A DNA stretch of 64,000 bases from a virus: positions 1 through 64,000 of the IMG/VR virus record IMGVR_UViG_3300021197_001793; one strand, 5' to 3'. The notes beneath the pieces are model-generated. The model was not told where the DNA came from. It saw only the letters and a program-made list of their open reading frames with translations, and did no database searches. Shown here piece by piece: positions 1 through 64,000 of the stretch (the first letter of the stretch is position 1; the number at the start of each line of letters is the position of its first letter). Position numbers and translations under genes: made by a program.

Positions 1-2
1 AT

Positions 3-242
3 TATTTTATTGGTGTCTCAGCATCAACAGCGATCACGGTACAAATGCCTAGTGCAACTATCTTGCTAGACGGACAATTTTTTGTAGTTAAGGACGAAGG
101 TGGAAATGCCGATTTATACAATATCACTGTAAAAACAAGCGGTTCTCAGACAATTGATGGTCAAAGTGCCATTGTTTTAGAAAGTCCCTTCTCGTCGGTG
201 AACTTGTACTCTAATGGGGTAGATAAATTCTTCATCTATTAA
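3..242 (+). CDS. Tail-fibre/adhesin protein, C-terminal fragment (5' truncated by window edge)
   Basis: The frame is open from base 3 to the TAA at 240-242, with no start in the window, so only the last 79 residues are present. They match the ends of the next two proteins: a hydrophobic strand, then GSQTIDGQSAIVLESPF, then a short aromatic tail. The related ends read GSQTIDGAASIRLESPF (second gene) and GSHTIDGETSVILESPF (third gene). This is probably a small beta-structured capping module of a fibre or decoration protein. An internal ATG at 45 is unlikely to be the start because the homology extends upstream of it. The fibre role is inferred from the neighbours. Confidence 0.7.
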   Translation, partial: YFIGVSASTAITVQMPSATILLDGQFFVVKDEGGNADLYNITVKTSGSQTIDGQSAIVLESPFSSVNLYSNGVDKFFIY

Positions 243-264
243 GCGATTTTTGGCGTTTATAAAT

Positions 265-272
265 CTATTTAT
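265..272 (+). promoter_or_regulatory. Putative late promoter motif CTATTTAT
   Basis: CTATTTAT lies in the gap before the 716-aa fibre gene, 54 nt from its ATG. It matches eight other intergenic copies upstream of structural or lysis genes. This copy is the farthest from its gene and is separated from it by a GC hairpin. The promoter role is inferred from recurrence. Confidence 0.45.
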
Positions 273-278
273 GAATGA

Positions 279-295
279 GGGGGCATTGCCCCCTT
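279..295 (+). terminator. GC-rich hairpin, probable terminator of the upstream fibre gene
   Basis: GGGGGC, loop ATT, GCCCCC, then only TTAAGT. The stem is strong but the U-tract is poor. It sits between the late motif at 265 and the ATG at 319, so any transcript from that motif would carry the hairpin in its leader. Confidence 0.5.
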
Positions 296-318
296 AAGTC
301 TATTTGGAGGATATATAT

Positions 319-2469
319 ATGGCTTATAAATTTCAATTGGGTGCGTATACCGCATCCGGTTCATTAGTGCAAGAAGGAGCAGTCGAAGTCGACGCCCTTA
401 CCGCAGACTCAATGAACTTACAATCTGGTGGGATTACAAATGCTGGCTCAGTTGCCGGTGCTACTTCTATCGACGGTTCTGGTGACCTTACAATGGGTAC
501 CATTACTATGACTGGTTTTTCTGTAGATGCAGATGGTGACACTGCTCTCAAATCTTTGGCTGTTGATAATTCATCAACAATTGGTTGTGATGCTGATGCA
601 GATATCATGACTCTTGCCGCTCAATCTCTTGCTCTTGCAAGTGATGTTGACTTTAATATCGCAAAAGCTGGTGGTTTACAATTAGGTGGTGTTGCTATGA
701 CTGCAACTGCTGCTGAGTTAAACTTGCTTGATAATGTTTCTGGTTTGGTTCAAGCTGACTTCACTAAGTTGGCTGCTGTTGATGCTTCTGCTGTTGAGTT
801 GAATTACATTGATGGATTTGCTGATGCTGCATATGATGAAAGTGCTGACTCAGTTGTTTTCTTTGATGCAACTGATAGCAAATTAAAGCACGAAGCTGCT
901 AACGACTTCTCAACTAGATTGGCTAGTGATGGTCTTAAGTCTGTTTCTGGTCGTATGGAATTAGATGTTAATGGTCTTGGTGCTGCTAAGACAACATTGG
1001 CACAGGCTGACCTTTTGGCTATTGCTGACTCTGCTGGTAGTGATGTAAGTAAGAAAATTACTTTCTCGAACCTTGAAGATCAAATCTTCGGTAATATTTC
1101 TGGTGATGCTACTATCGCTGCTGGTGGTGCTTTAACTATTGCTAATGATGCTGTTGAGCAGGCAATGATTGCTGATGATGCTGTTGGTGCAGACCAATTG
1201 GCAGCAAATGCGGTTGTGAATGCGTCCATAGCTTCAAATGCAGCAATTGACATGGACAAACTTGATGGTGGTTCTTTGGCTGCTTCTTTATCTGATTTGG
1301 CTCAGGGCGACTTGATGTATGCTGGTGATGTTGATGATTCTAACAACATTAAATCAATTACTTTTTCAGATCTTGAAGATGCAATCTTTGGAAACGTTTC
1401 TGGTGATGCTACTTTAGCTGCTGGTGGTGCCCTTACTTTGGCTGCTGCTCAAACTAACGTTACTTCTATCATTAACTCTTCATTGGCTAAAATTGGTACT
1501 GATGCTGCTCAAGAATATATTGACTTTGGCACTTCTAACGAGATTAAATTCGCAGTTAACAATGCTTTAGTTGCTACTGTTGAAGCTGGTAAACTTGTTG
1601 TTAATGGAGACTTAGAGGTTAAAGGTACAACTACTTCTATAGATTCTACCACTATTAACATCTCTAGCTCTTTCACTTTTGAAGGGCCGGCTGATGCTCA
1701 TGAGACTATTTTGACTTGTGGTTCTCCATCTGCGGATGCTACTCTTGAATTATTCCAAGGTGCGGCTGGTACTTATTACATGCCTGCATTTTCTGATTCA
1801 AACATCAAAACTACAGTTATCGCTGCAACTGCTGCTGAAATCAACTTGATGGACGGTGGTACTGCGAGAGGAACATCTGCTCTTGCTGATGGTGACGGAT
1901 TCATGCATAATGATAACGGAACTATGAAACAAACTAATGTTCTTAAAATGTTTGAGTATACTGTTGCTAAGATTAGTGGTGATGCTACTGTTGCTGACAC
2001 TGGTGCTTTGACTATCGCTGCTGATGCTGTTGAAGGTTCAATGCTTAATGACAATGTTATTAGCGGACAAACTGAATTGGCTTCTGGTAGTGCTGTTGAT
2101 GCTGATGAAATCATGATTTCTGATGGTGGAACACTTAAGAAACTAGGACTTGATAGTCTTAAAGTCTACATGTCTGACATTGCTGCTGTTATTCAGAACG
2201 TTGCTGCTTCCGGTACTCTTATCGTTGGTGTTAATTATTTCTCTGACATGGGTTCTGATGGTGAAGATGCTGTAACTCTTCCTGCTTCTCCTTCTGTAGG
2301 ACAATCAGTTAAAGTTAAGGCCCCTTCCGATGCTTCTGCTGCTCGTTATATCACAATCAACAAAGCTGGTTCTCAAACAATTGATGGTGCTGCCTCAATT
2401 CGTTTAGAATCGCCATTTGCTGCTGTTGAATTGGTTTACGTTGCTAATGATTTATGGAGAGTATTCTAA
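319..2469 (+). CDS. Repetitive tail-fibre/structural protein (716 aa)
   Basis: The ATG at 319 follows GGAGG at 306-310; a longer frame from a TTG at 304 would place the Shine-Dalgarno site inside the gene. The protein starts MAYKFQLGAYTASGSLVQEG, almost the same as the next fibre gene, which suggests a shared attachment module. The middle is rich in Ala, Asp and Gly and repeats: the TAAELNLLD type of motif occurs three times (DNA about 700, 778 and 1824), and a block with SGDAT-x-AAGGALT occurs three times (about 1060, 1350 and 1966). The last 80 residues are the TIDG/LESPF capping module. Codons are strongly biased to GCT, TCT and TTG, as in the major capsid gene, which suggests high expression. 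Such repeats are common in uncultured marine phage fibres. The exact virion position is unknown. Confidence 0.7.
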   Translation: MAYKFQLGAYTASGSLVQEGAVEVDALTADSMNLQSGGITNAGSVAGATSIDGSGDLTMGTITMTGFSVDADGDTALKSLAVDNSSTIGCDADADIMTLAAQSLALASDVDFNIAKAGGLQLGGVAMTATAAELNLLDNVSGLVQADFTKLAAVDASAVELNYIDGFADAAYDESADSVVFFDATDSKLKHEAANDFSTRLASDGLKSVSGRMELDVNGLGAAKTTLAQADLLAIADSAGSDVSKKITFSNLEDQIFGNISGDATIAAGGALTIANDAVEQAMIADDAVGADQLAANAVVNASIASNAAIDMDKLDGGSLAASLSDLAQGDLMYAGDVDDSNNIKSITFSDLEDAIFGNVSGDATLAAGGALTLAAAQTNVTSIINSSLAKIGTDAAQEYIDFGTSNEIKFAVNNALVATVEAGKLVVNGDLEVKGTTTSIDSTTINISSSFTFEGPADAHETILTCGSPSADATLELFQGAAGTYYMPAFSDSNIKTTVIAATAAEINLMDGGTARGTSALADGDGFMHNDNGTMKQTNVLKMFEYTVAKISGDATVADTGALTIAADAVEGSMLNDNVISGQTELASGSAVDADEIMISDGGTLKKLGLDSLKVYMSDIAAVIQNVAASGTLIVGVNYFSDMGSDGEDAVTLPASPSVGQSVKVKAPSDASAARYITINKAGSQTIDGAASIRLESPFAAVELVYVANDLWRVF

Positions 2470-2495
2470 TCTAAGATTGAATACAGTTTTATTGG

Positions 2496-2532
2496 TGGGT
2501 GGGGGCTTTCGGGTTCCCGCCCATTTTTATTT
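2496..2532 (+). terminator. Rho-independent terminator
   Basis: The stem TGGGTGGG (2496-2503) pairs with CCCGCCCA (2516-2523), with one G-U pair and a 12-nt loop. It is followed by TTTTTATTTTT. It ends the 716-aa fibre transcript. Confidence 0.8.
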
Positions 2533-2567
2533 TTACATTAATGCTATTTTTTTATGGAGGACACGAA

Positions 2568-3368
2568 ATGGCTTATAAATATCAATTAGGGGATGCTCGC
2601 ATGAGCGGCTCTCTGATACAGGAGGGTGGTGTAACCACCGAGGCATCTGGTGATCTTACGATTGCTGGTGATTCAGATTTAGATGGGGCTTTAGATGTCG
2701 CCGGTCAAGTTGATCTGGCAGCAAGCGGAGTCTCAACAAGTATTCGAGGAGGTTTAACAGTAGATGAAGGCTCTCTTTTTAGCTCGTTATTGCAAGTGGA
2801 CGGAACACTTGATTGTAATAGTACATCAAATTTTGAGGGAAATTCGGTGTTTCAAAACCAATTGACTGCATCTCATATGAGTGCAAGCACAATTCAGTGT
2901 ACCACACTGACAGCAGCAGCAGAAACGATTATCATAGGGACTGCTACTTTTAGTCAAAACAACGTTGAAGCGGTAACTGGGATTACTGCCGGTACAGTTG
3001 CTGCCTCTAAAGCAGTGATTGTCGACTCAAATAAAGATGTTTCATCTTTTAGAAATGTAACCGCTGAGTCATTTATTGGTTCTGTGAGGCAATCGGTTAA
3101 TCTTAAAGATAATGGTGGTACGTTGTCTGTTGGATTTAATTATTTTGCTGATTTGGGTGGTGCCGAATCTGTTAGTTTACCGGCCTCTCCCACAGTTGGA
3201 GATTCAGTTAAATTAAAGGCGCCAAGTAACTGCTCTTCGACAAATACCCTTACAGTAAATAGACAAGGCTCTCATACAATCGATGGTGAAACATCTGTTA
3301 TATTAGAGTCTCCATTCGCTGCTGTTGAGTTTGTTTATATTAATACTAATTTATGGAGGATTTTCTAA
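2568..3368 (+). CDS. Tail-fibre/structural protein (266 aa)
   Basis: The ATG at 2568 follows TATGGAGGACACGAA, a strong ribosome site. Upstream in-frame codons would run into the terminator stem, so they are rejected. The N-terminus MAYKYQLGDARMSGSLIQEG copies that of the preceding fibre gene. The last 85 residues carry the same module (FNYFADLGG, then LPASPTVGDSVKLKAPS, then TIDG and LESPF). The centre has short repeats typical of beta-helical fibres. It looks like a shorter paralogue of the 716-aa protein with a replaced middle. The stop overlaps the next ATG (TAATG), so the two genes are probably co-translated. Function beyond fibre or decoration protein is not known. Confidence 0.65.
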   Translation: MAYKYQLGDARMSGSLIQEGGVTTEASGDLTIAGDSDLDGALDVAGQVDLAASGVSTSIRGGLTVDEGSLFSSLLQVDGTLDCNSTSNFEGNSVFQNQLTASHMSASTIQCTTLTAAAETIIIGTATFSQNNVEAVTGITAGTVAASKAVIVDSNKDVSSFRNVTAESFIGSVRQSVNLKDNGGTLSVGFNYFADLGGAESVSLPASPTVGDSVKLKAPSNCSSTNTLTVNRQGSHTIDGETSVILESPFAAVEFVYINTNLWRIF

Positions 3369-4753
3369 TGGCTATTACAGATAACAATGGAGATACAATT
3401 GCTCCTCTTGGGGGTTGGAGGATACTTTCCAACTCGACTGCAAGAAAGACAATTAATTTAGACCCTGCCCCAGCAGCAGGTCGCAAAATCGTTATTGTGG
3501 ACACTGTCGGAGACGCAGCATCTAATAATATAACAATTAACCCAAATGGTTCAGAAAAGATTGACGGAGCAGCAAGTCTAGTTATTAGTACAAATTCCCA
3601 ACGCAAAGTTCTTAAATCTACCGGCTCTGGGTGGACTGTCATATCGACGAATGTTGATTCAAGCTCAGGATCGACTAATTCAACTAGTGGCGGCTATGCC
3701 ACCAGTTTTTCAGATCTTGCCGGTTTATCAAATGACGATGGCTCTGGTGAAGTTGTCAAGTTTGGCTCTGGGACCCTGACCGCTGGTAAACTTTATTATT
3801 TAGAGACTGACGGTAATTGGAAGGAGACCGATGCAAATTATGCTACTTCTGGTAGTCTCAAGATGTTAGGGCTAGCAATGGGATCTAGTCCAACTTCTGA
3901 TGGACTTTTAGTGAAAGGCTTTTTTGATGCTGACAGTTATCTTAGTAGCTATGGCTCTGGTTTACCTGTGTATGTTTCTGAGACTTCTGGTCAAATGACA
4001 ACAACACAGCCAACCGGGTCTGCTTATAAAAGATTTGTTGGGCATTGCACCAGCACTTCAAAGGTAATTTATTTTAGCCCAGAAGCAATCAAATTTAGAT
4101 CGACAATTCCAATTCCAAGTCTTTACTTCGATGGGACATCACAAACATCTATGATTGGTTCTAATTCTTTTTCTAACGCTACAATCACAACAGACAACGG
4201 AAAATATGATGTTGGATTTATTGATTTTGGTGCGTCTGGTAACACAGCACCAGCTAGATTTACCACAGCAGTCTCGCTTGCGGGCGGTATTTATACTTTC
4301 TCGATGTGGTTTTATTCAAAAAGGACTGGCTCAGATTGGGGAACGTTGTTGCGTCAAGCGTCTGGTGGTAACCCTGCCAACACTCAAAATCTACCGATAG
4401 TAACAAGAGACACAGACGATATGTTGGGGATGTTTAACGAAGATGGTGGCGGTACATTTTATAGTTCAGGCTATGATATGACCACTCACGAAGGCACTAC
4501 TAGTTGGATTCACATAGCTGTGGTTGCTAATGGTTCAAATTCTAGATTTTTTATAAATGGGGCGCATGTTGGAACTGCTAGTGCTGTGGTTACCACTTCG
4601 GTTGCTGAATTAGGAGCATATGATGGCAATGACACACAAGTGTTTTCAGAAGGTGTTGATGACTTTGCTTATTGGAATTCTGCTTTGTCTGATGAACAAG
4701 TTAAAGAAATTTATGATTCTTCTGATAAAATATCTCATTTAGTTTTCAAATAA
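3368..4753 (+). CDS. Tail fibre/adhesin with C-terminal LamG-like domain (461 aa)
   Basis: The ATG at 3368 overlaps the previous stop and has GGAGG at 3355-3359. The first 100 residues resemble the capping module of the upstream fibres (ITINPNGSEKIDGAASLVIS). Residues about 115-240 form a module common in phage fibres (TAGKLYYLETDGNW, then LLVKGFFD and LPVYVSETSGQM). Residues about 245-450 resemble a concanavalin-A/LamG beta-sandwich: LYFDG, YTFSMWFYSKRTGSDWG, WIHIAVVANGSNSRFFINGA, DDFAYWNSALSDEQVKEIY. That last pattern is typical of LamG domains, which bind sugars. The domain is duplicated in the next gene. Host-glycan recognition is an inference. Confidence 0.7.
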   Translation: MAITDNNGDTIAPLGGWRILSNSTARKTINLDPAPAAGRKIVIVDTVGDAASNNITINPNGSEKIDGAASLVISTNSQRKVLKSTGSGWTVISTNVDSSSGSTNSTSGGYATSFSDLAGLSNDDGSGEVVKFGSGTLTAGKLYYLETDGNWKETDANYATSGSLKMLGLAMGSSPTSDGLLVKGFFDADSYLSSYGSGLPVYVSETSGQMTTTQPTGSAYKRFVGHCTSTSKVIYFSPEAIKFRSTIPIPSLYFDGTSQTSMIGSNSFSNATITTDNGKYDVGFIDFGASGNTAPARFTTAVSLAGGIYTFSMWFYSKRTGSDWGTLLRQASGGNPANTQNLPIVTRDTDDMLGMFNEDGGGTFYSSGYDMTTHEGTTSWIHIAVVANGSNSRFFINGAHVGTASAVVTTSVAELGAYDGNDTQVFSEGVDDFAYWNSALSDEQVKEIYDSSDKISHLVFK

Positions 4754-4774
4754 TTCTATATTCTTTGTTAACAC

Positions 4775-4808
4775 AGCCGGTGCTCTTGTACCGGCTTTTT
4801 TATTTTTA
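4775..4808 (+). terminator. Rho-independent terminator
   Basis: AGCCGGT (4775-4781) pairs with ACCGGCT (4790-4796) around an 8-nt loop and is followed by TTTTTTATTTTT. It separates the two LamG-domain genes. Confidence 0.85.
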
Positions 4809-4833
4809 AAGCTAATTAATTTGGAGATAAATT

Positions 4834-5760
4834 ATGTCATTTAAATATTCAAAAGGTGCACAAGTAATTGGCGACCTAAAAGCACAAGACGATACACAGA
4901 GAGATACTCAAATTGATTTTGGAGAAGATTATATTGGATTCGAGACGAGTGGCTCGTTAAGGATGAAAATATCAGGCTCAGACGGATCAATCACATTTAA
5001 TGAGGCGTTCACCTTTCCAATTTCAGACGGAAGTGCGAATCAAGTTTTAAAAACAAACGGATCGGGGCAACTAAGTTGGACTAACCAATCCAGTGGTGGC
5101 GGTGGTGGCGGTGTTAGAATCCCTTACCCAAGATTGTATTTCTCAGGTATCTCGGCGGTTTCACAAATAGGAAACAATTCGTTTACAAATGCAACAATTA
5201 GCACAGATAACGGAAAATATGAGAACGGGTTTATTGATTTCGGTTCATCAGGAAATACAGCGCCCGCTAGGTTTGAATCAGAGATCCCATTGCTTGGCGG
5301 TGTTTATACATTTTCTTTTTGGTTTTATTCCAAGCGAACAGGATCAGACTGGGGGTCTATCCTGAGAAGAGCATCCGGAGGAAACCCTTCAAGTACAACC
5401 GATTATCCCATTCTGACGGAAGATTCTACCGATGAACTAGGTGTTTACACTAATTCCGGTGGCCAATTCTACTCTTCTGGTTATGATATGACCTCACTTG
5501 AGGGAACAACCTCATGGACACATATGGCTGTTGTTGCAAACGGAACAAATTCTAAATTTTATATTAACGGCTCGCTTGTTGGCACTGCCGATGCTGTTGT
5601 AACTACCTCAGCCAAAGAACTTGGCGCTTATGATGGCAACGACACACAGGTTTTTGGTGAAGGAATTGATGATTTTGCACACTGGGCTGATGTATTATCA
5701 GCCGAACAGATATCAGAAATTTATAATTCATCATCGAAGTTGAGTGAAATAGTAACATAA
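4834..5760 (+). CDS. Short tail fibre/adhesin with LamG-like domain (308 aa)
   Basis: The ATG at 4834 follows TTTGGAGATAAATT. Residues 1-85 form a small N-terminal module (MSFKYSKGAQ, then a segment resembling phage fibre leaders ending VLKTNGSGQLSWT). A linker of six glycines follows, then a LamG-like domain of about 205 residues very close to that of the preceding gene: IDFGSSGNTAPARFE, FSFWFYSKRTGSDWGSILR, THMAVVANGTNSKFYINGS, ELGAYDGNDTQVF. The Gly linker suggests a free-moving binding head. The duplicated heads differ mostly at synonymous DNA positions, with some residue changes in the loops. The pair may offer two receptor specificities; this is inference. Confidence 0.7.
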   Translation: MSFKYSKGAQVIGDLKAQDDTQRDTQIDFGEDYIGFETSGSLRMKISGSDGSITFNEAFTFPISDGSANQVLKTNGSGQLSWTNQSSGGGGGGVRIPYPRLYFSGISAVSQIGNNSFTNATISTDNGKYENGFIDFGSSGNTAPARFESEIPLLGGVYTFSFWFYSKRTGSDWGSILRRASGGNPSSTTDYPILTEDSTDELGVYTNSGGQFYSSGYDMTSLEGTTSWTHMAVVANGTNSKFYINGSLVGTADAVVTTSAKELGAYDGNDTQVFGEGIDDFAHWADVLSAEQISEIYNSSSKLSEIVT

Positions 5761-5773
5761 TCACTAGTTTGTT

Positions 5774-5782
5774 CTATTTATT
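5774..5782 (+). promoter_or_regulatory. Putative late promoter motif CTATTTATT
   Basis: CTATTTATT lies in the 41-nt gap before the 848-aa fibre gene, 28 nt from its ATG. The same spacing is seen at 12194, 21196 and 23361 (28-29 nt). Confidence 0.55.
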
Positions 5783-5801
5783 ACAAAACAGAGGATTTTA
5801 A

Positions 5802-8348
5802 ATGTCATACAACATTCTTAACAAAGGTGTCAAATTCCAAGGCGATACACAGGGCACGATTGAAGATATCGTAGATACCCATTCAACACAAACAATTAAC
5901 GGTCTTAAGACCGTGACACATCTAACAGGAACGCACGTCAGAGTGACAAACGATGTTGTTGCATTAGGCAACATTAGTGCGTCTGTTAATATTTCTGCGT
6001 CTGCATTTTACGGAGATGGAAGCACTCTAAGTAATGTTGGCACAGTTAGTTTTGACGGATCTACTGCGAATGGCTTGTTGACTTATAAAGATGCGGATGA
6101 GGCCTCTGTTGAGTCTAGTTTGACTTTCGATGGTTCTGTTTTAGATTTTAAAGGATCATCAATATCTGGTTCGGGGAATATCTCGGGATCAGCGTTTTAT
6201 GGAAATGGAGCAAACTTATCAAGTGTTAATGCCGCCACTGTGACCTTGGCTTCCAATGGCGGACTTGCCAATTCAAGTGGTGTTCTAGTGGACCCAACAG
6301 CAGCTACAGAGGAAACTAGCGCCGCTGATGGACACTTCCTTTTGATACATAACGGCTCTGCCTTGAGAAAAATAACCTGTGGTCGAGTGGCAGGTCTTTT
6401 TGACGCAGCAGTCGAAACCTTCACCAATCAAACACAACACAGAGTTGTAACGGTTGAGGGTGCGAATTCAATTGACGGAGAGGCAAACCTAACGTTTAAT
6501 GGCTCTGTTTTAACAATTACCGGTGATGTATCTGGGTCTCAGGTTATATCTGGCTCCATCGGCCACTTTGTAACAAGAGTGGAGGCCACTGCAATTTCAT
6601 TAGGTGATGCCTCTGGTATAGCCGGGCAGGGCTTGACAAATAATTCCGGTGAACTTGACATACAAGTATCCGGTGCTGTTAAAATAGCATCAGACAAGCT
6701 GGGGATTACAGGCTCCTTTGCTGGTAATGGTTTGCTTTACGAAGGTGGGGTTGATTCCATTTCTTCGATAGGAATTGATTTAGCTACGTCATCTGGGTTA
6801 CAACTAAGCAGTGGAGAGCTTTCAGTTAACTTAAATTCATTAGGGACTGCAACACCGCTTTTCAGCGCTGATAGTGTTGTTTTTATCGATGCAGATGACG
6901 GCTCTACTAAAAAATCCACATTTAGTAATTTTGTGGCCACCATGGCAGGAGATGGTCTTGTTAACAATTCTGGTCGTTTCGATATTAATGTAAGTGGCGC
7001 CATGGCTCTCCAATCAGATAAGTTAGTTTTATCATCGTCTGTTGCTGGTAATGGTCTTGAAGTTGGTGCTGGTGATGATCAGATGGTAAATACTCTATCT
7101 GTCAAGGTTTCTGATTTTATGTCCAATGGGGCAAACAATAGGATTTTAACTGCCGGGGATGCAAATTCTATGAATGCAGAAACCAAATTTACCTTTGATG
7201 ACACGACCCTCATATTAACAGGTTCCAGTATATTCAGTGGTTCAGCCACTACATTCGACACTACTGAATTTGTAATACAGTCTGCGACATCGGAAAAACC
7301 AACGATAGAACTTAAAAACACAACGCCAAGTGATTCAAACGCTGGTGTTCTTATGAACTTTTTTAAGCAGCCTAGCGACAATGCCGGCGAAAGCGATAAT
7401 AACACTCTTGGTGGTATTAAATTCTTGGGATTGGACTCCGGTAACAACTCAACAATTTACGGACAAATGACAGTCCACTCATCAGACAAGACCGGTGGTG
7501 ATGAAGGGGGCGAATTTAGATTCTACGTACAAGCAGGTGGAACCGGAGGAACAGCGACTCTTAGTGAAATATTTAGTATTGGCGGTGAAGATGTCGGCTC
7601 AGGTGGAGGCGAACCTTGCGAAGTTGTTGTTAACGATGCCGGGATTGATTGCAATTTTAGAGTCGAATCAGACACAAACACCACAGCATTTATCATAGAC
7701 GGCACAAACGGACATATTGGAATCGGTGATGATGCTGATTCTGGTGCCTTGCTAACGCTTTCCGGCTCTAATGACGAATATTTATTTGAAGCCAAGCAGC
7801 AAGGCAACGGATACCCAACAGCATTCTTAGCAGGAGAAAGTCATGGCACATATCCGGGACTATTATATAATAGAGGAAAGCTAGCAAATGGCGGAGCAAT
7901 ATCACAAGGTAATCTCGAAGGTGCCAATGGGTCCCATACTAGACTAACAGTTAGAAAAGCATCCATCACAGATAACTCAGCTACAAATGTTGTCACGATA
8001 ACAGTTCCAAATGCAAACCATGCAGCAGCGATTAGGGTCTTTGGGTTGGCAAACTTTGATAACTGCGCCTATTCACAAGTGTTTTCCTTTCAAGGTACTA
8101 TTGGCAGGACTTCTGGTGCCCCAACAGATAAAGCGTTTTCTTCCGTGACAACAACAGAAAATGCGTCTGTGACTCCCAACTTTTCGATTGCCGTAGGCGG
8201 TAGTAGCAATACGGGCGCAAACAGTGCAACCCAGACGTTTACCGTTCAGTTTACAATCAATACCTCTGATAGCGCATCTTCGAATGCAACATTCATGATA
8301 GAATTAATAAACTTCAATGATTCTGGTGTAACAATGGTGGCTTCATAA
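5802..8348 (+). CDS. Large tail-fibre protein (848 aa)
   Basis: The ATG at 5802 follows AGAGGATTTTAA. The protein begins MSYNILNKGVKFQGDTQG and contains repeated segments of the form SGSAFYGNGANLSSV and SASAFYGDGSTLSNV, a pattern frequent in phage fibre shafts. It also has several internal copies of LVNNSGRFDINVSGAM-like units (residues about 265-430). The C-terminal 150 residues are richer in Asn, Thr and Val and predict a beta-sandwich tip. Much of it is low-complexity Ser, Gly, Asn and Asp, as expected for a trimeric fibre. No tail-fibre chaperone gene is seen beside it. It has its own late motif and is followed by another at 8370, so it is probably transcribed as a single late unit. Confidence 0.7.
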   Translation: MSYNILNKGVKFQGDTQGTIEDIVDTHSTQTINGLKTVTHLTGTHVRVTNDVVALGNISASVNISASAFYGDGSTLSNVGTVSFDGSTANGLLTYKDADEASVESSLTFDGSVLDFKGSSISGSGNISGSAFYGNGANLSSVNAATVTLASNGGLANSSGVLVDPTAATEETSAADGHFLLIHNGSALRKITCGRVAGLFDAAVETFTNQTQHRVVTVEGANSIDGEANLTFNGSVLTITGDVSGSQVISGSIGHFVTRVEATAISLGDASGIAGQGLTNNSGELDIQVSGAVKIASDKLGITGSFAGNGLLYEGGVDSISSIGIDLATSSGLQLSSGELSVNLNSLGTATPLFSADSVVFIDADDGSTKKSTFSNFVATMAGDGLVNNSGRFDINVSGAMALQSDKLVLSSSVAGNGLEVGAGDDQMVNTLSVKVSDFMSNGANNRILTAGDANSMNAETKFTFDDTTLILTGSSIFSGSATTFDTTEFVIQSATSEKPTIELKNTTPSDSNAGVLMNFFKQPSDNAGESDNNTLGGIKFLGLDSGNNSTIYGQMTVHSSDKTGGDEGGEFRFYVQAGGTGGTATLSEIFSIGGEDVGSGGGEPCEVVVNDAGIDCNFRVESDTNTTAFIIDGTNGHIGIGDDADSGALLTLSGSNDEYLFEAKQQGNGYPTAFLAGESHGTYPGLLYNRGKLANGGAISQGNLEGANGSHTRLTVRKASITDNSATNVVTITVPNANHAAAIRVFGLANFDNCAYSQVFSFQGTIGRTSGAPTDKAFSSVTTTENASVTPNFSIAVGGSSNTGANSATQTFTVQFTINTSDSASSNATFMIELINFNDSGVTMVAS

Positions 8349-8369
8349 TTCCTTTTCCCATCAACTGAA

Positions 8370-8378
8370 CTATTTATC
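8370..8378 (+). promoter_or_regulatory. Putative late promoter motif CTATTTATC
   Basis: CTATTTATC lies 41 nt before the ATG of the scaffold-like gene and heads the capsid cluster. Confidence 0.55.
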
Positions 8379-8410
8379 ATAGATAAAAATATTACTAGGA
8401 GTTAGAATTA

Positions 8411-9421
8411 ATGTCTTCAATGTTAGAACAAGCAATCGTAGATGCGGCGGCATTGCGTGAAGCAGCCCTAAAAAACGCAGAACAATCTTTAATTGAAAAG
8501 TATGCACCACAGATTAAGGAAGCGGTGGATTCTTTACTAGAAAAGGATGTCCTAGAGGAACAAGAAATGGGAGCATCTGAATCTGCTATGAATAGCATCG
8601 AGGCTCCATTTGCAGCAGCGCCCACAACAGATGCTAATGCGGATGTTACATTCACCATGACGGATGATGATCAAGTTTATGATTTTGATCTCAGCGCACT
8701 AAGTGCAGCTAATGATGAACAAGGAAGTCAAGGGGAGCAAGAGTCTACTGAAAATGTAATGTCTGACTTGGGATTGAATATGCCAAGCGATGATGATGCC
8801 GGTGGAGAAGAAGCACTCTTAGAAGAAATCATGGATATATTATCAGAAGTTGGTGAAGAAACCAACGAAGAGAGTGAAGTGATTGAAGAAGAAGTCACAA
8901 TGGAAATGGCCGGAGAACACAAAAACGGAACATTTGAAACAAATGAAGCGACTCTCAAGTATCAAGAAGAAATGCAAATGGCTATGGATGAGATGGAAGA
9001 AGAAAACGAAAAACTCAAAGAAAAGAATGAAAAACTATCAGAATCTCTCAATAGCATAGGAAAAAAGAACAAACAATTACTACAAATAGTTAAAAAATTA
9101 GACAACAGTCTTAAAGAGACTTTGTTGTCGAATGCTAAATTGCTTTATAGCAATAAGACGTTAAGCGATGCCTCCTTGAATGAGCGACAAAAACATAAAA
9201 TTGTCGAAGCCATCGTAAAGGCAAAAACACCAGAAGAGGCAAAGAATCTTCATGAAGCACTCAAAACTACAGTGGGGTCAACAAAAGACAGTGGCCCAAA
9301 ATCACTTAGGGAGTCAGTAAACAGAAAATCAAATCTCTCAGGTATTATGCCAAGACGCAAACAGCCAGAACAAGAATATTCATTTGCAGATCAAATGAAG
9401 AAGCTTGCTGGTATTAAATGA
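8411..9421 (+). CDS. Prohead core/scaffold protein, T4 gp22-like (336 aa)
   Basis: The ATG at 8411 follows TAGGAGTTAGAATTA. The protein is strongly acidic in residues about 40-190. A long predicted coiled coil follows (residues about 180-290), containing EEENEKLKEKNEKLSESLNS. It ends in a basic tail with SFADQMKKLAGI. Acidic, helical composition and a place directly before the gp23-type capsid gene are what is known of T4 gp22, the internal scaffold that is degraded by the prohead protease. Sequence identity to gp22 is not obvious by eye, so the call rests on context and composition. Several Leu/Ile-x-Glu sites, the type cut by T4 gp21, are present. Confidence 0.6.
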   Translation: MSSMLEQAIVDAAALREAALKNAEQSLIEKYAPQIKEAVDSLLEKDVLEEQEMGASESAMNSIEAPFAAAPTTDANADVTFTMTDDDQVYDFDLSALSAANDEQGSQGEQESTENVMSDLGLNMPSDDDAGGEEALLEEIMDILSEVGEETNEESEVIEEEVTMEMAGEHKNGTFETNEATLKYQEEMQMAMDEMEEENEKLKEKNEKLSESLNSIGKKNKQLLQIVKKLDNSLKETLLSNAKLLYSNKTLSDASLNERQKHKIVEAIVKAKTPEEAKNLHEALKTTVGSTKDSGPKSLRESVNRKSNLSGIMPRRKQPEQEYSFADQMKKLAGIK

Positions 9422-9443
9422 CATACTTTAGGAGGTATTACAA

Positions 9444-11339
9444 ATGTCTATTATTCAGAAATTAACTGAAGGCATCGTGAACCGTGATTTAAAAGCAGAA
9501 GGGCAAGCCCTTTTGAACAAATGGTCACAAACAGGTTTACTTGAAGGCCTTGAAAATGAGCACAAAAAGTCTACTATGGCTCGATTGCTCGAAAACCAAG
9601 CTAAAGAACTACTTCGTGAGAGTTCTTCTATGAGCGCAGGCGATGTTGAAGGATTCGCCGCTGTTGCGTTCCCAATCGTTCGTCGAGTATTCGCCGGACT
9701 TATCGCTAACGATCTTGTTAGTGTACAACCAATGAGTTTGCCAAGTGGACTCATCTTCTTTCTAGATTTCGTATATTCGCCAAATCTTGATGCATCTGAG
9801 TCTCAAACTTCTCGCTTTGGAAACATTGCAGACAAATCCATCTACGGTACAGACCGTGTTGGTTCTCAAGTCACCGGTGGCGTTAACTTAGTTGATTCTA
9901 ACAAGGGAGATTTAGGCTCTCCAAGAAATATGGTTGGATATGCATACGCTTCCCCAACTGGTTCTTTGTCGGAGATCGTAACTTCTAGTGTTGCAAATGC
10001 AGGCCTTAAAGCTATCATTAAACTTGATGGTTCTTTGACTGAAGCACAAAAGAAAGTTCTTGGATATGACCCAGATTTATTGAGCGTGACCGCAGGTACT
10101 CAACACGCTGTTGTTTTTGATATTGCAAAGAGCTTTTTCACTAATGGTGACTTTGAAAATATGAGCGCTTTCTCTTTGACTGAAGCTGCCGATGGTGCTG
10201 ATTTAGCTGCTACTGCAACTGCTATTGGACTTAGAGAAGTTCTAAACGATAATGCTGGAATTAGTACTGGTGCTATCACTGGTATATCTCAGATTAGACG
10301 TTTGACAGAATTAGTTGACGATAGTACATCTGTACTTACATCAAATGTGGACGCAGTTCGTTTTGTCCTCATTGACGCCGCTGGTACTTATACAGAGGTG
10401 ATCAATACTAGTGCTACTACATTGGGTGCTGCTGGTGAGCCTCTTCGTGTTGATGCAATCAAATATCCCAAATCGGATGGCGTTTCGACTGATGCTGTTG
10501 GTTCTGGACCCGGTGCTGGTGCCCTCAACTCTTATACAATGTTGATGGAAGCCAATGCTGATATCCCAGAGATCGACATCAAGGTTGATTCAATTGCGAT
10601 CACAGCGCAGACCAAAAAGCTTAAAGCTAAATGGACTCCTGAGCTTGGTCAAGATTTGAATGCTTATCATAACCTTGATGCTGAAGTTGAATTGACTTCT
10701 ATTCTTTCAGAGCAAATTGCTTTGGAAATTGATCGTGAGATCCTTGCTGACCTTGTAAATGGCGCAAAAGCTGCAACATTCTACTGGTCTCGTTCTCCCG
10801 GTTTGTTTGTTAATCGTTCAACTGGTGCTGAGATTGGTCAAACATCCGCTGCTCCTGACTTTACAGGAACAGTATCAGAATGGTATGAGACTTTGATCGA
10901 AACCATTAATGATGTGTCTGCTCAAATTCATCGTAAAACTCTTCGTGGTGGAGCTAACTTTTGTGTAGTTTCTCCTGAAGTTGCTAACATTCTTGAGTTC
11001 ACCTCTGGTTTCCGTGCAAACGTTACTGCTGATGCTGATAAAGGCGACATTGGCGCCATGAAAGTTGGTTCTTTGAGTCGTAAGTTCGACATTATCGTTG
11101 ATCCTTACTTCCCACGTAACGTTATCCTTGTAGGGCGTAAAGGAAATTCATTCCTTGAGTCTGGATATGTTTATGCTCCATACGTGCCGCTACAAACAAC
11201 ACCTACAATTTTCGGTGTGGAAGACTTCGTTCCACGTAAAGGGGTAATGACCCGTTACGCTAAGAAGATGGTCCGCCCTGATATGTACGGTCTTGTTATC
11301 GTTCGTGGATTGCTTGGTGAAGCTGGTGCAACTAGCTAA
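9444..11339 (+). CDS. Major capsid protein, T4 gp23-like (631 aa)
   Basis: The ATG at 9444 follows AGGAGGTATTACAA. Residues 75-108 carry the most typical gp23 signature: FPIVRRVFAGLIANDLVSVQ followed by PMSLPSGLIFFL. The C-terminal half keeps gp23 features such as AKWTPELGQDLNAYHNLDAE, the hydrophobic LTSILSEQIALEIDREIL, and the end segment YAPYVPLQTTPTIFGVEDF. It is longer than T4 gp23 (521 aa), with extra sequence around residues 230-370. Leu57-Arg58-Glu59 is a candidate prohead-protease site that would remove the N-terminal helix, as happens at residue 65 in T4. Strong GCT/TCT/CGT codon bias fits very high expression. It forms the hexamers of the head shell. Confidence 0.93.
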   Translation: MSIIQKLTEGIVNRDLKAEGQALLNKWSQTGLLEGLENEHKKSTMARLLENQAKELLRESSSMSAGDVEGFAAVAFPIVRRVFAGLIANDLVSVQPMSLPSGLIFFLDFVYSPNLDASESQTSRFGNIADKSIYGTDRVGSQVTGGVNLVDSNKGDLGSPRNMVGYAYASPTGSLSEIVTSSVANAGLKAIIKLDGSLTEAQKKVLGYDPDLLSVTAGTQHAVVFDIAKSFFTNGDFENMSAFSLTEAADGADLAATATAIGLREVLNDNAGISTGAITGISQIRRLTELVDDSTSVLTSNVDAVRFVLIDAAGTYTEVINTSATTLGAAGEPLRVDAIKYPKSDGVSTDAVGSGPGAGALNSYTMLMEANADIPEIDIKVDSIAITAQTKKLKAKWTPELGQDLNAYHNLDAEVELTSILSEQIALEIDREILADLVNGAKAATFYWSRSPGLFVNRSTGAEIGQTSAAPDFTGTVSEWYETLIETINDVSAQIHRKTLRGGANFCVVSPEVANILEFTSGFRANVTADADKGDIGAMKVGSLSRKFDIIVDPYFPRNVILVGRKGNSFLESGYVYAPYVPLQTTPTIFGVEDFVPRKGVMTRYAKKMVRPDMYGLVIVRGLLGEAGATS

Positions 11340-11364
11340 CCCATAAACCACATTGGTTAAATAT

Positions 11365-11400
11365 AAGCCCCCTCTCTTCGGATTGGGGGCTTTACTTTTT
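11365..11400 (+). terminator. Rho-independent terminator after the capsid gene
   Basis: AAGCCCCC (11365-11372), loop with CTTCGG, GGGGGCTT (11385-11392), then TACTTTTTT. The same loop sequence, TCTTCGGATT, reappears in the terminator at 12111. Confidence 0.85.
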
Positions 11401-11526
11401 TGAAAACTAATTACATGCGAATGAGAATATCGTTCATCCATTGTTATCGGGCAAGCTTGACTTGCCTCCTATTATCGCTGAAATAAAACGATAAAGGAAC
11501 ATGATTATAAAAGGAGGGTTTTTAAC

Positions 11527-12087
11527 ATGGGAACAAAAAGAGTAGGTCTCGCTAGAATCGAGGCCCTAATTGAAAATTTAAAAAGAGAACTAAAATTGGG
11601 CGCTGATGCTAAAATTGTTGGTGGTGCATACCACACAGCAGTAGCAGATGTTCAGCACAACAACACTACTGATGCCGCCGCAGTTGGTTCAGCAACCATA
11701 TCTGCTGGTGTTTTGTCTGCCGGAGACTGTATTTATGTAAAAGCGAGAGGACGATGTATTTCTACTAATAGTACTGATACTCTAACTCCTACGCTAAAAA
11801 TTGGCTCTACAACGATTCAAGCAGGGGCTGCTTTGAATGTTGACAACAACGACATTGTTGACGTTGAGGCATTTATACAAATTAGAACTGTCGGCTCTTC
11901 TGGTACATTCGTTGCTATTGGGGAAATAAGCTCTGATGCGTTGGGAGCAACAAAGCTACCCTTCACAAAAACTTCAACCGTTATTGACACCACTGCTGCC
12001 CTTACTGTGACTTTAGAGATGGATTGGTCGGTAGCTAATGCTAGTAACCAATACACACAGGATTTCTACATGGTAAAGATTGACTAA
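11527..12087 (+). CDS. Small structural protein following the capsid gene (186 aa)
   Basis: The ATG at 11527 follows AAAAGGAGGGTTTTTAAC, a very strong ribosome site. Residues 1-25 form a basic amphipathic helix (MGTKRVGLARIEALIENLKR). The rest is beta-rich, with many Thr, Ser and Ala and alternating hydrophobic residues, ending TQDFYMVKID. Flanking terminators make it a single-gene unit, and its codon use is like that of the capsid gene. This suggests an abundant head decoration or vertex protein. I do not recognise a characterised family, although similar helix-plus-beta proteins occur in marine phage structural clusters. No late motif is visible in the 187-nt upstream gap. Confidence 0.6.
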   Translation: MGTKRVGLARIEALIENLKRELKLGADAKIVGGAYHTAVADVQHNNTTDAAAVGSATISAGVLSAGDCIYVKARGRCISTNSTDTLTPTLKIGSTTIQAGAALNVDNNDIVDVEAFIQIRTVGSSGTFVAIGEISSDALGATKLPFTKTSTVIDTTAALTVTLEMDWSVANASNQYTQDFYMVKID

Positions 12088-12110
12088 AAAAAATAACAAT
12101 CTAACAAACT

Positions 12111-12139
12111 CCCCCTTTCTTCGGATTGGGGGTTTTTTA
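12111..12139 (+). terminator. Rho-independent terminator
   Basis: CCCCC (12111-12115), loop TTTCTTCGGATT, GGGGG (12128-12132), then TTTTTTAT. It closes the 186-aa gene unit. Confidence 0.8.
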
Positions 12140-12193
12140 TTTGAAAGCCAAAATACCTCAAATTTTTTTTCGACCACATTTTGAGATTTTAAA

Positions 12194-12202
12194 CTATTTA
12201 TA
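12194..12202 (+). promoter_or_regulatory. Putative late promoter motif CTATTTATA
   Basis: CTATTTATA lies 29 nt before the ATG at 12223. Its last eight bases, TATTTATA, are the exact reverse complement of the T4 late promoter TATAAATA. Confidence 0.55.
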
Positions 12203-12222
12203 CCAAACCATAGGAGTTAAAA

Positions 12223-12684
12223 ATGGGAAAGAGAAGAAGAAAGCTATTGAGACGAAAATATCAAGCATTACCATGGAATGTTTACGGTCAACCCTCAACA
12301 ATAAACACAATCCAACCAGAACAAAAGATTGTAAAGGCAGCGGAAGATAATTCAGTAATGATTGATCGCATGAAAAGGATGTCAGCAACATTTGATGAAT
12401 TGGTTGTTGCCATGAACGAAGTTGATTGGAGCGAAGTAGAAGAAATGGAAGAGCCAGTTGCTCAGATGAAAGTAGAGTCTACTGTCGAAATGAAAGAAGA
12501 ACCCGCAGTTGAAATGACAATCCAGCCATTCAATGAACCGACGCTTATAGCGCCAGTAGCTGCACCAAGCTTCAAAAAAATGACCAAGAGGGCCCTAATG
12601 ACATATGCCAAAAATAATAACATTACGGTAAAAAGAAGTATGACAAAGAACCAATTGATTAAAGCCATTCAAGAAACTATTTAG
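12223..12684 (+). CDS. Hypothetical protein with C-terminal SAP/Rho-N-like helix pair (153 aa)
   Basis: The ATG at 12223 follows ATAGGAGTTAAAA. The first 15 residues are very basic (MGKRRRKLLRRKY). The middle (residues 70-115) is an acidic stretch with the repeated unit VEMKEEPAVEM. The last 35 residues read KRALMTYAKNNNI, then KNQLIKAIQETI. This Leu-x3-Ala and Leu-x-x-Ala-Ile pattern is typical of SAP or Rho N-terminal helix-extended-loop-helix domains that bind nucleic acid. It lies between capsid and neck genes behind a late motif, so a head or head-tail role is likely. A DNA-binding head protein is only an inference. Confidence 0.55.
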   Translation: MGKRRRKLLRRKYQALPWNVYGQPSTINTIQPEQKIVKAAEDNSVMIDRMKRMSATFDELVVAMNEVDWSEVEEMEEPVAQMKVESTVEMKEEPAVEMTIQPFNEPTLIAPVAAPSFKKMTKRALMTYAKNNNITVKRSMTKNQLIKAIQETI

Positions 12685-12705
12685 AAGTGAACGGAGGGTT
12701 CATGA

Positions 12706-13989
12706 ATGTCATTTCCAACTTTGACGCCAACATCTACTGTTAGTGCGATCGTATTACCAAAAACAGCTTCCTTTGATGGGGCTGTGCCAAAAAATTCAGC
12801 CGTTGCAATTGCGTGTCCCATTGGGGCTTACAGTGCTTCTGCTGATTTTGTCACAGGTGCCATAGCTCAGGTAGCCTATACCTACAAGAAACTTGGTGGG
12901 GATGTTCTTGATATCGAGATCACTAGCGGTAGCGTTTTTGCTAACTACGAAGAGGCCTGTCTAGAATATTCTTATATTGTCAACACATATCAGGCAAAGA
13001 GTATAATCGGTTCTGCTTTAGGCGGGACAACTGGTTCCTTTAATTATCAGGGACGGTTAAAGCCGGGCGATGCTGTTAGTGGTTCGAATGTTGAATTAAA
13101 ATATCCAAAGTTTTCATTTGAGACATCATTTAGAATTGGAGAATCTTTCGCCACAGAAGCTGGGATTGGTGGCCAAACCACAATTTATTCTGCTTCGTTT
13201 GCAACCGAGGCCCTTAAGCAAGACTATGACCTACAGTCAGTTGTAAAAGCAGCGGCAGATGAGGCAACGTCTTTATTTTATAATAAGGTTGGTAACAATA
13301 GAATTAAAATTCGTCAAGTCTATTATGTTTCTGCAAGACAAATGTGGAGATTTTATGGTTACTATGGCGGACTTAATGTTGTTGGAGATATGCACACTTA
13401 TGGTCAATATGCTGATGATTCAACTTTTCAAGTAATACCAGCATGGCATAATAAACTACAAGCAGTGGCCTACGAGGATCACCTATATACTAGAACTTCA
13501 CATTACTCATATGAAGTTGTTAACAACCAACTAAGATTATACCCGACACCCAGTAGCGCTTCACCAGAAAATATTTGGTTTAAATTTACAATCGATGGTG
13601 GAACGGACATATGGGAAGATGACTATGATTCAGGACAAAGTGGCATCAACAATATGAATACCCTTCCGTTTGAGAATATACCATATGACCATATAAATTC
13701 CATCGGTAAACAGTGGATTCGTAGGTTTGCTTTGGCGCTTTCAAAAGAAACCTTGGGTCAAGTTAGGGGCAAATTTGGCGGTAATGTGCCAATCCCCGGA
13801 GACAATATAAGCTTAAATGCCTCAGACCTTCTTGGTCAGGCGGCAACCGAGCAAGATAAGTTGAGAGAGGAATTAAAAACCATACTCTCAGAAATGACAT
13901 ATGATAAACTAATTGAAACAGATAAAAACATGACTGAAAATGCCAAAGAGCTAATGCAGGATGTTCCTTTAAAGATATTTGTGGGGTAA
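12706..13989 (+). CDS. Neck protein, T4 gp13-like head completion (427 aa)
   Basis: The ATG at 12706 follows GGAGGGTTCATGA. The C-terminal third has the layout of T4 gp13: a WIRRFALALSKETLGQVRGK helix, a P-I-P-G-x-x-I-S-L-N turn, a long helix with Asp/Glu pairs, and the ending LKIFVG (compare VDFFMG in T4 gp13). In T4, gp13 joins gp14 to close the head after packaging and dock the tail. The order gp13-like, gp14-like, gp15-like, sheath, tube agrees. The protein is longer than T4 gp13 (309 aa), mostly in the N-terminal half. Confidence 0.72.
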   Translation: MSFPTLTPTSTVSAIVLPKTASFDGAVPKNSAVAIACPIGAYSASADFVTGAIAQVAYTYKKLGGDVLDIEITSGSVFANYEEACLEYSYIVNTYQAKSIIGSALGGTTGSFNYQGRLKPGDAVSGSNVELKYPKFSFETSFRIGESFATEAGIGGQTTIYSASFATEALKQDYDLQSVVKAAADEATSLFYNKVGNNRIKIRQVYYVSARQMWRFYGYYGGLNVVGDMHTYGQYADDSTFQVIPAWHNKLQAVAYEDHLYTRTSHYSYEVVNNQLRLYPTPSSASPENIWFKFTIDGGTDIWEDDYDSGQSGINNMNTLPFENIPYDHINSIGKQWIRRFALALSKETLGQVRGKFGGNVPIPGDNISLNASDLLGQAATEQDKLREELKTILSEMTYDKLIETDKNMTENAKELMQDVPLKIFVG

Positions 13990-13991
13990 AG

Positions 13992-16457
13992 ATGAAATTA
14001 TTAATGGAAAACTGGCGGCAGTTTGTAAAAGAACGTAAATTACAAGAAGCAACTGATGAAGAGATCAGTTATTTAGAGAGCGCTTTAGAAATTCCACCTG
14101 AAAAGTTGCCGTTTGGTAATATTTTTGGTGATAAATATAGATTTGTTGAAGAATTGAAGGTTATAGACCCTAATTCTCCATTCAAAGTTACAATGAACGC
14201 TTTGGAGGCGATGGGGTGGAATGTTGCTGAACCTAGTGATATATCATACGACACCAAAAACAGGATATCCGGTAAGATTTGGTGCACGAAGACTAAAATT
14301 ACGAAATATATCGACAAAAACGGAGAGATTCAGAGCGCCAAACGAGCAGTTAAATTAAATCTTCCAAAATTGCTTACTGGTATTGTAAACTTTGTTGAAA
14401 AATCAGAACCAGTACTAAGAAAGTCTTGGCTTGATACAATAAGCAAAGTAATTCACAGGAAAGAGCAAGATGCAAAGTCCGTAGACGGTACCCTTGCGCC
14501 TCCATCGGCAGAGGACAAATATAAAATATCAGGGAGGGCTCATAGACAATTAGGTTCAATCAATAAACAAGAATATATGAGTATTATAAAATATGTCTCC
14601 GCTATGCATTACTGGCTTGGTATTACGCCGGATACTGTTGGGTTTACTCGTGGTATTGGCGAATTCTTTCAAATAAAAAATATCAAAATGGATAAAATTA
14701 AACAATTTTCTTTGTTTTTGGAAGAAAAATTTCAAAACTTTTTAAAAAATGTCAATAAATTATACGAAAATTATTATTTGATATATTCTAGACACCCTGT
14801 TGATGTATTTAGGATGTCAGACCACCAAGGTCTTGATAGTTGTCATAGCCTGCCTAGCGGAAAATCCGGTCAGTGGGACCAGTACAATATCTGTGCACTT
14901 GCCGAGGCATATGGGAATGGCATGATTGTTTATGCAGTCGAAGCATCAGAGTTTAAAAGAAAGGGCGTGTATCCATCAGATAGGGCCCTATCTGAGTTGG
15001 ATGATGTTGAAATATTCGCCGACAAAATAAGAGGCATCGACGGAATTGAGCCCTCAAGTAGGGTAAGAATCAGAAATACTTCATATCACGGCTCAAGCGA
15101 CCCTGTAAGATTGGCTGTTGCCGAAAAGAGAGTATATGGTGTTGAATTGCCGGGCTTTAAAGATAAAATTAACAATAGATTATCCACAGCACAAAAAACA
15201 GAAATAGAGAAGATAACAGGTGAAAGCGAAGTAATTAATTTATCTGATTTTACAAGATATGGTGGAGATTACGAGGATAATTCTGTTTCCGAATTAATAC
15301 CTCACCTTTTTAATAAAGCTGGAGTTGGGATCAAGTTCTCTGGTAATGTTCATTATGATTGGGATTTACAAAACAGTCTATCGCAAAAGGTTGGAGGGTC
15401 AACAGTCGGTGCAATGGAAACGAGGCTAGAAGAGATCTTTGAAGGACATTCAGGTGGTATGTTTTCATTTAGCCATAATGTGGAAGAAGACCACGACGGT
15501 CAGGTTATCTATGACTGGCATATGTTTATAAAATTCAAAATTAAATTCAAAGCAAACAATATGCCGTATGAATTATATCATAAGGTTTTAGACATTATTA
15601 AAGATGTAGCAGAACACCAGTGGCCCGATTATTATGATCTTCCGCAGACAGTTGGTGTAGATGTGGCATGGAATGATAGAGAGCAAGAATTTATTGTCAT
15701 TGTAGACTATCATAGCAGTGTCTTATTTGGTTATGGCAATTTGGATGAATTAGATGCGGATTTAGAAAATCTTCTTAATGAGGATGGGTATCGTAACAAA
15801 TTTGATTATTATGTCGAGGATGGACCAATTCAACTAATTGTAAACGATCTCAAATTAAACGGATTAATCGAATCAGATGAATATAAAGTTGATTCTATGA
15901 TTGAAAAACACGGACTGGAAGATAAATCTTGGTGGCCGATAGTTGACAAGGAAACCGAACATAGTAGTTTTGGTGAAACGACAACAGGAGCCTCCTTTCA
16001 GGACGAATTTAGCATCTACCCAGACGAACTGATTCAGGGAGTGCCCGATAATTTTAAGCCGGCAGCAATTAGAATAATAACAGAGTATGTCAATATGCTC
16101 GCTGGGAACTGGAAATTTGCAACCGAAGTTGTGCACGGGCAAGAACACAATGATGATTTGGCACCAATCACTATTACGATTGACGGTTATATCCTAGGAG
16201 ACGGAAAAGTCCCAGTCGAAGACGTGGCGGAGATGATAAAAGAAGAAACAGAGTTAAATTTTATGATTGCCACAGGTATGACTAACGATATGTCTAAACA
16301 AAAATTAGAAAATATTGCAAAGTTTTTAGTAGAAGATGCTGATGTTGATAAAGTCTCAGAAAATATTGAGGCAAAAATAAAATCAGCCATCGCAGATAAA
16401 TTAAGAGGGCAAGTGTCCGAAAGTAGACGAAGAATCAAAATAAAAATTATAAGGTAA
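13992..16457 (+). CDS. Large internal virion protein candidate with capsid-targeting-like N-terminus (821 aa)
   Basis: The ATG at 13992 follows GTGGGGTAAAG, two bases after the gp13-like stop. Residues 1-20, MKLLMENWRQFVKERKLQEA, share Lys2, a hydrophobic residue at 12 and Glu14 with three other proteins in the window. They also contain LQE/A, which fits the T4 prohead-protease site (Leu/Ile-x-Glu, often before Ala). Residues about 268-310 carry a conserved-looking block, FRMSDHQGLDSCHSLPSGKS, followed by YNICALAEAYGNGMIVYAV. The invariant-looking Cys-His-Ser is suggestive of catalysis or metal binding, but I know no assigned function. The C-terminal half is acidic and mixed alpha/beta, ending in a basic tail. 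It interrupts the T4 order between gp13- and gp14-type genes. Injection with the genome is a hypothesis. Confidence 0.55.
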   Translation: MKLLMENWRQFVKERKLQEATDEEISYLESALEIPPEKLPFGNIFGDKYRFVEELKVIDPNSPFKVTMNALEAMGWNVAEPSDISYDTKNRISGKIWCTKTKITKYIDKNGEIQSAKRAVKLNLPKLLTGIVNFVEKSEPVLRKSWLDTISKVIHRKEQDAKSVDGTLAPPSAEDKYKISGRAHRQLGSINKQEYMSIIKYVSAMHYWLGITPDTVGFTRGIGEFFQIKNIKMDKIKQFSLFLEEKFQNFLKNVNKLYENYYLIYSRHPVDVFRMSDHQGLDSCHSLPSGKSGQWDQYNICALAEAYGNGMIVYAVEASEFKRKGVYPSDRALSELDDVEIFADKIRGIDGIEPSSRVRIRNTSYHGSSDPVRLAVAEKRVYGVELPGFKDKINNRLSTAQKTEIEKITGESEVINLSDFTRYGGDYEDNSVSELIPHLFNKAGVGIKFSGNVHYDWDLQNSLSQKVGGSTVGAMETRLEEIFEGHSGGMFSFSHNVEEDHDGQVIYDWHMFIKFKIKFKANNMPYELYHKVLDIIKDVAEHQWPDYYDLPQTVGVDVAWNDREQEFIVIVDYHSSVLFGYGNLDELDADLENLLNEDGYRNKFDYYVEDGPIQLIVNDLKLNGLIESDEYKVDSMIEKHGLEDKSWWPIVDKETEHSSFGETTTGASFQDEFSIYPDELIQGVPDNFKPAAIRIITEYVNMLAGNWKFATEVVHGQEHNDDLAPITITIDGYILGDGKVPVEDVAEMIKEETELNFMIATGMTNDMSKQKLENIAKFLVEDADVDKVSENIEAKIKSAIADKLRGQVSESRRRIKIKIIR

Positions 16458-16461
16458 AGAT

Positions 16462-16953
16462 ATGTCAGACGATAAATGGAAAAAACCAGAACAACCACCT
16501 CCACCAATGTTTTTTGGGGAGAAAGAGCGTAATCTTGTAAAGCAGGTTAACGATGAAATTATTGAGCGTGTAGTCGGCCAACAAGTGCTATATTTTCCAT
16601 TAGACATCGAACACACTAACTACCATCCCCTTTATGGTGAAGCGGTGGAAAAAACCTTCTTACCGCCCGTTAGAGTGTTTGCTTTAGTGGAGTATCAAGG
16701 GGTCGAAACAGAATTTATGCAAGGAGTTGGAATTGACAAGAAAACTGGTCTTTCTGTGAAGTTTCATAGAAGGCGCTTGACTGAAGATCAAGATCTGTTT
16801 GTAAGAGAGGGAGACTTTGTTCGCTATGGAGATATTTACTATGAGATAGTTAAATTATCTGAACCAAAGTTGCTATTCGGGCAACCAGAACATCGTTTTG
16901 AAATTCAAGCCGAATGTATAAGAGCAAGAGACGGATTATTCAATGCCAGTTAA
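16462..16953 (+). CDS. Neck protein, T4 gp14-like (163 aa)
   Basis: The ATG at 16462 lies four bases after the 821-aa gene. Residues about 17-60 (FFGEKERNLVKQVNDEIIER, then GQQVLYFPLDI and HPLYGE) resemble the T4 gp14 start, where a short 'FGxxxE..L' helix precedes 'YYIPR...DxIYGE'. Further on, VREGDFVRYG and YYEIVKL fit the beta strands of gp14. It is shorter than T4 gp14 (256 aa). In T4, gp14 binds gp13 under the portal. Position between gp13- and gp15-type genes supports the call. The stop overlaps the next start by 11 nt. Confidence 0.6.
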   Translation: MSDDKWKKPEQPPPPMFFGEKERNLVKQVNDEIIERVVGQQVLYFPLDIEHTNYHPLYGEAVEKTFLPPVRVFALVEYQGVETEFMQGVGIDKKTGLSVKFHRRRLTEDQDLFVREGDFVRYGDIYYEIVKLSEPKLLFGQPEHRFEIQAECIRARDGLFNAS

Positions 16954-17773
16954 CGAAGCACCATTTTTACCATCAACTCTAGAAAACATAGACACAGCTT
17001 TATATAAGTGGGTCAATGAACTAGAGTTAGCGACTTCTACCAATGACGGATTAAAGGAAACACCAATTATCTGGCTTGGTACTGAGAGAGCATTTCAAAT
17101 TAAGAATAATAAAGAGTTAAGAGACAACGTTGGTAAACTAAAATTACCAATTGTGACAGTTAATCGTGACTCTGTTACAAAAGATCCAACATTCAAAGGG
17201 GCTTTCCAAGCCGACATACCAGAGGCTAATGATTTTAAGGGCGGAGCAATCACAATTCGTCGCAGAGTTAAGCAGGACAAAACTAGAAATTTTGCAAATG
17301 CAGACGCTGCAAGAGTTCAAACCGGTGATGAAACAAGAAGATCTGGAAATAATAAAATTGTATACCAAGAAATAACCATTCCAGCACCAGTGTATGTAAC
17401 GGTTATGTATTCTATTATAATCAAAACAGAATATCAACAGCAGATGAATGATTTAGTATCTTCCTTTATTACAATAACTGGTAATATAAATTCTGACGTT
17501 ATTGAGAATGATGGTTGGAATTACGAAATATTTATTGAGAGTAATTTTGCTGAAACTAAAAATGTTGACAATCTAGCGGAACAAGAAAGATTATTTGAAA
17601 CAAAAGTACAAATAAAAACACTTGGTTATTTGATTGGGGAAGGCAAGAACAGAATCAGACCCCAGTATGTTGAAAGGGAAACGAGGGCACAGATAAGAAT
17701 TGTTCGTGAACGTGTTATTGTCGGTGACAAAAGACCATGGCTAAACAATGATGACTTTGAATTCAAGGAATGA
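16943..17773 (+). CDS. Tail completion/sheath-stabiliser protein, T4 gp15-like (276 aa)
   Basis: The ATG at 16943 lies inside the end of the gp14-like gene, so translation is probably coupled. The protein has a central stretch VTVMYSIIIKTEYQQQMNDL followed by VSSFI, like the helix and strand of tail-terminator proteins, and ends in a beta-rich part with YLIGEGKN. T4 gp15 (272 aa) caps the tail tube and sheath; this protein has the same length and gene position, directly before the sheath gene. Direct sequence similarity is weak by eye, so the call depends on context. Confidence 0.5.
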   Translation: MPVNEAPFLPSTLENIDTALYKWVNELELATSTNDGLKETPIIWLGTERAFQIKNNKELRDNVGKLKLPIVTVNRDSVTKDPTFKGAFQADIPEANDFKGGAITIRRRVKQDKTRNFANADAARVQTGDETRRSGNNKIVYQEITIPAPVYVTVMYSIIIKTEYQQQMNDLVSSFITITGNINSDVIENDGWNYEIFIESNFAETKNVDNLAEQERLFETKVQIKTLGYLIGEGKNRIRPQYVERETRAQIRIVRERVIVGDKRPWLNNDDFEFKE

Positions 17774-17794
17774 GGTTTTTGGGTCTAAAAGATA

Positions 17795-17803
17795 CTATTT
17801 AGT
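17795..17803 (+). promoter_or_regulatory. Putative late promoter motif CTATTTAGT
   Basis: CTATTTAGT lies 38 nt upstream of the sheath ATG, in the only gap of the neck-sheath region. Confidence 0.5.
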
Positions 17804-17832
17804 GAGAGAAAAGAATTATAAGGAGATTTTTA

Positions 17833-20800
17833 ATGCCTAAGAAGTTTGATTTTATATCACCCGGAGTTTCCCTTAACGAGGTAGACCAAAGCGAGATTAC
17901 GCTCCCATCTGAGGAAGATGGTATTTTAATTATTGGACGAGCGCCTCAAGGACCGGCAAACGTACCTATCAAAGTGAAAAGTTTATCTGATTTTTACGAG
18001 ACCTTTGGTAGACCCATTTCAGGTAAAGGTTCAAATGCCTCTGATGTTTGGAGAGACGGTAACGAACAAGCAACAACATACGGAATGTATGCCGCACAAG
18101 CATGGCTAGCCGCAGAGGTATCGCCTGTTACTTTCGTAAGGCTTTTGGGTGCTGATGCAACCAGCCAAGCAAGTGGATACGTTAAAGCAGGCTGGAATAC
18201 GAGTCATGACAACAGCATATTTGCAGCCAGTAATGCTGCGGCCTATGGTCTGTTTCTAATGCCCTCTGGTGCTGCTAATGAAACAGCCTTGACAGGTAAG
18301 CTGGCGGCTGTGATTTATGCATCTGGTTCCTCTTTGGGACTTGTAGGGTCAAAGCCAAAAGTTGCCGTGACCTTGCCAACTACTGTCGGCGCAGCAAGTA
18401 CCTTGGTTTTATCTGACTCGTCTGCCGGTGTTGCAAACACATTTAAATTAAGAATTTCAAGTTCAAGTGGAGCAGAGTCTTTAACATTCCATTTTGATAA
18501 AGATAAAAAAGATGGATATATCAGAAACGTATTGAATTGCAACCCACAGAAGCTCGAATCATTGAATTATGGATCAACTGAGCCTTATTTCTTAGGTGAA
18601 ACCTTCGAAGTTGCCGCACAGGAAATTGCAGACATTAGTTCTTCCGCCGGACAGCAATATGGTATTTTGATGCCTCTTGCCGCAGGTTCTAGTAACAAAT
18701 GGTCAAACCATGAAAGAGCAGCTATTGCTGGAAAAACAGGATGGTTTATCAGTAGAAATCCAAACCCAGTTGGAAATTATGCTAATTTTAATGTTGGTGA
18801 GACTGATAATAAAGCAACACTTGTTGATGCTATTGATACAACCGGAATAGCAGCGAATGATTCATTCACAATAACTGTCCCAACAGCGGCAGGTGGGGAT
18901 GGACTCGCATACACAGTTTTGTTTGCCACCACTACAAATATTGATGCTAACTCTGGTGCAAGAACATATGGTATCTCAACAGAAAGAATTGATGACGATG
19001 CTGACGGTGCTGCTGTTCTTATCTTGGCTATTAATGGAAAAACTGATTCCGGTGCACAATACAAGTATGGCGATAATAATCATGATGATAGTGGCTTTGA
19101 GTTTAAAATACCGGGGATCACAGCTACTGCTGGTACCACTGCTAACAAAATTACTTTAACTATGGATGTGCCGGGTACTGCTGGTAATGTAGAAAATGTC
19201 CTTGCAGCAACCACAGGATTTGAGGCTGGTTTGTTGCTTGAATCCTCGTTTTTGGGCGGCGGAGTCACTTCAACATCAGCAAAAAGACTGTTTAGACTGT
19301 GTTCTTTGCACGAAGGAGAATGGTTTCAGCAAAACTATGGCGTCAGAATTCAAGACTTGAGATTAGGGACCCCATCTTCTCCATATTCAACATTCTCTGT
19401 TATGATTGTTGATCGAGCCGGAGCGACCGTTGAAACATTCCAGAACCTTACTTTAAATGAAGCAAGTGAAAATTTTATTGGAAAAAGAATCGGAGATAAA
19501 TATCAAGTATATAACTCCACACTAGGAAAGTATGTTATTAATGGCGAATACGCAAACAATTCATCTTATGTTCGTGTAGAAATGCACTCAGACTATAAGG
19601 CGGGACTAACAGATACATCCGCATTGCCATTTGGCGTGTTTGGTCCAAGAAAGGGTCGTGACATTGCATTTAGTTCAGGTTCAGCCGATGCGACCGGTAA
19701 CCATTTGGGATTGTCGGTTAAAGCCGGAGCAGTAGATCAAGGAATAGGCGCTGACATATCGACTAGTCATTTTGCTGATTTACAAATGAATATGGATATT
19801 ACATTACAATTCCCAGAATTGAAATTAACTGCTAATAATACTTCAGCCGGAAACTACAGTAATTTATATACTTTTGGTGTTCGGCACATGAAAGCAGCAG
19901 ATAACGAAGGCAAAAAGGCTCTTTGGACGACTGCTGATTATAAAGATATTACTAGAGCACTTCCCGGTGGGCTTGATATTACCGGTGAAGCTAGTAGTGT
20001 ATACTTGAAACAATCTTGGATCTTTTCTTTAGATGACTTGAGACGAGACTCATCAGACGCAGAAAAATATTATTTTGAAGCAGGTTCTCACAAAGCAGGT
20101 AATTCTATTACTGCCGCAGAGGGAACAAATGCTCTTTTAACTTCAAGTGTCAAGCAATTCAATGCTCCATTCTTTGGTGGCGCAGACGGTCTTGATATTA
20201 AGCAAGTCGAGCAGTTCTCAATTGAAACTGGGCTTGCTACTACTCAGAGTGAATCAAAGCATTATGCTTATTATTCTGTGAAAAGAGCACTAGACATTGT
20301 GAACGATCCGGAATTGTTGAACTTTGATATTATTTCAATGCCCGGTCTTATCAATGGTTCTCTTTCTCAAGAATTAATTAGAGTTGCGGAAGAACGTGGC
20401 GATGCTCTTGCAATTATTGATTTGGATGGTGGATATAGAAAATCATATGAGAATTCTTCTACAAATGGTAGTGAGGTCCTTGGAGATCATAAGCAGGCTA
20501 TTACTAACGCACAATCAAGAGATTATGATACAAGTTATGCGGCAACCTATTACCCACCAGTACGATTAAGAGACACTTCTGATGGGGGTGCTAGCATTAC
20601 AGTTGTTCATCCATCAGTTGCTGCTATTGGAGCAATTGGTTCAGCAGAAGCTAATAGTGATGGCCCTTGGTTCGCTCCAGCCGGATTTAATCGTGGCGGA
20701 ATTAAAGTGTTGGGTGGTAATAATGGCCCACGAGTTGTTGAAACTTTGGAACACTTAACCAAACAAAATCGTGATGATTTGTATGAAGAAAATATTAACC

Positions 20801-21189
20801 CAATTGCAAGATTTCCTGCTATTAACGAAATCGTTATCTTTGGGCAAAAAACTCTTCAACAAACACCATCTGCATTAGATCGAATCAATGTTCGTCGATT
20901 GATGATTTATCTTAAAAAAGAAATTGGACGCATTGCAGACACAATTTTGTTTGATCAAAATGTAAATTCCACTTGGAACAGATTCAGTTCTAAAGCAGAC
21001 GCAGTATTAGCTGATGTCAAATCTAGATTCGGAATCACAGAATATAAACTGGTCTTGGATGAGACTACAACTACCGCAGACTTGGTAGATAGAAACATTA
21101 TGTATGCTAAGGTTTTTGTTAAACCTGCTAGAGCAATCGAGTTCATAGTTATTGACTTTGTTATAACTAAGACCGGTATAGAATTATAA
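17833..21189 (+). CDS. Tail sheath protein, T4 gp18-like, enlarged (1118 aa)
   Basis: The ATG at 17833 follows ATAAGGAGATTTTTA. The N-terminus FISPGVSLNEVDQSEI is the sheath start known from many myoviruses. The C-terminal 330 residues hold the conserved sheath core: NFDIISMPGLINGSLSQELI, DALAIIDLDGGYRK, GPWFAPAGFNRGGIK, NPIARFPAINEIVIFGQKTL, and a final helix with INVRRLMIYLKKEIGR. It is much larger than T4 gp18 (659 aa). The extra length lies in residues about 130-720, with Ala/Thr/Gly-rich beta segments that should face the outside of the tail. It contracts around the tube to drive it through the envelope. Confidence 0.92.
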   Translation: MPKKFDFISPGVSLNEVDQSEITLPSEEDGILIIGRAPQGPANVPIKVKSLSDFYETFGRPISGKGSNASDVWRDGNEQATTYGMYAAQAWLAAEVSPVTFVRLLGADATSQASGYVKAGWNTSHDNSIFAASNAAAYGLFLMPSGAANETALTGKLAAVIYASGSSLGLVGSKPKVAVTLPTTVGAASTLVLSDSSAGVANTFKLRISSSSGAESLTFHFDKDKKDGYIRNVLNCNPQKLESLNYGSTEPYFLGETFEVAAQEIADISSSAGQQYGILMPLAAGSSNKWSNHERAAIAGKTGWFISRNPNPVGNYANFNVGETDNKATLVDAIDTTGIAANDSFTITVPTAAGGDGLAYTVLFATTTNIDANSGARTYGISTERIDDDADGAAVLILAINGKTDSGAQYKYGDNNHDDSGFEFKIPGITATAGTTANKITLTMDVPGTAGNVENVLAATTGFEAGLLLESSFLGGGVTSTSAKRLFRLCSLHEGEWFQQNYGVRIQDLRLGTPSSPYSTFSVMIVDRAGATVETFQNLTLNEASENFIGKRIGDKYQVYNSTLGKYVINGEYANNSSYVRVEMHSDYKAGLTDTSALPFGVFGPRKGRDIAFSSGSADATGNHLGLSVKAGAVDQGIGADISTSHFADLQMNMDITLQFPELKLTANNTSAGNYSNLYTFGVRHMKAADNEGKKALWTTADYKDITRALPGGLDITGEASSVYLKQSWIFSLDDLRRDSSDAEKYYFEAGSHKAGNSITAAEGTNALLTSSVKQFNAPFFGGADGLDIKQVEQFSIETGLATTQSESKHYAYYSVKRALDIVNDPELLNFDIISMPGLINGSLSQELIRVAEERGDALAIIDLDGGYRKSYENSSTNGSEVLGDHKQAITNAQSRDYDTSYAATYYPPVRLRDTSDGGASITVVHPSVAAIGAIGSAEANSDGPWFAPAGFNRGGIKVLGGNNGPRVVETLEHLTKQNRDDLYEENINPIARFPAINEIVIFGQKTLQQTPSALDRINVRRLMIYLKKEIGRIADTILFDQNVNSTWNRFSSKADAVLADVKSRFGITEYKLVLDETTTTADLVDRNIMYAKVFVKPARAIEFIVIDFVITKTGIEL

Positions 21190-21195
21190 ACTAAA

Positions 21196-21204
21196 CTACT
21201 TATT
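21196..21204 (+). promoter_or_regulatory. Putative late promoter motif, variant CTACTTATT
   Basis: CTACTTATT differs by one base from the copies at 5774 and 23361 and has the same 28-nt distance to the ATG. It may give separate high expression of the tail tube. Confidence 0.4.
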
Positions 21205-21223
21205 GTAAAAGGAGAAATTAATT

Positions 21224-21778
21224 ATGGCTTTTTGGTCTAAACACGATTCGGCACCTATGAGGAATTACCGATGGAAGCTACAAATGACTGGTCTTAACGA
21301 AGACGATATCGTTTGGTGGGCAAAAACTGTTAACGTTCCATCATGGGATATGAATGAAGTAGAACATGATTATTTTGATAACAAGTTTTATTTTCCCGGA
21401 CGTGTAACTTGGCAAGATGTCGAAGTAACTTTGGTCGATCCGGCTTCACCTTCTGCTGTTGAATTAACAAATAAAATGTTAGAAGGGTCTGGCTATAATA
21501 TAGCAACAGAGCCCGGCGTAAAGAAAACAATTTCCAAAAAGGCAGCGGCAGATCCGACTGGAAATGGAGTTGGTAAATTCTTCTTAACGCTTTATGATGC
21601 TGAAGGAAATGAAAAAGAAAAATGGACGCTTAATAACGCTTTTGTTAAAGCTGCCAAATACGGTGATATGGATTATTCAAATGATGATTTAAGACAAATC
21701 TCAATGACTATCAAGTATGACTGGGCAACTTGTGAAATGAAAGACAGCAATACAAAATATTTTTCAACTGAGAGCTAG
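21224..21778 (+). CDS. Tail tube protein, T4 gp19-like, copy 1 (184 aa)
   Basis: The ATG at 21224 follows AAAAGGAGAAATTAATT. The start MAFWSKHDSAPMRNYRWKLQ followed by WWAKTVNVPSW is typical of the gp19 family, where N-terminal strands are followed by an inner-wall loop. The middle FPGRVTWQDVEVTLVDP and the end DYSNDDLRQISMTIKYDWA complete the family pattern. It stacks as hexameric rings inside the sheath. A second, related gene follows nine bases later. This copy carries an extra segment around residues 95-130 that the second lacks. Confidence 0.88.
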   Translation: MAFWSKHDSAPMRNYRWKLQMTGLNEDDIVWWAKTVNVPSWDMNEVEHDYFDNKFYFPGRVTWQDVEVTLVDPASPSAVELTNKMLEGSGYNIATEPGVKKTISKKAAADPTGNGVGKFFLTLYDAEGNEKEKWTLNNAFVKAAKYGDMDYSNDDLRQISMTIKYDWATCEMKDSNTKYFSTES

Positions 21779-21786
21779 AGGTATAA

Positions 21787-22284
21787 ATGGCCTTTTGGAG
21801 TCAATACAACATGGAGCCGTTACGTAAGCGGTCGTTTGAAGTGCAAATCGATGGCACAGACGGTTTTAGCTTTTTAGCCAAATCAGTTAATAAGCCAACG
21901 CTTGAAACCGAGGTTAATGAGTACAGACTGATCAACCAAGTAGTAAAATTTCCAACAGTTCCAAAATGGAATGAAATAACAATTAAGTATATAGAAACAG
22001 CAGACCAAGATATCTCAAAAAGGTTACAAAAAATGATGACCCCTAAGCAAAGTATAAATTCCGGATGGACAGCAGATGCTATCGAAAAACATCCCATGGG
22101 TCAACAAGGCAAACTTGCAGCCATGACTATAATACAATATGATTCCAAAAAAAGTCCAAAGTCTACATGGAAGTTTAAAAATCCCTTTATAAGGTCAATT
22201 AACTTTGGCGATAATGACTACTCCTCTGATGATTTTATAGAAGTTGAAGTAGTTGTTGTGTATGATTGGGCTTATTTAGAATAA
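21787..22284 (+). CDS. Tail tube-like protein, T4 gp19-type, copy 2 (165 aa)
   Basis: The ATG at 21787 follows AGAGGTATAA. The protein begins MAFWSQYNMEPLRKRSFEVQ and goes on FLAKSVNKPTLE, FPTVPKWNEITIKYIE and DYSSDDFIEVEVVVVYDWAY. All of these align with copy 1, but overall identity is limited. Two adjacent tube paralogues suggest one forms the bulk tube and the other a special ring, such as the first or last ring or a tip adaptor. T4 has analogous tube-fold proteins gp48 and gp54 at the baseplate. Which copy is the main tube cannot be decided from sequence. Confidence 0.8.
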   Translation: MAFWSQYNMEPLRKRSFEVQIDGTDGFSFLAKSVNKPTLETEVNEYRLINQVVKFPTVPKWNEITIKYIETADQDISKRLQKMMTPKQSINSGWTADAIEKHPMGQQGKLAAMTIIQYDSKKSPKSTWKFKNPFIRSINFGDNDYSSDDFIEVEVVVVYDWAYLE

Positions 22285-22303
22285 TTTAAAAGAGAGGTGA
22301 TAA

Positions 22304-23158
22304 TTGTCAAGAAATGATATTAATAGGGTAGGTGCCCCTCCTGCTAGCGCAGAAGCACCAGTAACTCAGATGCAAAATGAGAAAGTGTTTGATCCGTTAA
22401 GTTTTGTTGCACCAACAGAATTTGTTGAACTACCTTCTAGAGGGCTTTGTTATTCTGAGGATCATCCGCTGCATAATCAGGAAACAATAGAGATTAAGTT
22501 TATGACAGCAAAAGAAGAAGACATTCTTTCTTCTAGAGCCCTATTAAAGAAAGGTATTGCCATTGAGAGGTTTATTCAAAGTGTCATTGTTGACCGTAAA
22601 ATTAAAGCAAAAGATCTCTTGGTTGGCGACCGAAATGCAATCCTAATCGCAGCTAGAGTATCAGGATATGGTAACATATACGAAACACAGGTCGGTTGTC
22701 CGTCGTGTGGGGAAAAGTCTAGTTTTTCTTTTGATCTTAATAACAAAAAAGTCAAAGAGACAGAAGAAAATGACGATGTTAAAAGCTTAGGTGATGGCAC
22801 ATTCCAAATAACAATGCCTTATTCTAAATTTAAAACTGTTTTTCGTTTGTTAACAGGAGCCGATGAGGCATACCTGACGGCAACTGCTGCTTCGAAAAAG
22901 AAAGCAACCAAGGTTGATTCAATTCTTATGGAACAGTATGAAAGAATGATTGCATCGATCGAAGGACACTCAGACAGAAGCATAGTAAAAAAATATGTTG
23001 AAAACATGCCAACCTTAGATTCTCGTCACTTAAGAAAGTGTTATGCTTCGGTTACACCTGATGTCAATATCAGGGAAGATTTTGAATGCCACTCCTGCGG
23101 CCATGAGCAAGAGATGGAGGTGCCCTTTGGGGCAGACTTTTTTTGGCCTGACCGATAA
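22304..23158 (+). CDS. Baseplate hub protein, T4 gp26-type with two Cys pairs (284 aa)
   Basis: The start is a TTG at 22304 with GAGGTGATAA just before it; no ATG is placed as well. Residues 40-125 match the T4_baseplate family (gp26 type): FVELPSRGLCY, IEIKFMTAKEEDILSSRALL, LLVGDRNAILIAARVSGYG. Two Cys-x-x-Cys pairs follow, Cys132/Cys135 (CPSCG) and Cys262/Cys265 (CHSCGH), which probably bind one zinc. The T4 family members act in assembly of the central baseplate hub. It stands between the tail tube and tape measure genes, a usual place in distant T4-like phages. Confidence 0.78.
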   Translation: MSRNDINRVGAPPASAEAPVTQMQNEKVFDPLSFVAPTEFVELPSRGLCYSEDHPLHNQETIEIKFMTAKEEDILSSRALLKKGIAIERFIQSVIVDRKIKAKDLLVGDRNAILIAARVSGYGNIYETQVGCPSCGEKSSFSFDLNNKKVKETEENDDVKSLGDGTFQITMPYSKFKTVFRLLTGADEAYLTATAASKKKATKVDSILMEQYERMIASIEGHSDRSIVKKYVENMPTLDSRHLRKCYASVTPDVNIREDFECHSCGHEQEMEVPFGADFFWPDR

Positions 23159-23162
23159 TTAC

Positions 23163-23327
23163 ATGGAAAACGTCTATGAACAGTTTTTTATATTAAAACA
23201 TCATGGAGGTTGGTCATTTATCGAAGTCTATAACCTACCGGTAGGGTTGAGACACTGGTGGTTGCAGCGGCTTGAAAAACAATTTAAAGAAGAGAATGAC
23301 TCAATGAAAAAATCTTCTAAAAGATGA
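23163..23327 (+). CDS. Small hypothetical protein downstream of the gp26-type gene (54 aa)
   Basis: The ATG at 23163 is four bases after the previous stop and translation is probably coupled, since no good ribosome site is visible. The peptide has a Trp-rich core (HHGGWSFIEVYNLPVGLRHW, then WLQRLEKQF) and a basic tail. Small proteins with a 'lPv.lR.WW..R' pattern follow gp26-type genes in other T4-like phages and may assist hub or tape-measure assembly. I cannot name the family with certainty. Confidence 0.6.
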   Translation: MENVYEQFFILKHHGGWSFIEVYNLPVGLRHWWLQRLEKQFKEENDSMKKSSKR

Positions 23328-23332
23328 TATGG

Positions 23333-23353
23333 TGCCCCGAGGGGCATTTTTTT
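23333..23353 (+). terminator. Rho-independent terminator
   Basis: TGCCCC (23333-23338), GA, GGGGCA (23341-23346), then seven Ts. It ends the tail tube-baseplate unit and lies just ahead of the late motif at 23361. Confidence 0.85.
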
Positions 23354-23360
23354 ATTAAAA

Positions 23361-23369
23361 CTATTTATT
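23361..23369 (+). promoter_or_regulatory. Putative late promoter motif CTATTTATT
   Basis: CTATTTATT lies 29 nt before the ATG at 23390, immediately after a terminator, which is the clearest layout for a promoter. Confidence 0.6.
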
Positions 23370-23389
23370 GTAAACGGAGGCAGTACTCA

Positions 23390-23776
23390 ATGATTATTAT
23401 TGATTTAACGAAAGAAGGTAAGACTCTAAATGAGAGCATTCTAAGAATGATTGGTTCTTGGACTAAAACCATCCTTAAACATATGTATGGAAAGGATACA
23501 AAAATGGTGGGAGCGGTTACTTTAGGTGACTTGGGAAATCTAATAAAAGAAGAGGGAGACGAAGAAAAGCAGCCCAATTTTATTATTAGAGGAAAATATC
23601 GGGATGTCAGAGCGTATGCTTCGGCTATTGTAAGAGAGAAGGAATATTTGGACGCCTACTCAGAGTATGGCAAAGATCATTTGCAAACTGTCAAGGCAAG
23701 AGAAAAATTGAAACCGGCAGTTGCCGAATTTGAAAGCGCCACAGGAATTACTTGGCCCTTCAAAGATGAGGGATAA
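23390..23776 (+). CDS. Hypothetical tail protein before the tape measure (128 aa)
   Basis: The ATG at 23390 follows CGGAGGCAGTACTCA. An in-frame start at 23324 is rejected because it would read through the terminator. The protein is mostly helical: an amphipathic N-terminal third (MIIIDLTKEGKTLNESILRM), then KFRDV-like strands and a final helix with KTVKAREKLKPAVAEFESA. It is the first gene behind the late motif at 23361 and abuts the tape measure gene, so a chaperone or structural partner of the tape measure is possible. No family recognised. Confidence 0.6.
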   Translation: MIIIDLTKEGKTLNESILRMIGSWTKTILKHMYGKDTKMVGAVTLGDLGNLIKEEGDEEKQPNFIIRGKYRDVRAYASAIVREKEYLDAYSEYGKDHLQTVKAREKLKPAVAEFESATGITWPFKDEG

Positions 23777-23779
23777 TAG

Positions 23780-26338
23780 ATGGCTAAATCACCCGACGAA
23801 ATGACCCCAGAAGAACTCAAACAAAGAGTTAAGCTATTAGAAGAAGAGAAAAAGATTCGTGAAGAGTTAAAAAAGCTATCCTTAGACGAAAAGAGGCACC
23901 AAGCGGAAGTTGCTGCGCTTAAGGGCGACTCAATGGAGCAGATGAAAGCCCAGTTGGCTATGATTAAAGAGCTAAATGAGATCGATAGAGCCGCTGCTGC
24001 GGCAACTGGTCCGGAAAAAGAAGAGCTATTAAAAAGGTACCAATCCCAATTAGAAGCTCTAGAAAATATAGGCATAAAAACCTCAGAATTAACAGAAAAA
24101 ACAAAAGAGTTAGAAGCAGCAACCTCCAAAATGGCGCAAGCAGGCGATAAGGCAGGTGAGAAATTCTTTGGAGGTATTGCTTCCAAAATGGGTCTAGCTT
24201 CAAAAGCCGGAGACAATTGGATTTCAAAATTGCAAGTCATGGGCAAGAATATGAAAGACCCTGAATATGCCAAATCTTTTAAAAAGCAAATGGGGCAGAT
24301 TTTTACTATTCAGAATGCGGTAGCCTCTGCTACAATGGCTATTGTTCAAGCTACCATAGCCATGGCAGTTCAAGCAGACAAAGCCACTGCTGCGTTTGCC
24401 AAACAAACAGGAACAGGAACAACCCACAGGGCAGCTATTGCTAATTTGGGTCAAGAATATAGAGAACTTGGTGTGACACAGGAAGATGCGGCCAAGACGA
24501 TTGGGTCTTTGTTCGATAAAATGCCCGGATATACTCAAATGGCTGGTGACCAACGAAAACAATTTGAAAGATTAACAGCGACTCTTGATAAATTAGGTGT
24601 TGCCACTGAGGATTCTGCTGCTTTGATGTCAGATCTTATGAAGGGTCAAAAAATGAGCGCAGAAATGGCAAGACAACAAACACAAGAACTTGCAATGATG
24701 GCCGAATCCCTTCAAATGAGAGCAGGCCAATTTGTAAAAGGCTTCAGAGAAGCGCAAAAGGTTCTTGCTCCCTATGGCAGGAATGCAATCAAAGTTTTCA
24801 AAAATATTGCGTCTGCTGCACAAGCAGCCGGAGTTGAAACCTCCGCTCTTTTAAATATGGCAGGTAAATTTGACACGTTCAGTGATTCAGCAGAAACCGC
24901 AGGTAAATTGAACGCTATTTTAGGATCACAACTGTCGGCAACTGAATTATTAACAATGAGTGAAGATAAAAGAATTGAAACCGTAATACGATCGATGCAA
25001 GCCCAAGGCAAGTCCTTTAAAGACATGGACAGGTTTACTCAAAAAGCAGTAGCACAGACACTTGGTATTCAAGACCTAAATGAAGCACAAAAGATTTTGG
25101 GTATGGATGTTGCAGGGTTTCAAAATTATCAAAAACAAGCAGAGAGCGCAGCAAAAGAACAAGCAGCAATGGAAGAAAAAGCAAAAGCCTCAATGGATGC
25201 GATGACGAAGTTGAAAATGGCTTTTGCAAACCTAGCACAAGTCCTTGTTCCGATGATTGAAGGATTTCAATTCTTCGCACAATTGATTTTAGATGCATCT
25301 GGATGGATGAACGGTTTTGGCGGATACGTCATTATGGGAGGAATTGCTTTGCTAATGCTAGCAAAAGTAATGTTACCCCTAATATCAATAATGTCCATGT
25401 TTGGAGTTGGAGGTAAAACGGCTCGTAAGGGTATGGAAGAAGTAGGGAAGGGTGGCGCAAGAGGAGCGCATGGGGTTGCTACTTTTGGTGCGGCCATGGC
25501 GACAGTCACACTACCTATCTTGGGAATTGTATTAGCTTTGGGTTTAATGATGGTATTATTTGTCATTCTAATACTTACGCTGGTTGATGCCGGGGAAAAC
25601 GGAATGTATGCGGGGATTGCCTTAATGACTGTGGCCGCTTCAGTATACATATTATCCGGCGCACTGGCTATGTTATCTACGGTTGGTGCAATAGGGTCGG
25701 TTATTTTAGTTATTTTGATTGGTTTGTTTGTAACAATGGCCCTTGCAACAGCAGCAGCAGGACTAGGTATCGCAGCAGCCTTTAAGGAATTAAATAGTTT
25801 TATTTCTGGTGGTGGAGAGATATCAAAGGTAGCGGATGCTTTAGATGATCTTGGAACCGCATTTCGTAATTTAAATGTTGGGATGAGAGGTGGCGGACTA
25901 ATTCAAAAAGGGCTTGCATTTATTGGTATTGGAGGGGGAACACCAAAGAAAACTCCAATAGCGCAAATGGCAGAAGATATGAAGCCGCTAATTGACAAGG
26001 CCGATCAGTTAGCTGCTATATTCAGCGGAATATCAGAAGTATTTAAAGTCGCACAAGGCGGACTCGGGACGACATTCACAGACATGGCATTAGCAATTGA
26101 TTCTTTATTCGAGTCTGTGGACAAGAGTTCAGAAAAAGGCGTTCAAATTTCCCACACTTTGGAGAACCTTGCCCTAATTACAAGTGGCACCAGTGCACAA
26201 GCTAGTGGGTTTAAGGGCGTCATAGGCGCAATTAATAAGTTAGTTGGAAAAAAAGAAATGATATTGACAGTCAAATTAGATAAGCAAGCAATTAAGGATT
26301 TGGCTGAGAATGGAATGGCCAAAATAGCAGTAAGTTGA
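23780..26338 (+). CDS. Tail tape measure protein (852 aa)
   Basis: The ATG at 23780 lies three bases after the previous stop. Residues 1-120 are a highly charged coiled coil (EELKQRVKLLEEEKKIREEL). Residues about 120-480 are Ala, Gln and Lys rich helices with a TATLDKLGVATEDSAALMSD-type repeat common in tape measures. Residues about 500-680 hold several long hydrophobic segments that can cross or open the inner membrane. The last part is again helical. Length, composition and place between baseplate and wedge genes fit a tape measure that sets tail length and is released on infection. By the rule of about 0.15 nm per residue, it would predict a tail near 125 nm, if fully helical. Confidence 0.82.
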   Translation: MAKSPDEMTPEELKQRVKLLEEEKKIREELKKLSLDEKRHQAEVAALKGDSMEQMKAQLAMIKELNEIDRAAAAATGPEKEELLKRYQSQLEALENIGIKTSELTEKTKELEAATSKMAQAGDKAGEKFFGGIASKMGLASKAGDNWISKLQVMGKNMKDPEYAKSFKKQMGQIFTIQNAVASATMAIVQATIAMAVQADKATAAFAKQTGTGTTHRAAIANLGQEYRELGVTQEDAAKTIGSLFDKMPGYTQMAGDQRKQFERLTATLDKLGVATEDSAALMSDLMKGQKMSAEMARQQTQELAMMAESLQMRAGQFVKGFREAQKVLAPYGRNAIKVFKNIASAAQAAGVETSALLNMAGKFDTFSDSAETAGKLNAILGSQLSATELLTMSEDKRIETVIRSMQAQGKSFKDMDRFTQKAVAQTLGIQDLNEAQKILGMDVAGFQNYQKQAESAAKEQAAMEEKAKASMDAMTKLKMAFANLAQVLVPMIEGFQFFAQLILDASGWMNGFGGYVIMGGIALLMLAKVMLPLISIMSMFGVGGKTARKGMEEVGKGGARGAHGVATFGAAMATVTLPILGIVLALGLMMVLFVILILTLVDAGENGMYAGIALMTVAASVYILSGALAMLSTVGAIGSVILVILIGLFVTMALATAAAGLGIAAAFKELNSFISGGGEISKVADALDDLGTAFRNLNVGMRGGGLIQKGLAFIGIGGGTPKKTPIAQMAEDMKPLIDKADQLAAIFSGISEVFKVAQGGLGTTFTDMALAIDSLFESVDKSSEKGVQISHTLENLALITSGTSAQASGFKGVIGAINKLVGKKEMILTVKLDKQAIKDLAENGMAKIAVS

Positions 26339-26348
26339 GGTTTTTATT

Positions 26349-26954
26349 ATGTCAGAAAAATTAAAAATAACAAGTATGATAACGGGAGGGTCAGTTAGCT
26401 TTGATGCTTATCTTACCGATATGTCTCAAACATTTGATTCTACTTGGAATCAAACAGAAGTTTTTGGGAGAAATGACCCAATTGCAACTTTTGCAAATAC
26501 AAAGAGATCAATCTCTCTAAGTTTTGAAGTTCCTGCTGCTGATTTACAGCAGGCAAAAGCAAATATGGAAAATATAGGAAACCTTGTTACGTATATGTAT
26601 CCGGGATATAATGTCAATCGAGCACCAACAGGAGAAATGATTGGAAAAGGCAAAAAAGCAAAACCAAAAATGGAAGTGACAGGGAAATATATCGCTAGGC
26701 CTCCATTGGTCAAGATCAAATTTGCTAATATTATAAAATCTTACAGAGGAGGAGGAGGATTATTAGGGTTTATTGATTCATTATCGACAAACCCAGTTTT
26801 AGAAGCTGGAATGTTTAAAGACAGCAGTGGCTTGTACCCTAGAACCGTTACTGTATCTTTCGGTTTTACAGTTCTGCATCAGTCTGATCTAGGATGGGAA
26901 ATAGACGGAAATGGAAAATTGGGATGGATGGCCAAAAAGATACCATTTATGTAG
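26349..26954 (+). CDS. Baseplate/tail-tube-associated protein (201 aa)
   Basis: The ATG at 26349 follows GAGGTTTTTATT. The protein is beta-rich: FDAYLTDMSQTFDSTWNQTE, then a stretch with GRNDPIATFANTKRSISLSF, then YMYPGYN and PPLVKIKFANIIKSYRGGGG. The pattern resembles tube-fold proteins that cap the baseplate hub (the role of gp48 and gp54 in T4). A polyglycine loop and a tail with FGFTVLHQSDLGWE complete it. Placed between tape measure and the gp53-like wedge gene. The specific T4 counterpart is not certain. Confidence 0.6.
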   Translation: MSEKLKITSMITGGSVSFDAYLTDMSQTFDSTWNQTEVFGRNDPIATFANTKRSISLSFEVPAADLQQAKANMENIGNLVTYMYPGYNVNRAPTGEMIGKGKKAKPKMEVTGKYIARPPLVKIKFANIIKSYRGGGGLLGFIDSLSTNPVLEAGMFKDSSGLYPRTVTVSFGFTVLHQSDLGWEIDGNGKLGWMAKKIPFM

Positions 26955-26965
26955 GAGATAATAAC

Positions 26966-27289
26966 ATGTCAAGATATAACAAAAACCAAACAGCATTTAA
27001 TGAGTTGTTAGAATACAAAAATTTATTAGATAAGCGAGGCGTCAAAAGAATAGAACAATATAGGACTACCTCTCTAAAGGACGTTGATCTATCAATGGTC
27101 GATTATGTTACACGTGTGTGGGGCATTGGGGATGCATTCTGGAAATTATCTGTTGAATTTTATGGTGAGCCAAAATATTGGTATATCATTGCAAGATTTA
27201 ACAATATGCCGACAGAAGCAAGCGTTTCAGTCGGAGATCAGATCAAAATACCGATAAGTCTCTCATTGGCACTACAGGTGGTGGTATAA
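26966..27289 (+). CDS. Baseplate wedge protein, T4 gp53-like with LysM-type end (107 aa)
   Basis: The ATG at 26966 follows TAGGAGATAATAAC; an upstream in-frame start at 26894 would lie inside the previous gene and lacks a ribosome site. The C-terminal half, DAFWKLSVEFYGEPKYWYII followed by ARFNNMPTEASVSVGDQIKI, is the LysM-like domain also found in gp53-type wedge proteins. The stop overlaps the next start (TAATG). In T4, gp53 joins wedges to the hub. Confidence 0.75.
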   Translation: MSRYNKNQTAFNELLEYKNLLDKRGVKRIEQYRTTSLKDVDLSMVDYVTRVWGIGDAFWKLSVEFYGEPKYWYIIARFNNMPTEASVSVGDQIKIPISLSLALQVVV

Positions 27290-30200
27290 TGAGCACATTA
27301 TTCGAGTATATTTCTTCTGCTATCAACGATCCTTATGGGCAAGATGGTACTGACGATGGCACAATATCTAGAAACAAGTGGGCAGACTACGCAGCAAATG
27401 GGAGTAAATACGATTTATTCGGACCAGAAGACCAAGCTGCTTTAAATAGCTGGAGTGACTGGATTTTAAACCATCTTAAAGTCCCTATCACTCATGTTTT
27501 AAATGATTATACACGATTACAAATCGGCCAAGTAGGAACTGTGGTGAGGGCTTTTTTAAATAAAATGCTTAGTGAAAAATATGCATCTCAAAGTTATTTT
27601 GATAGTAGTATGTCAGCAGGCAATAATGTTTGGACAGAAGACGGTATTAGATTTTTAGAAAGGATGCTCGAAAGTACAAAGGTGGGCTTTAGCTCTACAA
27701 ACACAAATCATCCTTTTGTTGCCGGCGACTTGGTAACTTACTTTTTTCTTTTTGGTAAGCTTAGTGAATCTCAGTATATTGCAATTAATGGCGAAGGTGG
27801 CATTGGTGGTAGTTATATTTATTCTAATCAAGGAGTGAGATTTGTTTTAAGATACTCTCCTAGTAATGACAAAATCCTAACAGAGAGAGCCGCAAGGGTT
27901 GTTGCTATGTGGGAAAAATACAAAGGCGGTGATTCGATTGGCGAGGGCTCTAGTAGAAAACTAGAGAACTTGGGCTGGGATATTGCAAGATTTCGCAAAG
28001 AGGCCACGCAGGAAGCTAACATAATTGTAAAAGGTAAAATAAAACTCTCTAGTGGGGAAACATATTTGGTAAATGCTGATCCGCAAGCTCTTGTGAATGG
28101 TGCAAAATTACAAGGAAACACTGCGTTACCCTATATTGATTGGGTTACGCCGGTGGGGTCGAAATCACTACCAAAGGTGCCCGAGCATTCTATTGAAAAA
28201 GGCTTTACATCATGGATTAAAACTCACAACTGGCCTGAGTTGAAAATGAATGTTAATATTCATGAAACGGTGGCTGTTGCAGGATCTAGAGAGCCAAGTG
28301 TTATAGAGAAAGCCGTTGTTGATGGTTCGAAGACAGATAATATGATGCGGAAAGTGAGAATAGAACTTATAGATATTGATAGTCAACTTAACGGCTCACA
28401 TGCATGGCATTTCACACTTGACGAGACAAATGGATCGACTTACAAAAAATTACAAAAAAAAGCAAAGAAAATTGCTTTTGTCAAACTACAGGGTCTTGGC
28501 CCTCAAGGTCCGGGTAGAGGTTTTGTGCCGCAACCTGATGGTATGCCCACCGACTCTGACCCAACTATATTAGGAAACTCATATTTATCGATTATCGAAG
28601 ATCTTGGGAAGTGGTGGGGAATGCCTCTTTTCGCAGGAAATGAAGGAATTACAACCGATGCGGGAAGTTGGTTTACCGTTTTAGCTAAAATCGGAGATCC
28701 AAAAGGAAAAGACAATCCCCTAAACATAGCTGATAATGCTTGGTACAGACTTAAACATGTATTACAAGAGTGCGGCACTGGTAATCACGCAGACCAGAAG
28801 GCATATGGGCTTGGAAACGCAGCACTGAAAAGCGACGAAGATTTACTTAAAGAGGCAATAGGGTCGGCAGGCTATGTAATGGCCTTCCAGTTCTTATATT
28901 ACTCTGCAATGTCTGAAGTGATAGAATTAGCTCAATTAATCTATGAATTGAAAGGAGTAGAGTTAACTGACGATAAAATCAATGAGATTCTTGACAAGGC
29001 ACTCAAAGCAGATTCTACTGCTATGTCTGATGGTGCCGGAGCGTCTGCCTTAGAAGAGGAAAAAGATGTCCCAGCAGATATTGACGAAAGGCAGGTCTTT
29101 TTAAGGCAATGCGCTCTGCTTATGAATATGGATGTTATGAAAAGGGCATGCCAAGCGGAGTTTAGAAAAGCGGTCGACCCCAATACATATAATGATAGGA
29201 TTTGGACTGTTGACGTGGACAATACTCACAAAAGAACAGATATCATTAACTTTTTAACTGCTGCCCCATATAAGACAATTGGAGCATTTTTAGAGTTAAC
29301 ACCCGAATTGCAAGCGTGTTTGGTTCCGAAAATAAGATTTTTTAAAGTTTTTAATGAAAAAAATAACAAAGATAACATAAAAGAAGTAGAGTTTTCCTTT
29401 CCTTTTCGTTATGACGACAATGATTCAAACTACAGGTTAAAAAATAATGGGATTGTTTTTCGAGGTGGGGGATCGGGTATAAAGTCCTTTTCCTTTAGCT
29501 TTGAGGGAACATCTCCTGCTACTGCAAGAAATGACATCACTGCTGAACTGTCTTTGTTTTTTCAAGATTTTGCCGATCTATTAAAATATAGAAGTGGAGA
29601 TGATTTGTTTTCTGATAAGGGAAAATCTGATAAATTTAGATATATTGATATGTTATTGTTGCCCGGTAACAAAGTTAATCCATCAAAAGACAGCGAAAAT
29701 GCTGATAGCCTGTATGAACACTATGCCGCTTTCAATGCAACAGACCACAGAATCAGGGCCGATGTGGGGTGGGTAATCCGAGATGACAAATTGTTTCGAA
29801 ATTTAGTCAAAAACAGAGGACTAGCAGAAATTGTTAAAACAAAAACAAAGAAAGGAACGAAAGAAGATATACTGAATTTAATAAATCAAGCGCTTGAAAA
29901 TATAAACAAATCTTATTATTTAAATATGGTTGATCATAATATAGATTTTTTAGACGATGGGTCTGTTGAATTGAAGGTCAACTATAGAGCTTGGCTAGAG
30001 AGCGCTACTAAACAAAATAATCTTGATGCAATGTTATCCCCAGAGTTAGCCAAAGACAGACTTGCGATGACCAAAGATTATAATAAAGTCATGGAAGACA
30101 AAATATGTGAAAAAGGTGATGACTTGCAGGAGTTAATTGGAACGTTTAATGCGATCGAAGTCGAATATATGAAAAGAGCACACCAATCAATCATTGAAAG

Positions 30201-31722
30201 GTTGGTTAGAAATGAAAAGCTACACTATTGTTATATAGACGAAAGAGATATTCAAATCTTCAAGGATAAGGGGTTTTTTACAAATACTCCTGCGTTAAGT
30301 TTTGGTGGCGGAAGAACAACAGTTAATACACTTAATAAAAATTCAGCAATTACAGTCAAAGATGTCGTTGAAGACGATAGTAAACCGTTAAATGAGCAAA
30401 CAACTAAGAAACAATTTTTAGACTCCTCTTTGACTGACCTTAATGAAACACTGTTGAGTCCAATGAGTACCCAAAAGTTTGTTACGTTTTTCTTTTTTGG
30501 GGACCTAATGCACACTGTGATGGATTGTATGAAGGACCCGGGCTCGGGGCCTCCTTATACTCTTTATCCTCAATTTAAAAAAACAAAAATAATTTTATCT
30601 TCATTTGATTATGTTGATCACCTTTTTAATGATAAGAACGTAAATTTATCGGAGATTCCAATTTCAACTGAATATTTTTTTGAATGGATGAACCAAAATG
30701 TTATTAAACCTAAAAGAAAAACATACCCTCTAACGTACTTTATGAGAGACTTATGCAATAAATTAATTGCTAACCTAATGTTGGAACAGTGTATAAACAG
30801 GAGTCCAGTGAAAACACTTAGTTTTAAAACTGTTAATTTACTAGGTGTTGTTGACGAGGCGGACGAGCCAGATCCATTCTTAGCTATGAATAAATTGGCT
30901 GGCTCTGGTCATATTAACCTAGGCGATGCTCACGCAAACCAAAGAGGGTTGCCGTTGCGTGGAAACATTGGCAATAGATCACTGAACCACGCATATAATT
31001 ATATTGCAATTTATCCTGTTTCCGATAACCAAAAGTATAGCGGAACTGGTAATTTCTTTGAAGATGGAAAGAGAGGTATTTATCACTTTAGTATTGGCAG
31101 CAACAAAGGTATTGTAAAAACAATAAAATTTTCCAAGACAGACATTCAATATATTAGAGAGGCAAGATTTTTTAATCATGGTCACGATGGCCTTATGCAA
31201 TTGAGTGCAGTTTATAAAGTAACTCTTGAGATGTTTGGTAACACGATATTTTATCCGGGCATGCTTATTTTTATTGACCCAAGAGAGCTAGGAGGGTCAG
31301 ACTTTGATCCAACAAAGGGCCAATCCCACGCAAAAGGTCAATCTGTTGCGAATGCATTGGGTATAGGCGGATATCACTTGATTACAAGGGTCACTTCAAA
31401 CCTTGAGTCTGGTAATTTTACTACGACTGTTGAAGCGCAATTTGTATATTCCGGAGACGGAACCCAAAGTAGCATACACGGGAACAAAACAAAAGAAGTA
31501 ATAACGGTAAATATAGAAGATTCAAACCAAGTAGGGCAAGGCGTTCTGAATTCATGTAACAAAATTACACAAATCTATGAACAAGTATTAGAGTCGGGGA
31601 ACCTTGGTACCACATCCTCTGGTTTGAAATCTATTGCTGGTGCTTCTGATGCCGATAAAGATAAGGCGATAGCAAAAAATGCTGTTAATAACAGTGTAAT
31701 CCCTCCAAAAGGTAGCCCATAA
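27289..31722 (+). CDS. Giant baseplate-associated protein of unknown family (1477 aa)
   Basis: The ATG at 27289 overlaps the gp53-like stop. It is the largest gene in the window. It has no signal peptide, no long coiled coil and no repeats that I can see. The sequence looks globular and acidic to neutral, with several Trp/Tyr-rich blocks (FFFGDLMHTVMDCMKDPGSG near residue 1065; NYIAIYPVSDNQKYSG near 1240). The final 200 residues include FYPGMLIFIDPRELGGSDFD and GIGGYHLITRVTSNLESGNF, a pattern like the last beta domain of hub proteins that bind the tail tube. Position suggests a baseplate wedge or hub scaffold, perhaps a fusion of parts separate in T4. Family unknown. Confidence 0.6.
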   Translation: MSTLFEYISSAINDPYGQDGTDDGTISRNKWADYAANGSKYDLFGPEDQAALNSWSDWILNHLKVPITHVLNDYTRLQIGQVGTVVRAFLNKMLSEKYASQSYFDSSMSAGNNVWTEDGIRFLERMLESTKVGFSSTNTNHPFVAGDLVTYFFLFGKLSESQYIAINGEGGIGGSYIYSNQGVRFVLRYSPSNDKILTERAARVVAMWEKYKGGDSIGEGSSRKLENLGWDIARFRKEATQEANIIVKGKIKLSSGETYLVNADPQALVNGAKLQGNTALPYIDWVTPVGSKSLPKVPEHSIEKGFTSWIKTHNWPELKMNVNIHETVAVAGSREPSVIEKAVVDGSKTDNMMRKVRIELIDIDSQLNGSHAWHFTLDETNGSTYKKLQKKAKKIAFVKLQGLGPQGPGRGFVPQPDGMPTDSDPTILGNSYLSIIEDLGKWWGMPLFAGNEGITTDAGSWFTVLAKIGDPKGKDNPLNIADNAWYRLKHVLQECGTGNHADQKAYGLGNAALKSDEDLLKEAIGSAGYVMAFQFLYYSAMSEVIELAQLIYELKGVELTDDKINEILDKALKADSTAMSDGAGASALEEEKDVPADIDERQVFLRQCALLMNMDVMKRACQAEFRKAVDPNTYNDRIWTVDVDNTHKRTDIINFLTAAPYKTIGAFLELTPELQACLVPKIRFFKVFNEKNNKDNIKEVEFSFPFRYDDNDSNYRLKNNGIVFRGGGSGIKSFSFSFEGTSPATARNDITAELSLFFQDFADLLKYRSGDDLFSDKGKSDKFRYIDMLLLPGNKVNPSKDSENADSLYEHYAAFNATDHRIRADVGWVIRDDKLFRNLVKNRGLAEIVKTKTKKGTKEDILNLINQALENINKSYYLNMVDHNIDFLDDGSVELKVNYRAWLESATKQNNLDAMLSPELAKDRLAMTKDYNKVMEDKICEKGDDLQELIGTFNAIEVEYMKRAHQSIIERLVRNEKLHYCYIDERDIQIFKDKGFFTNTPALSFGGGRTTVNTLNKNSAITVKDVVEDDSKPLNEQTTKKQFLDSSLTDLNETLLSPMSTQKFVTFFFFGDLMHTVMDCMKDPGSGPPYTLYPQFKKTKIILSSFDYVDHLFNDKNVNLSEIPISTEYFFEWMNQNVIKPKRKTYPLTYFMRDLCNKLIANLMLEQCINRSPVKTLSFKTVNLLGVVDEADEPDPFLAMNKLAGSGHINLGDAHANQRGLPLRGNIGNRSLNHAYNYIAIYPVSDNQKYSGTGNFFEDGKRGIYHFSIGSNKGIVKTIKFSKTDIQYIREARFFNHGHDGLMQLSAVYKVTLEMFGNTIFYPGMLIFIDPRELGGSDFDPTKGQSHAKGQSVANALGIGGYHLITRVTSNLESGNFTTTVEAQFVYSGDGTQSSIHGNKTKEVITVNIEDSNQVGQGVLNSCNKITQIYEQVLESGNLGTTSSGLKSIAGASDADKDKAIAKNAVNNSVIPPKGSP

Positions 31723-32885
31723 TGTCAAATTTCCAAGCAACAAACAATTTTAGATTAACAAGGTTTGCATTTTACGAAAGACTTAGATTTAAATTATATG
31801 CTTATGAAAAAGTCAATCATAGCAATCTGAAAGACATCAATTTTTCCAGTCTCAATTTGTATGGAAAAGTTAATAATATTTATGACTCTGTTTATTTGGA
31901 TGAGGGAAAGATAAGCTATACTGCTGATAACAAGCCGGCTGCAAATTTCGTAGTTGCGGCTTTCAATAGTGTCTTGGAGCATTTTAAAAGGGCAAACAAT
32001 TTTGAAAGAATATCACCAGATGAAAAATATCTATCTGATCTGAGATGTTATGGTGGCTATATGAGCCCCATTGAACAATACAGCAATTATATTAATAGTG
32101 TTATGGAGCAGTATAATTTCAATTACCTAAAACACGACCAGATAAACAGCTTTAAAGATTATTTATCGCACTTGATACCCTATGCTAAGTTCTTGAGATC
32201 AGAGTTTCCCCTGACATTTTCTGGATGGCTTAGATCCAAAAGGTGCTCGCCTTTTGTAACAGGTCTGTGCTTGAATATTTCAAATGATAATTTTGGTGAT
32301 GATGTTGCTAAGGAAAGAGACTTTCTTCAAAGTCGTAATTTAAATTTTTATCTAGACACCTGCAAGTCTAGAGGATTTTATGTTGCAAAGTCAAATCCAA
32401 GTGTGTTAATAGCTGACATTAATTCTGCTCCTATGAAAGCTTTCATGTCCGAATTTGGTCTTGACAACTCGTTGTTTGCCACAGGATATAAATTAGCTTT
32501 TGAAAGAGACATGGAACTATTGACAAATAAGATTACAGAATACTATAACATGTTTATTAAGAATCGTCAAGTAATATTTAAACAAAAAATATCAAAAGAT
32601 AATAAATTATATACTAAAATAGAATATATTAATAATAATTATAATATTAATAATATAAATAATATAATATATAAATTATATATAAACATAAAAAACATTG
32701 AAGAAGATTATGTATATGGACAAGCAGATATTAATCATTTTATAAAAACAGCAAAAAACTTAGAGAAAAAGTTTGACAAAGAAAAAGCAATAAGTTATAT
32801 TAATATCAAGTTTCGTTCAACTTATGCATCAAAATACGGTGGGCTGAACTATTACAGTAAAAAATTTGATTCAATGGAGGATTAA
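31722..32885 (+). CDS. Hypothetical protein, AT-rich 3' part (387 aa)
   Basis: The ATG at 31722 overlaps the previous stop (TAATG) and the stop overlaps the next start in the same way, so it is co-translated between a baseplate gene and the polymerase gene. The first 290 residues are mixed, with many Tyr, Phe and Asn. Residues about 300-335 are a low-complexity run of Asn, Ile and Tyr encoded by nearly pure A/T (32580-32700). The end is a basic helical tail. No family recognised. By position it could be a virion protein, but the link is weak. Confidence 0.5.
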   Translation: MSNFQATNNFRLTRFAFYERLRFKLYAYEKVNHSNLKDINFSSLNLYGKVNNIYDSVYLDEGKISYTADNKPAANFVVAAFNSVLEHFKRANNFERISPDEKYLSDLRCYGGYMSPIEQYSNYINSVMEQYNFNYLKHDQINSFKDYLSHLIPYAKFLRSEFPLTFSGWLRSKRCSPFVTGLCLNISNDNFGDDVAKERDFLQSRNLNFYLDTCKSRGFYVAKSNPSVLIADINSAPMKAFMSEFGLDNSLFATGYKLAFERDMELLTNKITEYYNMFIKNRQVIFKQKISKDNKLYTKIEYINNNYNINNINNIIYKLYINIKNIEEDYVYGQADINHFIKTAKNLEKKFDKEKAISYINIKFRSTYASKYGGLNYYSKKFDSMED

Positions 32886-34078
32886 TGGTATTTCAAATAC
32901 TTGACGACAAGGAAAGATGTTTCGGTATCTACAGAAATGGAGAATTTATTTATGATCGTGTCCCACATAACGTTACCGGCACTTGGAGTTGGCATCCTAA
33001 CCTCTCTGATTCTGCTATTAGTTTTGCAGATATTTACACTGGTGGGCAATCAATTGATGAGGTTTGCCCTGAACACCTCAAAACAAGATTCGACAAAAGA
33101 GAACAAAAAATAAAAGCGTTTATCAAATCAGCAGTCAAATCAAAAATAAATATTGATGATTACTGCCTGTTTAATATAGTCCCAGAGCAACACCTTCGAC
33201 ACTATTGCGAAGTCAAAAATGAAATATGCGAATGGGTCTTCGAACATTATGAAAGACCAGATAATCATGATTTTATAGTCGATCTTAAAAACATGTCCGC
33301 AGAGATCTCACGAAGACCTGTATTAATAGACCAAGAACGCCTCTTAAGACACTCCCACAATGATATGAAGGCTAAGTCACTACGTAACTTCTTAAGTGGC
33401 CAAAACAAGCCGATTTTGTATGATGTGTGGGGCTCTAGAACTGGCCGGTTGGCAACAAAAACGGGATCATTCCCAATCATGAATTTGAAGAAGGAGATGG
33501 CTGATGTTGTGATTCCAAAAAACAACATATTTGTACAGTTCGACTTAAATGGTGCGGAGATTAGAACTCTATTGTCCTTATCTACTGGTACCCACCCCCG
33601 TGAGGACGTACACGAGTATAATATTAAGAACGTTTATAGAGGAATTGGAACAAGAGAGAAAGCGAAGAAGAGATTCTTTGCATGGCTCTACAACCCAAAT
33701 GCACAAGATCACTTAACAGAGCGGTTTTATAATAAGACCAAAGTGTTGAAGAAGTTTTATAGTCGTGGCGAGGTCTACACTCCATTTGGGAGAAAGATAC
33801 AAACCGATGACTTTCACGCCCTCAATTATTTATTACAGAGTACATCATCGGACAATTGTATGATGCAATGCGTAAAGATAAATAAGTTTCTGAAACACAC
33901 GAATTCATTTGTTCATTCTGTGATACATGATTCGTTGACAATTGATCTCGATTTAAAGGATCGACACTTACTACCACAGATTCAAGAGATATTTGAAGAC
34001 ACCCAACTTGGGTGGTTTAAGTCTTCGACTCATGTCGGTCATAATTTAAAAGATATGTTGGAGGTATCATGGTCTTAA
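32885..34078 (+). CDS. DNA polymerase I family (A), polymerase domain only (397 aa)
   Basis: The ATG at 32885 follows ATGGAGGAT. The three family A motifs are visible. Motif A is FVQFDLNGAEIRTLL (residues about 217-231), with the metal-binding Asp and the Glu-x-Arg. Motif B is the helix around RGIGTREKAKKRFFAWLYN (about 257-275). Motif C is VHSVIHDSLTID (about 339-350), with the His-Asp pair. It lacks the 3'-5' exonuclease domain and is under half the length of E. coli Pol I. A split family A polymerase is known from the distant T4 relative RM378, where the exonuclease is a separate gene; none is seen here. A DnaE polymerase is encoded at 52395. Confidence 0.82.
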   Translation: MVFQILDDKERCFGIYRNGEFIYDRVPHNVTGTWSWHPNLSDSAISFADIYTGGQSIDEVCPEHLKTRFDKREQKIKAFIKSAVKSKINIDDYCLFNIVPEQHLRHYCEVKNEICEWVFEHYERPDNHDFIVDLKNMSAEISRRPVLIDQERLLRHSHNDMKAKSLRNFLSGQNKPILYDVWGSRTGRLATKTGSFPIMNLKKEMADVVIPKNNIFVQFDLNGAEIRTLLSLSTGTHPREDVHEYNIKNVYRGIGTREKAKKRFFAWLYNPNAQDHLTERFYNKTKVLKKFYSRGEVYTPFGRKIQTDDFHALNYLLQSTSSDNCMMQCVKINKFLKHTNSFVHSVIHDSLTIDLDLKDRHLLPQIQEIFEDTQLGWFKSSTHVGHNLKDMLEVSWS

Positions 34079-34899
34079 TAGGAATAGGAACCGCAGGTCA
34101 GAATCTTATAAAAGAATTCGGAAATTATCATAAAAAGATTTTCATAACAGCAAAAGACTTTCCAAACACCTGCAAAAAGACAGAAGATTATGAGCAACAA
34201 TGCCCTGACTTTTCTGATCGTTTAAAATTTGAGGATGACAAATGCTGGGTTGCTCTTTGCGGAGCAGGGAAAGTAGCAGGATGTACCTTGAGAGTCTTGG
34301 AGAGCATTAAACATAAAAAAATAAATATTATATATGTATACCCCGATACTACATTGTGCAATTCAATGCAATTAAAGAGAAATAAAGTACTAAACAGCGT
34401 ATTACAGGAGTACACAAGGTCTGGACTGTTTAATAAAATGTATTTATTCTCTAATAAAAATGTTTTGGAAATAATTGGTGACCAACCAATCACGGAAATG
34501 TATAGCGCTATTAACAAACAGATTGCAAACTCATTGGAAACCCTCGAATGGCTCAAAACACAAGACCCCGTCATGGGATCAGAGCACGAAGCAAAAAGCG
34601 TTTCACGAATTTGTACCCTATCAGTCGGTGATCTTAAGAAAGATGAAGAAAAGATGCTTTTTCCGCTTGACAATATTACTGAAGCGAGTTATCTTTATAG
34701 TGTAAGCAAAAAACAGTTGGAGAGTGATAAAGATATGCTAAATAAAATAAAGGAAAAAATAATGAAAGATGAAGAAATAAAAATTGTATCATCGTTTGCC
34801 ATCTATCCTTCTAAGCATAACCAATCATTCTTTTATTCTTTGAAACTTACACACTATATTCAAGAAAAAAATAAAAAAGTTCTTGACAAGATATGGTAA
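34069..34899 (+). CDS. Tubulin/FtsZ-superfamily-like protein, divergent (276 aa)
   Basis: The ATG at 34069 overlaps the polymerase gene by 10 nt and follows GGAGGTATC. The fold-level pattern is that of tubulin-like GTPases: a first strand with glycine turn, LIGIGTAGQN (3-12); then VALCGAGKVAGC (61-72) in the place of the GGGTGTG loop, followed by the helix TLRVLESIK; then strand IIYVYPD (87-93); then a helix, a strand ending FSNK (125-130), and helix ITEMYSAINKQIANSL (141-156). The Gly-rich loop is degenerate (GAGKVAG), so GTP binding may be altered. FtsZ- and TubZ-like proteins form filaments; jumbo phage PhuZ centres the nucleus. A link to phage DNA positioning is only a hypothesis. It could also be another Rossmann-like fold. 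Confidence 0.5.
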   Translation: MVLIGIGTAGQNLIKEFGNYHKKIFITAKDFPNTCKKTEDYEQQCPDFSDRLKFEDDKCWVALCGAGKVAGCTLRVLESIKHKKINIIYVYPDTTLCNSMQLKRNKVLNSVLQEYTRSGLFNKMYLFSNKNVLEIIGDQPITEMYSAINKQIANSLETLEWLKTQDPVMGSEHEAKSVSRICTLSVGDLKKDEEKMLFPLDNITEASYLYSVSKKQLESDKDMLNKIKEKIMKDEEIKIVSSFAIYPSKHNQSFFYSLKLTHYIQEKNKKVLDKIW

Positions 34900-34980
34900 A
34901 CAGGTTAAGTTATATATGTAAGCAAGAAAAGCTTCACAAAAAATTACAAACAACTAAGAAAAAAAAGTTAAACTTTTTTC

Positions 34981-35009
34981 TTGACAAACTATAACAAACA
35001 TGTTATAAT
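34981..35009 (+). promoter_or_regulatory. Near-perfect sigma70 promoter (TTGACA-17-TATAAT)
   Basis: TTGACA 34981-34986, a 17-nt spacer and TATAAT 35004-35009, both full consensus. The predicted start near 35016 gives a leader of about 120 nt before the ATG at 35136. An A/T stem AAAAAAG/CTTTTTT lies just upstream and may act as a weak terminator. Confidence 0.85.
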
Positions 35010-35135
35010 ATATAAGTAAGCACAAAACTTGTAACGAGTAAAGTCATTGATGTTCACCATCACAATCCTTAGAACACAATCCACTTTTCCACTGCATGAT
35101 AATAAACTTACACGACATTACAATAGGAGTTAAAT

Positions 35136-35390
35136 ATGTCTAATACTTACACACAATACACTGGTACTTTCACAAAAGCTGACGGCTCAACACGTACAAT
35201 GAACTTTGTTAAGCCACAAGATCTGCCTTATGCGCATTTTTCTACTAATCAGCGTAAAACACAAGTGTCACGTGATGGTAAAACCCAAGTCGTATGGGAT
35301 GTTGATAACAAGTCTTTTAGACGATTCAATACATCTACGCAAATCGGCCAAATGACCGAATCAAAAGTCCAAATTACATTTGGCAGTTAA
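35136..35390 (+). CDS. Small protein, Sm-like SH3 barrel (WYL_2/DUF2693-like) (84 aa)
   Basis: The ATG at 35136 follows ATAGGAGTTAAAT. The sequence YTGTFTKADGSTRTMNFVKP, then VVWDVDNKSFRRFN, has the beta pattern of a small phage family described as an Sm-like SH3 barrel (F-x-K-x-D-G-x-x-R-x-M, then V-x-D-x-x). Members occur widely in T4-like phages; their function is not established, but nucleic acid binding has been suggested. It is the first gene after the strongest sigma70 promoter in the window and should be made early and in large amount, followed by a hairpin and gp32. Confidence 0.6.
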   Translation: MSNTYTQYTGTFTKADGSTRTMNFVKPQDLPYAHFSTNQRKTQVSRDGKTQVVWDVDNKSFRRFNTSTQIGQMTESKVQITFGS

Positions 35391-35413
35391 TCGATAATTG
35401 ATTATAAACTTAG

Positions 35414-35440
35414 CGAGGGGATTCGTTCCCCTCGACTTTA
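35414..35440 (+). terminator. Hairpin, possible attenuating terminator
   Basis: CGAGGGGA (35414-35421), loop TTCGT, TCCCCTCG (35427-35434), then ACTTTAG. The stem is strong and the U-tract poor, so partial read-through into the gp32-like gene is likely. Confidence 0.55.
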
Positions 35441-35482
35441 GTCTGCATAGACAAAAAACTTAGCTAACACAAGGAGACAAAC

Positions 35483-36250
35483 ATGGCTATAAATTTAGAT
35501 TTAATGAGAAAGAAACTTGGAGTTTCTCAAAACAACGGTAAAGAACAAGATAATACCAAGTGGCGCCCTAGCGAAGGCGACCAAACAGTACGACTCCTCC
35601 CGGCAGCGGACGGAGACCCTTTCAAAGAATTTCATTTCCACTATAACGTGGGAAAAAACCCCGGTATTCTTTGTCCTAAGCGCAATCATGGAGAAGATTG
35701 CCCGATCTGTGACTTTGCATCTAAACTCTGGCGAGAAGGTGTAGAGCGTAATGACGATACCTCAAAGCGAGAGGCTAAAAAGCTATTTGCTCGAAAGCGA
35801 TACTATTCTCCTATTATAGTTCGTGGTGAAGAGAGCAAAGGTGTGAGAGTTTGGGCTTACGGCAAAACCGCCTATGAGACTTTACTATCCTACGTCCTTG
35901 ATCCAGACTATGGCGACCTCACACACCCGGAGACCGGGACTGACATTGTATTGACTTACACTGTTCCCGGTACTCCCGGATCATTCCCAAAGACGGCTTT
36001 AAAGCCTCGTCGCAGACCTTCTGTTTTATGTGATGATGCTGTAGCTGACTGTGATGATTTAATAAGCTCGATTCCTGAGATCGAAGGCCTCTTCCAGCGG
36101 CGTACTACTTCCGAAGTTCAAGCCATACTGGATGAATACCTGTCCTCCGATGTTACCTCAGAAGGCCTCTCCAAGGAGTCTGAGCGCTACAATAGTAACA
36201 AAAGTACTGTTGATGATGCTTTAAAGAATTTCCTTAATCAAGGAAGTTAA
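35483..36250 (+). CDS. Single-stranded DNA-binding protein, T4 gp32-like (255 aa)
   Basis: The ATG at 35483 follows CAAGGAGACAAAC. Residues 26-80 show the gp32 core start (KWRPSEGDQTVRLLPAADG) and the zinc site: His51 or His53, Cys64, Cys73 and Cys76 in HFHYNVGKNPGILCPKRN, then CPIC. In T4 the zinc ligands are His64, Cys77, Cys87 and Cys90. The aromatic and basic patches after it (FARKRYYSPIIV) fit the OB fold. It coats single strands during replication and recombination. Its C-terminal tail is acidic, the region by which T4 gp32 contacts partners. It is next to UvsX, as expected for a recombination module. Confidence 0.9.
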   Translation: MAINLDLMRKKLGVSQNNGKEQDNTKWRPSEGDQTVRLLPAADGDPFKEFHFHYNVGKNPGILCPKRNHGEDCPICDFASKLWREGVERNDDTSKREAKKLFARKRYYSPIIVRGEESKGVRVWAYGKTAYETLLSYVLDPDYGDLTHPETGTDIVLTYTVPGTPGSFPKTALKPRRRPSVLCDDAVADCDDLISSIPEIEGLFQRRTTSEVQAILDEYLSSDVTSEGLSKESERYNSNKSTVDDALKNFLNQGS

Positions 36251-36266
36251 TCGTTCGGGAAGTGTT

Positions 36267-36298
36267 GGCCCTGCACTTTAAATAGGGGCTCTTTTTTT
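36267..36298 (+). terminator. Probable Rho-independent terminator after gp32
   Basis: GGCCCT (36267-36272) pairs with GGGGCT (36285-36290), using two G-U pairs, followed by CTTTTTTT. Moderate stem, good U-tract. Confidence 0.55.
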
Positions 36299-36311
36299 AA
36301 TAGGGGAAAAT

Positions 36312-38141
36312 ATGATAAAAGGTTACGACATTACAACACACAACGCAGAAGCAGTAGCTCATGTGATTAATAGTTTGGGTGTTGGTATTCCAATGGCTTT
36401 AACTCTTAGAGAGCTTGTAGTCAACGGTATAGAAGCATGTTTAAGAAATAACAGTGAAGAAGAAAAAGTTGTATATATTTGTAAGGACCATGTATATCCA
36501 AATAAACTAGCTGTCATAAATATAGGTGGTGATTTCTTGTCCGAAAAGACAATGAAAGAAAACTTAGCAACAATTGGAAACTCAGGAAACATGGGTATGA
36601 AAAGTGGAAAAGTTATTTTAGACAAAAACAAAGGCATTGGTGCCAAAGTTGCATATCTGCCAAACGCTAGTTGCGGCCTTGTGTATAGAAGCATTAAAGC
36701 ATACGAAGACTTGGGTATCATGGCACAGATGCGAAAAGACAAGGATCGTGCTGTGTATACACTGCCACCGTTCGAATGCCCTGTGACTTCTGAAATAACA
36801 GCATTTCCGATGTATGGTAATTTCACAGAATATGGAAAACCCAAAAATACTATAACTGAAGTTGTCTGTATGGGCGATCACGAAAGTGTAGATACATGGC
36901 ATGAGTTTGATTTTAAATGTGGAAAAAGAAAAGGCCAAGGAGATGGCGGCACCGGGTATGGAAACTTTCGCTATCTCACACATCGTCTCTGGCTCGAACC
37001 AGAAGTAGAAACAAAGGTGGCTATTTATTATAAAAAAACCGGAGCCTTTAAGGCGTGGAAGCGTGTTTCTGGACTGAAGGATTTCATGGAGAACATGACT
37101 CAAATTAACGGAGTAGTTGATGTTAGCGTTAATGGATTAGCAGCAAAAGCGCACTGGTGTGTTCTATCTTCAGCCGGCGAAGCCAAATATAGTTCGAACT
37201 GGGCAGCATCCGGTAAAACGGCCTTTGCATGGAAAGGTGAAACATACTCAGATTTTACTCAACACATTCTTTCCAAGAAGAAAGATCTCAACCAGAGTGG
37301 TATCATAGTCAATTATGACAAAGTCATGATTATTTTTGAGTTCGACTCCAGTGTGCAATTAAAAACAAATCCCGGTAGAACTCAATTATACTATAAAAAT
37401 CCGACAATTAATGAAGATCAGTTAATTGATAAAGCACTGTTTCATGAACAATTTAGACTCAATATGCCAAAAGAACTAAAAGATTGGCAAGAAGAAAACC
37501 AGTCCAAATCTGAAGATGATAAAGATATAAAGAAATATATTAAAAACATGCTAAAACAATACCATTTTGGTTCTAAAAAGTCAAACTTAAATAATAATGT
37601 TCCTCCTGTTAATATTCCTCCTGTGAGCAAGAATAATAACAAGAATAAGTCCGGTAAGAAAAATCAAACATCAAGATCTGGCAATCCGCCAAGTACGGCC
37701 CCAAAGCAGATAACTTATATTAGCAAGTTAAAAACAATGAGGCCACCAGACATAACATTTTTAGATGAACCTAACGCACCGCTCGTGGAGCTACATTGTA
37801 ACGGGTCTCAATTTGAACTTTGTGTGAATATAGGTTCATCCGTATTTGCACACCGGCTTGAAAAAACAGAGAAAGCATTTGGTAGCCCGTGTTTAGTAAG
37901 AGACTATATCAAGCACCTTGTTAAGCAGGAAATATCAGCAGCAGCAGTATTAAGAGTTTTTGATATATATGTTTCTCACAGCAACCTTTCTCTAGAAGAG
38001 AAAAAAACATTTTGGGAACCAAAGTGTCTAGAATCTTGCTGGTCTAGACAGACTGAAAGTGAAATTTTGAAAAAAGCAAAATCCAAAAATAAACAAGCTA
38101 TTTTACTAAATTCAAACATAGATATTGCCGCTGCTAAATAA
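36312..38141 (+). CDS. GHKL-type ATPase protein (609 aa)
   Basis: The ATG at 36312 follows ATAGGGGAAAAT. Residues 30-120 contain the three GHKL (Bergerat) boxes: LRELVVNGIEA (32-42) with Glu34 and Asn38; INIGGDF (69-75) as the G1 box; and NKGIGAKVAYL (106-116) as the lid box. Such folds occur in gyrase B, MutL, Hsp90, histidine kinases and phage T4 rIIA. The rest is unknown. A Lys/Asn/Ser/Pro linker (residues about 415-475) separates the ATPase from a C-terminal domain with LVELHCNGSQFELCVNIGSS. No topoisomerase catalytic Tyr domain or histidine-kinase transmitter is seen. T4 rIIA is a possible analogue, but its sequence is not similar by eye. It lies between gp32 and UvsX. Confidence 0.62.
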   Translation: MIKGYDITTHNAEAVAHVINSLGVGIPMALTLRELVVNGIEACLRNNSEEEKVVYICKDHVYPNKLAVINIGGDFLSEKTMKENLATIGNSGNMGMKSGKVILDKNKGIGAKVAYLPNASCGLVYRSIKAYEDLGIMAQMRKDKDRAVYTLPPFECPVTSEITAFPMYGNFTEYGKPKNTITEVVCMGDHESVDTWHEFDFKCGKRKGQGDGGTGYGNFRYLTHRLWLEPEVETKVAIYYKKTGAFKAWKRVSGLKDFMENMTQINGVVDVSVNGLAAKAHWCVLSSAGEAKYSSNWAASGKTAFAWKGETYSDFTQHILSKKKDLNQSGIIVNYDKVMIIFEFDSSVQLKTNPGRTQLYYKNPTINEDQLIDKALFHEQFRLNMPKELKDWQEENQSKSEDDKDIKKYIKNMLKQYHFGSKKSNLNNNVPPVNIPPVSKNNNKNKSGKKNQTSRSGNPPSTAPKQITYISKLKTMRPPDITFLDEPNAPLVELHCNGSQFELCVNIGSSVFAHRLEKTEKAFGSPCLVRDYIKHLVKQEISAAAVLRVFDIYVSHSNLSLEEKKTFWEPKCLESCWSRQTESEILKKAKSKNKQAILLNSNIDIAAAK

Positions 38142-38156
38142 TTTAAAGGAGAAATA

Positions 38157-39236
38157 ATGGGAGAACTACTAAAAATGAAAACAGGAAAAATTAATGTTGC
38201 TGATCTTGCAAAGAAGATCAATAAGAAATTAGGAATTGAGGTCGCTCATGACCTTAATAACTCAGATCCGGTATCCGTAAAGGATTGGATTCCAACCGGA
38301 TCAAAGTGGCTGGACTTAATCATAAGCCCGGGCAAAGAAGCGGGAATCCCTGTCGGAAAGATTACTGAATTGGCTGGCTTGTCTGGTTCTGGTAAGTCTT
38401 TCATGGCAGCGCAGATAGCTGCAAGGGCTCAAGAGAAGGGTATGCTTGTTGTATACTTTGATGCTGAGTCTGCTATCGACACCAGTTTCCTTGAGAAAGC
38501 AGGGTGTAAAAAAGATGCTCTTCTCTACTCTCAAGCTATTAGTGTTGAGAAGGTGTTAAGTCAAATTGAGTATATCATGAATGAATACAGCGAAGCTAAG
38601 GTTCTGTTCATATGGGATTCGGTTGCTGCTACTCCTTCGGAAAAGGACTTGGAAGGTGACTTCAATCCTCAGTCTTCCATGGCGGTTAAGCCAAGAATTT
38701 TTGCGAAAGCATTTCCGAAACTTACAATTCCTTTGGCTAACACCAACTCAACGCTTCTATTAATAAACCAGTTGAAGACCAATATATCTTCAAATCCAAT
38801 GATGGCTCTCGTTGAACCATTTATTGCTCCCGGTGGAAAAGCAATTGAATACTTTAGTTCATTACGTATTTGGCTTACAAAGCGCAAAGCAAAAAAATCT
38901 TTTGCTATTGATGATGAAGGAACAAGAATCGGCTCACATGTTAAGTGTGTAATACAAAAATCCCGTTTCGGCTCCGAAGGTAGAAATTGTGAATTTAAAA
39001 TTATGTGGGGTAATGAAATTGGAATTCAAGATGAAGAGTCTTGGTTAGAGATCCTCAAGCGCTCAAAGACACCTAATTTTAGCGTTACTGGTGCTTGGTA
39101 TACTCTTGTACCAAAAGAGGGTAAACCTTTTAAATTTCAGTCAAAACAGTGGATTGATAAATTAAAAGACGAAAAATTTAGAGATGCCGTAATTCATTTG
39201 TTGAATGAGGTTATGGTAGAAAAATATAAATCATAA
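38157..39236 (+). CDS. uvsX: RecA-type recombinase, T4 UvsX-like (359 aa)
   Basis: The ATG at 38157 follows AAAGGAGAAATA. Residues 45-160 hold the RecA core: PTGSKWLDLI, then Walker A GLSGSGKS (74-81), VVYFDAESAI and Walker B VLFIWDSVAATP (149-160, Asp154). It continues with the loop L1/L2 area (NQLKTNISSNPMMALVEPFI, then PGGKAIEYFSSLRI), which binds DNA. Length is near T4 UvsX (391 aa) and RecA. It pairs homologous strands for recombination-dependent replication, with gp32 encoded two genes upstream. A terminator at 39266 ends the unit. Confidence 0.93.
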   Translation: MGELLKMKTGKINVADLAKKINKKLGIEVAHDLNNSDPVSVKDWIPTGSKWLDLIISPGKEAGIPVGKITELAGLSGSGKSFMAAQIAARAQEKGMLVVYFDAESAIDTSFLEKAGCKKDALLYSQAISVEKVLSQIEYIMNEYSEAKVLFIWDSVAATPSEKDLEGDFNPQSSMAVKPRIFAKAFPKLTIPLANTNSTLLLINQLKTNISSNPMMALVEPFIAPGGKAIEYFSSLRIWLTKRKAKKSFAIDDEGTRIGSHVKCVIQKSRFGSEGRNCEFKIMWGNEIGIQDEESWLEILKRSKTPNFSVTGAWYTLVPKEGKPFKFQSKQWIDKLKDEKFRDAVIHLLNEVMVEKYKS

Positions 39237-39265
39237 AGTTTGTTTAGCGTAGTTGTTCTCCTGTG

Positions 39266-39297
39266 GCCCCCGGTTGAAAAATCGGGGGCTTTTTTTC
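39266..39297 (+). terminator. Rho-independent terminator after uvsX
   Basis: GCCCCCG (39266-39272) pairs with CGGGGGC (39283-39289) around a 10-nt loop, then TTTTTTT. The T-run directly abuts the -35 box of the next promoter (39298). Confidence 0.88.
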
Positions 39298-39326
39298 TTG
39301 ACAAGATAAGGTGAACATGATATATT
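39298..39326 (+). promoter_or_regulatory. Sigma70 promoter (TTGACA-17-TATATT)
   Basis: TTGACA 39298-39303, 17 nt, TATATT 39321-39326. It drives the PD-(D/E)XK nuclease, exonuclease, helicase and probably the NrdJ gene, which follow with short gaps. Confidence 0.8.
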
Positions 39327-39342
39327 ATTATAGGAGGATAAT

Positions 39343-39777
39343 ATGAGTTATAGAGATACATCAAATCAATCAGGCGATATTAGCGAAATGACTATTAGGC
39401 TTGATTTAATTAAAAAGGGATACGTAGTTTTAGAACCATCATCAAGAGATTGTGTTTATGATATTGTTGTCGACAGAGATGGCACTTTTGAGACAATTCA
39501 GTGTAAAACAATGCAGAGCAATAGCATAGCAAAAATTGTAGATCGATCAAATGAAGTTGTGTGTGCTGGTGGAAAAGTGAGAAATTCACTCGATTATGCA
39601 GAACACGGTGTTAATTGGCTGGCCGGATGCCATAAGAAAACAGGTGAAATATATTATTATAAACTTGAAACATACGCTGCGATTGACAAAAAGTCGTTCA
39701 GTGTTTTGAAACACCCACAAGATGGATTTCCATCACGCAATGTTCCAAATCGACACGCAAAGGGAGGTGGCAAATGA
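39343..39777 (+). CDS. PD-(D/E)XK nuclease-fold protein (144 aa)
   Basis: The ATG at 39343 follows TAGGAGGATAAT. The order GDISEMTIRLDLIKKGYVVL, YDIVVDRDG, FETIQCKT is the core of PDDEXK endonucleases: Glu15 on the first helix, Asp40 (YDIV), then Gln53-Cys-Lys55 in the E-x-K position. Many archaeal Holliday-junction resolvases and phage nucleases of this size share it. The Gln instead of Glu is seen in active members. Cleavage of branched DNA would suit its place between UvsX and the 5'-3' exonuclease; this is inferred. The stop overlaps the next ATG (ATGA). Confidence 0.68.
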   Translation: MSYRDTSNQSGDISEMTIRLDLIKKGYVVLEPSSRDCVYDIVVDRDGTFETIQCKTMQSNSIAKIVDRSNEVVCAGGKVRNSLDYAEHGVNWLAGCHKKTGEIYYYKLETYAAIDKKSFSVLKHPQDGFPSRNVPNRHAKGGGK

Positions 39778-40772
39778 GACCAACAACACCAATAGAAGAT
39801 AATAAGAGAGTATTAATAATCGATGCATTGAATATGTTTTTAAGAGCATACACAATCATCCCAAGTATGAACCCGCAAGGTCTCCCAAACGGGGGCACAA
39901 TAGGATTTATTAAATCAATGCAAAAGCTCTGTAGGAACTTCAGACCACATGAAGTTATAATTTGCTGGGACGGGCACGGAGGATCTGAAAAGCGCAGACA
40001 AATGAATAAGAACTACAAGGCTGGACGAAGACCGGTTAGGTTCAACCGTAGAATGATAGAACTACCCGAGGACCAAGTTAAGAAGAACAGAACAGATCAA
40101 CAATTGAGGTTGCATGAGTATTTAAATAATATGCCAGTTATTCAGTTGATGATCGACTTTGTTGAAGCAGATGATATCATTGCACTTGTTTGTAAAAACA
40201 AGAAGTACGCTGATTACAACAAAATAATTGTATCATCTGACAAAGATTTTTATCAATTACTGGGCGATGAGAATGTTTTCATACATAGGCCATCAGCCAA
40301 AGAACCAAGAGACCCAGATTACCTGATTAATGGCAAAATGCTTTTACATAAAGAGGGCATTCACCCAAATAACTACGCTTTGGCTAGAGCAATCGACGGA
40401 GACAAATCAGATAACCTTGAAGGCGTACCTAGAATTGGAATGAAGACGATTAAAACAAATTTTCCGATCTTAGAACAAGCAAAACAACTTACGTGCGACG
40501 AGCTTTTTGTCTACTGCAAAATGCAGATGAAGCAAAAAAGCTGCCATAAAAAGTTGCTCGAATATCAAGAACGTGTTAAGTTAAATTATCAAATAATGCA
40601 GTTATATGAATCAAATATTTCTCACAATGGGAGGAGGGGTATAGATTATACACTAGATAACTTTGAGCATGGGTTTGATAAGCTAGAACTACAAAAAATG
40701 CTTATAGCAGATGGACAGGGACATTTAAATTTATCTGATTTATGGGTTGCTTTTAAAATTTTAAAATCATAG
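39774..40772 (+). CDS. 5'-3' exonuclease/RNase H, FEN family (332 aa)
   Basis: The ATG at 39774 overlaps the previous stop and has GGGAGGTGG before it. The FEN metal-binding acids are visible: Asp17 (LIIDALNMFLR), Asp66 (ICWDGHGG), Glu131/Asp133/Asp134 (VEADDIIAL), Asp156/Asp158 (VSSDKDFYQLL) and Asp208/Asp210/Asp213 (IDGDKSDN). GVPRIGMKT (217-225) forms the helix-hairpin-helix that holds DNA. Length is near T4 RNase H (305 aa), which removes RNA primers from Okazaki fragments. A PolA lacking its own 5' nuclease makes this separate enzyme necessary. Confidence 0.9.
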   Translation: MRPTTPIEDNKRVLIIDALNMFLRAYTIIPSMNPQGLPNGGTIGFIKSMQKLCRNFRPHEVIICWDGHGGSEKRRQMNKNYKAGRRPVRFNRRMIELPEDQVKKNRTDQQLRLHEYLNNMPVIQLMIDFVEADDIIALVCKNKKYADYNKIIVSSDKDFYQLLGDENVFIHRPSAKEPRDPDYLINGKMLLHKEGIHPNNYALARAIDGDKSDNLEGVPRIGMKTIKTNFPILEQAKQLTCDELFVYCKMQMKQKSCHKKLLEYQERVKLNYQIMQLYESNISHNGRRGIDYTLDNFEHGFDKLELQKMLIADGQGHLNLSDLWVAFKILKS

Positions 40773-40790
40773 TTAACAACGGAGGACAAC

Positions 40791-42149
40791 ATGGAATTTA
40801 AACAGGATACATTTCAAAAATTTGGTAAGAGCTTTCAAGAAGACTTGTGCCATCTAATGCTACAAGACAGGACTTTTTGTGATCAGATAAGCGAGGTTCT
40901 TAACGTAGAATTTATTCAATATGAGCATTTGCGTATATTCATAACCATGCTGGTTGAATATCGGGAGAAATACCGTCAGCATCCATCATATGAGACAATG
41001 GCTACCATTATTACCTCGGAGGTGGGGAAATATACAGAAGCCCTGAAGAAACAGATAACCTTATTTTATTCAAAAGTAATCAACAATAGTGAGATTGAAA
41101 GTACACAGTTCATTAAAGATCATGCTATTGATTTTTGCAGAAAACAGGTGTTAAAGAAGGCCATGATACAGTCTGTTAAGTTACTTAAGTCATCTTCATT
41201 TGAAGAAATACAGAAAGTTATTGAGGATGCAATGAAATTGGGAACCAATGTTGACTTTGGCCATGACTGGCACATGGATATTGATGAACGATATCGTATG
41301 AAATCTCGTAATCCAATTACCACTGGCTGGTCTCGGTTTGATGAGATTACTCAAGGCGGCTTCGGCCAATCAGAGCTTGGTGTTGTTATTGCACCAACCG
41401 GAGCAGGCAAGTCAATGGCTCTTGTTCACATTGGAGCAACTGCACTAAAAGAATCAAAAACAGTTATTTATTATACATTAGAGCTAGCAGAGACAGTAGT
41501 TGGGCAGAGGTTTGATTCTTGTATCACAGATATTAAGCTGAACGATTTGTTAAAGAATAAGCATAATGTGTCCAATAAGTTAAAAGAAATAAAGGGGCAC
41601 CTAATTATTAAGGAATATCCAAGTAAGTCAGCTTCCACACAAACAATTAGAAGTCATGTTGAGCGCTTGAAAAAGCGAGGCATTGTACCTGATATGATCA
41701 TTGTCGATTACGCAGACCTACTAAAACCAGTAAGGTCACAGGGTGAAAAGAGGCACGAATTGGAAAGCATCTACGAAGAATTAAGAGGCATCGCACAACA
41801 GGAAAAATGCGCTATTGTTACTGCAAGTCAGACAAATCGAGGCGGGTTAAATGCAGAAGTTATCACGATGGAATCAATCTCAGAGGCTTTTAGCAAGTGT
41901 TTCGTTGCAGACTTTATCTTTTCGCTATCCAGAACGCCAAAAGACAAGCAAGCAAATACCGGTCGTGTTTTTATCGCCAAGAACCGTAACGGCCCTGATG
42001 GATTGGTATTTCCGATCTTCGCAGATTGGTCTAACGTGACAATGAAGGTCCTTGAAAAAACAGACCATGAAGAAGATAAGCCGGAGATGTCTTCAAAGGA
42101 TAATTTAAAGTTTTTAAAAGAAAAATACGCACAGTCAAGAGGAAAATAG
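40791..42149 (+). CDS. Replicative DNA helicase, DnaB/T4 gp41-like (452 aa)
   Basis: The ATG at 40791 follows CGGAGGACAAC. The N-terminal 150 residues are helical like the DnaB N-domain (FQEDLCHLMLQDRTFCDQIS). The RecA-like domain has TTGWSRFDEITQGGF, Walker A APTGAGKS (201-208), YYTLELAE (228-235), Walker B MIIVDYADLL (302-311, Asp306) and IVTASQTNRGG. It forms a ring that unwinds DNA 5'-3' ahead of the fork. A primase gene is not seen nearby, so it may lie outside the window. Followed by NrdJ after 10 bases. Confidence 0.92.
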   Translation: MEFKQDTFQKFGKSFQEDLCHLMLQDRTFCDQISEVLNVEFIQYEHLRIFITMLVEYREKYRQHPSYETMATIITSEVGKYTEALKKQITLFYSKVINNSEIESTQFIKDHAIDFCRKQVLKKAMIQSVKLLKSSSFEEIQKVIEDAMKLGTNVDFGHDWHMDIDERYRMKSRNPITTGWSRFDEITQGGFGQSELGVVIAPTGAGKSMALVHIGATALKESKTVIYYTLELAETVVGQRFDSCITDIKLNDLLKNKHNVSNKLKEIKGHLIIKEYPSKSASTQTIRSHVERLKKRGIVPDMIIVDYADLLKPVRSQGEKRHELESIYEELRGIAQQEKCAIVTASQTNRGGLNAEVITMESISEAFSKCFVADFIFSLSRTPKDKQANTGRVFIAKNRNGPDGLVFPIFADWSNVTMKVLEKTDHEEDKPEMSSKDNLKFLKEKYAQSRGK

Positions 42150-42159
42150 GGGGTAAAAC

Positions 42160-44019
42160 ATGAGTGTAGCAAATAAAATACTATCAGATATAACCGTACA
42201 TATGAAGTACGCCAGATACATACCAGAAAAGAATAGAAGAGAAAATTGGGAGGAGCTAGTAACACGCAATAAAGCGATGCACCTCAAAAAATTTCCGGAG
42301 CTAGTTTCTGAAATCGAGAATGCTTACAAATTTGTATATGACAAGAAGGTATTACCTTCAATGCGTTCAATGCAATTTGCGGGCAAACCAATTGAAATCA
42401 GCCCAAATAGGATTTTTAATTGTGCGTATGCACCAATAGACGACCATCGTGTATTCGGTGAAATTATGCTTTTGTTGCTTGGTGGAACCGGAGTCGGATA
42501 CTCGGTACAGAGACACCATGTGGAGAAATTGCCCTCCATCTTAAAACCAAATACCAAACGTGCTAGGCGCTTTTTGATTGGCGATTCAATTGAAGGGTGG
42601 TCTGATGCTGTTTGTGCACTAATGAAGTCGTATTTTAAGGGAACGTCTAAACTACGTTTTGATTTTTCTGATATTCGTGCAAAGGGTGAGCGCTTGGTTA
42701 CAAGCGGCGGTAAAGCACCGGGACCACAACCTCTCAAGGAGTGTTTAATAAAAGTTGAGGGTATTCTTGACTCAAGAGAAAACGGAGACAAATTAACAAC
42801 AATCGAAGTTCATGATATCATTTGTCATATAGCAGATGCTGTATTAGCTGGCGGGATTCGTCGTGCTGCGCTTATATCACTGTTTTCAATTGACGACGAA
42901 GAAATGCTTGCCGCAAAGAGCGGTAATTGGTGGGAAAAGAACCCACAAAGAGGAAGAGCAAACAATTCAGTTGTTATTATGAGACACAGAGTTAAAAAAG
43001 CAGACTTCTTTAAATTATGGGAAAGAGTAAAAGCATCAGGAGCCGGAGAGCCCGGTTTTTACTTTACTAATGACAAAGAGTATGGATGCAACCCGTGTTG
43101 TGAGATAAGCTTAAGGCCATACCAATTCTGCAATTTAACCGAAGTTAATGTAAGTGATGTAGAAGATCAAGAAGAGTATGAAGCAAGAGCCAGAGCAGGA
43201 TCGCTCATAGGCACCCTACAAGCCTCATACACAGACTTTCATTACCTCAGGCCAGTGTGGCAGCGGAACACCGAAAAAGACTATTTAATAGGCGTTTCCA
43301 TGACCGGAATAGCATCTGGTAAAGTGTTGGAGCTAGATATGGAAGCAGCAGCCCTTGCCGTTAAAGAAGAGAATGCAAAGATCGCAAAAATAATTGGAAT
43401 TGGTCCGGCTTCTCGTTGTACAACTGTAAAACCAGCAGGCACTACGTCTCTAACTCTCGGAACATCAAGTGGAATTCATGCTTGGCACAATGATCACTAC
43501 ATTCGCAGAATAAGAGTTGGAAAAAACGAGGCAATCTATTCATATCTTCTCAATAATCATCCGGAACTGGTCGAAAATGAGTTCTTTAGACCGCATGACA
43601 CCGCTGTTATCTCTGTGCCGCAAAAAGCTCCAAATGGGGCGATTACAAGGTCAGAATCAGCAACAGAATTATTAGAGCGTGTAAAGAAGGTCGCAACCGA
43701 ATGGGTTGTCTCAGGACACAGAAAAGGCCAAAATACAAACAATGTCTCAGCCACCATCACAGTTAAACCAGATGAGTGGGTTACCGTTGGAGACTGGATG
43801 TGGAATAACAGAAAGCACTATAACGGCCTCTCAATACTGCCATTTTCGGACCATACCTACAAACAAGCACCATTTGAAGATTGCTCTTCGGACCAATTTG
43901 AGGAAATGATGAAAACCCTTGTAAATATTGATTTGGACGAAGTATCGGAAAATGAAGACAATACAGACCTCTCAGGAGAGATTGCTTGTGCCGGTGGAGC
44001 GTGCGAATTAGAATTCTAA
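42160..44019 (+). CDS. nrdJ: Ribonucleoside-triphosphate reductase, class II B12-dependent (619 aa)
   Basis: The ATG at 42160 follows AGGGGGTAAAAC. It reduces ribonucleotides to deoxyribonucleotides with adenosylcobalamin. Diagnostic residues are present: Cys88 (FNCAY) and Cys324 (QFCNLTEVN), the active-site disulfide pair; Cys313/Glu315 in NPCCEISL, the thiyl-radical site; and PAGTTSLTLGTSSGIHAWH near residue 427. The C-terminal CAGGAC (Cys610/Cys615) is a redox shuttle like that of the Lactobacillus enzyme. At 619 aa it is a short, monomeric form as found in marine phages. It needs cobalamin from the host. It pairs with ThyX and dUTPase in the window to supply dNTPs. Confidence 0.92.
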   Translation: MSVANKILSDITVHMKYARYIPEKNRRENWEELVTRNKAMHLKKFPELVSEIENAYKFVYDKKVLPSMRSMQFAGKPIEISPNRIFNCAYAPIDDHRVFGEIMLLLLGGTGVGYSVQRHHVEKLPSILKPNTKRARRFLIGDSIEGWSDAVCALMKSYFKGTSKLRFDFSDIRAKGERLVTSGGKAPGPQPLKECLIKVEGILDSRENGDKLTTIEVHDIICHIADAVLAGGIRRAALISLFSIDDEEMLAAKSGNWWEKNPQRGRANNSVVIMRHRVKKADFFKLWERVKASGAGEPGFYFTNDKEYGCNPCCEISLRPYQFCNLTEVNVSDVEDQEEYEARARAGSLIGTLQASYTDFHYLRPVWQRNTEKDYLIGVSMTGIASGKVLELDMEAAALAVKEENAKIAKIIGIGPASRCTTVKPAGTTSLTLGTSSGIHAWHNDHYIRRIRVGKNEAIYSYLLNNHPELVENEFFRPHDTAVISVPQKAPNGAITRSESATELLERVKKVATEWVVSGHRKGQNTNNVSATITVKPDEWVTVGDWMWNNRKHYNGLSILPFSDHTYKQAPFEDCSSDQFEEMMKTLVNIDLDEVSENEDNTDLSGEIACAGGACELEF

Positions 44020-44040
44020 ACCCTAATTACTTTTAGGGTG
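44020..44040 (+). other. Short stem-loop between nrdJ and the next gene
   Basis: ACCCTAA and TTAGGGT form a 7-bp stem with a small loop, right after the nrdJ stop and before the ATG at 44042. It has no U-tract, so termination is unlikely; it could protect the nrdJ 3' end or mask the next start. Confidence 0.35.
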
Positions 44041-44041
44041 T

Positions 44042-44365
44042 ATGATGAACGATGAAGAACCACATGCAATAGCCGATAACGAACCGGCAGGCAAACCCAC
44101 ACAAACATTAATTACTGTGAGGCGTAAAAAGAAAAAAACAATCACAGTGTCAGTTGACTTTGACGATGTTTATAGAGAGTTTGAGTTGTGGAACTATGTC
44201 TATGATTTAAGAGACGCTATCGATGACGAGATTGAATTCGAGACTACACCGGACTATAAAAATAGAATACAAACTTACGAAGTTACATCTGGTATTAGAA
44301 TAATAAATAAATTAAAGTATTGGCTTGTTGAAAACAATTTCAAATATAGTCTTGACAAAAAATAA
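44042..44365 (+). CDS. Hypothetical acidic/basic small protein (107 aa)
   Basis: There are two adjacent ATGs at 44042 and 44045; the ribosome site is weak (TAGGGTGT). Residues 1-20 are acidic, 28-34 a run of Arg and Lys (VRRKKKK), and the rest mixed helical (FDDVYREFELWNYVYDLRDA), ending just where the next sigma70 promoter begins. The promoter -35 box overlaps the last codons. No family recognised. Placement suggests a co-transcribed partner of nrdJ. Confidence 0.5.
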   Translation: MMNDEEPHAIADNEPAGKPTQTLITVRRKKKKTITVSVDFDDVYREFELWNYVYDLRDAIDDEIEFETTPDYKNRIQTYEVTSGIRIINKLKYWLVENNFKYSLDKK

Positions 44366-44380
44366 AATGTGTGTTATATT
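44352..44380 (+). promoter_or_regulatory. Sigma70 promoter (TTGACA-17-TATATT) for the groES-like gene
   Basis: TTGACA 44352-44357, 17 nt, TATATT 44375-44380. It straddles the stop of the preceding gene, and the ATG of the GroES-like gene follows only 16 nt downstream of the -10 box, so the mRNA leader is very short. Confidence 0.8.
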
Positions 44381-44395
44381 AACATAGGAGGTAAA

Positions 44396-44698
44396 ATGCA
44401 TTTTAAACCATTTAATCGACACGTGGTTGTCGATATCATTGAAGAAAAGAAAGAAGAAAAGGGACTCGTTGTCCTGCCTACTGACTACAAAAAGCCCATA
44501 TCACCGCATGTAAAGGGCATTGTGATTGAGGCTGCGGAGGATTCAAAATTCCACGGAGTTTTGTTTGTTAATGATACTGTATTGATTGAGCGAAGAATGT
44601 TGCAAAAAGTTGAAATTCGTGAATATTCGTTCTATTTAGTGTTAGAAAATTACATTTATGGGAGAATAGACAATGAAATTAACAAAACAGAGCCTTAA
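44396..44698 (+). CDS. Co-chaperonin, GroES/gp31-like (100 aa)
   Basis: The ATG at 44396 follows TAGGAGGTAAA; a start at 44369 would overlap the promoter and is rejected. The protein begins HFKPFNRHVVVDIIEEKKEE and continues KGLVVLPTDYKKPISPHVKG, then IVIEAAED. This is the GroES layout: R-x-x-V, a mobile loop near residues 18-35, then the G-x-V-x-x-x strand. Length 100 aa is close to GroES (97 aa) and T4 gp31 (111 aa). It should cap the chaperonin, either the phage GroEL at 61665 or that of the host. The mobile loop sequence differs from both E. coli GroES and T4 gp31. Confidence 0.78.
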   Translation: MHFKPFNRHVVVDIIEEKKEEKGLVVLPTDYKKPISPHVKGIVIEAAEDSKFHGVLFVNDTVLIERRMLQKVEIREYSFYLVLENYIYGRIDNEINKTEP

Positions 44699-45494
44699 GG
44701 CTTTAATAAAGGAAGTTAAAGAAGAAAGAGAGAGCCTGTTGCTTTCTAAACCGGCTGCGGAATATCTGCATGCTAAAAAGCTTTTTGAAGACCAAGCAAG
44801 ATCTAGTGGAGAGTTTACTGAAGTCGCATTTAATACGATGATGGCAATGTCTGCATTTGGTGATGGTGCCTTAGATGAAGCTCTTATTGGAGAAGCCCCA
44901 CAGCAACATCCTTTGGAAACTAGCCACCCAAGCAACCCTAACCAAGGCGTCATTAAGAGGTTCATGGAATCGTTATATTCAGGAAAGAGACTTGGGTTTT
45001 TAACTTACTATGAGGAGAGCGACCTTGCAAAAATGCACCTATTTCTTATAAAGGGCGAAAATGCCGGCTTTGCAATCAAAGATGGTGATGATATAGTGTC
45101 TGTCCATAATAACTCAAAACTGTCTGGGCTTACCAGATTCTTTCTTAATATTGCTAGAGAGAACGGTGGAACTAAATTAGATCATTTCGATGGATTTTTA
45201 AGCGGATTATACAGAAAAAACGGCTTTAAGGATGTTTATCAGGTATATGAGTGGGATGAAAACCACAAACCAGACCAGTGGCCGTATGATGAAGTAAATA
45301 TTCTTAATCCAAAAACTAGCATTTATTCAGATGCATTTAATAAAATGGTTGAAGGTGGAGACCCAATGAACGAGCTACCAAACGAGATGATGGAAATAAC
45401 AGCAGAAAGTGGCTATAAGATTAGTTTTAGACCAAGATCAAAGTATATTAAATATATAAATGGCCGACCCGATGTAATTTTTAGGAGAATTTAA
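44673..45494 (+). CDS. Hypothetical protein with tag-like N-terminus and GNAT-like middle (273 aa)
   Basis: The ATG at 44673 follows TATGGGAGAATAGACA. Residues 1-14, MKLTKQSLKALIKE, follow the same pattern as three other proteins here (Lys2, Ile12, Glu14). Ile-Lys-Glu is a T4 gp21-type cleavage site. Residues about 90-200 resemble a GNAT acetyltransferase fold: GKRLGFLTYYEESDLAKMHL, then LTRFFLNIARENGG and SGLYRKNGFKDVYQVYEWD, where Y-R-K-N-G-F is the usual GNAT ending. The C-terminal end is basic. The gene overlaps the GroES-like gene by 26 nt. Packaging into the head is a hypothesis; acetyltransferase activity is a tentative fold call. Confidence 0.5.
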   Translation: MKLTKQSLKALIKEVKEERESLLLSKPAAEYLHAKKLFEDQARSSGEFTEVAFNTMMAMSAFGDGALDEALIGEAPQQHPLETSHPSNPNQGVIKRFMESLYSGKRLGFLTYYEESDLAKMHLFLIKGENAGFAIKDGDDIVSVHNNSKLSGLTRFFLNIARENGGTKLDHFDGFLSGLYRKNGFKDVYQVYEWDENHKPDQWPYDEVNILNPKTSIYSDAFNKMVEGGDPMNELPNEMMEITAESGYKISFRPRSKYIKYINGRPDVIFRRI

Positions 45495-46223
45495 GTGAAA
45501 TATGAAAAATCAATTAAAATATATGATGACAATGTTGGTGGCGTGGACTATGTTGATCACATGGGCAGTGACCTTACCATCGTCAATAGCGCTAGGGTTA
45601 GCTTTGGTGTGCAAAAGTCTAGTCTGGATGGGCGGGACAAGCGACTTATTAGTTACCTTGTCAAACATAAGCACACCAGCACTTTCGAGCATAATGTTAT
45701 TACTTTTAAATTTATCGTGCCTCTGTTTGTTCGTTCTCAGCATCATCGTCACAGAACGTGGAGTTACAACGAAATCTCAAGAAGATACACCGACAAAGGC
45801 CTAAGATTCTATGAGCCAACCAAATTCAGAACACAGCATGAATCTAATCGCCAAGCTTCAAACCCAGACAAGTTAATAAATCCATCAATGGCTAGTTATG
45901 GTGGTTCATCACTTGTCCCTCCCTCATCATTTCTGGCATCAGACGCAGTCACCAATCACCACATGAGAAGCCTTGAACTATTTAACAAGTTAATCAATGT
46001 AGGTGTGTGCAGGGAGCAAGCAAGAGGGATATTACCCCAAAACCTATATACGGAATACTACGGAACAGTTAATCTCAACAACCTGCTTAAGTTTATAGAC
46101 TTACGCACACACGAAGGCGCCCAATGGGAAATCCAGAAAATAGCGGAAGCCTGTCTTGAAATAGCGACTGAACTTTGGCCAACTGCCGTAAATTCCTATA
46201 GGGAAATTCGAGGTGTCTCATAA
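45495..46223 (+). CDS. thyX: Flavin-dependent thymidylate synthase ThyX (242 aa)
   Basis: The start is a GTG at 45495 preceded by TTAGGAGAATTTAA, directly after the previous stop. The ThyX motif RHRTWSYNEISRRY (85-98) is present, with the R-H-R-x-x-S core; other family features are HTSTFEHNVITFKFIVPLFV near residue 60 and REQARGILPQNLYTEYY near residue 176. It makes dTMP from dUMP using FAD and methylene-tetrahydrofolate. Together with NrdJ and dUTPase it forms a dTTP supply route. ThyX rather than ThyA suits hosts low in folate reductase. The stop overlaps the next gene by 11 nt. Confidence 0.92.
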   Translation: MKYEKSIKIYDDNVGGVDYVDHMGSDLTIVNSARVSFGVQKSSLDGRDKRLISYLVKHKHTSTFEHNVITFKFIVPLFVRSQHHRHRTWSYNEISRRYTDKGLRFYEPTKFRTQHESNRQASNPDKLINPSMASYGGSSLVPPSSFLASDAVTNHHMRSLELFNKLINVGVCREQARGILPQNLYTEYYGTVNLNNLLKFIDLRTHEGAQWEIQKIAEACLEIATELWPTAVNSYREIRGVS

Positions 46224-46500
46224 GTTTAATCCCGGTGACCTCATAGTCTTAAATGACTATGGGGTTTTTATTGGTGAAAACTACAGTAATTCAATCGGAG
46301 TTGTCATAAGTGCGGCTTATAATATCCTCCCGCAGTTTGAAGAGGAGATGAGTTCCTTCTATATTGTATACGATATATTGTTAGATGGAGAACTAATTAA
46401 GATGATACCACAAGAGTTTATGGAGTTTTACGAAAAATATGAAGAAGATTCTAAAAGAATGGCAAGGTTATATAAAGGAAACCGAAAGAAAGCACCCTGA
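46213..46500 (+). CDS. Small SH3-like protein (95 aa)
   Basis: The start is a GTG at 46213 inside the end of thyX. The peptide opens KFNPGDLIVLNDYGVFIGEN and has GVVISAAYN and SFYIVYDILLDGEL, which is the GD-hV-x-G-hh-x-hV pattern of small beta-barrel proteins seen repeatedly in this window (50572, 51409, 63841). A helical acidic tail follows. Function unknown. The last 62 nt overlap the next gene in another frame. Confidence 0.5.
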   Translation: MSHKFNPGDLIVLNDYGVFIGENYSNSIGVVISAAYNILPQFEEEMSSFYIVYDILLDGELIKMIPQEFMEFYEKYEEDSKRMARLYKGNRKKAP

Positions 46501-47095
46501 AAGATCTAGAAGGGTTGCATATGATCATGCCGCTACAAAGTACACACAGCAGCAAACAGAAACAGGTGGAGACCCAAAAGCAGAATTAAAATATTTGGTC
46601 GCCAACATAACCTATTATGCAACGGATAGACGCAGTCTGGATGCGAGGGAAAAACAAACCATTGAGTTCATAAACCAATCGCAATCGAGAAGAGAATTAA
46701 TTGAAGATCTGAAGTTGATTCATTACCTTTTAGAGCCCGACAGCGAAACAGAGTACATAGCAAGAGCCCGTAATGGAAAAATGATGATTTTTGATGACAC
46801 TGGGCCGATATCTGATGATTCACCCAATAGAATTGAGTTTTTATTAAGTGACTTAGGTGAAGAGACGCTAACAAGGGTACCATCCGAGGAAGAGCTAAAA
46901 GAAATATTTTATTTTTATATTGCACCCACCAACCAAGCCCTATGGCCTGACCGTAAAAAGGAACCAGAACCACCAACAACTGATAGGTTTGCCCACCTTC
47001 GCAAGATACCACCAGAAATACAAGCTAGGATGGATAAGTTGGAAGCAGAGAGGGAAGCAAGAATAGCTGCTGCCAAACTAAAGAGGAATAGATGA
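46439..47095 (+). CDS. Hypothetical protein with tag-like N-terminus (218 aa)
   Basis: The ATG at 46439 lies in the end of the preceding gene; a GGAG (46422-46425) lies 13 nt upstream. Residues 1-14, MKKILKEWQGYIKE, align with the N-termini at 13992, 44673 and 59946 (Lys2, hydrophobic 12, Glu14). They are closest to MKLLMENWRQFVKE, including Trp8. Residues 15-218 are highly charged, with a mixed middle (YIARARNGKMMIFDDTGPIS) and a long terminal helix (KLEAEREARIAAAKLKRNR). No family recognised. It may be a small packaged protein. The stop overlaps the next ATG. Confidence 0.5.
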   Translation: MKKILKEWQGYIKETERKHPERSRRVAYDHAATKYTQQQTETGGDPKAELKYLVANITYYATDRRSLDAREKQTIEFINQSQSRRELIEDLKLIHYLLEPDSETEYIARARNGKMMIFDDTGPISDDSPNRIEFLLSDLGEETLTRVPSEEELKEIFYFYIAPTNQALWPDRKKEPEPPTTDRFAHLRKIPPEIQARMDKLEAEREARIAAAKLKRNR

Positions 47096-47934
47096 TAAAT
47101 GAATACAACTTCGACAAGTTAGTAATCGGTGGATCTCTAGAAAGCCTTTTATATTCATTTATAAACGATACGAAAATTTTGATCTTAGATAAATTATATC
47201 CGATTGAAATTAATAAGGTTGCTTACGAGCCCTCTCTACGATTACTAGGCTACACCAACACAGAAATTGTAACAAAATCAGAACTGTGGGATCGTTTGAC
47301 TTTTATTTTATCAATGAATAGTTGTCTTGCATCTCCAAACATCATAAGTTCACACCGAGAAAGAGATGATAAGATTGTAGTTGTAACAGAACGCAATAAA
47401 AGAATTATTTATTCAGCCGATGAGATTGTTAATTTTGATAAGGTTGATGAAGAAAACCTAACCATGCTTGATTGGTTTAATGTGAGGTCTGGTAACAACC
47501 ACGACCACAAGATTATTGAGGACCCGAAAAACAGATTCATCAATAAAATTCACTTTTATAAACCCAACAGACTCGGGTCCAACTCTGCAAGGCGTGATGT
47601 GCTTGCACTTTCTGATTTTACATTAGAAGAGTCTCAAATGGTTGATCATTCAGAAGGGATTGCTAGAATAAAAATATTACAAATGATGAAAGACAGGGGC
47701 ATAAGAGGCCAGAGCAACGGTATAAGCAAGTCTGGAATCAAACTTCACTACGCTCTCAAGATCGAGCACACTTTTCGAGAGAATAGAAAAAAATATGAAC
47801 CACTGGTCTCGATAGAAGACCTATTAAAACAAGAACCAGAGAAGGAGGAACGATGGAACTTCACGAAAAAACTTTTTCGTCACAAACAAATTACCACCTT
47901 GCAGGAATCATTCCGGTTGCCGGCCAACCTTTAG
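47092..47934 (+). CDS. Hypothetical protein with Rossmann-like start (280 aa)
   Basis: The ATG at 47092 overlaps the previous stop (ATGATAA). Residues 5-35, FDKLVIGGSLESLLYSFIND then TKILILDK, look like a beta-alpha-beta nucleotide-binding start, but the second and third glycines of G-x-G-x-x-G are missing. Further on it has LWDRLTFILSMNSC and KIVVVTERNKRIIYSADEIV. Related proteins occur near thyX in other large marine phages as far as I recall, without a known function. It overlaps the next gene by 82 nt, so the pair is probably linked in function. Confidence 0.5.
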   Translation: MINEYNFDKLVIGGSLESLLYSFINDTKILILDKLYPIEINKVAYEPSLRLLGYTNTEIVTKSELWDRLTFILSMNSCLASPNIISSHRERDDKIVVVTERNKRIIYSADEIVNFDKVDEENLTMLDWFNVRSGNNHDHKIIEDPKNRFINKIHFYKPNRLGSNSARRDVLALSDFTLEESQMVDHSEGIARIKILQMMKDRGIRGQSNGISKSGIKLHYALKIEHTFRENRKKYEPLVSIEDLLKQEPEKEERWNFTKKLFRHKQITTLQESFRLPANL

Positions 47935-48764
47935 ATTTTAGAATGCCTTATCCGGACTCTCTATTGCCTGTGGGTACGGACTACACAATGATAGAGGCAG
48001 CAGTGATTGAAGCAGCCCATGCTGGGTGTAATACAATCTGGATAATATGTAATGATGATATGTCTCCGATTATTAGACATAGAATAGGAGATTATATCCA
48101 AGATCCTGTGCACTTTTATAATAAATACGAGTACAGAATGAAAGACAGGAGGGTTAGAATTCCAATCTTTTGGGTCCCAATCCACCCAAAAGACAGGGAC
48201 AAACGAGACTGCTTATCTTGGTCTGTGATACAGGGAGCGCTAACTGCTGTAAAAGTATCGGATAGGATATCAAAATGGTTTATCCCGGATAAGTATTATG
48301 TTTCATTTCCATATGGCATTTTTGACCCAAGGCCAATAGGTAAACTTAGGAAGCAGATAAAAACTAAGAAAAACTTTTATGTAACCTCAAAGGGTAAAAC
48401 AGTAAAGAACAATTTTTATACAAGTTTTACATTCGGCAAGGAAGAATTCATCATATACCGTAGGAATATACGAAAGGGAACTGGAGCATATACGACCGAG
48501 GTGGTTGATGAAAGGGGTATACCAAGGAGTAAGTTGCCCCTTGAAGAAAGATGGTCAGCTAGATTCTTTCAACTGAAAGACGTTTTTCAAGGAGTGAGTC
48601 ATGCAAATGCAAACTTTTATGATGCTAAAGATTTTCACAACTTGGGTAGTTGGGAAGAATACAGGCAATATATCAAATCCGACCTCTCATCTAATATAGC
48701 CAGACCATCTAAAGAATTTTTCTCTTATAAAGAATTTAATAGAATAGCAATTGATAGAGACTAA
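47853..48764 (+). CDS. Nucleotidyltransferase-like protein (303 aa)
   Basis: The ATG at 47853 has AGGAGGAACG before it, a strong site despite lying in the end of the previous gene. Residues 15-70 resemble the start of sugar-phosphate nucleotidyltransferases: GIIPVAGQPLDFRMPYPDSL, then LLPVG and TMIEAAVIEAAHAGCNTIWI. The Gly-x-Gly-T-R part is replaced by VAGQPLDFR, so the nucleotide loop is altered. The rest includes a KYYVSFPYGIFDPRPIGKL block in the place of the acceptor and a basic C-terminus. The substrate is unknown. Modification of DNA bases or of surface sugars are two possible uses; neither is shown. Confidence 0.5.
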   Translation: MELHEKTFSSQTNYHLAGIIPVAGQPLDFRMPYPDSLLPVGTDYTMIEAAVIEAAHAGCNTIWIICNDDMSPIIRHRIGDYIQDPVHFYNKYEYRMKDRRVRIPIFWVPIHPKDRDKRDCLSWSVIQGALTAVKVSDRISKWFIPDKYYVSFPYGIFDPRPIGKLRKQIKTKKNFYVTSKGKTVKNNFYTSFTFGKEEFIIYRRNIRKGTGAYTTEVVDERGIPRSKLPLEERWSARFFQLKDVFQGVSHANANFYDAKDFHNLGSWEEYRQYIKSDLSSNIARPSKEFFSYKEFNRIAIDRD

Positions 48765-48771
48765 TTAGAGC

Positions 48772-49404
48772 ATGTCACTAGTTGTTAAGAGATATAAGAA
48801 ACTTGTAAAGGAGCTATTATTTGCTTATTCTGAATTGGAATATGTTGATGAGGCACTTAAAGATGCACATGTCGAGTTTGAGCTTTATTACCAAAATTAT
48901 TGCAAGAGAAATAATATTCCTATAGAAAAAATGAATAAGGAGAACGCAGGCAGACTGGAGAAGGTTTACCCTAAAAAGCAAAGTAAAACAGACGAAGAGG
49001 GGATCGTTCAGTATGAAGAGACAACTGCCGATAAAAAAAACAGCAGGGTATTCCAAAGGATGTATAGAATAGTAGCAAAGAAGCTGCACCCGGATAAATT
49101 TTCAAATCAGGAACAGACAGCCGAAGTTATGGAAAAGATAGAATCGTTTAAACAGGCAACCGGAGCATATAATAAAAATAATTGGGCTAAATTTCTTGAC
49201 ATTTGTGAAAAATATGATATATTGCCAACACGGTATGAAAAGATTAACTCCCTAATCCGAGATGAAATATCAGAAATCGGAAAAAAAGTTAACCATAAAA
49301 AACTATCTTTCAGTTGGAGACTATATGAGTGTGAAGATGATGATGTCTGTAAGGACAAGGTCATTAAAAATTTTTTGTACCAACTTTTCAAATATAAAAC
49401 ATAG
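48772..49404 (+). CDS. J-domain protein, divergent (210 aa)
   Basis: The ATG at 48772 is seven bases after the previous stop. Residues 92-140 carry a J-like helix pair with the His-Pro-Asp motif at 106-108: FQRMYRIVAKKLHPDKFSNQ, followed by AEVMEKIESFKQATGAY. In DnaJ this motif stimulates Hsp70 ATPase. The J unit sits in the middle, not at the N-terminus; an N-terminal coiled-coil helix and a C-terminal helical part flank it. It could recruit host DnaK. It is a third chaperone-type gene besides GroES- and GroEL-like. Confidence 0.68.
   Translation: MSLVVKRYKKLVKELLFAYSELEYVDEALKDAHVEFELYYQNYCKRNNIPIEKMNKENAGRLEKVYPKKQSKTDEEGIVQYEETTADKKNSRVFQRMYRIVAKKLHPDKFSNQEQTAEVMEKIESFKQATGAYNKNNWAKFLDICEKYDILPTRYEKINSLIRDEISEIGKKVNHKKLSFSWRLYECEDDDVCKDKVIKNFLYQLFKYKT
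49196..49223 (+). promoter_or_regulatory. Possible internal sigma70 promoter (TTGACA-16-TATATT)
   Basis: TTGACA 49196-49201, 16 nt, TATATT 49218-49223, inside the J-domain gene. It could give extra expression of the small gene at 49414 and the deaminase-like gene. It lies in coding DNA, so chance is possible. Confidence 0.4.
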
Positions 49405-49413
49405 GAGGTGTAT

Positions 49414-49599
49414 GTGAAAGATGCAAAGATAATTGTAAACAAGAGTGACGTTACTCTAGAGATTGAAGATATAGATGATTGCTGCTTTGAACTATGGACA
49501 GTGGACAGCAAAACTAAAAGTTGTGTAAAAATTAAAATACCAGATAAAGTCTGGGGCGAATTAGTAAATGAATGGAAAGAAAAGAGAGGTAAAAAATGA
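49414..49599 (+). CDS. Small hypothetical protein (61 aa)
   Basis: The start is a GTG at 49414, five bases after AGGAGG; the GTG at 49408 lies within that site and is rejected. The sequence KDAKIIVNKSDVTLEIEDID then FELWTVDSKT and VWGELVNEWKEKR has a beta-beta-alpha look. The stop overlaps the next ATG. No family recognised; probably a small partner of the downstream enzyme. Confidence 0.5.
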   Translation: MKDAKIIVNKSDVTLEIEDIDDCCFELWTVDSKTKSCVKIKIPDKVWGELVNEWKEKRGKK

Positions 49600-50612
49600 A
49601 ATATTATGATCCATGGCAAATGTTATTGAGTAAAATAGAAAAAGCCGGCGGCTTCGTTAATTCCCACGCTCATTTTGATAGAGCGTATACAATAAATGAA
49701 AAGAACCTTCATGACGTTGTTTACGACCACCTTTATCATAAATGGTTATATGTAGACGAGTTTAAAGAGTCTGCTACGATTAATAAATATTGCAAGAATA
49801 TTCAGGCGGCTCTCCTCAGTCAAAAAGAATTTGGCACAACCTCTTGCTTATCGTTCATCGATGTCGATTCTATCGTTGACCTCAAAGCCCTCAGAGCAGC
49901 AGGCCTTGCAAAACAATACGCAGCCACTATAGGGGTCGATTTTAAGATTGCAACGCAGACTCTCAAAGGAGTAATCAGCCCATACGAGAGAATATATTTA
50001 GATATGGCACTCGACACAGGCTTAATTGATGTCATTGGTTCATTGCCCGGAGTTGATAAGTCATTTGAAGGCACACACTTAGATATTATATTTGAATTAG
50101 CAAAGAAACATGATAAACGTGTTCATGTCCACGTAGACCAACTGAATTCACCAGTTGAAAAAGAAACAGAACTTTTAGCAAGAAAAACAATGCAACACGG
50201 CTTCGAAGGGATGGTCACAGCAGTTCATTCTATAAGTTTGGCTGCACACCCTCGTAATTACAGAAATGAAGTGTATAAAATGGCAAAAGACGCAGGACTT
50301 TCATTTATCACATGTCCAACTGCTTGGATTGACTCAAGAAGAACAGAAGTCATGACACCAACCCATAATGCCATCACACCAGTTGATGAGCTAATTAAAA
50401 ATGATCTTGTTGTAGCAATTGGTTCAGACAACATTCACGATGTTTATAAGCCATATTCAACTGGAGATATGAGTGTTGAATTAAAATTTTTATTGGAAGC
50501 TACCCACATTTATGACCAAGACATTCTAGTTAAAATAGCGACCGAGAACGGTCTTAAAGTAATGGGCAGCTATGATAGCAGAAGTAGGAACACTGGTAAT
50601 AATAAAAGTTGA
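49596..50612 (+). CDS. Cytosine-deaminase-like amidohydrolase (338 aa)
   Basis: The ATG at 49596 follows AGAGGTAAAA. The metal-binding residues of the amidohydrolase barrel are present: His24-x-His26 (FVNSHAHFDRAY), His179 (VHVHVDQ), His211 (TAVHSISL) and Asp278 (IGSDNIHD). The order and spacing, with CPTAWIDSRRTE and VYKPYSTGDM, follow CodA-type cytosine deaminase. CodA has Glu after its metal-binding His (H-C-D-E); here that place is Gln182, so the substrate or the mechanism may differ. Possible roles are salvage or detoxification of bases during DNA synthesis. It sits among small unknown genes, not with nrdJ. Confidence 0.75.
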   Translation: MKYYDPWQMLLSKIEKAGGFVNSHAHFDRAYTINEKNLHDVVYDHLYHKWLYVDEFKESATINKYCKNIQAALLSQKEFGTTSCLSFIDVDSIVDLKALRAAGLAKQYAATIGVDFKIATQTLKGVISPYERIYLDMALDTGLIDVIGSLPGVDKSFEGTHLDIIFELAKKHDKRVHVHVDQLNSPVEKETELLARKTMQHGFEGMVTAVHSISLAAHPRNYRNEVYKMAKDAGLSFITCPTAWIDSRRTEVMTPTHNAITPVDELIKNDLVVAIGSDNIHDVYKPYSTGDMSVELKFLLEATHIYDQDILVKIATENGLKVMGSYDSRSRNTGNNKS

Positions 50613-50769
50613 TTTTAGGTTATCAAGACACATCAGAATAACAGAAGGAGATTATGGGATTATAATTGGTTATCCCACTGAAGAATCAGCCTCCTTGTTC
50701 GACTATTTGGTAGCTTGTAACGGAATTAATATCTTTTTATTTAAACATGAAATAGAACTAGTTAATTAA
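50572..50769 (+). CDS. Small SH3-like protein (65 aa)
   Basis: The ATG at 50572 lies 41 nt inside the end of the amidohydrolase gene, so the two are coupled. The peptide VGTLVIIKVDFRL, EGDYGIIIGYPTEES, NGINIFLFKHEIELV follows the small beta-barrel pattern of the neighbours at 46213 and 51409. Function unknown. Confidence 0.45.
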   Translation: MIAEVGTLVIIKVDFRLSRHIRITEGDYGIIIGYPTEESASLFDYLVACNGINIFLFKHEIELVN

Positions 50770-50773
50770 TGAG

Positions 50774-50959
50774 ATGTTCTTTAACGGTCAAACTATAGTT
50801 TGCATAGAGTCTTTTTTCATTTTCGAGAAAGGTAGGAGATATTATTGCTCTCATGTCGATGATGGGCACTTTTTTATTGCAAATAATTGTAGTAAGTATA
50901 ATGTTACTACAATAAAGATACCTTTTAGTTTAGCCGGAAGATTTCGAGTTAATATTTGA
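50774..50959 (+). CDS. Small hypothetical protein (61 aa)
   Basis: The ATG at 50774 lies five bases after the previous stop. The sequence FNGQTIVCIESFFIFEKGRR then YYCSHVDDGHFFIAN has a GQ-hV start and a short beta pattern, perhaps another SH3-like member with one or two Cys. The ribosome site is weak, and no family is recognised. Confidence 0.45.
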   Translation: MFFNGQTIVCIESFFIFEKGRRYYCSHVDDGHFFIANNCSKYNVTTIKIPFSLAGRFRVNI

Positions 50960-50969
50960 CGGAGTTGAG

Positions 50970-51125
50970 ATGAAAATTAACCTTAGTACTACAACCTTAT
51001 GGACACTGGTTGGAATTCAATTGATTGTATTTGTGTGTTTATATGCCTTGCTCTGGAGAGTGGGCAAGTTGGAGAGTAATAGTGAAAACAAAACAGAAAG
51101 ATACGTCTTCGAAAAAGAAGATTAA
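50970..51125 (+). CDS. Small single-span membrane protein (51 aa)
   Basis: The ATG at 50970 follows GGAGTTGA. The peptide has a short polar start (MKINLSTTT), one hydrophobic span, LWTLVGIQLIVFVCLYALLW (residues 10-29), then a charged tail rich in Lys and Glu. A single span with a charged cytoplasmic or periplasmic tail is compatible with a regulatory or lysis-related membrane peptide. No family recognised. It overlaps the Cys-rich gene at 51082. Confidence 0.5.
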   Translation: MKINLSTTTLWTLVGIQLIVFVCLYALLWRVGKLESNSENKTERYVFEKED

Positions 51126-51240
51126 GTATTGTGAAGGGTGTGGGTGTACCCCATGTGACTGTGACTGGGGTACGATGGAACTAAATAAGAATCATACCAA
51201 TCAATGCTACCATAAAAGCGATAAACGTAAAGCCAATTAG
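51082..51240 (+). CDS. Small Cys-rich zinc-binding-like protein (52 aa)
   Basis: The start is a GTG at 51082, seven bases after GGAG. The core CEGCGCTPCDCDW has six Cys in a tight cluster, followed by a later Cys-Tyr-His; this suggests metal binding. The first 20 residues are very basic (KTKQKDTSSKKKIKY). The 3' end overlaps the antisense membrane gene (51181-51345), so one of the two may be spurious. Support is the ribosome site and cysteine pattern only. Confidence 0.4.
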   Translation: MKTKQKDTSSKKKIKYCEGCGCTPCDCDWGTMELNKNHTNQCYHKSDKRKAN

Positions 51241-51345
51241 CCAGTGCTCTCCGGTTACCGGATAATCTTTATACATTATCGCCTCTTTCGCTACCATAAA
51301 TACAGTGATTCCTATCATAGCTCCGAAAACTATAATAACCCACAT
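51181..51345 (-). CDS. Two-span small membrane protein on the minus strand (54 aa)
   Basis: Read on the minus strand, the ATG at 51345 follows GAGGGTAGTAAA, a fair ribosome site, and the stop is at 51181-51183. The peptide has a hydrophobic N-terminal span (WVIIVFGAMIGITVFMV, residues 2-18), a polar loop (KEAIMYKDYPVTGEHW), and a second span (LIGFTFIAFMVALIGMILI, 36-54). This is the size and hairpin layout of a small class II holin or a membrane toxin. It is the only minus-strand gene I can support. An inverted repeat lies just upstream (51361-51389). Its function is unknown. Confidence 0.5.
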   Translation of the reverse strand: MWVIIVFGAMIGITVFMVAKEAIMYKDYPVTGEHWLIGFTFIAFMVALIGMILI

Positions 51346-51360
51346 TTTACTACCCTCTGA

Positions 51361-51389
51361 GTAACTAGTAGTAAAGCATCACTAGTTAC
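51361..51389. repeat. Perfect 9-bp inverted repeat between divergent genes
   Basis: GTAACTAGT (51361-51369), 11-nt loop, ACTAGTTAC (51381-51389). It sits between the minus-strand membrane gene and the plus-strand gene at 51409, where a shared operator or a short bidirectional terminator is possible. No U-tract follows on the + strand. Confidence 0.5.
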
Positions 51390-51408
51390 GAATGTGGGGG
51401 GATTTCGC

Positions 51409-51678
51409 TTGAGTTATTGTTGTGATATTTTTATCGGAGATCTGGTCTGTGTTAAGTCTCACAATGTAGACGACTATGGCTATGGATGGGTGTCGACAGA
51501 CGTAGACACAGGAATTGTGTTAGATGTTGTTGAGATAGAACAAGAATTTTACTTTTGGGATAAAAAGATAAGGTGCTATGATTTCATAATTTATTGGACA
51601 AGAACAGGAACAATAGAACAAATACCAGACATTATAGTTGAAAAATACTCAGAATGGCAGAGGAGACTGAATGAGTGA
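51409..51678 (+). CDS. Small SH3-like protein (about 89 aa)
   Basis: The start is uncertain. A TTG at 51409 lies six bases after GGGGGGA; a GTG at 51394 is in frame but would include that site. The sequence has CCDIFIGDLVCVKSHNVDDY, GIVLDVVEIEQEFYFW and YDFIIYWTRTGTIEQIPDII, the GD-hV barrel pattern of this family. The stop overlaps the phosphoesterase start (ATGAGTGA). No function known. Confidence 0.5.
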   Translation: MSYCCDIFIGDLVCVKSHNVDDYGYGWVSTDVDTGIVLDVVEIEQEFYFWDKKIRCYDFIIYWTRTGTIEQIPDIIVEKYSEWQRRLNE

Positions 51679-52342
51679 TTATATTAGGTTAATTATTTCA
51701 GATTTGCACATAGGCAGTCTGCATGCAAAGGAGGATCTTCTTTGTGATATGCTTGAGGGAATATATTTCGATGAATTGATTTTGGCTGGAGACATCGTTG
51801 ATTTTATAAAAGTTCCAACGTTTACTAAAAGAACTATAAAGTTTATTGAAATTCTCAAAAAGAAAGGTAAACCAATCATATATGTAATCGGCAATCATGA
51901 TATTAATCTCACTGAGTTTGAAAATGAGACTGTCGGTGGAGTAAAGTTTGTTAGCAAATATCAATTCTCGTATCGTGACCGGATTTATAGAGTAATGCAC
52001 GGACACCAATTTGACACTGGAATTGTAACTTGGCGATTTTCTATGAAGATAGTCTCGATCTTCCAAGATATGTTGGAGCGATGGCTAAGGTGGGACATGG
52101 CTTCTTGGATTGTCAAGTACAAGCTTAAGAAAAGAAAACTGAGAAGAATCTGGGATATTCTTAAATGGAACAAAGAAGCAGATGTTTTCATAATGGGTCA
52201 CACACACATACCGGAAGCGGTGATTTGGATTGATGAGGAAGAAAAAATTAAGACGTATGTCAACACTGGCGACTGGATCGAACACCAGACGTATGCCCTA
52301 ATCAAAGATGGCCAAATAAGACTAAAAAAGTATAAAAAATAA
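51671..52342 (+). CDS. Calcineurin-like metallophosphoesterase (223 aa)
   Basis: The ATG at 51671 overlaps the previous stop. The dimetal motifs are in order: Asp11-x-His13 (ISDLHIGS), Gly40-Asp41 (LAGDIVDF), Gly-Asn75-His76-Asp (VIGNHD), His110-x-His112 (VMHGHQFD) and Gly-His177-Thr-His179 (IMGHTHIPE). The size and the helical insert after residue 120 recall UDP-2,3-diacylglucosamine hydrolase (LpxH) and its relatives. The substrate is not clear: a nucleotide, a DNA 3' phosphate or an envelope precursor. It is the last gene before the DnaE promoter. Confidence 0.85.
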   Translation: MSDYIRLIISDLHIGSLHAKEDLLCDMLEGIYFDELILAGDIVDFIKVPTFTKRTIKFIEILKKKGKPIIYVIGNHDINLTEFENETVGGVKFVSKYQFSYRDRIYRVMHGHQFDTGIVTWRFSMKIVSIFQDMLERWLRWDMASWIVKYKLKKRKLRRIWDILKWNKEADVFIMGHTHIPEAVIWIDEEEKIKTYVNTGDWIEHQTYALIKDGQIRLKKYKK

Positions 52343-52343
52343 C

Positions 52344-52372
52344 TTGACAATATCATAGCAACAGGTTACAAT
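52344..52372 (+). promoter_or_regulatory. Sigma70 promoter (TTGACA-17-TACAAT) for dnaE
   Basis: TTGACA 52344-52349, 17 nt, TACAAT 52367-52372, with the ATG 22 nt beyond the -10 box. It drives dnaE, dut and small genes that follow without gaps. Confidence 0.8.
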
Positions 52373-52394
52373 TAAGACATAACTCGGAGATAAA

Positions 52395-55300
52395 ATGAAA
52401 ATAGCAACTGTGGTCTTGTACATAAGGCCCTCAAACAATTCTTATGATGGTTTCATCAACAAACAGGGAGAGAGCATATCCTGCTTCCCAATAGAGCATT
52501 TAAATACAATAGGGTTCAATCAGAAAGATATTGACGAAGTAACAGTGGACTGGAAAAGCGACTCTAAGACACACAGGGACGGGTGTTTTGAATATAAAAT
52601 AACTGTCAATGCTGGTGCAGTCTCTACCAAAGAACAAGAAGAGCTTTCTAATAAGTATATGAATGAAATATTGAGATGTCGAATGTCAATGGGAACACGA
52701 ACAAAGCAAAGTAAAATAAGGTTTGTTGGACTCCATGCTCATTCTGGTGTTGGTTCGCCATTCGATGGCTTCGGCTATCCCCAAGATCACATGGAGTATG
52801 CATACGATAATGGGTGCAAAGCTCTTGCATTAACAGACCATGGCAACATGAACGGAACAGCCTATCAAGTTCTTCATGCTAAAAAGATGAAACAACAAGG
52901 TAAAGACTTTAAGCCTATTTTTGGAGTTGAGGCATATTTTATTGAGGACGTTGTCGACTGGCGCAAAAAATATGAAGAGCACAAAGCGGACAAGGTAAAG
53001 GCCAGACGTTTATCAAAAGAACAATCAGGCACGACCATTGAAGCAGAAGGCGAAACCAAGTCAAAAGGGTCTGAGCTAAACAGATCTAGACATCTTGTCC
53101 TCTTGGCAATGAACCAAGAAGGGCTAAATAACATATATAAAATGATTTCCGAATCATACACAGATAAATACTATTACAGAAAACCGAGGATTGATTATGC
53201 ACTACTTGAAAAATATAACAGCGGCGTTATTTGCCTTTCCGCTTGTCTTGGCGGTGTTTACGCTGGTTGCTACTGGTCTAAGCGTGAAGAAGGTGAAGAA
53301 GCTGTACTGGAATGTATGCGGGAAGCCACCAGAAGAATGGTCTCGATCTTGGGCGACCGTTGGTACGGAGAACTCCAGTGGAACAACGTCCCAGAGCAGC
53401 ACGATCTCAACAAGTATGTAATACAAATGCACAAAGAGTTTGGAATCAAGCTGGTATCAACAGCGGACTCTCATTACCCAGATCCGGACTCTTGGAAGGA
53501 TAGAGAACTATATAAAAGACTAGGCTGGCTTGGGCGTGGTAAACCCGAGTGGCTTGACATGAACCTTCCCACCTCTGTTCAAGAGATGGAGTATGAACTC
53601 TATCCAAAGAATGGAGATCAAATGTGGGAGGCATACCAAAAATATTCAACTGAAACAGGAGTAAAATATGAAGATGAACTTGTTCTTCGCAGTATCGAGG
53701 AAACTCACAGAATTGCTTTTGATCGGATTGAAGGATTTTATCCTGATGATACCGTTCGTTTACCTAACTTTGTGGTTCCTGCTGGATATACTGCCGACGA
53801 TTATCTTGGACGGATAGCTAGCGAGGGTTTATTTTCCTTGCTAAAGCTAAACTATCCTTTGATTTTCAGCAAGAAAACTAAACACAAACAGGACAGTAAG
53901 ATCACAGAGTACAAGGATCGCCTAGATCATGAACTCAAAGTCATTGCAGACCGAGGCTTTTCAAAATACTTTTTAACAATGAAAGCTATCGTCGACAAGA
54001 CCAATGAGATTCAGTTGGCCGGTCCGGGTCGAGGTTCCGCTGCTGGTTCTTTGGTTGCTTATGCTCTGGGAATCACACAGGTTGACCCGATAAAATATGG
54101 ACTCCTGTTCTCTAGATTCCTAAGAGCAGACGCCAAAGACTACCCAGATATTGATTATGATGTGTCAAATCCTATGGCCCTCAAAGAGAAACTCATTGGA
54201 GATTGGGGTGACAACGTGGTTGTTCCCATTTCAAACTTCAGTACGCTTCAGTTGAAGAGTCTCATTAAAGATGTGTCAAAGTTCTATGATGTCCCATTCA
54301 TGGAAGTGAATGCAGTAACAAACAAAATGTTATTCGAAGCTATGCCGCTAGCAAAAGCCAAACATGGTATCAAAGCAGGCGTGTATAATCCGACATTCGA
54401 GGAAGTTATCGAGTTTAGTGAATCGCTCCAAAATTTTTTCCAAAACCATCCACAAATTAAGGAACATGTCTTGGGATTGATAGGATCAGTGCGTCAGGTT
54501 TCCCGACATGCAGGTGGAGTTGTGATCGGAGAAGACCTTGACAAGTATATGCCGCTCATATCAAGCAAGCATGTACGCCAAACTCCATGGTCAGAAGGCC
54601 AGAACGTAAGACAATTGGAGCCAATGGGCTTCATCAAGTTTGACTTGCTTGGCTTATCTACTCTCCGTATGATTGAAGATTGCATTGGGTCAATCCTCAA
54701 AAGACACCACGGAGTTGAAGAGCCGAGCTTCGCAGACATTAAAGCTTATTATGACTCACATTTGCACCCGGACGTGGTAAACTTACATGATCAAAATGTT
54801 TATGAAAATATTTTTCACAAGGGTAAATGGGTTGGCATATTCCAGTTTGCAGAGCATGGAGCGCAAAAGTTTGCTCAACAAGCAAAACCAAGATCAATCA
54901 TTGATATTTCGGCTATTACATCAATCTATCGCCCGGGGCCTTTATCGGCGGGTGTAGACAAGTCATTCGTGGAAGCAAAAGAAAACCCAGACTCTATTTC
55001 TTATGTCAACGATACGATTCGCTCGATCACAGAGGAAACACAGGGGTTCCTTATTTTTCAAGAGCAGATAGCCATGTTAGCCCACAAGCTCGGCAAGAAC
55101 GTGACTCTTGATGAAGGAAACTTGCTTCGCAAGCTACTTACTAAGAAGGGAACAGGTAAGGGCCATGAGGCAAAAGAAGCGATATACGACAAGTTCATCG
55201 AAGGATGTCTGGAGGGAAAAATACCTCGAAAGACAGCGGACAAGCTATGGACAACTTTTGAATACTTTTCAGGCTATGGCTTTAATAAGTCTCATGCCGT

Positions 55301-56219
55301 TTCTTATTCTATCATTAGCTATCAGTGCGCTTGGCTATGCAATTATTTTCCCGCAGAGTGGACGGCAGCGTTTCTTGAACGAGAACCAGAACACAGAAAA
55401 GAGAAAGCCATAAACCTTGCAAAACAGCACGGTTTTGCCATCAAGGACATCGACGTTAATACCTCTGGCATGTACTGGGAGATAATGGATAAAAACACCC
55501 TTGTTGCTCCTTTAACGACCATTAAAGGCTTGGGTGAGAAAGCAATTGAACAGATACTCAACAACAGACCCTTCAAAGATGTTGAGGACTTTATATTTAA
55601 CGAAAACATTGTGTATTCTAAATTAAACAAGAAAGCGCTTGACGTTCTTTGCAGAGCAGGCGCAATGGATGATTTTATCGATGACCGCTTCACAGGCGAC
55701 AAACACTTCTGGTCGGCAGTATGCGTAGACCGCCCAAAACGCCTCAAAAACTTCCTTAAGAACATTGAGACATATGAACCCGAAGGTTCGTTCACAGAAG
55801 AGGAAAAAATCACGTTCTTAAGCGATTTAACAGGTATTTTTCCTGTGTCCAGAGTTGTTACTCCTGAAGTTCAGGCGAAAATAGATGATAATTTCCTCCT
55901 ACCAATTTCTGAGTACGACCATGACCTGAAGACTTGTTGGTGTATCCCAAGATCAATAACAGTAAAAAAGACAAAGACAGACAAAAAGTTTTATGTTGTC
56001 GAGGTTGTTGATTCTAACTCAGTACTCACAAAGGTAAGATGCTGGGGTGTCACAACCGAACCGGTCCAAAAGTGGGACCGCAAAAGAAGAGAGATGTATA
56101 CCAGACAGCCGGATACAATACATCTCAATAGACCATACGCTTTAAAGCCAAGATACAGTGCAGATTGGGGTTTTAGTACAAATGGTCCAACCAAACATTC
56201 TTGGTTTTTATTAGGCTAA
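52395..56219 (+). CDS. dnaE: DNA polymerase III alpha subunit, DnaE type (1274 aa)
   Basis: The ATG at 52395 follows CTCGGAGATAAA. Residues 1-108 are an extra N-terminal part not in E. coli DnaE. Residues 110-380 form the PHP domain: FVGLHAHSGVGSPFDG (His114, His116), ALALTDHGNMNG (Asp148, His149), IFGVEAYF, STADSHYPD (356-363). The family C palm has LAGPGRGSAAGSLVAYALGI (541-560), YPDIDYDV with catalytic acids Asp585, Asp587 and Asp589, QVSRHAGGVVI (701-711) and FIKFDLLGLSTLRMI with Asp750. A C-terminal OB segment (ITVKKTKTDKKFYVVEV) follows. The PHP metal site is largely intact, so it may proofread. The gene has no frameshift. Confidence 0.93.
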   Translation: MKIATVVLYIRPSNNSYDGFINKQGESISCFPIEHLNTIGFNQKDIDEVTVDWKSDSKTHRDGCFEYKITVNAGAVSTKEQEELSNKYMNEILRCRMSMGTRTKQSKIRFVGLHAHSGVGSPFDGFGYPQDHMEYAYDNGCKALALTDHGNMNGTAYQVLHAKKMKQQGKDFKPIFGVEAYFIEDVVDWRKKYEEHKADKVKARRLSKEQSGTTIEAEGETKSKGSELNRSRHLVLLAMNQEGLNNIYKMISESYTDKYYYRKPRIDYALLEKYNSGVICLSACLGGVYAGCYWSKREEGEEAVLECMREATRRMVSILGDRWYGELQWNNVPEQHDLNKYVIQMHKEFGIKLVSTADSHYPDPDSWKDRELYKRLGWLGRGKPEWLDMNLPTSVQEMEYELYPKNGDQMWEAYQKYSTETGVKYEDELVLRSIEETHRIAFDRIEGFYPDDTVRLPNFVVPAGYTADDYLGRIASEGLFSLLKLNYPLIFSKKTKHKQDSKITEYKDRLDHELKVIADRGFSKYFLTMKAIVDKTNEIQLAGPGRGSAAGSLVAYALGITQVDPIKYGLLFSRFLRADAKDYPDIDYDVSNPMALKEKLIGDWGDNVVVPISNFSTLQLKSLIKDVSKFYDVPFMEVNAVTNKMLFEAMPLAKAKHGIKAGVYNPTFEEVIEFSESLQNFFQNHPQIKEHVLGLIGSVRQVSRHAGGVVIGEDLDKYMPLISSKHVRQTPWSEGQNVRQLEPMGFIKFDLLGLSTLRMIEDCIGSILKRHHGVEEPSFADIKAYYDSHLHPDVVNLHDQNVYENIFHKGKWVGIFQFAEHGAQKFAQQAKPRSIIDISAITSIYRPGPLSAGVDKSFVEAKENPDSISYVNDTIRSITEETQGFLIFQEQIAMLAHKLGKNVTLDEGNLLRKLLTKKGTGKGHEAKEAIYDKFIEGCLEGKIPRKTADKLWTTFEYFSGYGFNKSHAVSYSIISYQCAWLCNYFPAEWTAAFLEREPEHRKEKAINLAKQHGFAIKDIDVNTSGMYWEIMDKNTLVAPLTTIKGLGEKAIEQILNNRPFKDVEDFIFNENIVYSKLNKKALDVLCRAGAMDDFIDDRFTGDKHFWSAVCVDRPKRLKNFLKNIETYEPEGSFTEEEKITFLSDLTGIFPVSRVVTPEVQAKIDDNFLLPISEYDHDLKTCWCIPRSITVKKTKTDKKFYVVEVVDSNSVLTKVRCWGVTTEPVQKWDRKRREMYTRQPDTIHLNRPYALKPRYSADWGFSTNGPTKHSWFLLG

Positions 56220-56232
56220 TATAGGAGATAAA

Positions 56233-56673
56233 ATGATAATAAAAAATAATGTAAAAATAAAATTTAAAAAAGTGCATCCACACGCTGTGGTGCCTAGTTA
56301 TGCTAAAAAGGGAGATGCCGCAATGGATCTCTATGCTGCCGAATTCTTAAAAGATAAATGGGGGAATTATGTCTATCTCACCGGTGTCGCAATTGAAATC
56401 CCTCCGGGGTTTGTTGGTTTACTATTTCCTCGGAGTTCTGTTTCGAGGACTTGTCTTAGTCTCGCTAATTCTGTTGGCGTGGTGGACAGTGGATATCGTG
56501 GCGAAATCATGCTCAAATACAGAGACGATGGAAAAGCAAAAGAATTCTATAGAGCCGGAGATAGAGTGGGACAATTAATGATCGTACCTTACCCGCAAAT
56601 AGAGTTAATTGAAGTCGAGGAACTATCTACTACAGAGCGTGGCGACGGTGGATTCGGGAGTACTGGATCATGA
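56233..56673 (+). CDS. dut: dUTPase (146 aa)
   Basis: The ATG at 56233 follows TAGGAGATAAA. All five trimeric dUTPase motifs are present: DAAMDL (28-33), PRSSV (66-70), VVDSGYRGE (83-91, catalytic Asp85), GDRVGQL (109-115) and RGDGGFGSTG (136-145). It hydrolyses dUTP to dUMP, which both keeps uracil out of DNA and feeds ThyX. Length is normal for the family. The stop overlaps the next ATG. Confidence 0.95.
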   Translation: MIIKNNVKIKFKKVHPHAVVPSYAKKGDAAMDLYAAEFLKDKWGNYVYLTGVAIEIPPGFVGLLFPRSSVSRTCLSLANSVGVVDSGYRGEIMLKYRDDGKAKEFYRAGDRVGQLMIVPYPQIELIEVEELSTTERGDGGFGSTGS

Positions 56674-56954
56674 ATAGAAAACAAAGAAGAGCAAGAGACA
56701 AGCAGATTAAGAAATCTAAAGAAAAGTCAACTGATATGGAGCAAAAATTAGGCTTATTTGAGTTAATGCCTGATGAATGCTTGGTTTGTCATAAAGCTTT
56801 TGACAAAACCAACAAAGAGATGGTCAAAACGTGGAACGTTGTTGTAAGAGAACAAGAAAGAAGCGTAAAAACATACTGCCCTAAATGTTGGGGCGATGCT
56901 ATAAAGATTTTAAAGGAATATGGAGTTTCACCCGATGAAGGACAAACCGAATAA
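56670..56954 (+). CDS. Small zinc-finger-like protein (94 aa)
   Basis: The ATG at 56670 overlaps the dut stop. A basic N-terminus (MNRKQRRARDKQIKKSKEK) is followed by CLVCH and, 30 residues later, CPKCW: two Cys-x-x-Cys pairs that should bind one zinc. Similar small basic zinc proteins are common in large marine phages, with unknown role; transcription or translation regulation is possible. Confidence 0.6.
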   Translation: MNRKQRRARDKQIKKSKEKSTDMEQKLGLFELMPDECLVCHKAFDKTNKEMVKTWNVVVREQERSVKTYCPKCWGDAIKILKEYGVSPDEGQTE

Positions 56955-57261
56955 GAAAAAAGTTATTTTCGATGACACAGATGTAAGACACGCTCGGCTT
57001 AAGATTAGACTTGAATATGATGGTCTGTCTCAGGCCGAGTTTTTTCGTTCATTTATAACTGGTTATCTTGAGAAGGATAAATCAGTGATGGAATATATTA
57101 CCAGATACAAAGAGGGTAATGCAAAGTTGAGTAAAAGAAATATGAAATACCAAGCAAAAGACCTTGAAGCGGCAGACGATTTGCTTGGACAATTTGGTAT
57201 TGGTGATGAAGAATTAGAGAATATTTTCGATGTTATAGCTAAATCGAACCCAGATTTATAA
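56935..57261 (+). CDS. Small helical protein, ribbon-helix-helix-like (108 aa)
   Basis: The ATG at 56935 is preferred over the ATG at 56920 because GGAG at 56922-56925 is correctly spaced; both lie in the end of the zinc-finger gene. Residues 8-50 (VIFDDTDVRHARLKIRLEYD, then LSQAEFFRSFITGYLEKD) read like a strand followed by two helices, as in ribbon-helix-helix DNA-binding proteins. The C-terminus is acidic and helical. A regulator of the early gene unit is possible. Confidence 0.5.
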   Translation: MKDKPNKKKVIFDDTDVRHARLKIRLEYDGLSQAEFFRSFITGYLEKDKSVMEYITRYKEGNAKLSKRNMKYQAKDLEAADDLLGQFGIGDEELENIFDVIAKSNPDL

Positions 57262-57275
57262 TTTTGGGTTTTTTA
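57247..57275 (+). terminator. Rho-independent terminator
   Basis: AACCCA (57247-57252) pairs with TGGGTT (57265-57270), followed by TTTTTAT. The stem starts inside the last codons of the preceding gene. Confidence 0.7.
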
Positions 57276-57287
57276 TCATTTAGCGTT

Positions 57288-57296
57288 CTATTTACT
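57288..57296 (+). promoter_or_regulatory. Putative late promoter motif CTATTTACT
   Basis: CTATTTACT lies 36 nt before the ATG at 57324 and right after a terminator, outside the main structural region. Confidence 0.5.
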
Positions 57297-57323
57297 ATGA
57301 AAACGATTTAAGGAGAATTATAA

Positions 57324-57965
57324 ATGGCTAAAAATAAACTTTTGAAAGAGTCACAAGTCCGTAGATTTATGGGCTTGGCTGGACTTGGTGCCCTCAGTGA
57401 AAACATGTCTTCAGCAATGCATGAAGATGAAATGGAAGAAGATATGCATTCCGAGGCAATGTATAACGAAGAAGAAGCTGAAGAAGAAGCTGGAATGGAA
57501 ATGAAAGATGATGCTGATGAAGCTGAAATGGACATGGAAGCCGATGAAGCTGAACCTGAGGCCGAAAGCACAGTAGAGTTAGAACAGGATGATGTTGATA
57601 CTCTTGCTGATTTAGCTGAAAAACTTCCTGATATTGTCGCAAAACTTCAAGGTAGCGGCGAAGAAATGGATGCTGGTGATGATATGGAAGCCGGTGATGA
57701 TATGGATATGGACATGGAAATGGGCGGCGAAGAAGCTGACATGGAAATGGATGCCGAGGGTGGAGAAGCCGACGAAGAAGAGGTGGTGATGGAAGCTCTT
57801 CGTGGTGTCAACTTACAATTATCAAATACTGAAATTATTAATGAAGTTGCTCGTCGTGTTGCAAAGCGTATTCTTAAAGCAAAAGAAGCACAAAAGAGAC
57901 TAGACGAGGCCCTAGGGAATAAAAAGCCTGTTCGTAAAACAAGCCGACAATCTAGAAAAAAATAA
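57324..57965 (+). CDS. Acidic, low-complexity probable head core protein (213 aa)
   Basis: The ATG at 57324 follows TAAGGAGAATTATAA. Residues 1-28 are a conserved-looking helix (KLLKESQVRRFMGLAGLGAL). This RxFMxLAGL piece resembles the C-terminal MKKLAGI of the scaffold-like protein at 8411 and also begins related marine phage proteins. Residues about 30-155 are almost only Glu, Asp, Met, Ala and Gly in repeats. A basic C-terminal helix follows (VARRVAKRILKAKEAQKR). Such a mix of acidic core and basic end suits a scaffold or internal head protein. The late-type motif supports a structural role. Confidence 0.55.
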   Translation: MAKNKLLKESQVRRFMGLAGLGALSENMSSAMHEDEMEEDMHSEAMYNEEEAEEEAGMEMKDDADEAEMDMEADEAEPEAESTVELEQDDVDTLADLAEKLPDIVAKLQGSGEEMDAGDDMEAGDDMDMDMEMGGEEADMEMDAEGGEADEEEVVMEALRGVNLQLSNTEIINEVARRVAKRILKAKEAQKRLDEALGNKKPVRKTSRQSRKK

Positions 57966-57966
57966 T

Positions 57967-57995
57967 TTGACAACAGTCAGTTAAAATGTTATAAT
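57967..57995 (+). promoter_or_regulatory. Perfect sigma70 promoter (TTGACA-17-TATAAT)
   Basis: TTGACA 57967-57972, 17 nt, TATAAT 57990-57995, both exact consensus. The predicted start (about 58002) lies inside the left arm of the terminator at 57999-58024, so transcripts from this promoter would carry only part of that hairpin. Confidence 0.85.
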
Positions 57996-57998
57996 GGA

Positions 57999-58024
57999 AG
58001 GGCGGAGGTAATCCGCCCTTTTTA
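57999..58024 (+). terminator. Rho-independent terminator overlapping the promoter start
   Basis: AGGGCGGA (57999-58006), loop GGTAA, TCCGCCCT (58012-58019), then TTTTT. It should stop late transcripts from the acidic-protein gene upstream while sparing new transcripts that start within it. Confidence 0.85.
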
Positions 58025-58035
58025 TTGGAGTTTTA

Positions 58036-58419
58036 ATGGAAACGATCTTTTATATGTTTATTATTTTTGTTTGCGGCATAATATTCAACGCAACATGGGG
58101 ATATATGCTGGGACTTGGATATGGCATGAACGCCTTCCAGATGGCAATGGTGAACAGTTTGTTGTTACTGGCCAAAAATGTACAATCGGTCACAGAGATT
58201 CAACAACTCAAATATATGTCATACGAAATACTAGACCGAGACGAAAAATACATTGAGTTTCAAAAGATGATTGATGAGAAAGAATTGAATTCTCTTAAGA
58301 ATTCTTTGATCAGGGACTATATCAATACGATACCAGCAAAATATAATTATATGATAAAATTTCACAATTGGGACACTGCAATGTCCTATTTAAACAATCT
58401 ATTAAAGGAGAAGAGATGA
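58036..58419 (+). CDS. Membrane-anchored hypothetical protein (127 aa)
   Basis: The ATG at 58036 follows TTGGAGTTTTA. The N-terminus has one strong span, FYMFIIFVCGIIFNATWGYM (5-24), followed by LGLGYG and a second less hydrophobic helix. The C-terminal 70 residues are amphipathic and charged (QKMIDEKELNSLKNSLIRDY). Similar N-anchored proteins recur next to clpP-type genes in marine T4-like phages. Function is not known. The stop overlaps the clpP start (ATGA). Confidence 0.6.
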   Translation: METIFYMFIIFVCGIIFNATWGYMLGLGYGMNAFQMAMVNSLLLLAKNVQSVTEIQQLKYMSYEILDRDEKYIEFQKMIDEKELNSLKNSLIRDYINTIPAKYNYMIKFHNWDTAMSYLNNLLKEKR

Positions 58420-59045
58420 TTAATATCAATGATAAAACACCAGAGAACGAAGGGGCAATAGACAAAGAACCAACCCCAGAACAGTTGTTACAAGAGATGA
58501 TGAAGGCGGCAAAACCACCAGAGATTAGAACAATGGCTCTTTTCGGAGATGTTGATGAGGAGAAATCACTTGACCTCATTGTTGGAATGTTGACGCTTAC
58601 GGAGTTTACAGGCAAAGAACCTCCATACGACCCAATCAAATTTTATATATCAACTTACGGCGGCTCTGCGGATGAAATGTTCTCCATCTATGACATGATG
58701 TCGATTTTAAAGTCTCAATGTGAGATTCAAACAATTGGGCTCGGCAAGGTTATGTCTGCCGGTACCCTCCTGCTAGCCGCAGGCACAAAGGGAAAAAGAC
58801 AGATAGGTCGACACTGTCGAGTTATGATTCATGCTGTTGCCGCTGGATCGGTTGGCGAGTTGCATAATATGGAGAATGAGATGAAATCCATCAAGCACAT
58901 TCAGGAAACATATATCGCAGCCTTGGCAAGAGAAACACACATGACAACAAGAACAATCCAGAAATTACTAGACCGAAGAGTCAACGTTTATCTGTCAGCA
59001 GAGGAAGCCGTTGAATACGGTATAGCAGATGAAATAATTAATTAA
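58416..59045 (+). CDS. clpP: ATP-dependent Clp protease proteolytic subunit, ClpP-like (209 aa)
   Basis: The ATG at 58416 follows AAAGGAGAAGAG; an upstream in-frame start at 58368 would lie inside the previous gene. The catalytic triad is visible: Ser114 (GKVMSAGTLLLAAG), His139 (RVMIHAVAAG) and Asp186 (LLDRRVNVYLSAEEAVEYGI). FYISTYGGSADEMFSIYDMM forms the oxyanion strand. An extra charged N-terminal part of about 35 residues precedes the core. It could work with the host ClpX or ClpA, or replace the prohead protease. No phage ClpX gene is seen here. Confidence 0.88.
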   Translation: MININDKTPENEGAIDKEPTPEQLLQEMMKAAKPPEIRTMALFGDVDEEKSLDLIVGMLTLTEFTGKEPPYDPIKFYISTYGGSADEMFSIYDMMSILKSQCEIQTIGLGKVMSAGTLLLAAGTKGKRQIGRHCRVMIHAVAAGSVGELHNMENEMKSIKHIQETYIAALARETHMTTRTIQKLLDRRVNVYLSAEEAVEYGIADEIIN

Positions 59046-59056
59046 GGAGAGATGGA

Positions 59057-59959
59057 ATGGATAAGATTTTTTACAACCAAGCATCCGCAGTTAAGCTGGG
59101 ATGGACTCCGGAATGGTTCGGAGGATACGATTTTGATGAAGATCTCTTAAAGAAGATCCGAAACTTCCAACGCATGCACCGCCTAACAGCAGATGGCATG
59201 TGCGGCCCAACAACATACAGGCGCATCTGGACAGACAGGGCGTCTAAGTTGGAACACTATGAACCTGTTGAGAGAAAGGCAGGTCAAAAGACTAACCATA
59301 TTATATACAATAATGATTTCTTTCCAATTGAATGGGACAAGGTTGTCCTTCCGTTTAATGCCGGAGGAAAGAAGATGGGTTCTGGTTATAAGAAGATGAC
59401 TAAACTTCGTAAGCCTAAGATGTTCGTTTGCCACTGGGACGCAGCATTGAGTGCGGACTCATGTTACCGGATATTACGGAAACGTGGGCTGTCTATACAC
59501 TTCACCATCGATAACGACGGAACCATATTTCAGTATTTGGACATGAATCATATAGCATACCATTGCGGCAAGCATAACCCAACCACCGTTGGAGTTGAGA
59601 TAAGTAACGCCTTCTACCCGAAGTACAATCCTTGGTATCAACGCCATGGCTTCGGTAAAAGAGAGATGGTTAAGGGTGCTCATGCACATGGAAACTCGAT
59701 GAAACCATTCATGGACTTCTACCCTGTACAGGTGGGTGCCCTCAAGGCGCTCATGAAAGCAACAAGTGAAGCTTTAAATATTCCTTTGGAGTGTCCGCTT
59801 GATGAAAATGGAGAAACTAGTTATAAAGTAGATGAAATGGCGTATAAGAACAAATTTAGGGGCTATATTTCGCACCTGAACATTTCTAAGAACAAGATAG
59901 ACTGCGCCAATTTGGATCTGAAAAAGCTATTAGGGGAAATTAAAGATGAAACTGACTGA
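59057..59959 (+). CDS. Endolysin: N-acetylmuramoyl-L-alanine amidase with peptidoglycan-binding domain (300 aa)
   Basis: The ATG at 59057 follows AAGGAGAGATGGA. Residues 12-60 look like a PG_binding_1 domain (KIRNFQRMHRLTADGMCGPT). Residues 120-290 are an Amidase_2 zinc domain, with His126 (FVCHWDAA), and His273 with Cys283 near the end (ISHLNISKNKIDC), the same His/His/Cys ligand set as T7 lysozyme. SIHFTIDNDGTIFQYLDMNH and GVEISNAF fill the active-site core. It cuts the bond between muramic acid and the stem peptide for lysis. It lacks a signal peptide, so a holin is required. Confidence 0.9.
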   Translation: MDKIFYNQASAVKLGWTPEWFGGYDFDEDLLKKIRNFQRMHRLTADGMCGPTTYRRIWTDRASKLEHYEPVERKAGQKTNHIIYNNDFFPIEWDKVVLPFNAGGKKMGSGYKKMTKLRKPKMFVCHWDAALSADSCYRILRKRGLSIHFTIDNDGTIFQYLDMNHIAYHCGKHNPTTVGVEISNAFYPKYNPWYQRHGFGKREMVKGAHAHGNSMKPFMDFYPVQVGALKALMKATSEALNIPLECPLDENGETSYKVDEMAYKNKFRGYISHLNISKNKIDCANLDLKKLLGEIKDETD

Positions 59960-61646
59960 AGAGATATTAGATCAACTGATCATGGAGCAGTTAAGCAGAC
60001 TGGATGAGGAGCTAACTGTTGATATTGGCGTTACCTCTAAAGAAATATTTAATGCTGACCCAAGTGCAGACAATGCAGAAAGCAAGCTCCTCACCTTAAT
60101 TAAGTTGGCGATGGATAATCTAAAAACTGGTAAAGACTTAGAACTCAAAGATCTTGAAGATGTTGCCGAAATTAATGAAGACACAAATAAGTTCGAACTT
60201 GATGACTTTGCACAATATGTAAAAAAGTTTGCTGATCCTAAATCAGACCTCGATACGGATAAGAGAAACACAGAATATTTCCGAAAGCTAAAAGTAGCCC
60301 TGCAAAGGACAATTAATATATTGACTCAGGCCATAAATGCTGGGCAAGACGACGATATTATCAAAAATATGTTAGCAAAAGCAAAAACAATTATGGCTGG
60401 GGATTATAGCAAGGACACTCCTGAGCCGGGCTTTGATCCCTTCGAGAAAGACCCAGACACCAGCCAAGTGTCCTCACTCCCTCAAATTCCCCTTGAAATC
60501 TCTATGGGTGGTAAACTAGCACCAGCCACAGCGAATGCTTTTTCTGAGGCATTTGCGGGCGCCACAACCGTCGAGGCAAGGGTAAATAGAATGGCCGAAT
60601 TGGCTTCTAATATCACCGTAGGCAAAAATCCCACGGGCACGATTGGTGAAAACGTCTCTGGCCTTGTTATTCTAGATGCTTTGGCTCGAATGACCCGCTC
60701 TATTGAGGCAGGATCTGCTAGCGGATGGTTGTTGGAAGGCTTCTTGGGCGCTTTGTTTGGTGGTACCGATGTTGGTGCCGCAATGGGGGCAGCCGACTTT
60801 TCATTGAAAGGGATCTTCTCCTCCAAAGGTGTTAAGGGCGGTAGTGCCAAGTTTTATGCATCAACCGCAACCTCTTTTGGAGGACAATCATACACAGATT
60901 TTAATAAGCTCGCAGCAGGCGAGTCGATAAGATATGTGATGGCGGAAAAAGCAACAGACACCGGAAAAAGAGCAACTGGAATAGCGGCCAAAACCTTTGT
61001 AGCAATACAGGTTTATATAGTCGATGTCAAACGGAAACAAGTAACACCCAAATGGACAGCCAATGGAAATACGATTGATGCCGTTGACACTCTCCCGGAG
61101 AATTGGCAAAACGCAACTCGTATGCGAGCGGCATTAATTGCTGTGGCCAAAGATTTTGAGTTTGTTATTTATGGTCCGAAAGGGACGAGCACAATACCAT
61201 TTGCTATCCCCAAGACAAGCACATCAGCAGCAATTCTAAAAGGTAGCGGAAATACTTTACAAGTCTTCGCTGACAAAGGCAAAAAAATAAGATTTAAATT
61301 TGCTCGTGATCAACCAAAAAAATGGCCAAAGCCATTCAACATTCCAATACCGCAAGTAACTGATTACCAAACCAATATTAAGACTGCAACCAAACTTGTT
61401 AGCGCAAAAGTTAATGATATGTTTGAAACCGCATCCAGACTTAGGTCACGCATGGATTCTTATGTTATGGGCGGAGACATCACAGATGGTCTTGCATCAG
61501 TCAAGGAATACACCACGTTGAAAAACAAAATCAACGAAGCATACGGAGACCTTGAAAAGGAAACAGGCGTTAAGCCACAAATAAATGAAAATAATTTAGA
61601 GAATATACTTGACAAATTGATTCAAGAGGTTATATTAACTAAGTAA
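59946..61646 (+). CDS. Probable packaged protein with tag-like N-terminus and nuclease-like middle (566 aa)
   Basis: The ATG at 59946 overlaps the endolysin stop; a purine run (AGGGGAAATTAAAG) precedes it. Residues 1-14, MKLTEEILDQLIME, share Lys2, Ile12 and Glu14 with three other proteins; I-M-E is a T4 gp21-type site. Residues 1-180 are charged and helical. Residues about 255-300 show GWLLEGFLGALFGG, GAADFSLKG and GSAKFYAS, which recall the Glu, Asp and x-Lys order of PD-(D/E)XK nucleases found in other marine phage proteins. No firm match can be claimed. The last 40 residues carry IPIPQVTDY and a helix. Possibly an injected nuclease; speculative. Confidence 0.5.
   Translation: MKLTEEILDQLIMEQLSRLDEELTVDIGVTSKEIFNADPSADNAESKLLTLIKLAMDNLKTGKDLELKDLEDVAEINEDTNKFELDDFAQYVKKFADPKSDLDTDKRNTEYFRKLKVALQRTINILTQAINAGQDDDIIKNMLAKAKTIMAGDYSKDTPEPGFDPFEKDPDTSQVSSLPQIPLEISMGGKLAPATANAFSEAFAGATTVEARVNRMAELASNITVGKNPTGTIGENVSGLVILDALARMTRSIEAGSASGWLLEGFLGALFGGTDVGAAMGAADFSLKGIFSSKGVKGGSAKFYASTATSFGGQSYTDFNKLAAGESIRYVMAEKATDTGKRATGIAAKTFVAIQVYIVDVKRKQVTPKWTANGNTIDAVDTLPENWQNATRMRAALIAVAKDFEFVIYGPKGTSTIPFAIPKTSTSAAILKGSGNTLQVFADKGKKIRFKFARDQPKKWPKPFNIPIPQVTDYQTNIKTATKLVSAKVNDMFETASRLRSRMDSYVMGGDITDGLASVKEYTTLKNKINEAYGDLEKETGVKPQINENNLENILDKLIQEVILTK
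61609..61636 (+). promoter_or_regulatory. Sigma70 promoter (TTGACA-16-TATATT) for groEL
   Basis: TTGACA 61609-61614, 16 nt, TATATT 61631-61636, inside the last codons of the previous gene. The ATG of groEL is 28 nt beyond. Confidence 0.75.
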
Positions 61647-61664
61647 ACTAATTTTGGAGGAAAA

Positions 61665-63230
61665 ATGAACAGATTATTCAGTAAAGGTTACGAACTGAAT
61701 TCAAAAATTCTTGAAGGTATTAATAAGTTAGCAGATAATGTTGCAACTACCCTCGGCCCTAAAGGCCGCAACGTTATTCTGTTTCACAAGGAGCAAGGAG
61801 TCCCCGTTATCACCAAAGATGGTGTGACGGTTGCTAAGTTTGTGGAACTTGAAGATCCTTTCGAGAATGTAGGAGCGCAGATTGTGAAGCAAGCCGCAGA
61901 GCAATCAGCAACTAAGGCTGGTGATGGTACAACAACTGCCACCGTCCTTACGAGGGCAATTCTTCAACGAGCGCAGAAGTACCTGACCGCAGGTGTGTCC
62001 CCCATAGAAATTAAGCGTGGCATGGACAAAGCATGTGATGCAATTATTGAAAGACTGAAGGAAATCGCCATCCCTGTCAGGTCTGAAAAAGACATTCGAC
62101 ATATCGCAACTATCTCAGCAAACAATGATAAATCTATTGGTCAGTTGATATCCACAGCAGTTGACTCTGCTGGTAAGGATGGCTCTGTACTCGTTGAAGA
62201 AGCTCGCTCCCTTAAAACTAGTCTCGATCTAATCGAAGGATTCAGGTTTGATTCGGGCTACTTGTCTTCAACCTTTATCAACAACGAGAGAAATGGGACA
62301 ATTGAGTATGATAATCCACTTATCGTGGTCACCGATGAAAAGATTGAAACAATCGAACAGATTCTGCCCACACTGGAGCTAGCTGCTCGTGATAACCGAC
62401 CGCTCTTAATTGTAGCAGACATGGAAGGTCAGGCATTGGCTGCTGTTATAGCTAACGCTGTTCGAGGCACAATGAAGATTGTTGCTGTAAAGCCTCCCCG
62501 GTATGGAGAGGAGCGAAGGAACATATTGAAAGATATCTGCTCCTCCACTGGTGCTACGTTTATCACACGTGAAAATCAACTTCAACTAAAACAGGTGCAA
62601 CTTACACACTTCGGCCAATCCAAGTCTATTTCTATTAACAAAGGTTGGACTACGATGGTCGGAGGCAAAGGTGACTACGAAGGGATTGATAGAAAGATTG
62701 AAGCCCTTAAGGTGGAGATCAAAGACACTGAATCCCTTAAAGAGTGTGAAAGGATACAAGAGAGAATCACACGCCTTGCTTCCGGGGTCGCTGTTATTAA
62801 AGTAGGTGCAGCCACAGAAATAGAAATGATAGAAAAGAAACACAGAATTGATGATGCTTTAGAAGCCGTAAGGTCTGCACAAGAGGAGGGCATTGTAGCT
62901 GGTGGCGGTATCGCTTTGTTGCGATCTTCATCCAACCTACATGTAGAAACAGAAAACGAAGAACAGTCGATTGGAGCCAAAATTATTCTTGATGCTGTTG
63001 AAGAACCTTTGCGTCAAATGGCTATAAACGCCGGAAAATCACCCGATCTTATTGTAGATAGGGTAAGGCGCCTCGAAACAAATTGCGGCTATAATTTCAT
63101 GAATGACAGCGAAGTAAACATGCTTGATTCAGGTATTGTAGACCCAGCAAAGGTAACTCGCTGCGCTCTTCAGAATGCCGTATCGGTCGCCTCTACCTTG
63201 ATTACAACCAGTCACGCTATTGTATCATAG
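61665..63230 (+). CDS. groEL: Chaperonin GroEL-like (521 aa)
   Basis: The ATG at 61665 follows TTTGGAGGAAAA. Key parts are conserved: [12 protein letters not shown] (28-39), [17 protein letters not shown] (84-100) with Asp87 of the ATP site, [15 protein letters not shown], and [14 protein letters not shown] in the C-terminal equatorial domain. The apical domain (residues about 185-370) is less conserved. It is shorter than E. coli GroEL (548 aa) and lacks the GGM-rich C-terminal tail. It folds phage and host proteins; the head protein of T4-like phages needs such help. The phage GroES-like gene is 17 kb away, with its own promoter. Several large phages encode groEL; having both parts in one phage is less common. 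Confidence 0.93.
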
Positions 63231-63234
63231 GTTA

Positions 63235-63243
63235 CTATTTAGT
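63235..63243 (+). promoter_or_regulatory. Putative late promoter motif CTATTTAGT
   Basis: CTATTTAGT is the same sequence as at 17795, 23 nt before the ATG of the holin-like gene. It fits late expression of a lysis gene. Confidence 0.45.
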
Positions 63244-63257
63244 TGTGGAGAAACCCC

Positions 63258-63542
63258 ATGAATGAACAAGATATACAATCTTTGAAAATAACGTTAGTTG
63301 AAATCAATAGCGAACTTAAAAACATGGTTCAAAAGCAAGAAGAGCTACACAACGACATTAAGGATGTCAAGTCAGCAATTTATAATCCCAACTCTGGTCT
63401 TTATACAAGAATACGTGACCTTGATGAGAGGATAAAGGACTTAGAATCGTGGCAAGGTAATGTCACAAAGATACTTTGGACAATTGCCACAACGGTAACC
63501 GGATTGGTTGCCGCAACAATTTATAAACTAATAATGGAGTAA
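63258..63542 (+). CDS. Coiled-coil plus membrane-span protein, XhlA/holin-like (94 aa)
   Basis: The ATG at 63258 follows GTGGAGAAACCCC. Residues 5-70 form a charged coiled coil (LVEINSELKNMVQKQEELHN), and residues 73-92 a C-terminal span, TKILWTIATTVTGLVAATIY. This layout is that of XhlA-type hemolysin or holin-accessory proteins, which let endolysin reach the wall. It lies 3.3 kb after the endolysin. No other holin is obvious except the minus-strand hairpin gene at 51181. A late motif supports a lysis or late role. Confidence 0.6.
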   Translation: MNEQDIQSLKITLVEINSELKNMVQKQEELHNDIKDVKSAIYNPNSGLYTRIRDLDERIKDLESWQGNVTKILWTIATTVTGLVAATIYKLIME

Positions 63543-63545
63543 AAA

Positions 63546-63851
63546 ATGGATGTTAGAATAGCTTATGCCGTCAATCTGGACAACGTACCAGAGAAGGTGG
63601 AAGAGATGTTAAATGAAATAGATATACGCAAAGCTGCCCAAATGGTAACGCTTGCGATGGAAATGTTAGAACTGGGACATCACGATATGGGATCTACCCT
63701 TATTGAAGAGGCAAGACAAGCACTTGCGAAAGCGGATAGAAAACTCACAGATGCCCACATGATTTTAAATGGATACACCGAGGCAAAGAAAGACCCAGAA
63801 CCCGAAAGATCAGATGTAGCTGACTCTACAGGAGAACCAGATGCTGATTAG
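63546..63851 (+). CDS. Conserved hypothetical helical protein (101 aa)
   Basis: The ATG at 63546 lies three bases after the previous stop, with GGAG at 63535-63538. It begins MDVRIAYAVNLDNVPEKVEE and continues with helices (TLAMEMLELGHHDMGSTLIE then EARQALAKADRKL) and an acidic tail. Such short proteins with an 'x-x-x-Y-x-V-x-L-x-x-V-P' start recur in T4-like marine phages without known role. The last 11 nt overlap the next start. Confidence 0.55.
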   Translation: MDVRIAYAVNLDNVPEKVEEMLNEIDIRKAAQMVTLAMEMLELGHHDMGSTLIEEARQALAKADRKLTDAHMILNGYTEAKKDPEPERSDVADSTGEPDAD

Positions 63852-64000
63852 CGGAGATTTGGTACGGATTCCTCAAGGAACAGTTATCAATACAGAGGGT
63901 CAACAATTAGCCCCTATGCCAATAGCGGTTGTATCCACACCAGTGATGGGTATTGTGCTAGAAAGCAGAGACGTAATGGCGAAAGTCCTGATGAATAACG
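63841..64000 (+). CDS. Small SH3-like protein, 3' truncated by window edge
   Basis: The ATG at 63841 follows CAGGAGAACCAG and lies in the end of the previous gene. The visible 53 residues start LISGDLVRIPQGTVI and go on MGIVLESRDVMAKVL, the GD-hV-x-x ... GIV pattern of the small beta-barrel family seen at 46213, 50572 and 51409. The gene runs off the window. Confidence 0.6.
   Translation, partial: MLISGDLVRIPQGTVINTEGQQLAPMPIAVVSTPVMGIVLESRDVMAKVLMNN

Follow-up and report, generated by a model that had tools for sequence, protein, structure and literature searches.

The locus examined here raises the question of whether a T4-type phage can encode a tubulin directly behind its DNA polymerase gene and, if so, what such a protein would do there. 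The gene, annotated from its open reading frame, translation, predicted fold and relatives, lies at positions 34069-34899 of the window, a 64,000-nt stretch that forms part of a 70,654-base IMG/VR virus record encoding a T4-type major head protein and a tail sheath; it is on the + strand, as are its annotated motifs and the 387-aa, polA, 84-aa, SSB, RecA, FEN, and helicase genes described below. An earlier note, made from the sequence alone, had described its 276-aa product as a divergent tubulin/FtsZ-like protein, and the motifs cited there are all present in the translation: LIGIGTAGQN at residues 3-12, GAGKVAG at 65-71, IIYVYPD at 87-93, and FSNK at 127-130. The proposed coupling to polA is borne out as well, with the first 10 nt of the reading frame lying inside the PolA-type gene (32885-34078) and a GGAGG ribosome-binding site (34060-34064) located within the end of polA, 4 nt 5' of the ATG. 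While the adjoining gene is indeed of polA type, it is not the sole polymerase gene, as the note had implied, since a Pol III alpha-type polymerase of 1274 aa, with PHP, alpha, finger, and HHH_6 domains, is encoded at 52395-56219 of the window as well. Homologues of 264-298 aa are found at the same position in all testable related contigs, and the tubulin-like gene is under purifying selection, with a dN of ~0.10-0.27, a dS of ~1.5 or more, and a dN/dS of ~0.06-0.12 against close relatives. On these two grounds, 34069-34899 is a real gene. Its last eight residues (269-276; 34873-34896) form a low-confidence tail, and the reading frame of the closest relative stops at YIQEKK.

Structure prediction with a fold search and a profile-profile comparison, both of which had been proposed as checks, place the protein among the tubulins. 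The AlphaFold2 model of the window protein, based on 65 homologues, reached a pLDDT of 93.0 and a pTM of 0.90, and its first Foldseek match in the PDB was TubZ (4ei7; E 3.9e-12, TM 0.75 on the query), with every one of the 50 PDB matches listed being TubZ, FtsZ, or CetZ. A distant member (L085, 30% identical), modeled from its own 20-sequence alignment, gave a pLDDT of 90.8 and a pTM of 0.90, and the 50 PDB matches listed for it were all FtsZ and TubZ (best E 2.3e-13). In both models, a Rossmann-like GTPase domain, a core helix H7, and a beta-rich C-domain make up a predicted tubulin fold. The nearest BFVD entry was an uncultured phage protein labeled 'FtsZ Cell division GTPase' (TM 0.76, 14% identity). 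At the level of sequence, hhalign matched a profile of 154 members (153 full-length members plus the window protein, after 90% redundancy removal) to 23 FtsZ sequences, from S1 through all of H7, at 84.5%, which taken alone amounts to modest homology. The score of 47.5 compares with 30.6 for the best of 120 column shuffles, 17.2 for the reversed profile, and 16.7 for a polymerase profile; with an earlier 65-member profile, 2 of 100 shuffles had equalled the real score. HMMER matches to the S6-H7 region of FtsZ were weak and fell in the same register as those of hhalign. The comparison with PhuZ of phiKZ and 201phi2-1, a profile of two sequences, gave 1.5%, and TubZ was compared by fold only. 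A match to nuclear transport factor 2, which topped the PDB profile search with a shallow alignment, was due to chance and was gone with a deeper one.

Searches with single sequences give no hint of this relationship. The window protein returned only noise from 50,697 phage records, Pfam, PHROGs, and PDB sequences, three further members had no match in the same phage records, and the family belongs to no Pfam or PHROG family. Weak, sub-threshold Pfam matches to TrkA_N and saccharopine dehydrogenase would agree with a protein of the plain Rossmann type, either nucleotide-binding or an oxidoreductase, that resembles tubulin through a GxGxxG turn, but they are confined to the N-terminal turn. In the Pfam search, no NAD(P)-binding (Rossmann oxidoreductase) family matched over the full length, the fold matches listed for two confident models all belong to the tubulin superfamily, the FtsZ profile match extends through H7, and the T6 and H7 asparagines are conserved; this possibility is largely refuted, and we give it only the slightest chance. 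With two AlphaFold2 models, the FtsZ profile match, and the conserved guanine-pocket positions in agreement, the window protein is almost certainly a member of the tubulin/FtsZ superfamily. As judged from models and profiles, its family is a new and strongly diverged one that had previously gone unlabeled.

The motifs that are kept and lost bear on how such a protein could work. The published roles are as follows: loop T1 serves phosphate and base binding, T2 and T3 the beta- and gamma-phosphate, T4 the alpha- and beta-phosphate, and T5 the ribose, while the T6 Asn contacts the base, H7 recognizes it, and T7 (GxxNxD) acts in hydrolysis on the neighboring subunit (PMC8456036). The T1 glycines, T5 proline, T6 Asn129, and H7 Asn149 are 94-100% conserved across the 154 members. 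Within the T1 loop (34075-34104), G5, G7, and G10 occur in 153-154 of 154, and P92, the T5 proline in the segment that also contains the modeled S5 strand (34327-34347), occurs in 145. N129 (152/154), in the S6 end and T6 loop FSNK (34447-34458), is the guanine-contacting Asn, corresponding to N165 of E. coli FtsZ, and is paired by hhalign with the FtsZ T6 Asn. N149 (152/154) lies in the modeled core helix H7 (residues 141-163; 34489-34557) and aligns in hhalign with the FtsZ H7 Asn/Asp base-pocket position. The family also has a newly described, near-invariant motif of its own at the end of H5, Q113-x-[YF]-x-R117-S118, which reads QEYTRSG (residues 113-119; 34405-34425) in the window protein, with Q113 and R117 present in all 154 members and S118 in 151.

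Other hallmarks of the superfamily are missing. The T4 signature GGGTG[ST]G is found in none of the 154 members, whose loop typically reads GSGKVAG or GAGKVSA; in the window protein, the equivalent loop is CGAGKVAG (residues 64-71; 34258-34281), with G65 shared by 153 of 154. The Lys to which the earlier note had drawn attention is present in this loop, but K68 is carried by only 79 of 154 members, and its candidacy as a conserved functional replacement was dropped. The H7-S7 segment (34558-34608), where T7 and H8 would be expected, is free of helix in both models and contains no conserved acid. None of the T7 acids (GxxNxDxxD) is conserved at residues 164-180, where D..D occurs in 5 of 154 members as compared to N.DF in 20 of the 23 control FtsZ sequences, and helix H8 is absent from both AlphaFold2 models. 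The T2-T3 region is shortened, and in the modeled secondary structure of the C-terminal domain (S7-S8-H10-S9-S10; 34609-34863) a short strand takes the place of H9. This pattern suggests that guanine binding has been kept and that the classical activation of GTPase between subunits has been lost.

The protein might instead form a dynamic filament of the PhuZ/TubZ kind, which would move or center phage DNA by GTP hydrolysis with the aid of substitute catalytic residues. The window member's fold is closest to TubZ, and acids at E39 (97%), position 42 (acidic in 100%), and position 205 (acidic in 97%) could substitute chemically for the lost residues. Nonetheless, with no GGGTG[ST]G, no catalytic T7 loop, no H8, a shortened T2-T3 region, and no chimallin in 15 contigs, the classical mechanism is less likely. 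A classical dynamic GTPase filament is thus unlikely for this family, and the PhuZ/TubZ-like version with substitute residues is quite improbable. With two defining functional loops missing, the sequences give no support to the idea that the protein works like FtsZ, TubZ, or PhuZ.

The window family shares with FtsZ the two-domain fold, the T1 glycine loop, the T5 proline, and the T6 and H7 asparagines, whereas it lacks GGGTGTG, the T7 NxDxxD, H8, and H9, has a shortened T2-T3 region, and is only ~10-14% identical; FtsZ is encoded in a division cluster, the window family in a phage replication operon. TubZ, the best single fold match (4ei7) at 15% identity, keeps both the T4 signature and the T7 acids, and its gene lies in a partition cassette as opposed to the polA/SSB context seen here. 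PhuZ of the Chimalliviridae is likewise a phage-encoded member of the superfamily, yet it belongs to nucleus-forming phages that have chimallin and retains the T4 motif (PMC10299810). FtsZl1 and FtsZl2 (Makarova and Koonin, 2010) are earlier cases of cryptic families of the FtsZ-tubulin kind that have diverged strongly and whose filament formation is uncertain, but the two retain the GGGTG(S/T)G loop that is missing here, and it was by this loop that FtsZl2 was found (PMC2875224).

When ten contigs were scanned with Pfam Tubulin, the one with L084 proved to carry a further FtsZ-like gene, which represents a second family (P0003 type; L289-L368) in uncultivated T4-type phages. This family comprises at least 107 IMG/VR loci on contigs of up to 281 kb, as exemplified by L093 (1027-2121, - strand; Pfam Tubulin), and no match to it was found in cultured phages. 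Unlike the window family, to which hhalign relates it at 6.8%, it keeps canonical loops and is encoded elsewhere in the genome. All 16 members tested match Pfam Tubulin and carry both GGGTGS and FD[ST]KDL, a T7-like DxxD motif that hhalign sets on the T7 of FtsZ. Since the loops of this second phage family are recognizable, the absence of canonical loops in the window family is real. The two families co-occur in 5 of 14 second-family contigs, and the second tubulin was found in none of the 11 other window-family contigs tested, among them the window's own incomplete contig.

The phages that carry the window family are of T4 type. All 15 contigs tested contain a match to a T4-type major capsid profile. 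A sequence search that recovered chimallin from phiKZ, used as a control, found it in none of the 15, although a very diverged shell protein would escape such a search and several contigs are possibly incomplete. This agrees with the earlier placement of the phage outside the nucleus-forming group. Capsid similarity ranking, rather than a tree, suggests that the window belongs to the Far-T4 phages, a group for which the literature covered does not mention tubulin or FtsZ (PMC4360716; PMC7198788). For marine Far-T4 phages, the literature points to Bacteroidota as possible hosts (PMC7198788).

A search with the neighboring polymerase identified 15 IMG/VR loci, of which the complete ones have a homologue downstream, and two profile scans of IMG/VR confirmed at least 539 and at least 544 relatives in overlapping sets, that is, at least ~540 loci. 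Within this clade, members are down to 23% identical with one another. The nearest cultured relatives by capsid are Flavobacterium phage immuto, Microcystis phage Mel-JY01, and RM378, and the gene is absent from all three and was not found in two huge phages. Immuto and Mel-JY01 have the same polA-SSB-RecA-FEN-helicase order, with the slot filled by unrelated genes for proteins of 147-151 aa that bear no likeness to tubulin by sequence. Thus, this type of replisome as such can do without a window-family protein. One apparent cellular copy (L095; CP070664.1, a WOR-3 MAG chromosome) was dropped, as its phage replication block is flanked by two exact 100-N gaps. It is most simply read as a phage contig that was probably mis-scaffolded into a public genome, and therefore provides no host assignment.

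The gene order around polA is highly conserved. It begins with a conserved 387-aa protein (31722-32885) that has no family match and lies directly upstream of polA in related loci, and continues with the 397-aa PolA-type polymerase, in which D220, R257, K261, and D349 are invariant and no 3'-5' exonuclease domain was recognized. The tubulin-like gene is followed in many loci, as in the window, by a gene for a small conserved 84-aa protein (35136-35390; weak WYL_2/Sm-like match), and then by those for a gp32-type single-strand DNA-binding protein (35483-36250), a RecA/UvsX recombinase (38157-39236), a FEN-type 5'-3' exonuclease (39774-40772), and a DnaB-type replicative helicase (40791-42149). 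The window also encodes a PD-(D/E)XK nuclease (39343-39777), a ribonucleotide reductase (42160-44019), and a GroEL-type chaperonin (61665-63230). The slot between SSB and RecA (36312-38141 in the window) is hypervariable when compared with L001, L003, L005, L015, and L084. In the window, a 609-aa protein is encoded there; among relatives, the slot is either empty or filled by what looks like a GHKL-type ATPase, a ParB-like protein, a thioredoxin, or an FKBP-type isomerase. It has the look of a site for accessory, perhaps anti-defense, cargo.

The association also holds in loci fetched by their polymerase alone. The tubulin-like gene lies behind polA and ahead of the SSB-RecA-FEN-DnaB block in 88 of 88 testable loci; of the other five among the 93 in the scan, four are on contigs that end too soon and one (L016) has a polymerase too truncated for the profile, with the tubulin-like gene present. 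The median gap between polA and the gene is 4 nt, and the two overlap or lie within 20 nt of each other in 143 of the 215 loci having both. Pairwise identities of the window family and of polA are correlated (r = 0.81). Presence behind the polymerases of the clade and absence in the nearest cultured relatives make the gene specific to this uncultivated T4-type clade and, within it, an obligate part of the replication operon. Such gene order is evidence of co-regulation, short of physical association, and we infer that the protein is involved in phage replication.

What form this involvement takes is a more tentative matter. The best explanation, to which we give slightly less than an even chance, is a guanine-binding, GTPase-poor assembly or scaffold protein that organizes the phage replication site. 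A guanine nucleotide is most likely bound by the T1 loop and the asparagines of T6 and H7, all of which are retained. Superfamily members use the T4 signature, T7 acids, and helix H8 to build a head-to-tail interface, and it is this interface that sets off GTP hydrolysis; with these elements lost, hydrolysis is probably poor. Assembly may then be gated by nucleotide and slow or non-hydrolyzing, giving a stable oligomer or a short polymer held together by a new surface, for which the near-invariant QxYxRSG motif is a candidate. This assembly, together with the translationally coupled PolA-type polymerase, could organize or tether the phage replisome or newly made DNA.

An alternative possibility is that the protein acts, polymer-free, as a guanine-nucleotide-sensing accessory of the replisome, a monomer or dimer with GTP, dGTP, or ppGpp as ligand that would regulate the PolA-type polymerase or SSB. 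A conserved guanine pocket that has outlived the features for polymerization and hydrolysis would suit this role, as would the position of the gene, translationally coupled to polA and ahead of SSB, RecA, FEN, and helicase. However, coupling differs from contact, and we know of no member of the tubulin superfamily that serves as a guanine-sensing replisome accessory; on balance, we consider this role rather unlikely. It is also imaginable that the protein antagonizes host division as a decoy, attaching to host FtsZ filaments or capping them because it mimics one end of an FtsZ subunit yet is unable to activate hydrolysis, so that division is blocked during infection. An FtsZ fold with an altered bottom face, lacking T7 and H8, is compatible with this idea, and a subunit without T7 could join one filament end only. 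Yet the gene resides in a core replication operon and not among early host-takeover genes, and its obligate presence across a clade with identities down to 23% fits a core function better, which leaves an antagonist improbable.

In the literature covered, phage tubulins have been characterized as PhuZ, in jumbo phages that form a nucleus, and as TubZ, in partition systems; here, a tubulin gene is part of a replication operon and not of a partition or positioning module. It is possible, though we consider it doubtful, that a hydrolysis-free tubulin has become obligate for the phage replisome or replication site, as a structural or regulatory component, across a large uncultivated T4-type lineage; if true, this would give the tubulin fold a hitherto unknown role. 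In any case, the superfamily is extended to a large T4-type clade in IMG/VR that lacks the signature used in earlier family searches, and the co-occurring canonical tubulin suggests that phage cytoskeletons are more common than cultured phages show. The window gene can serve as a marker for this phage lineage, and its family constitutes a natural test of the tubulin fold without the chemistry of T4 and T7.
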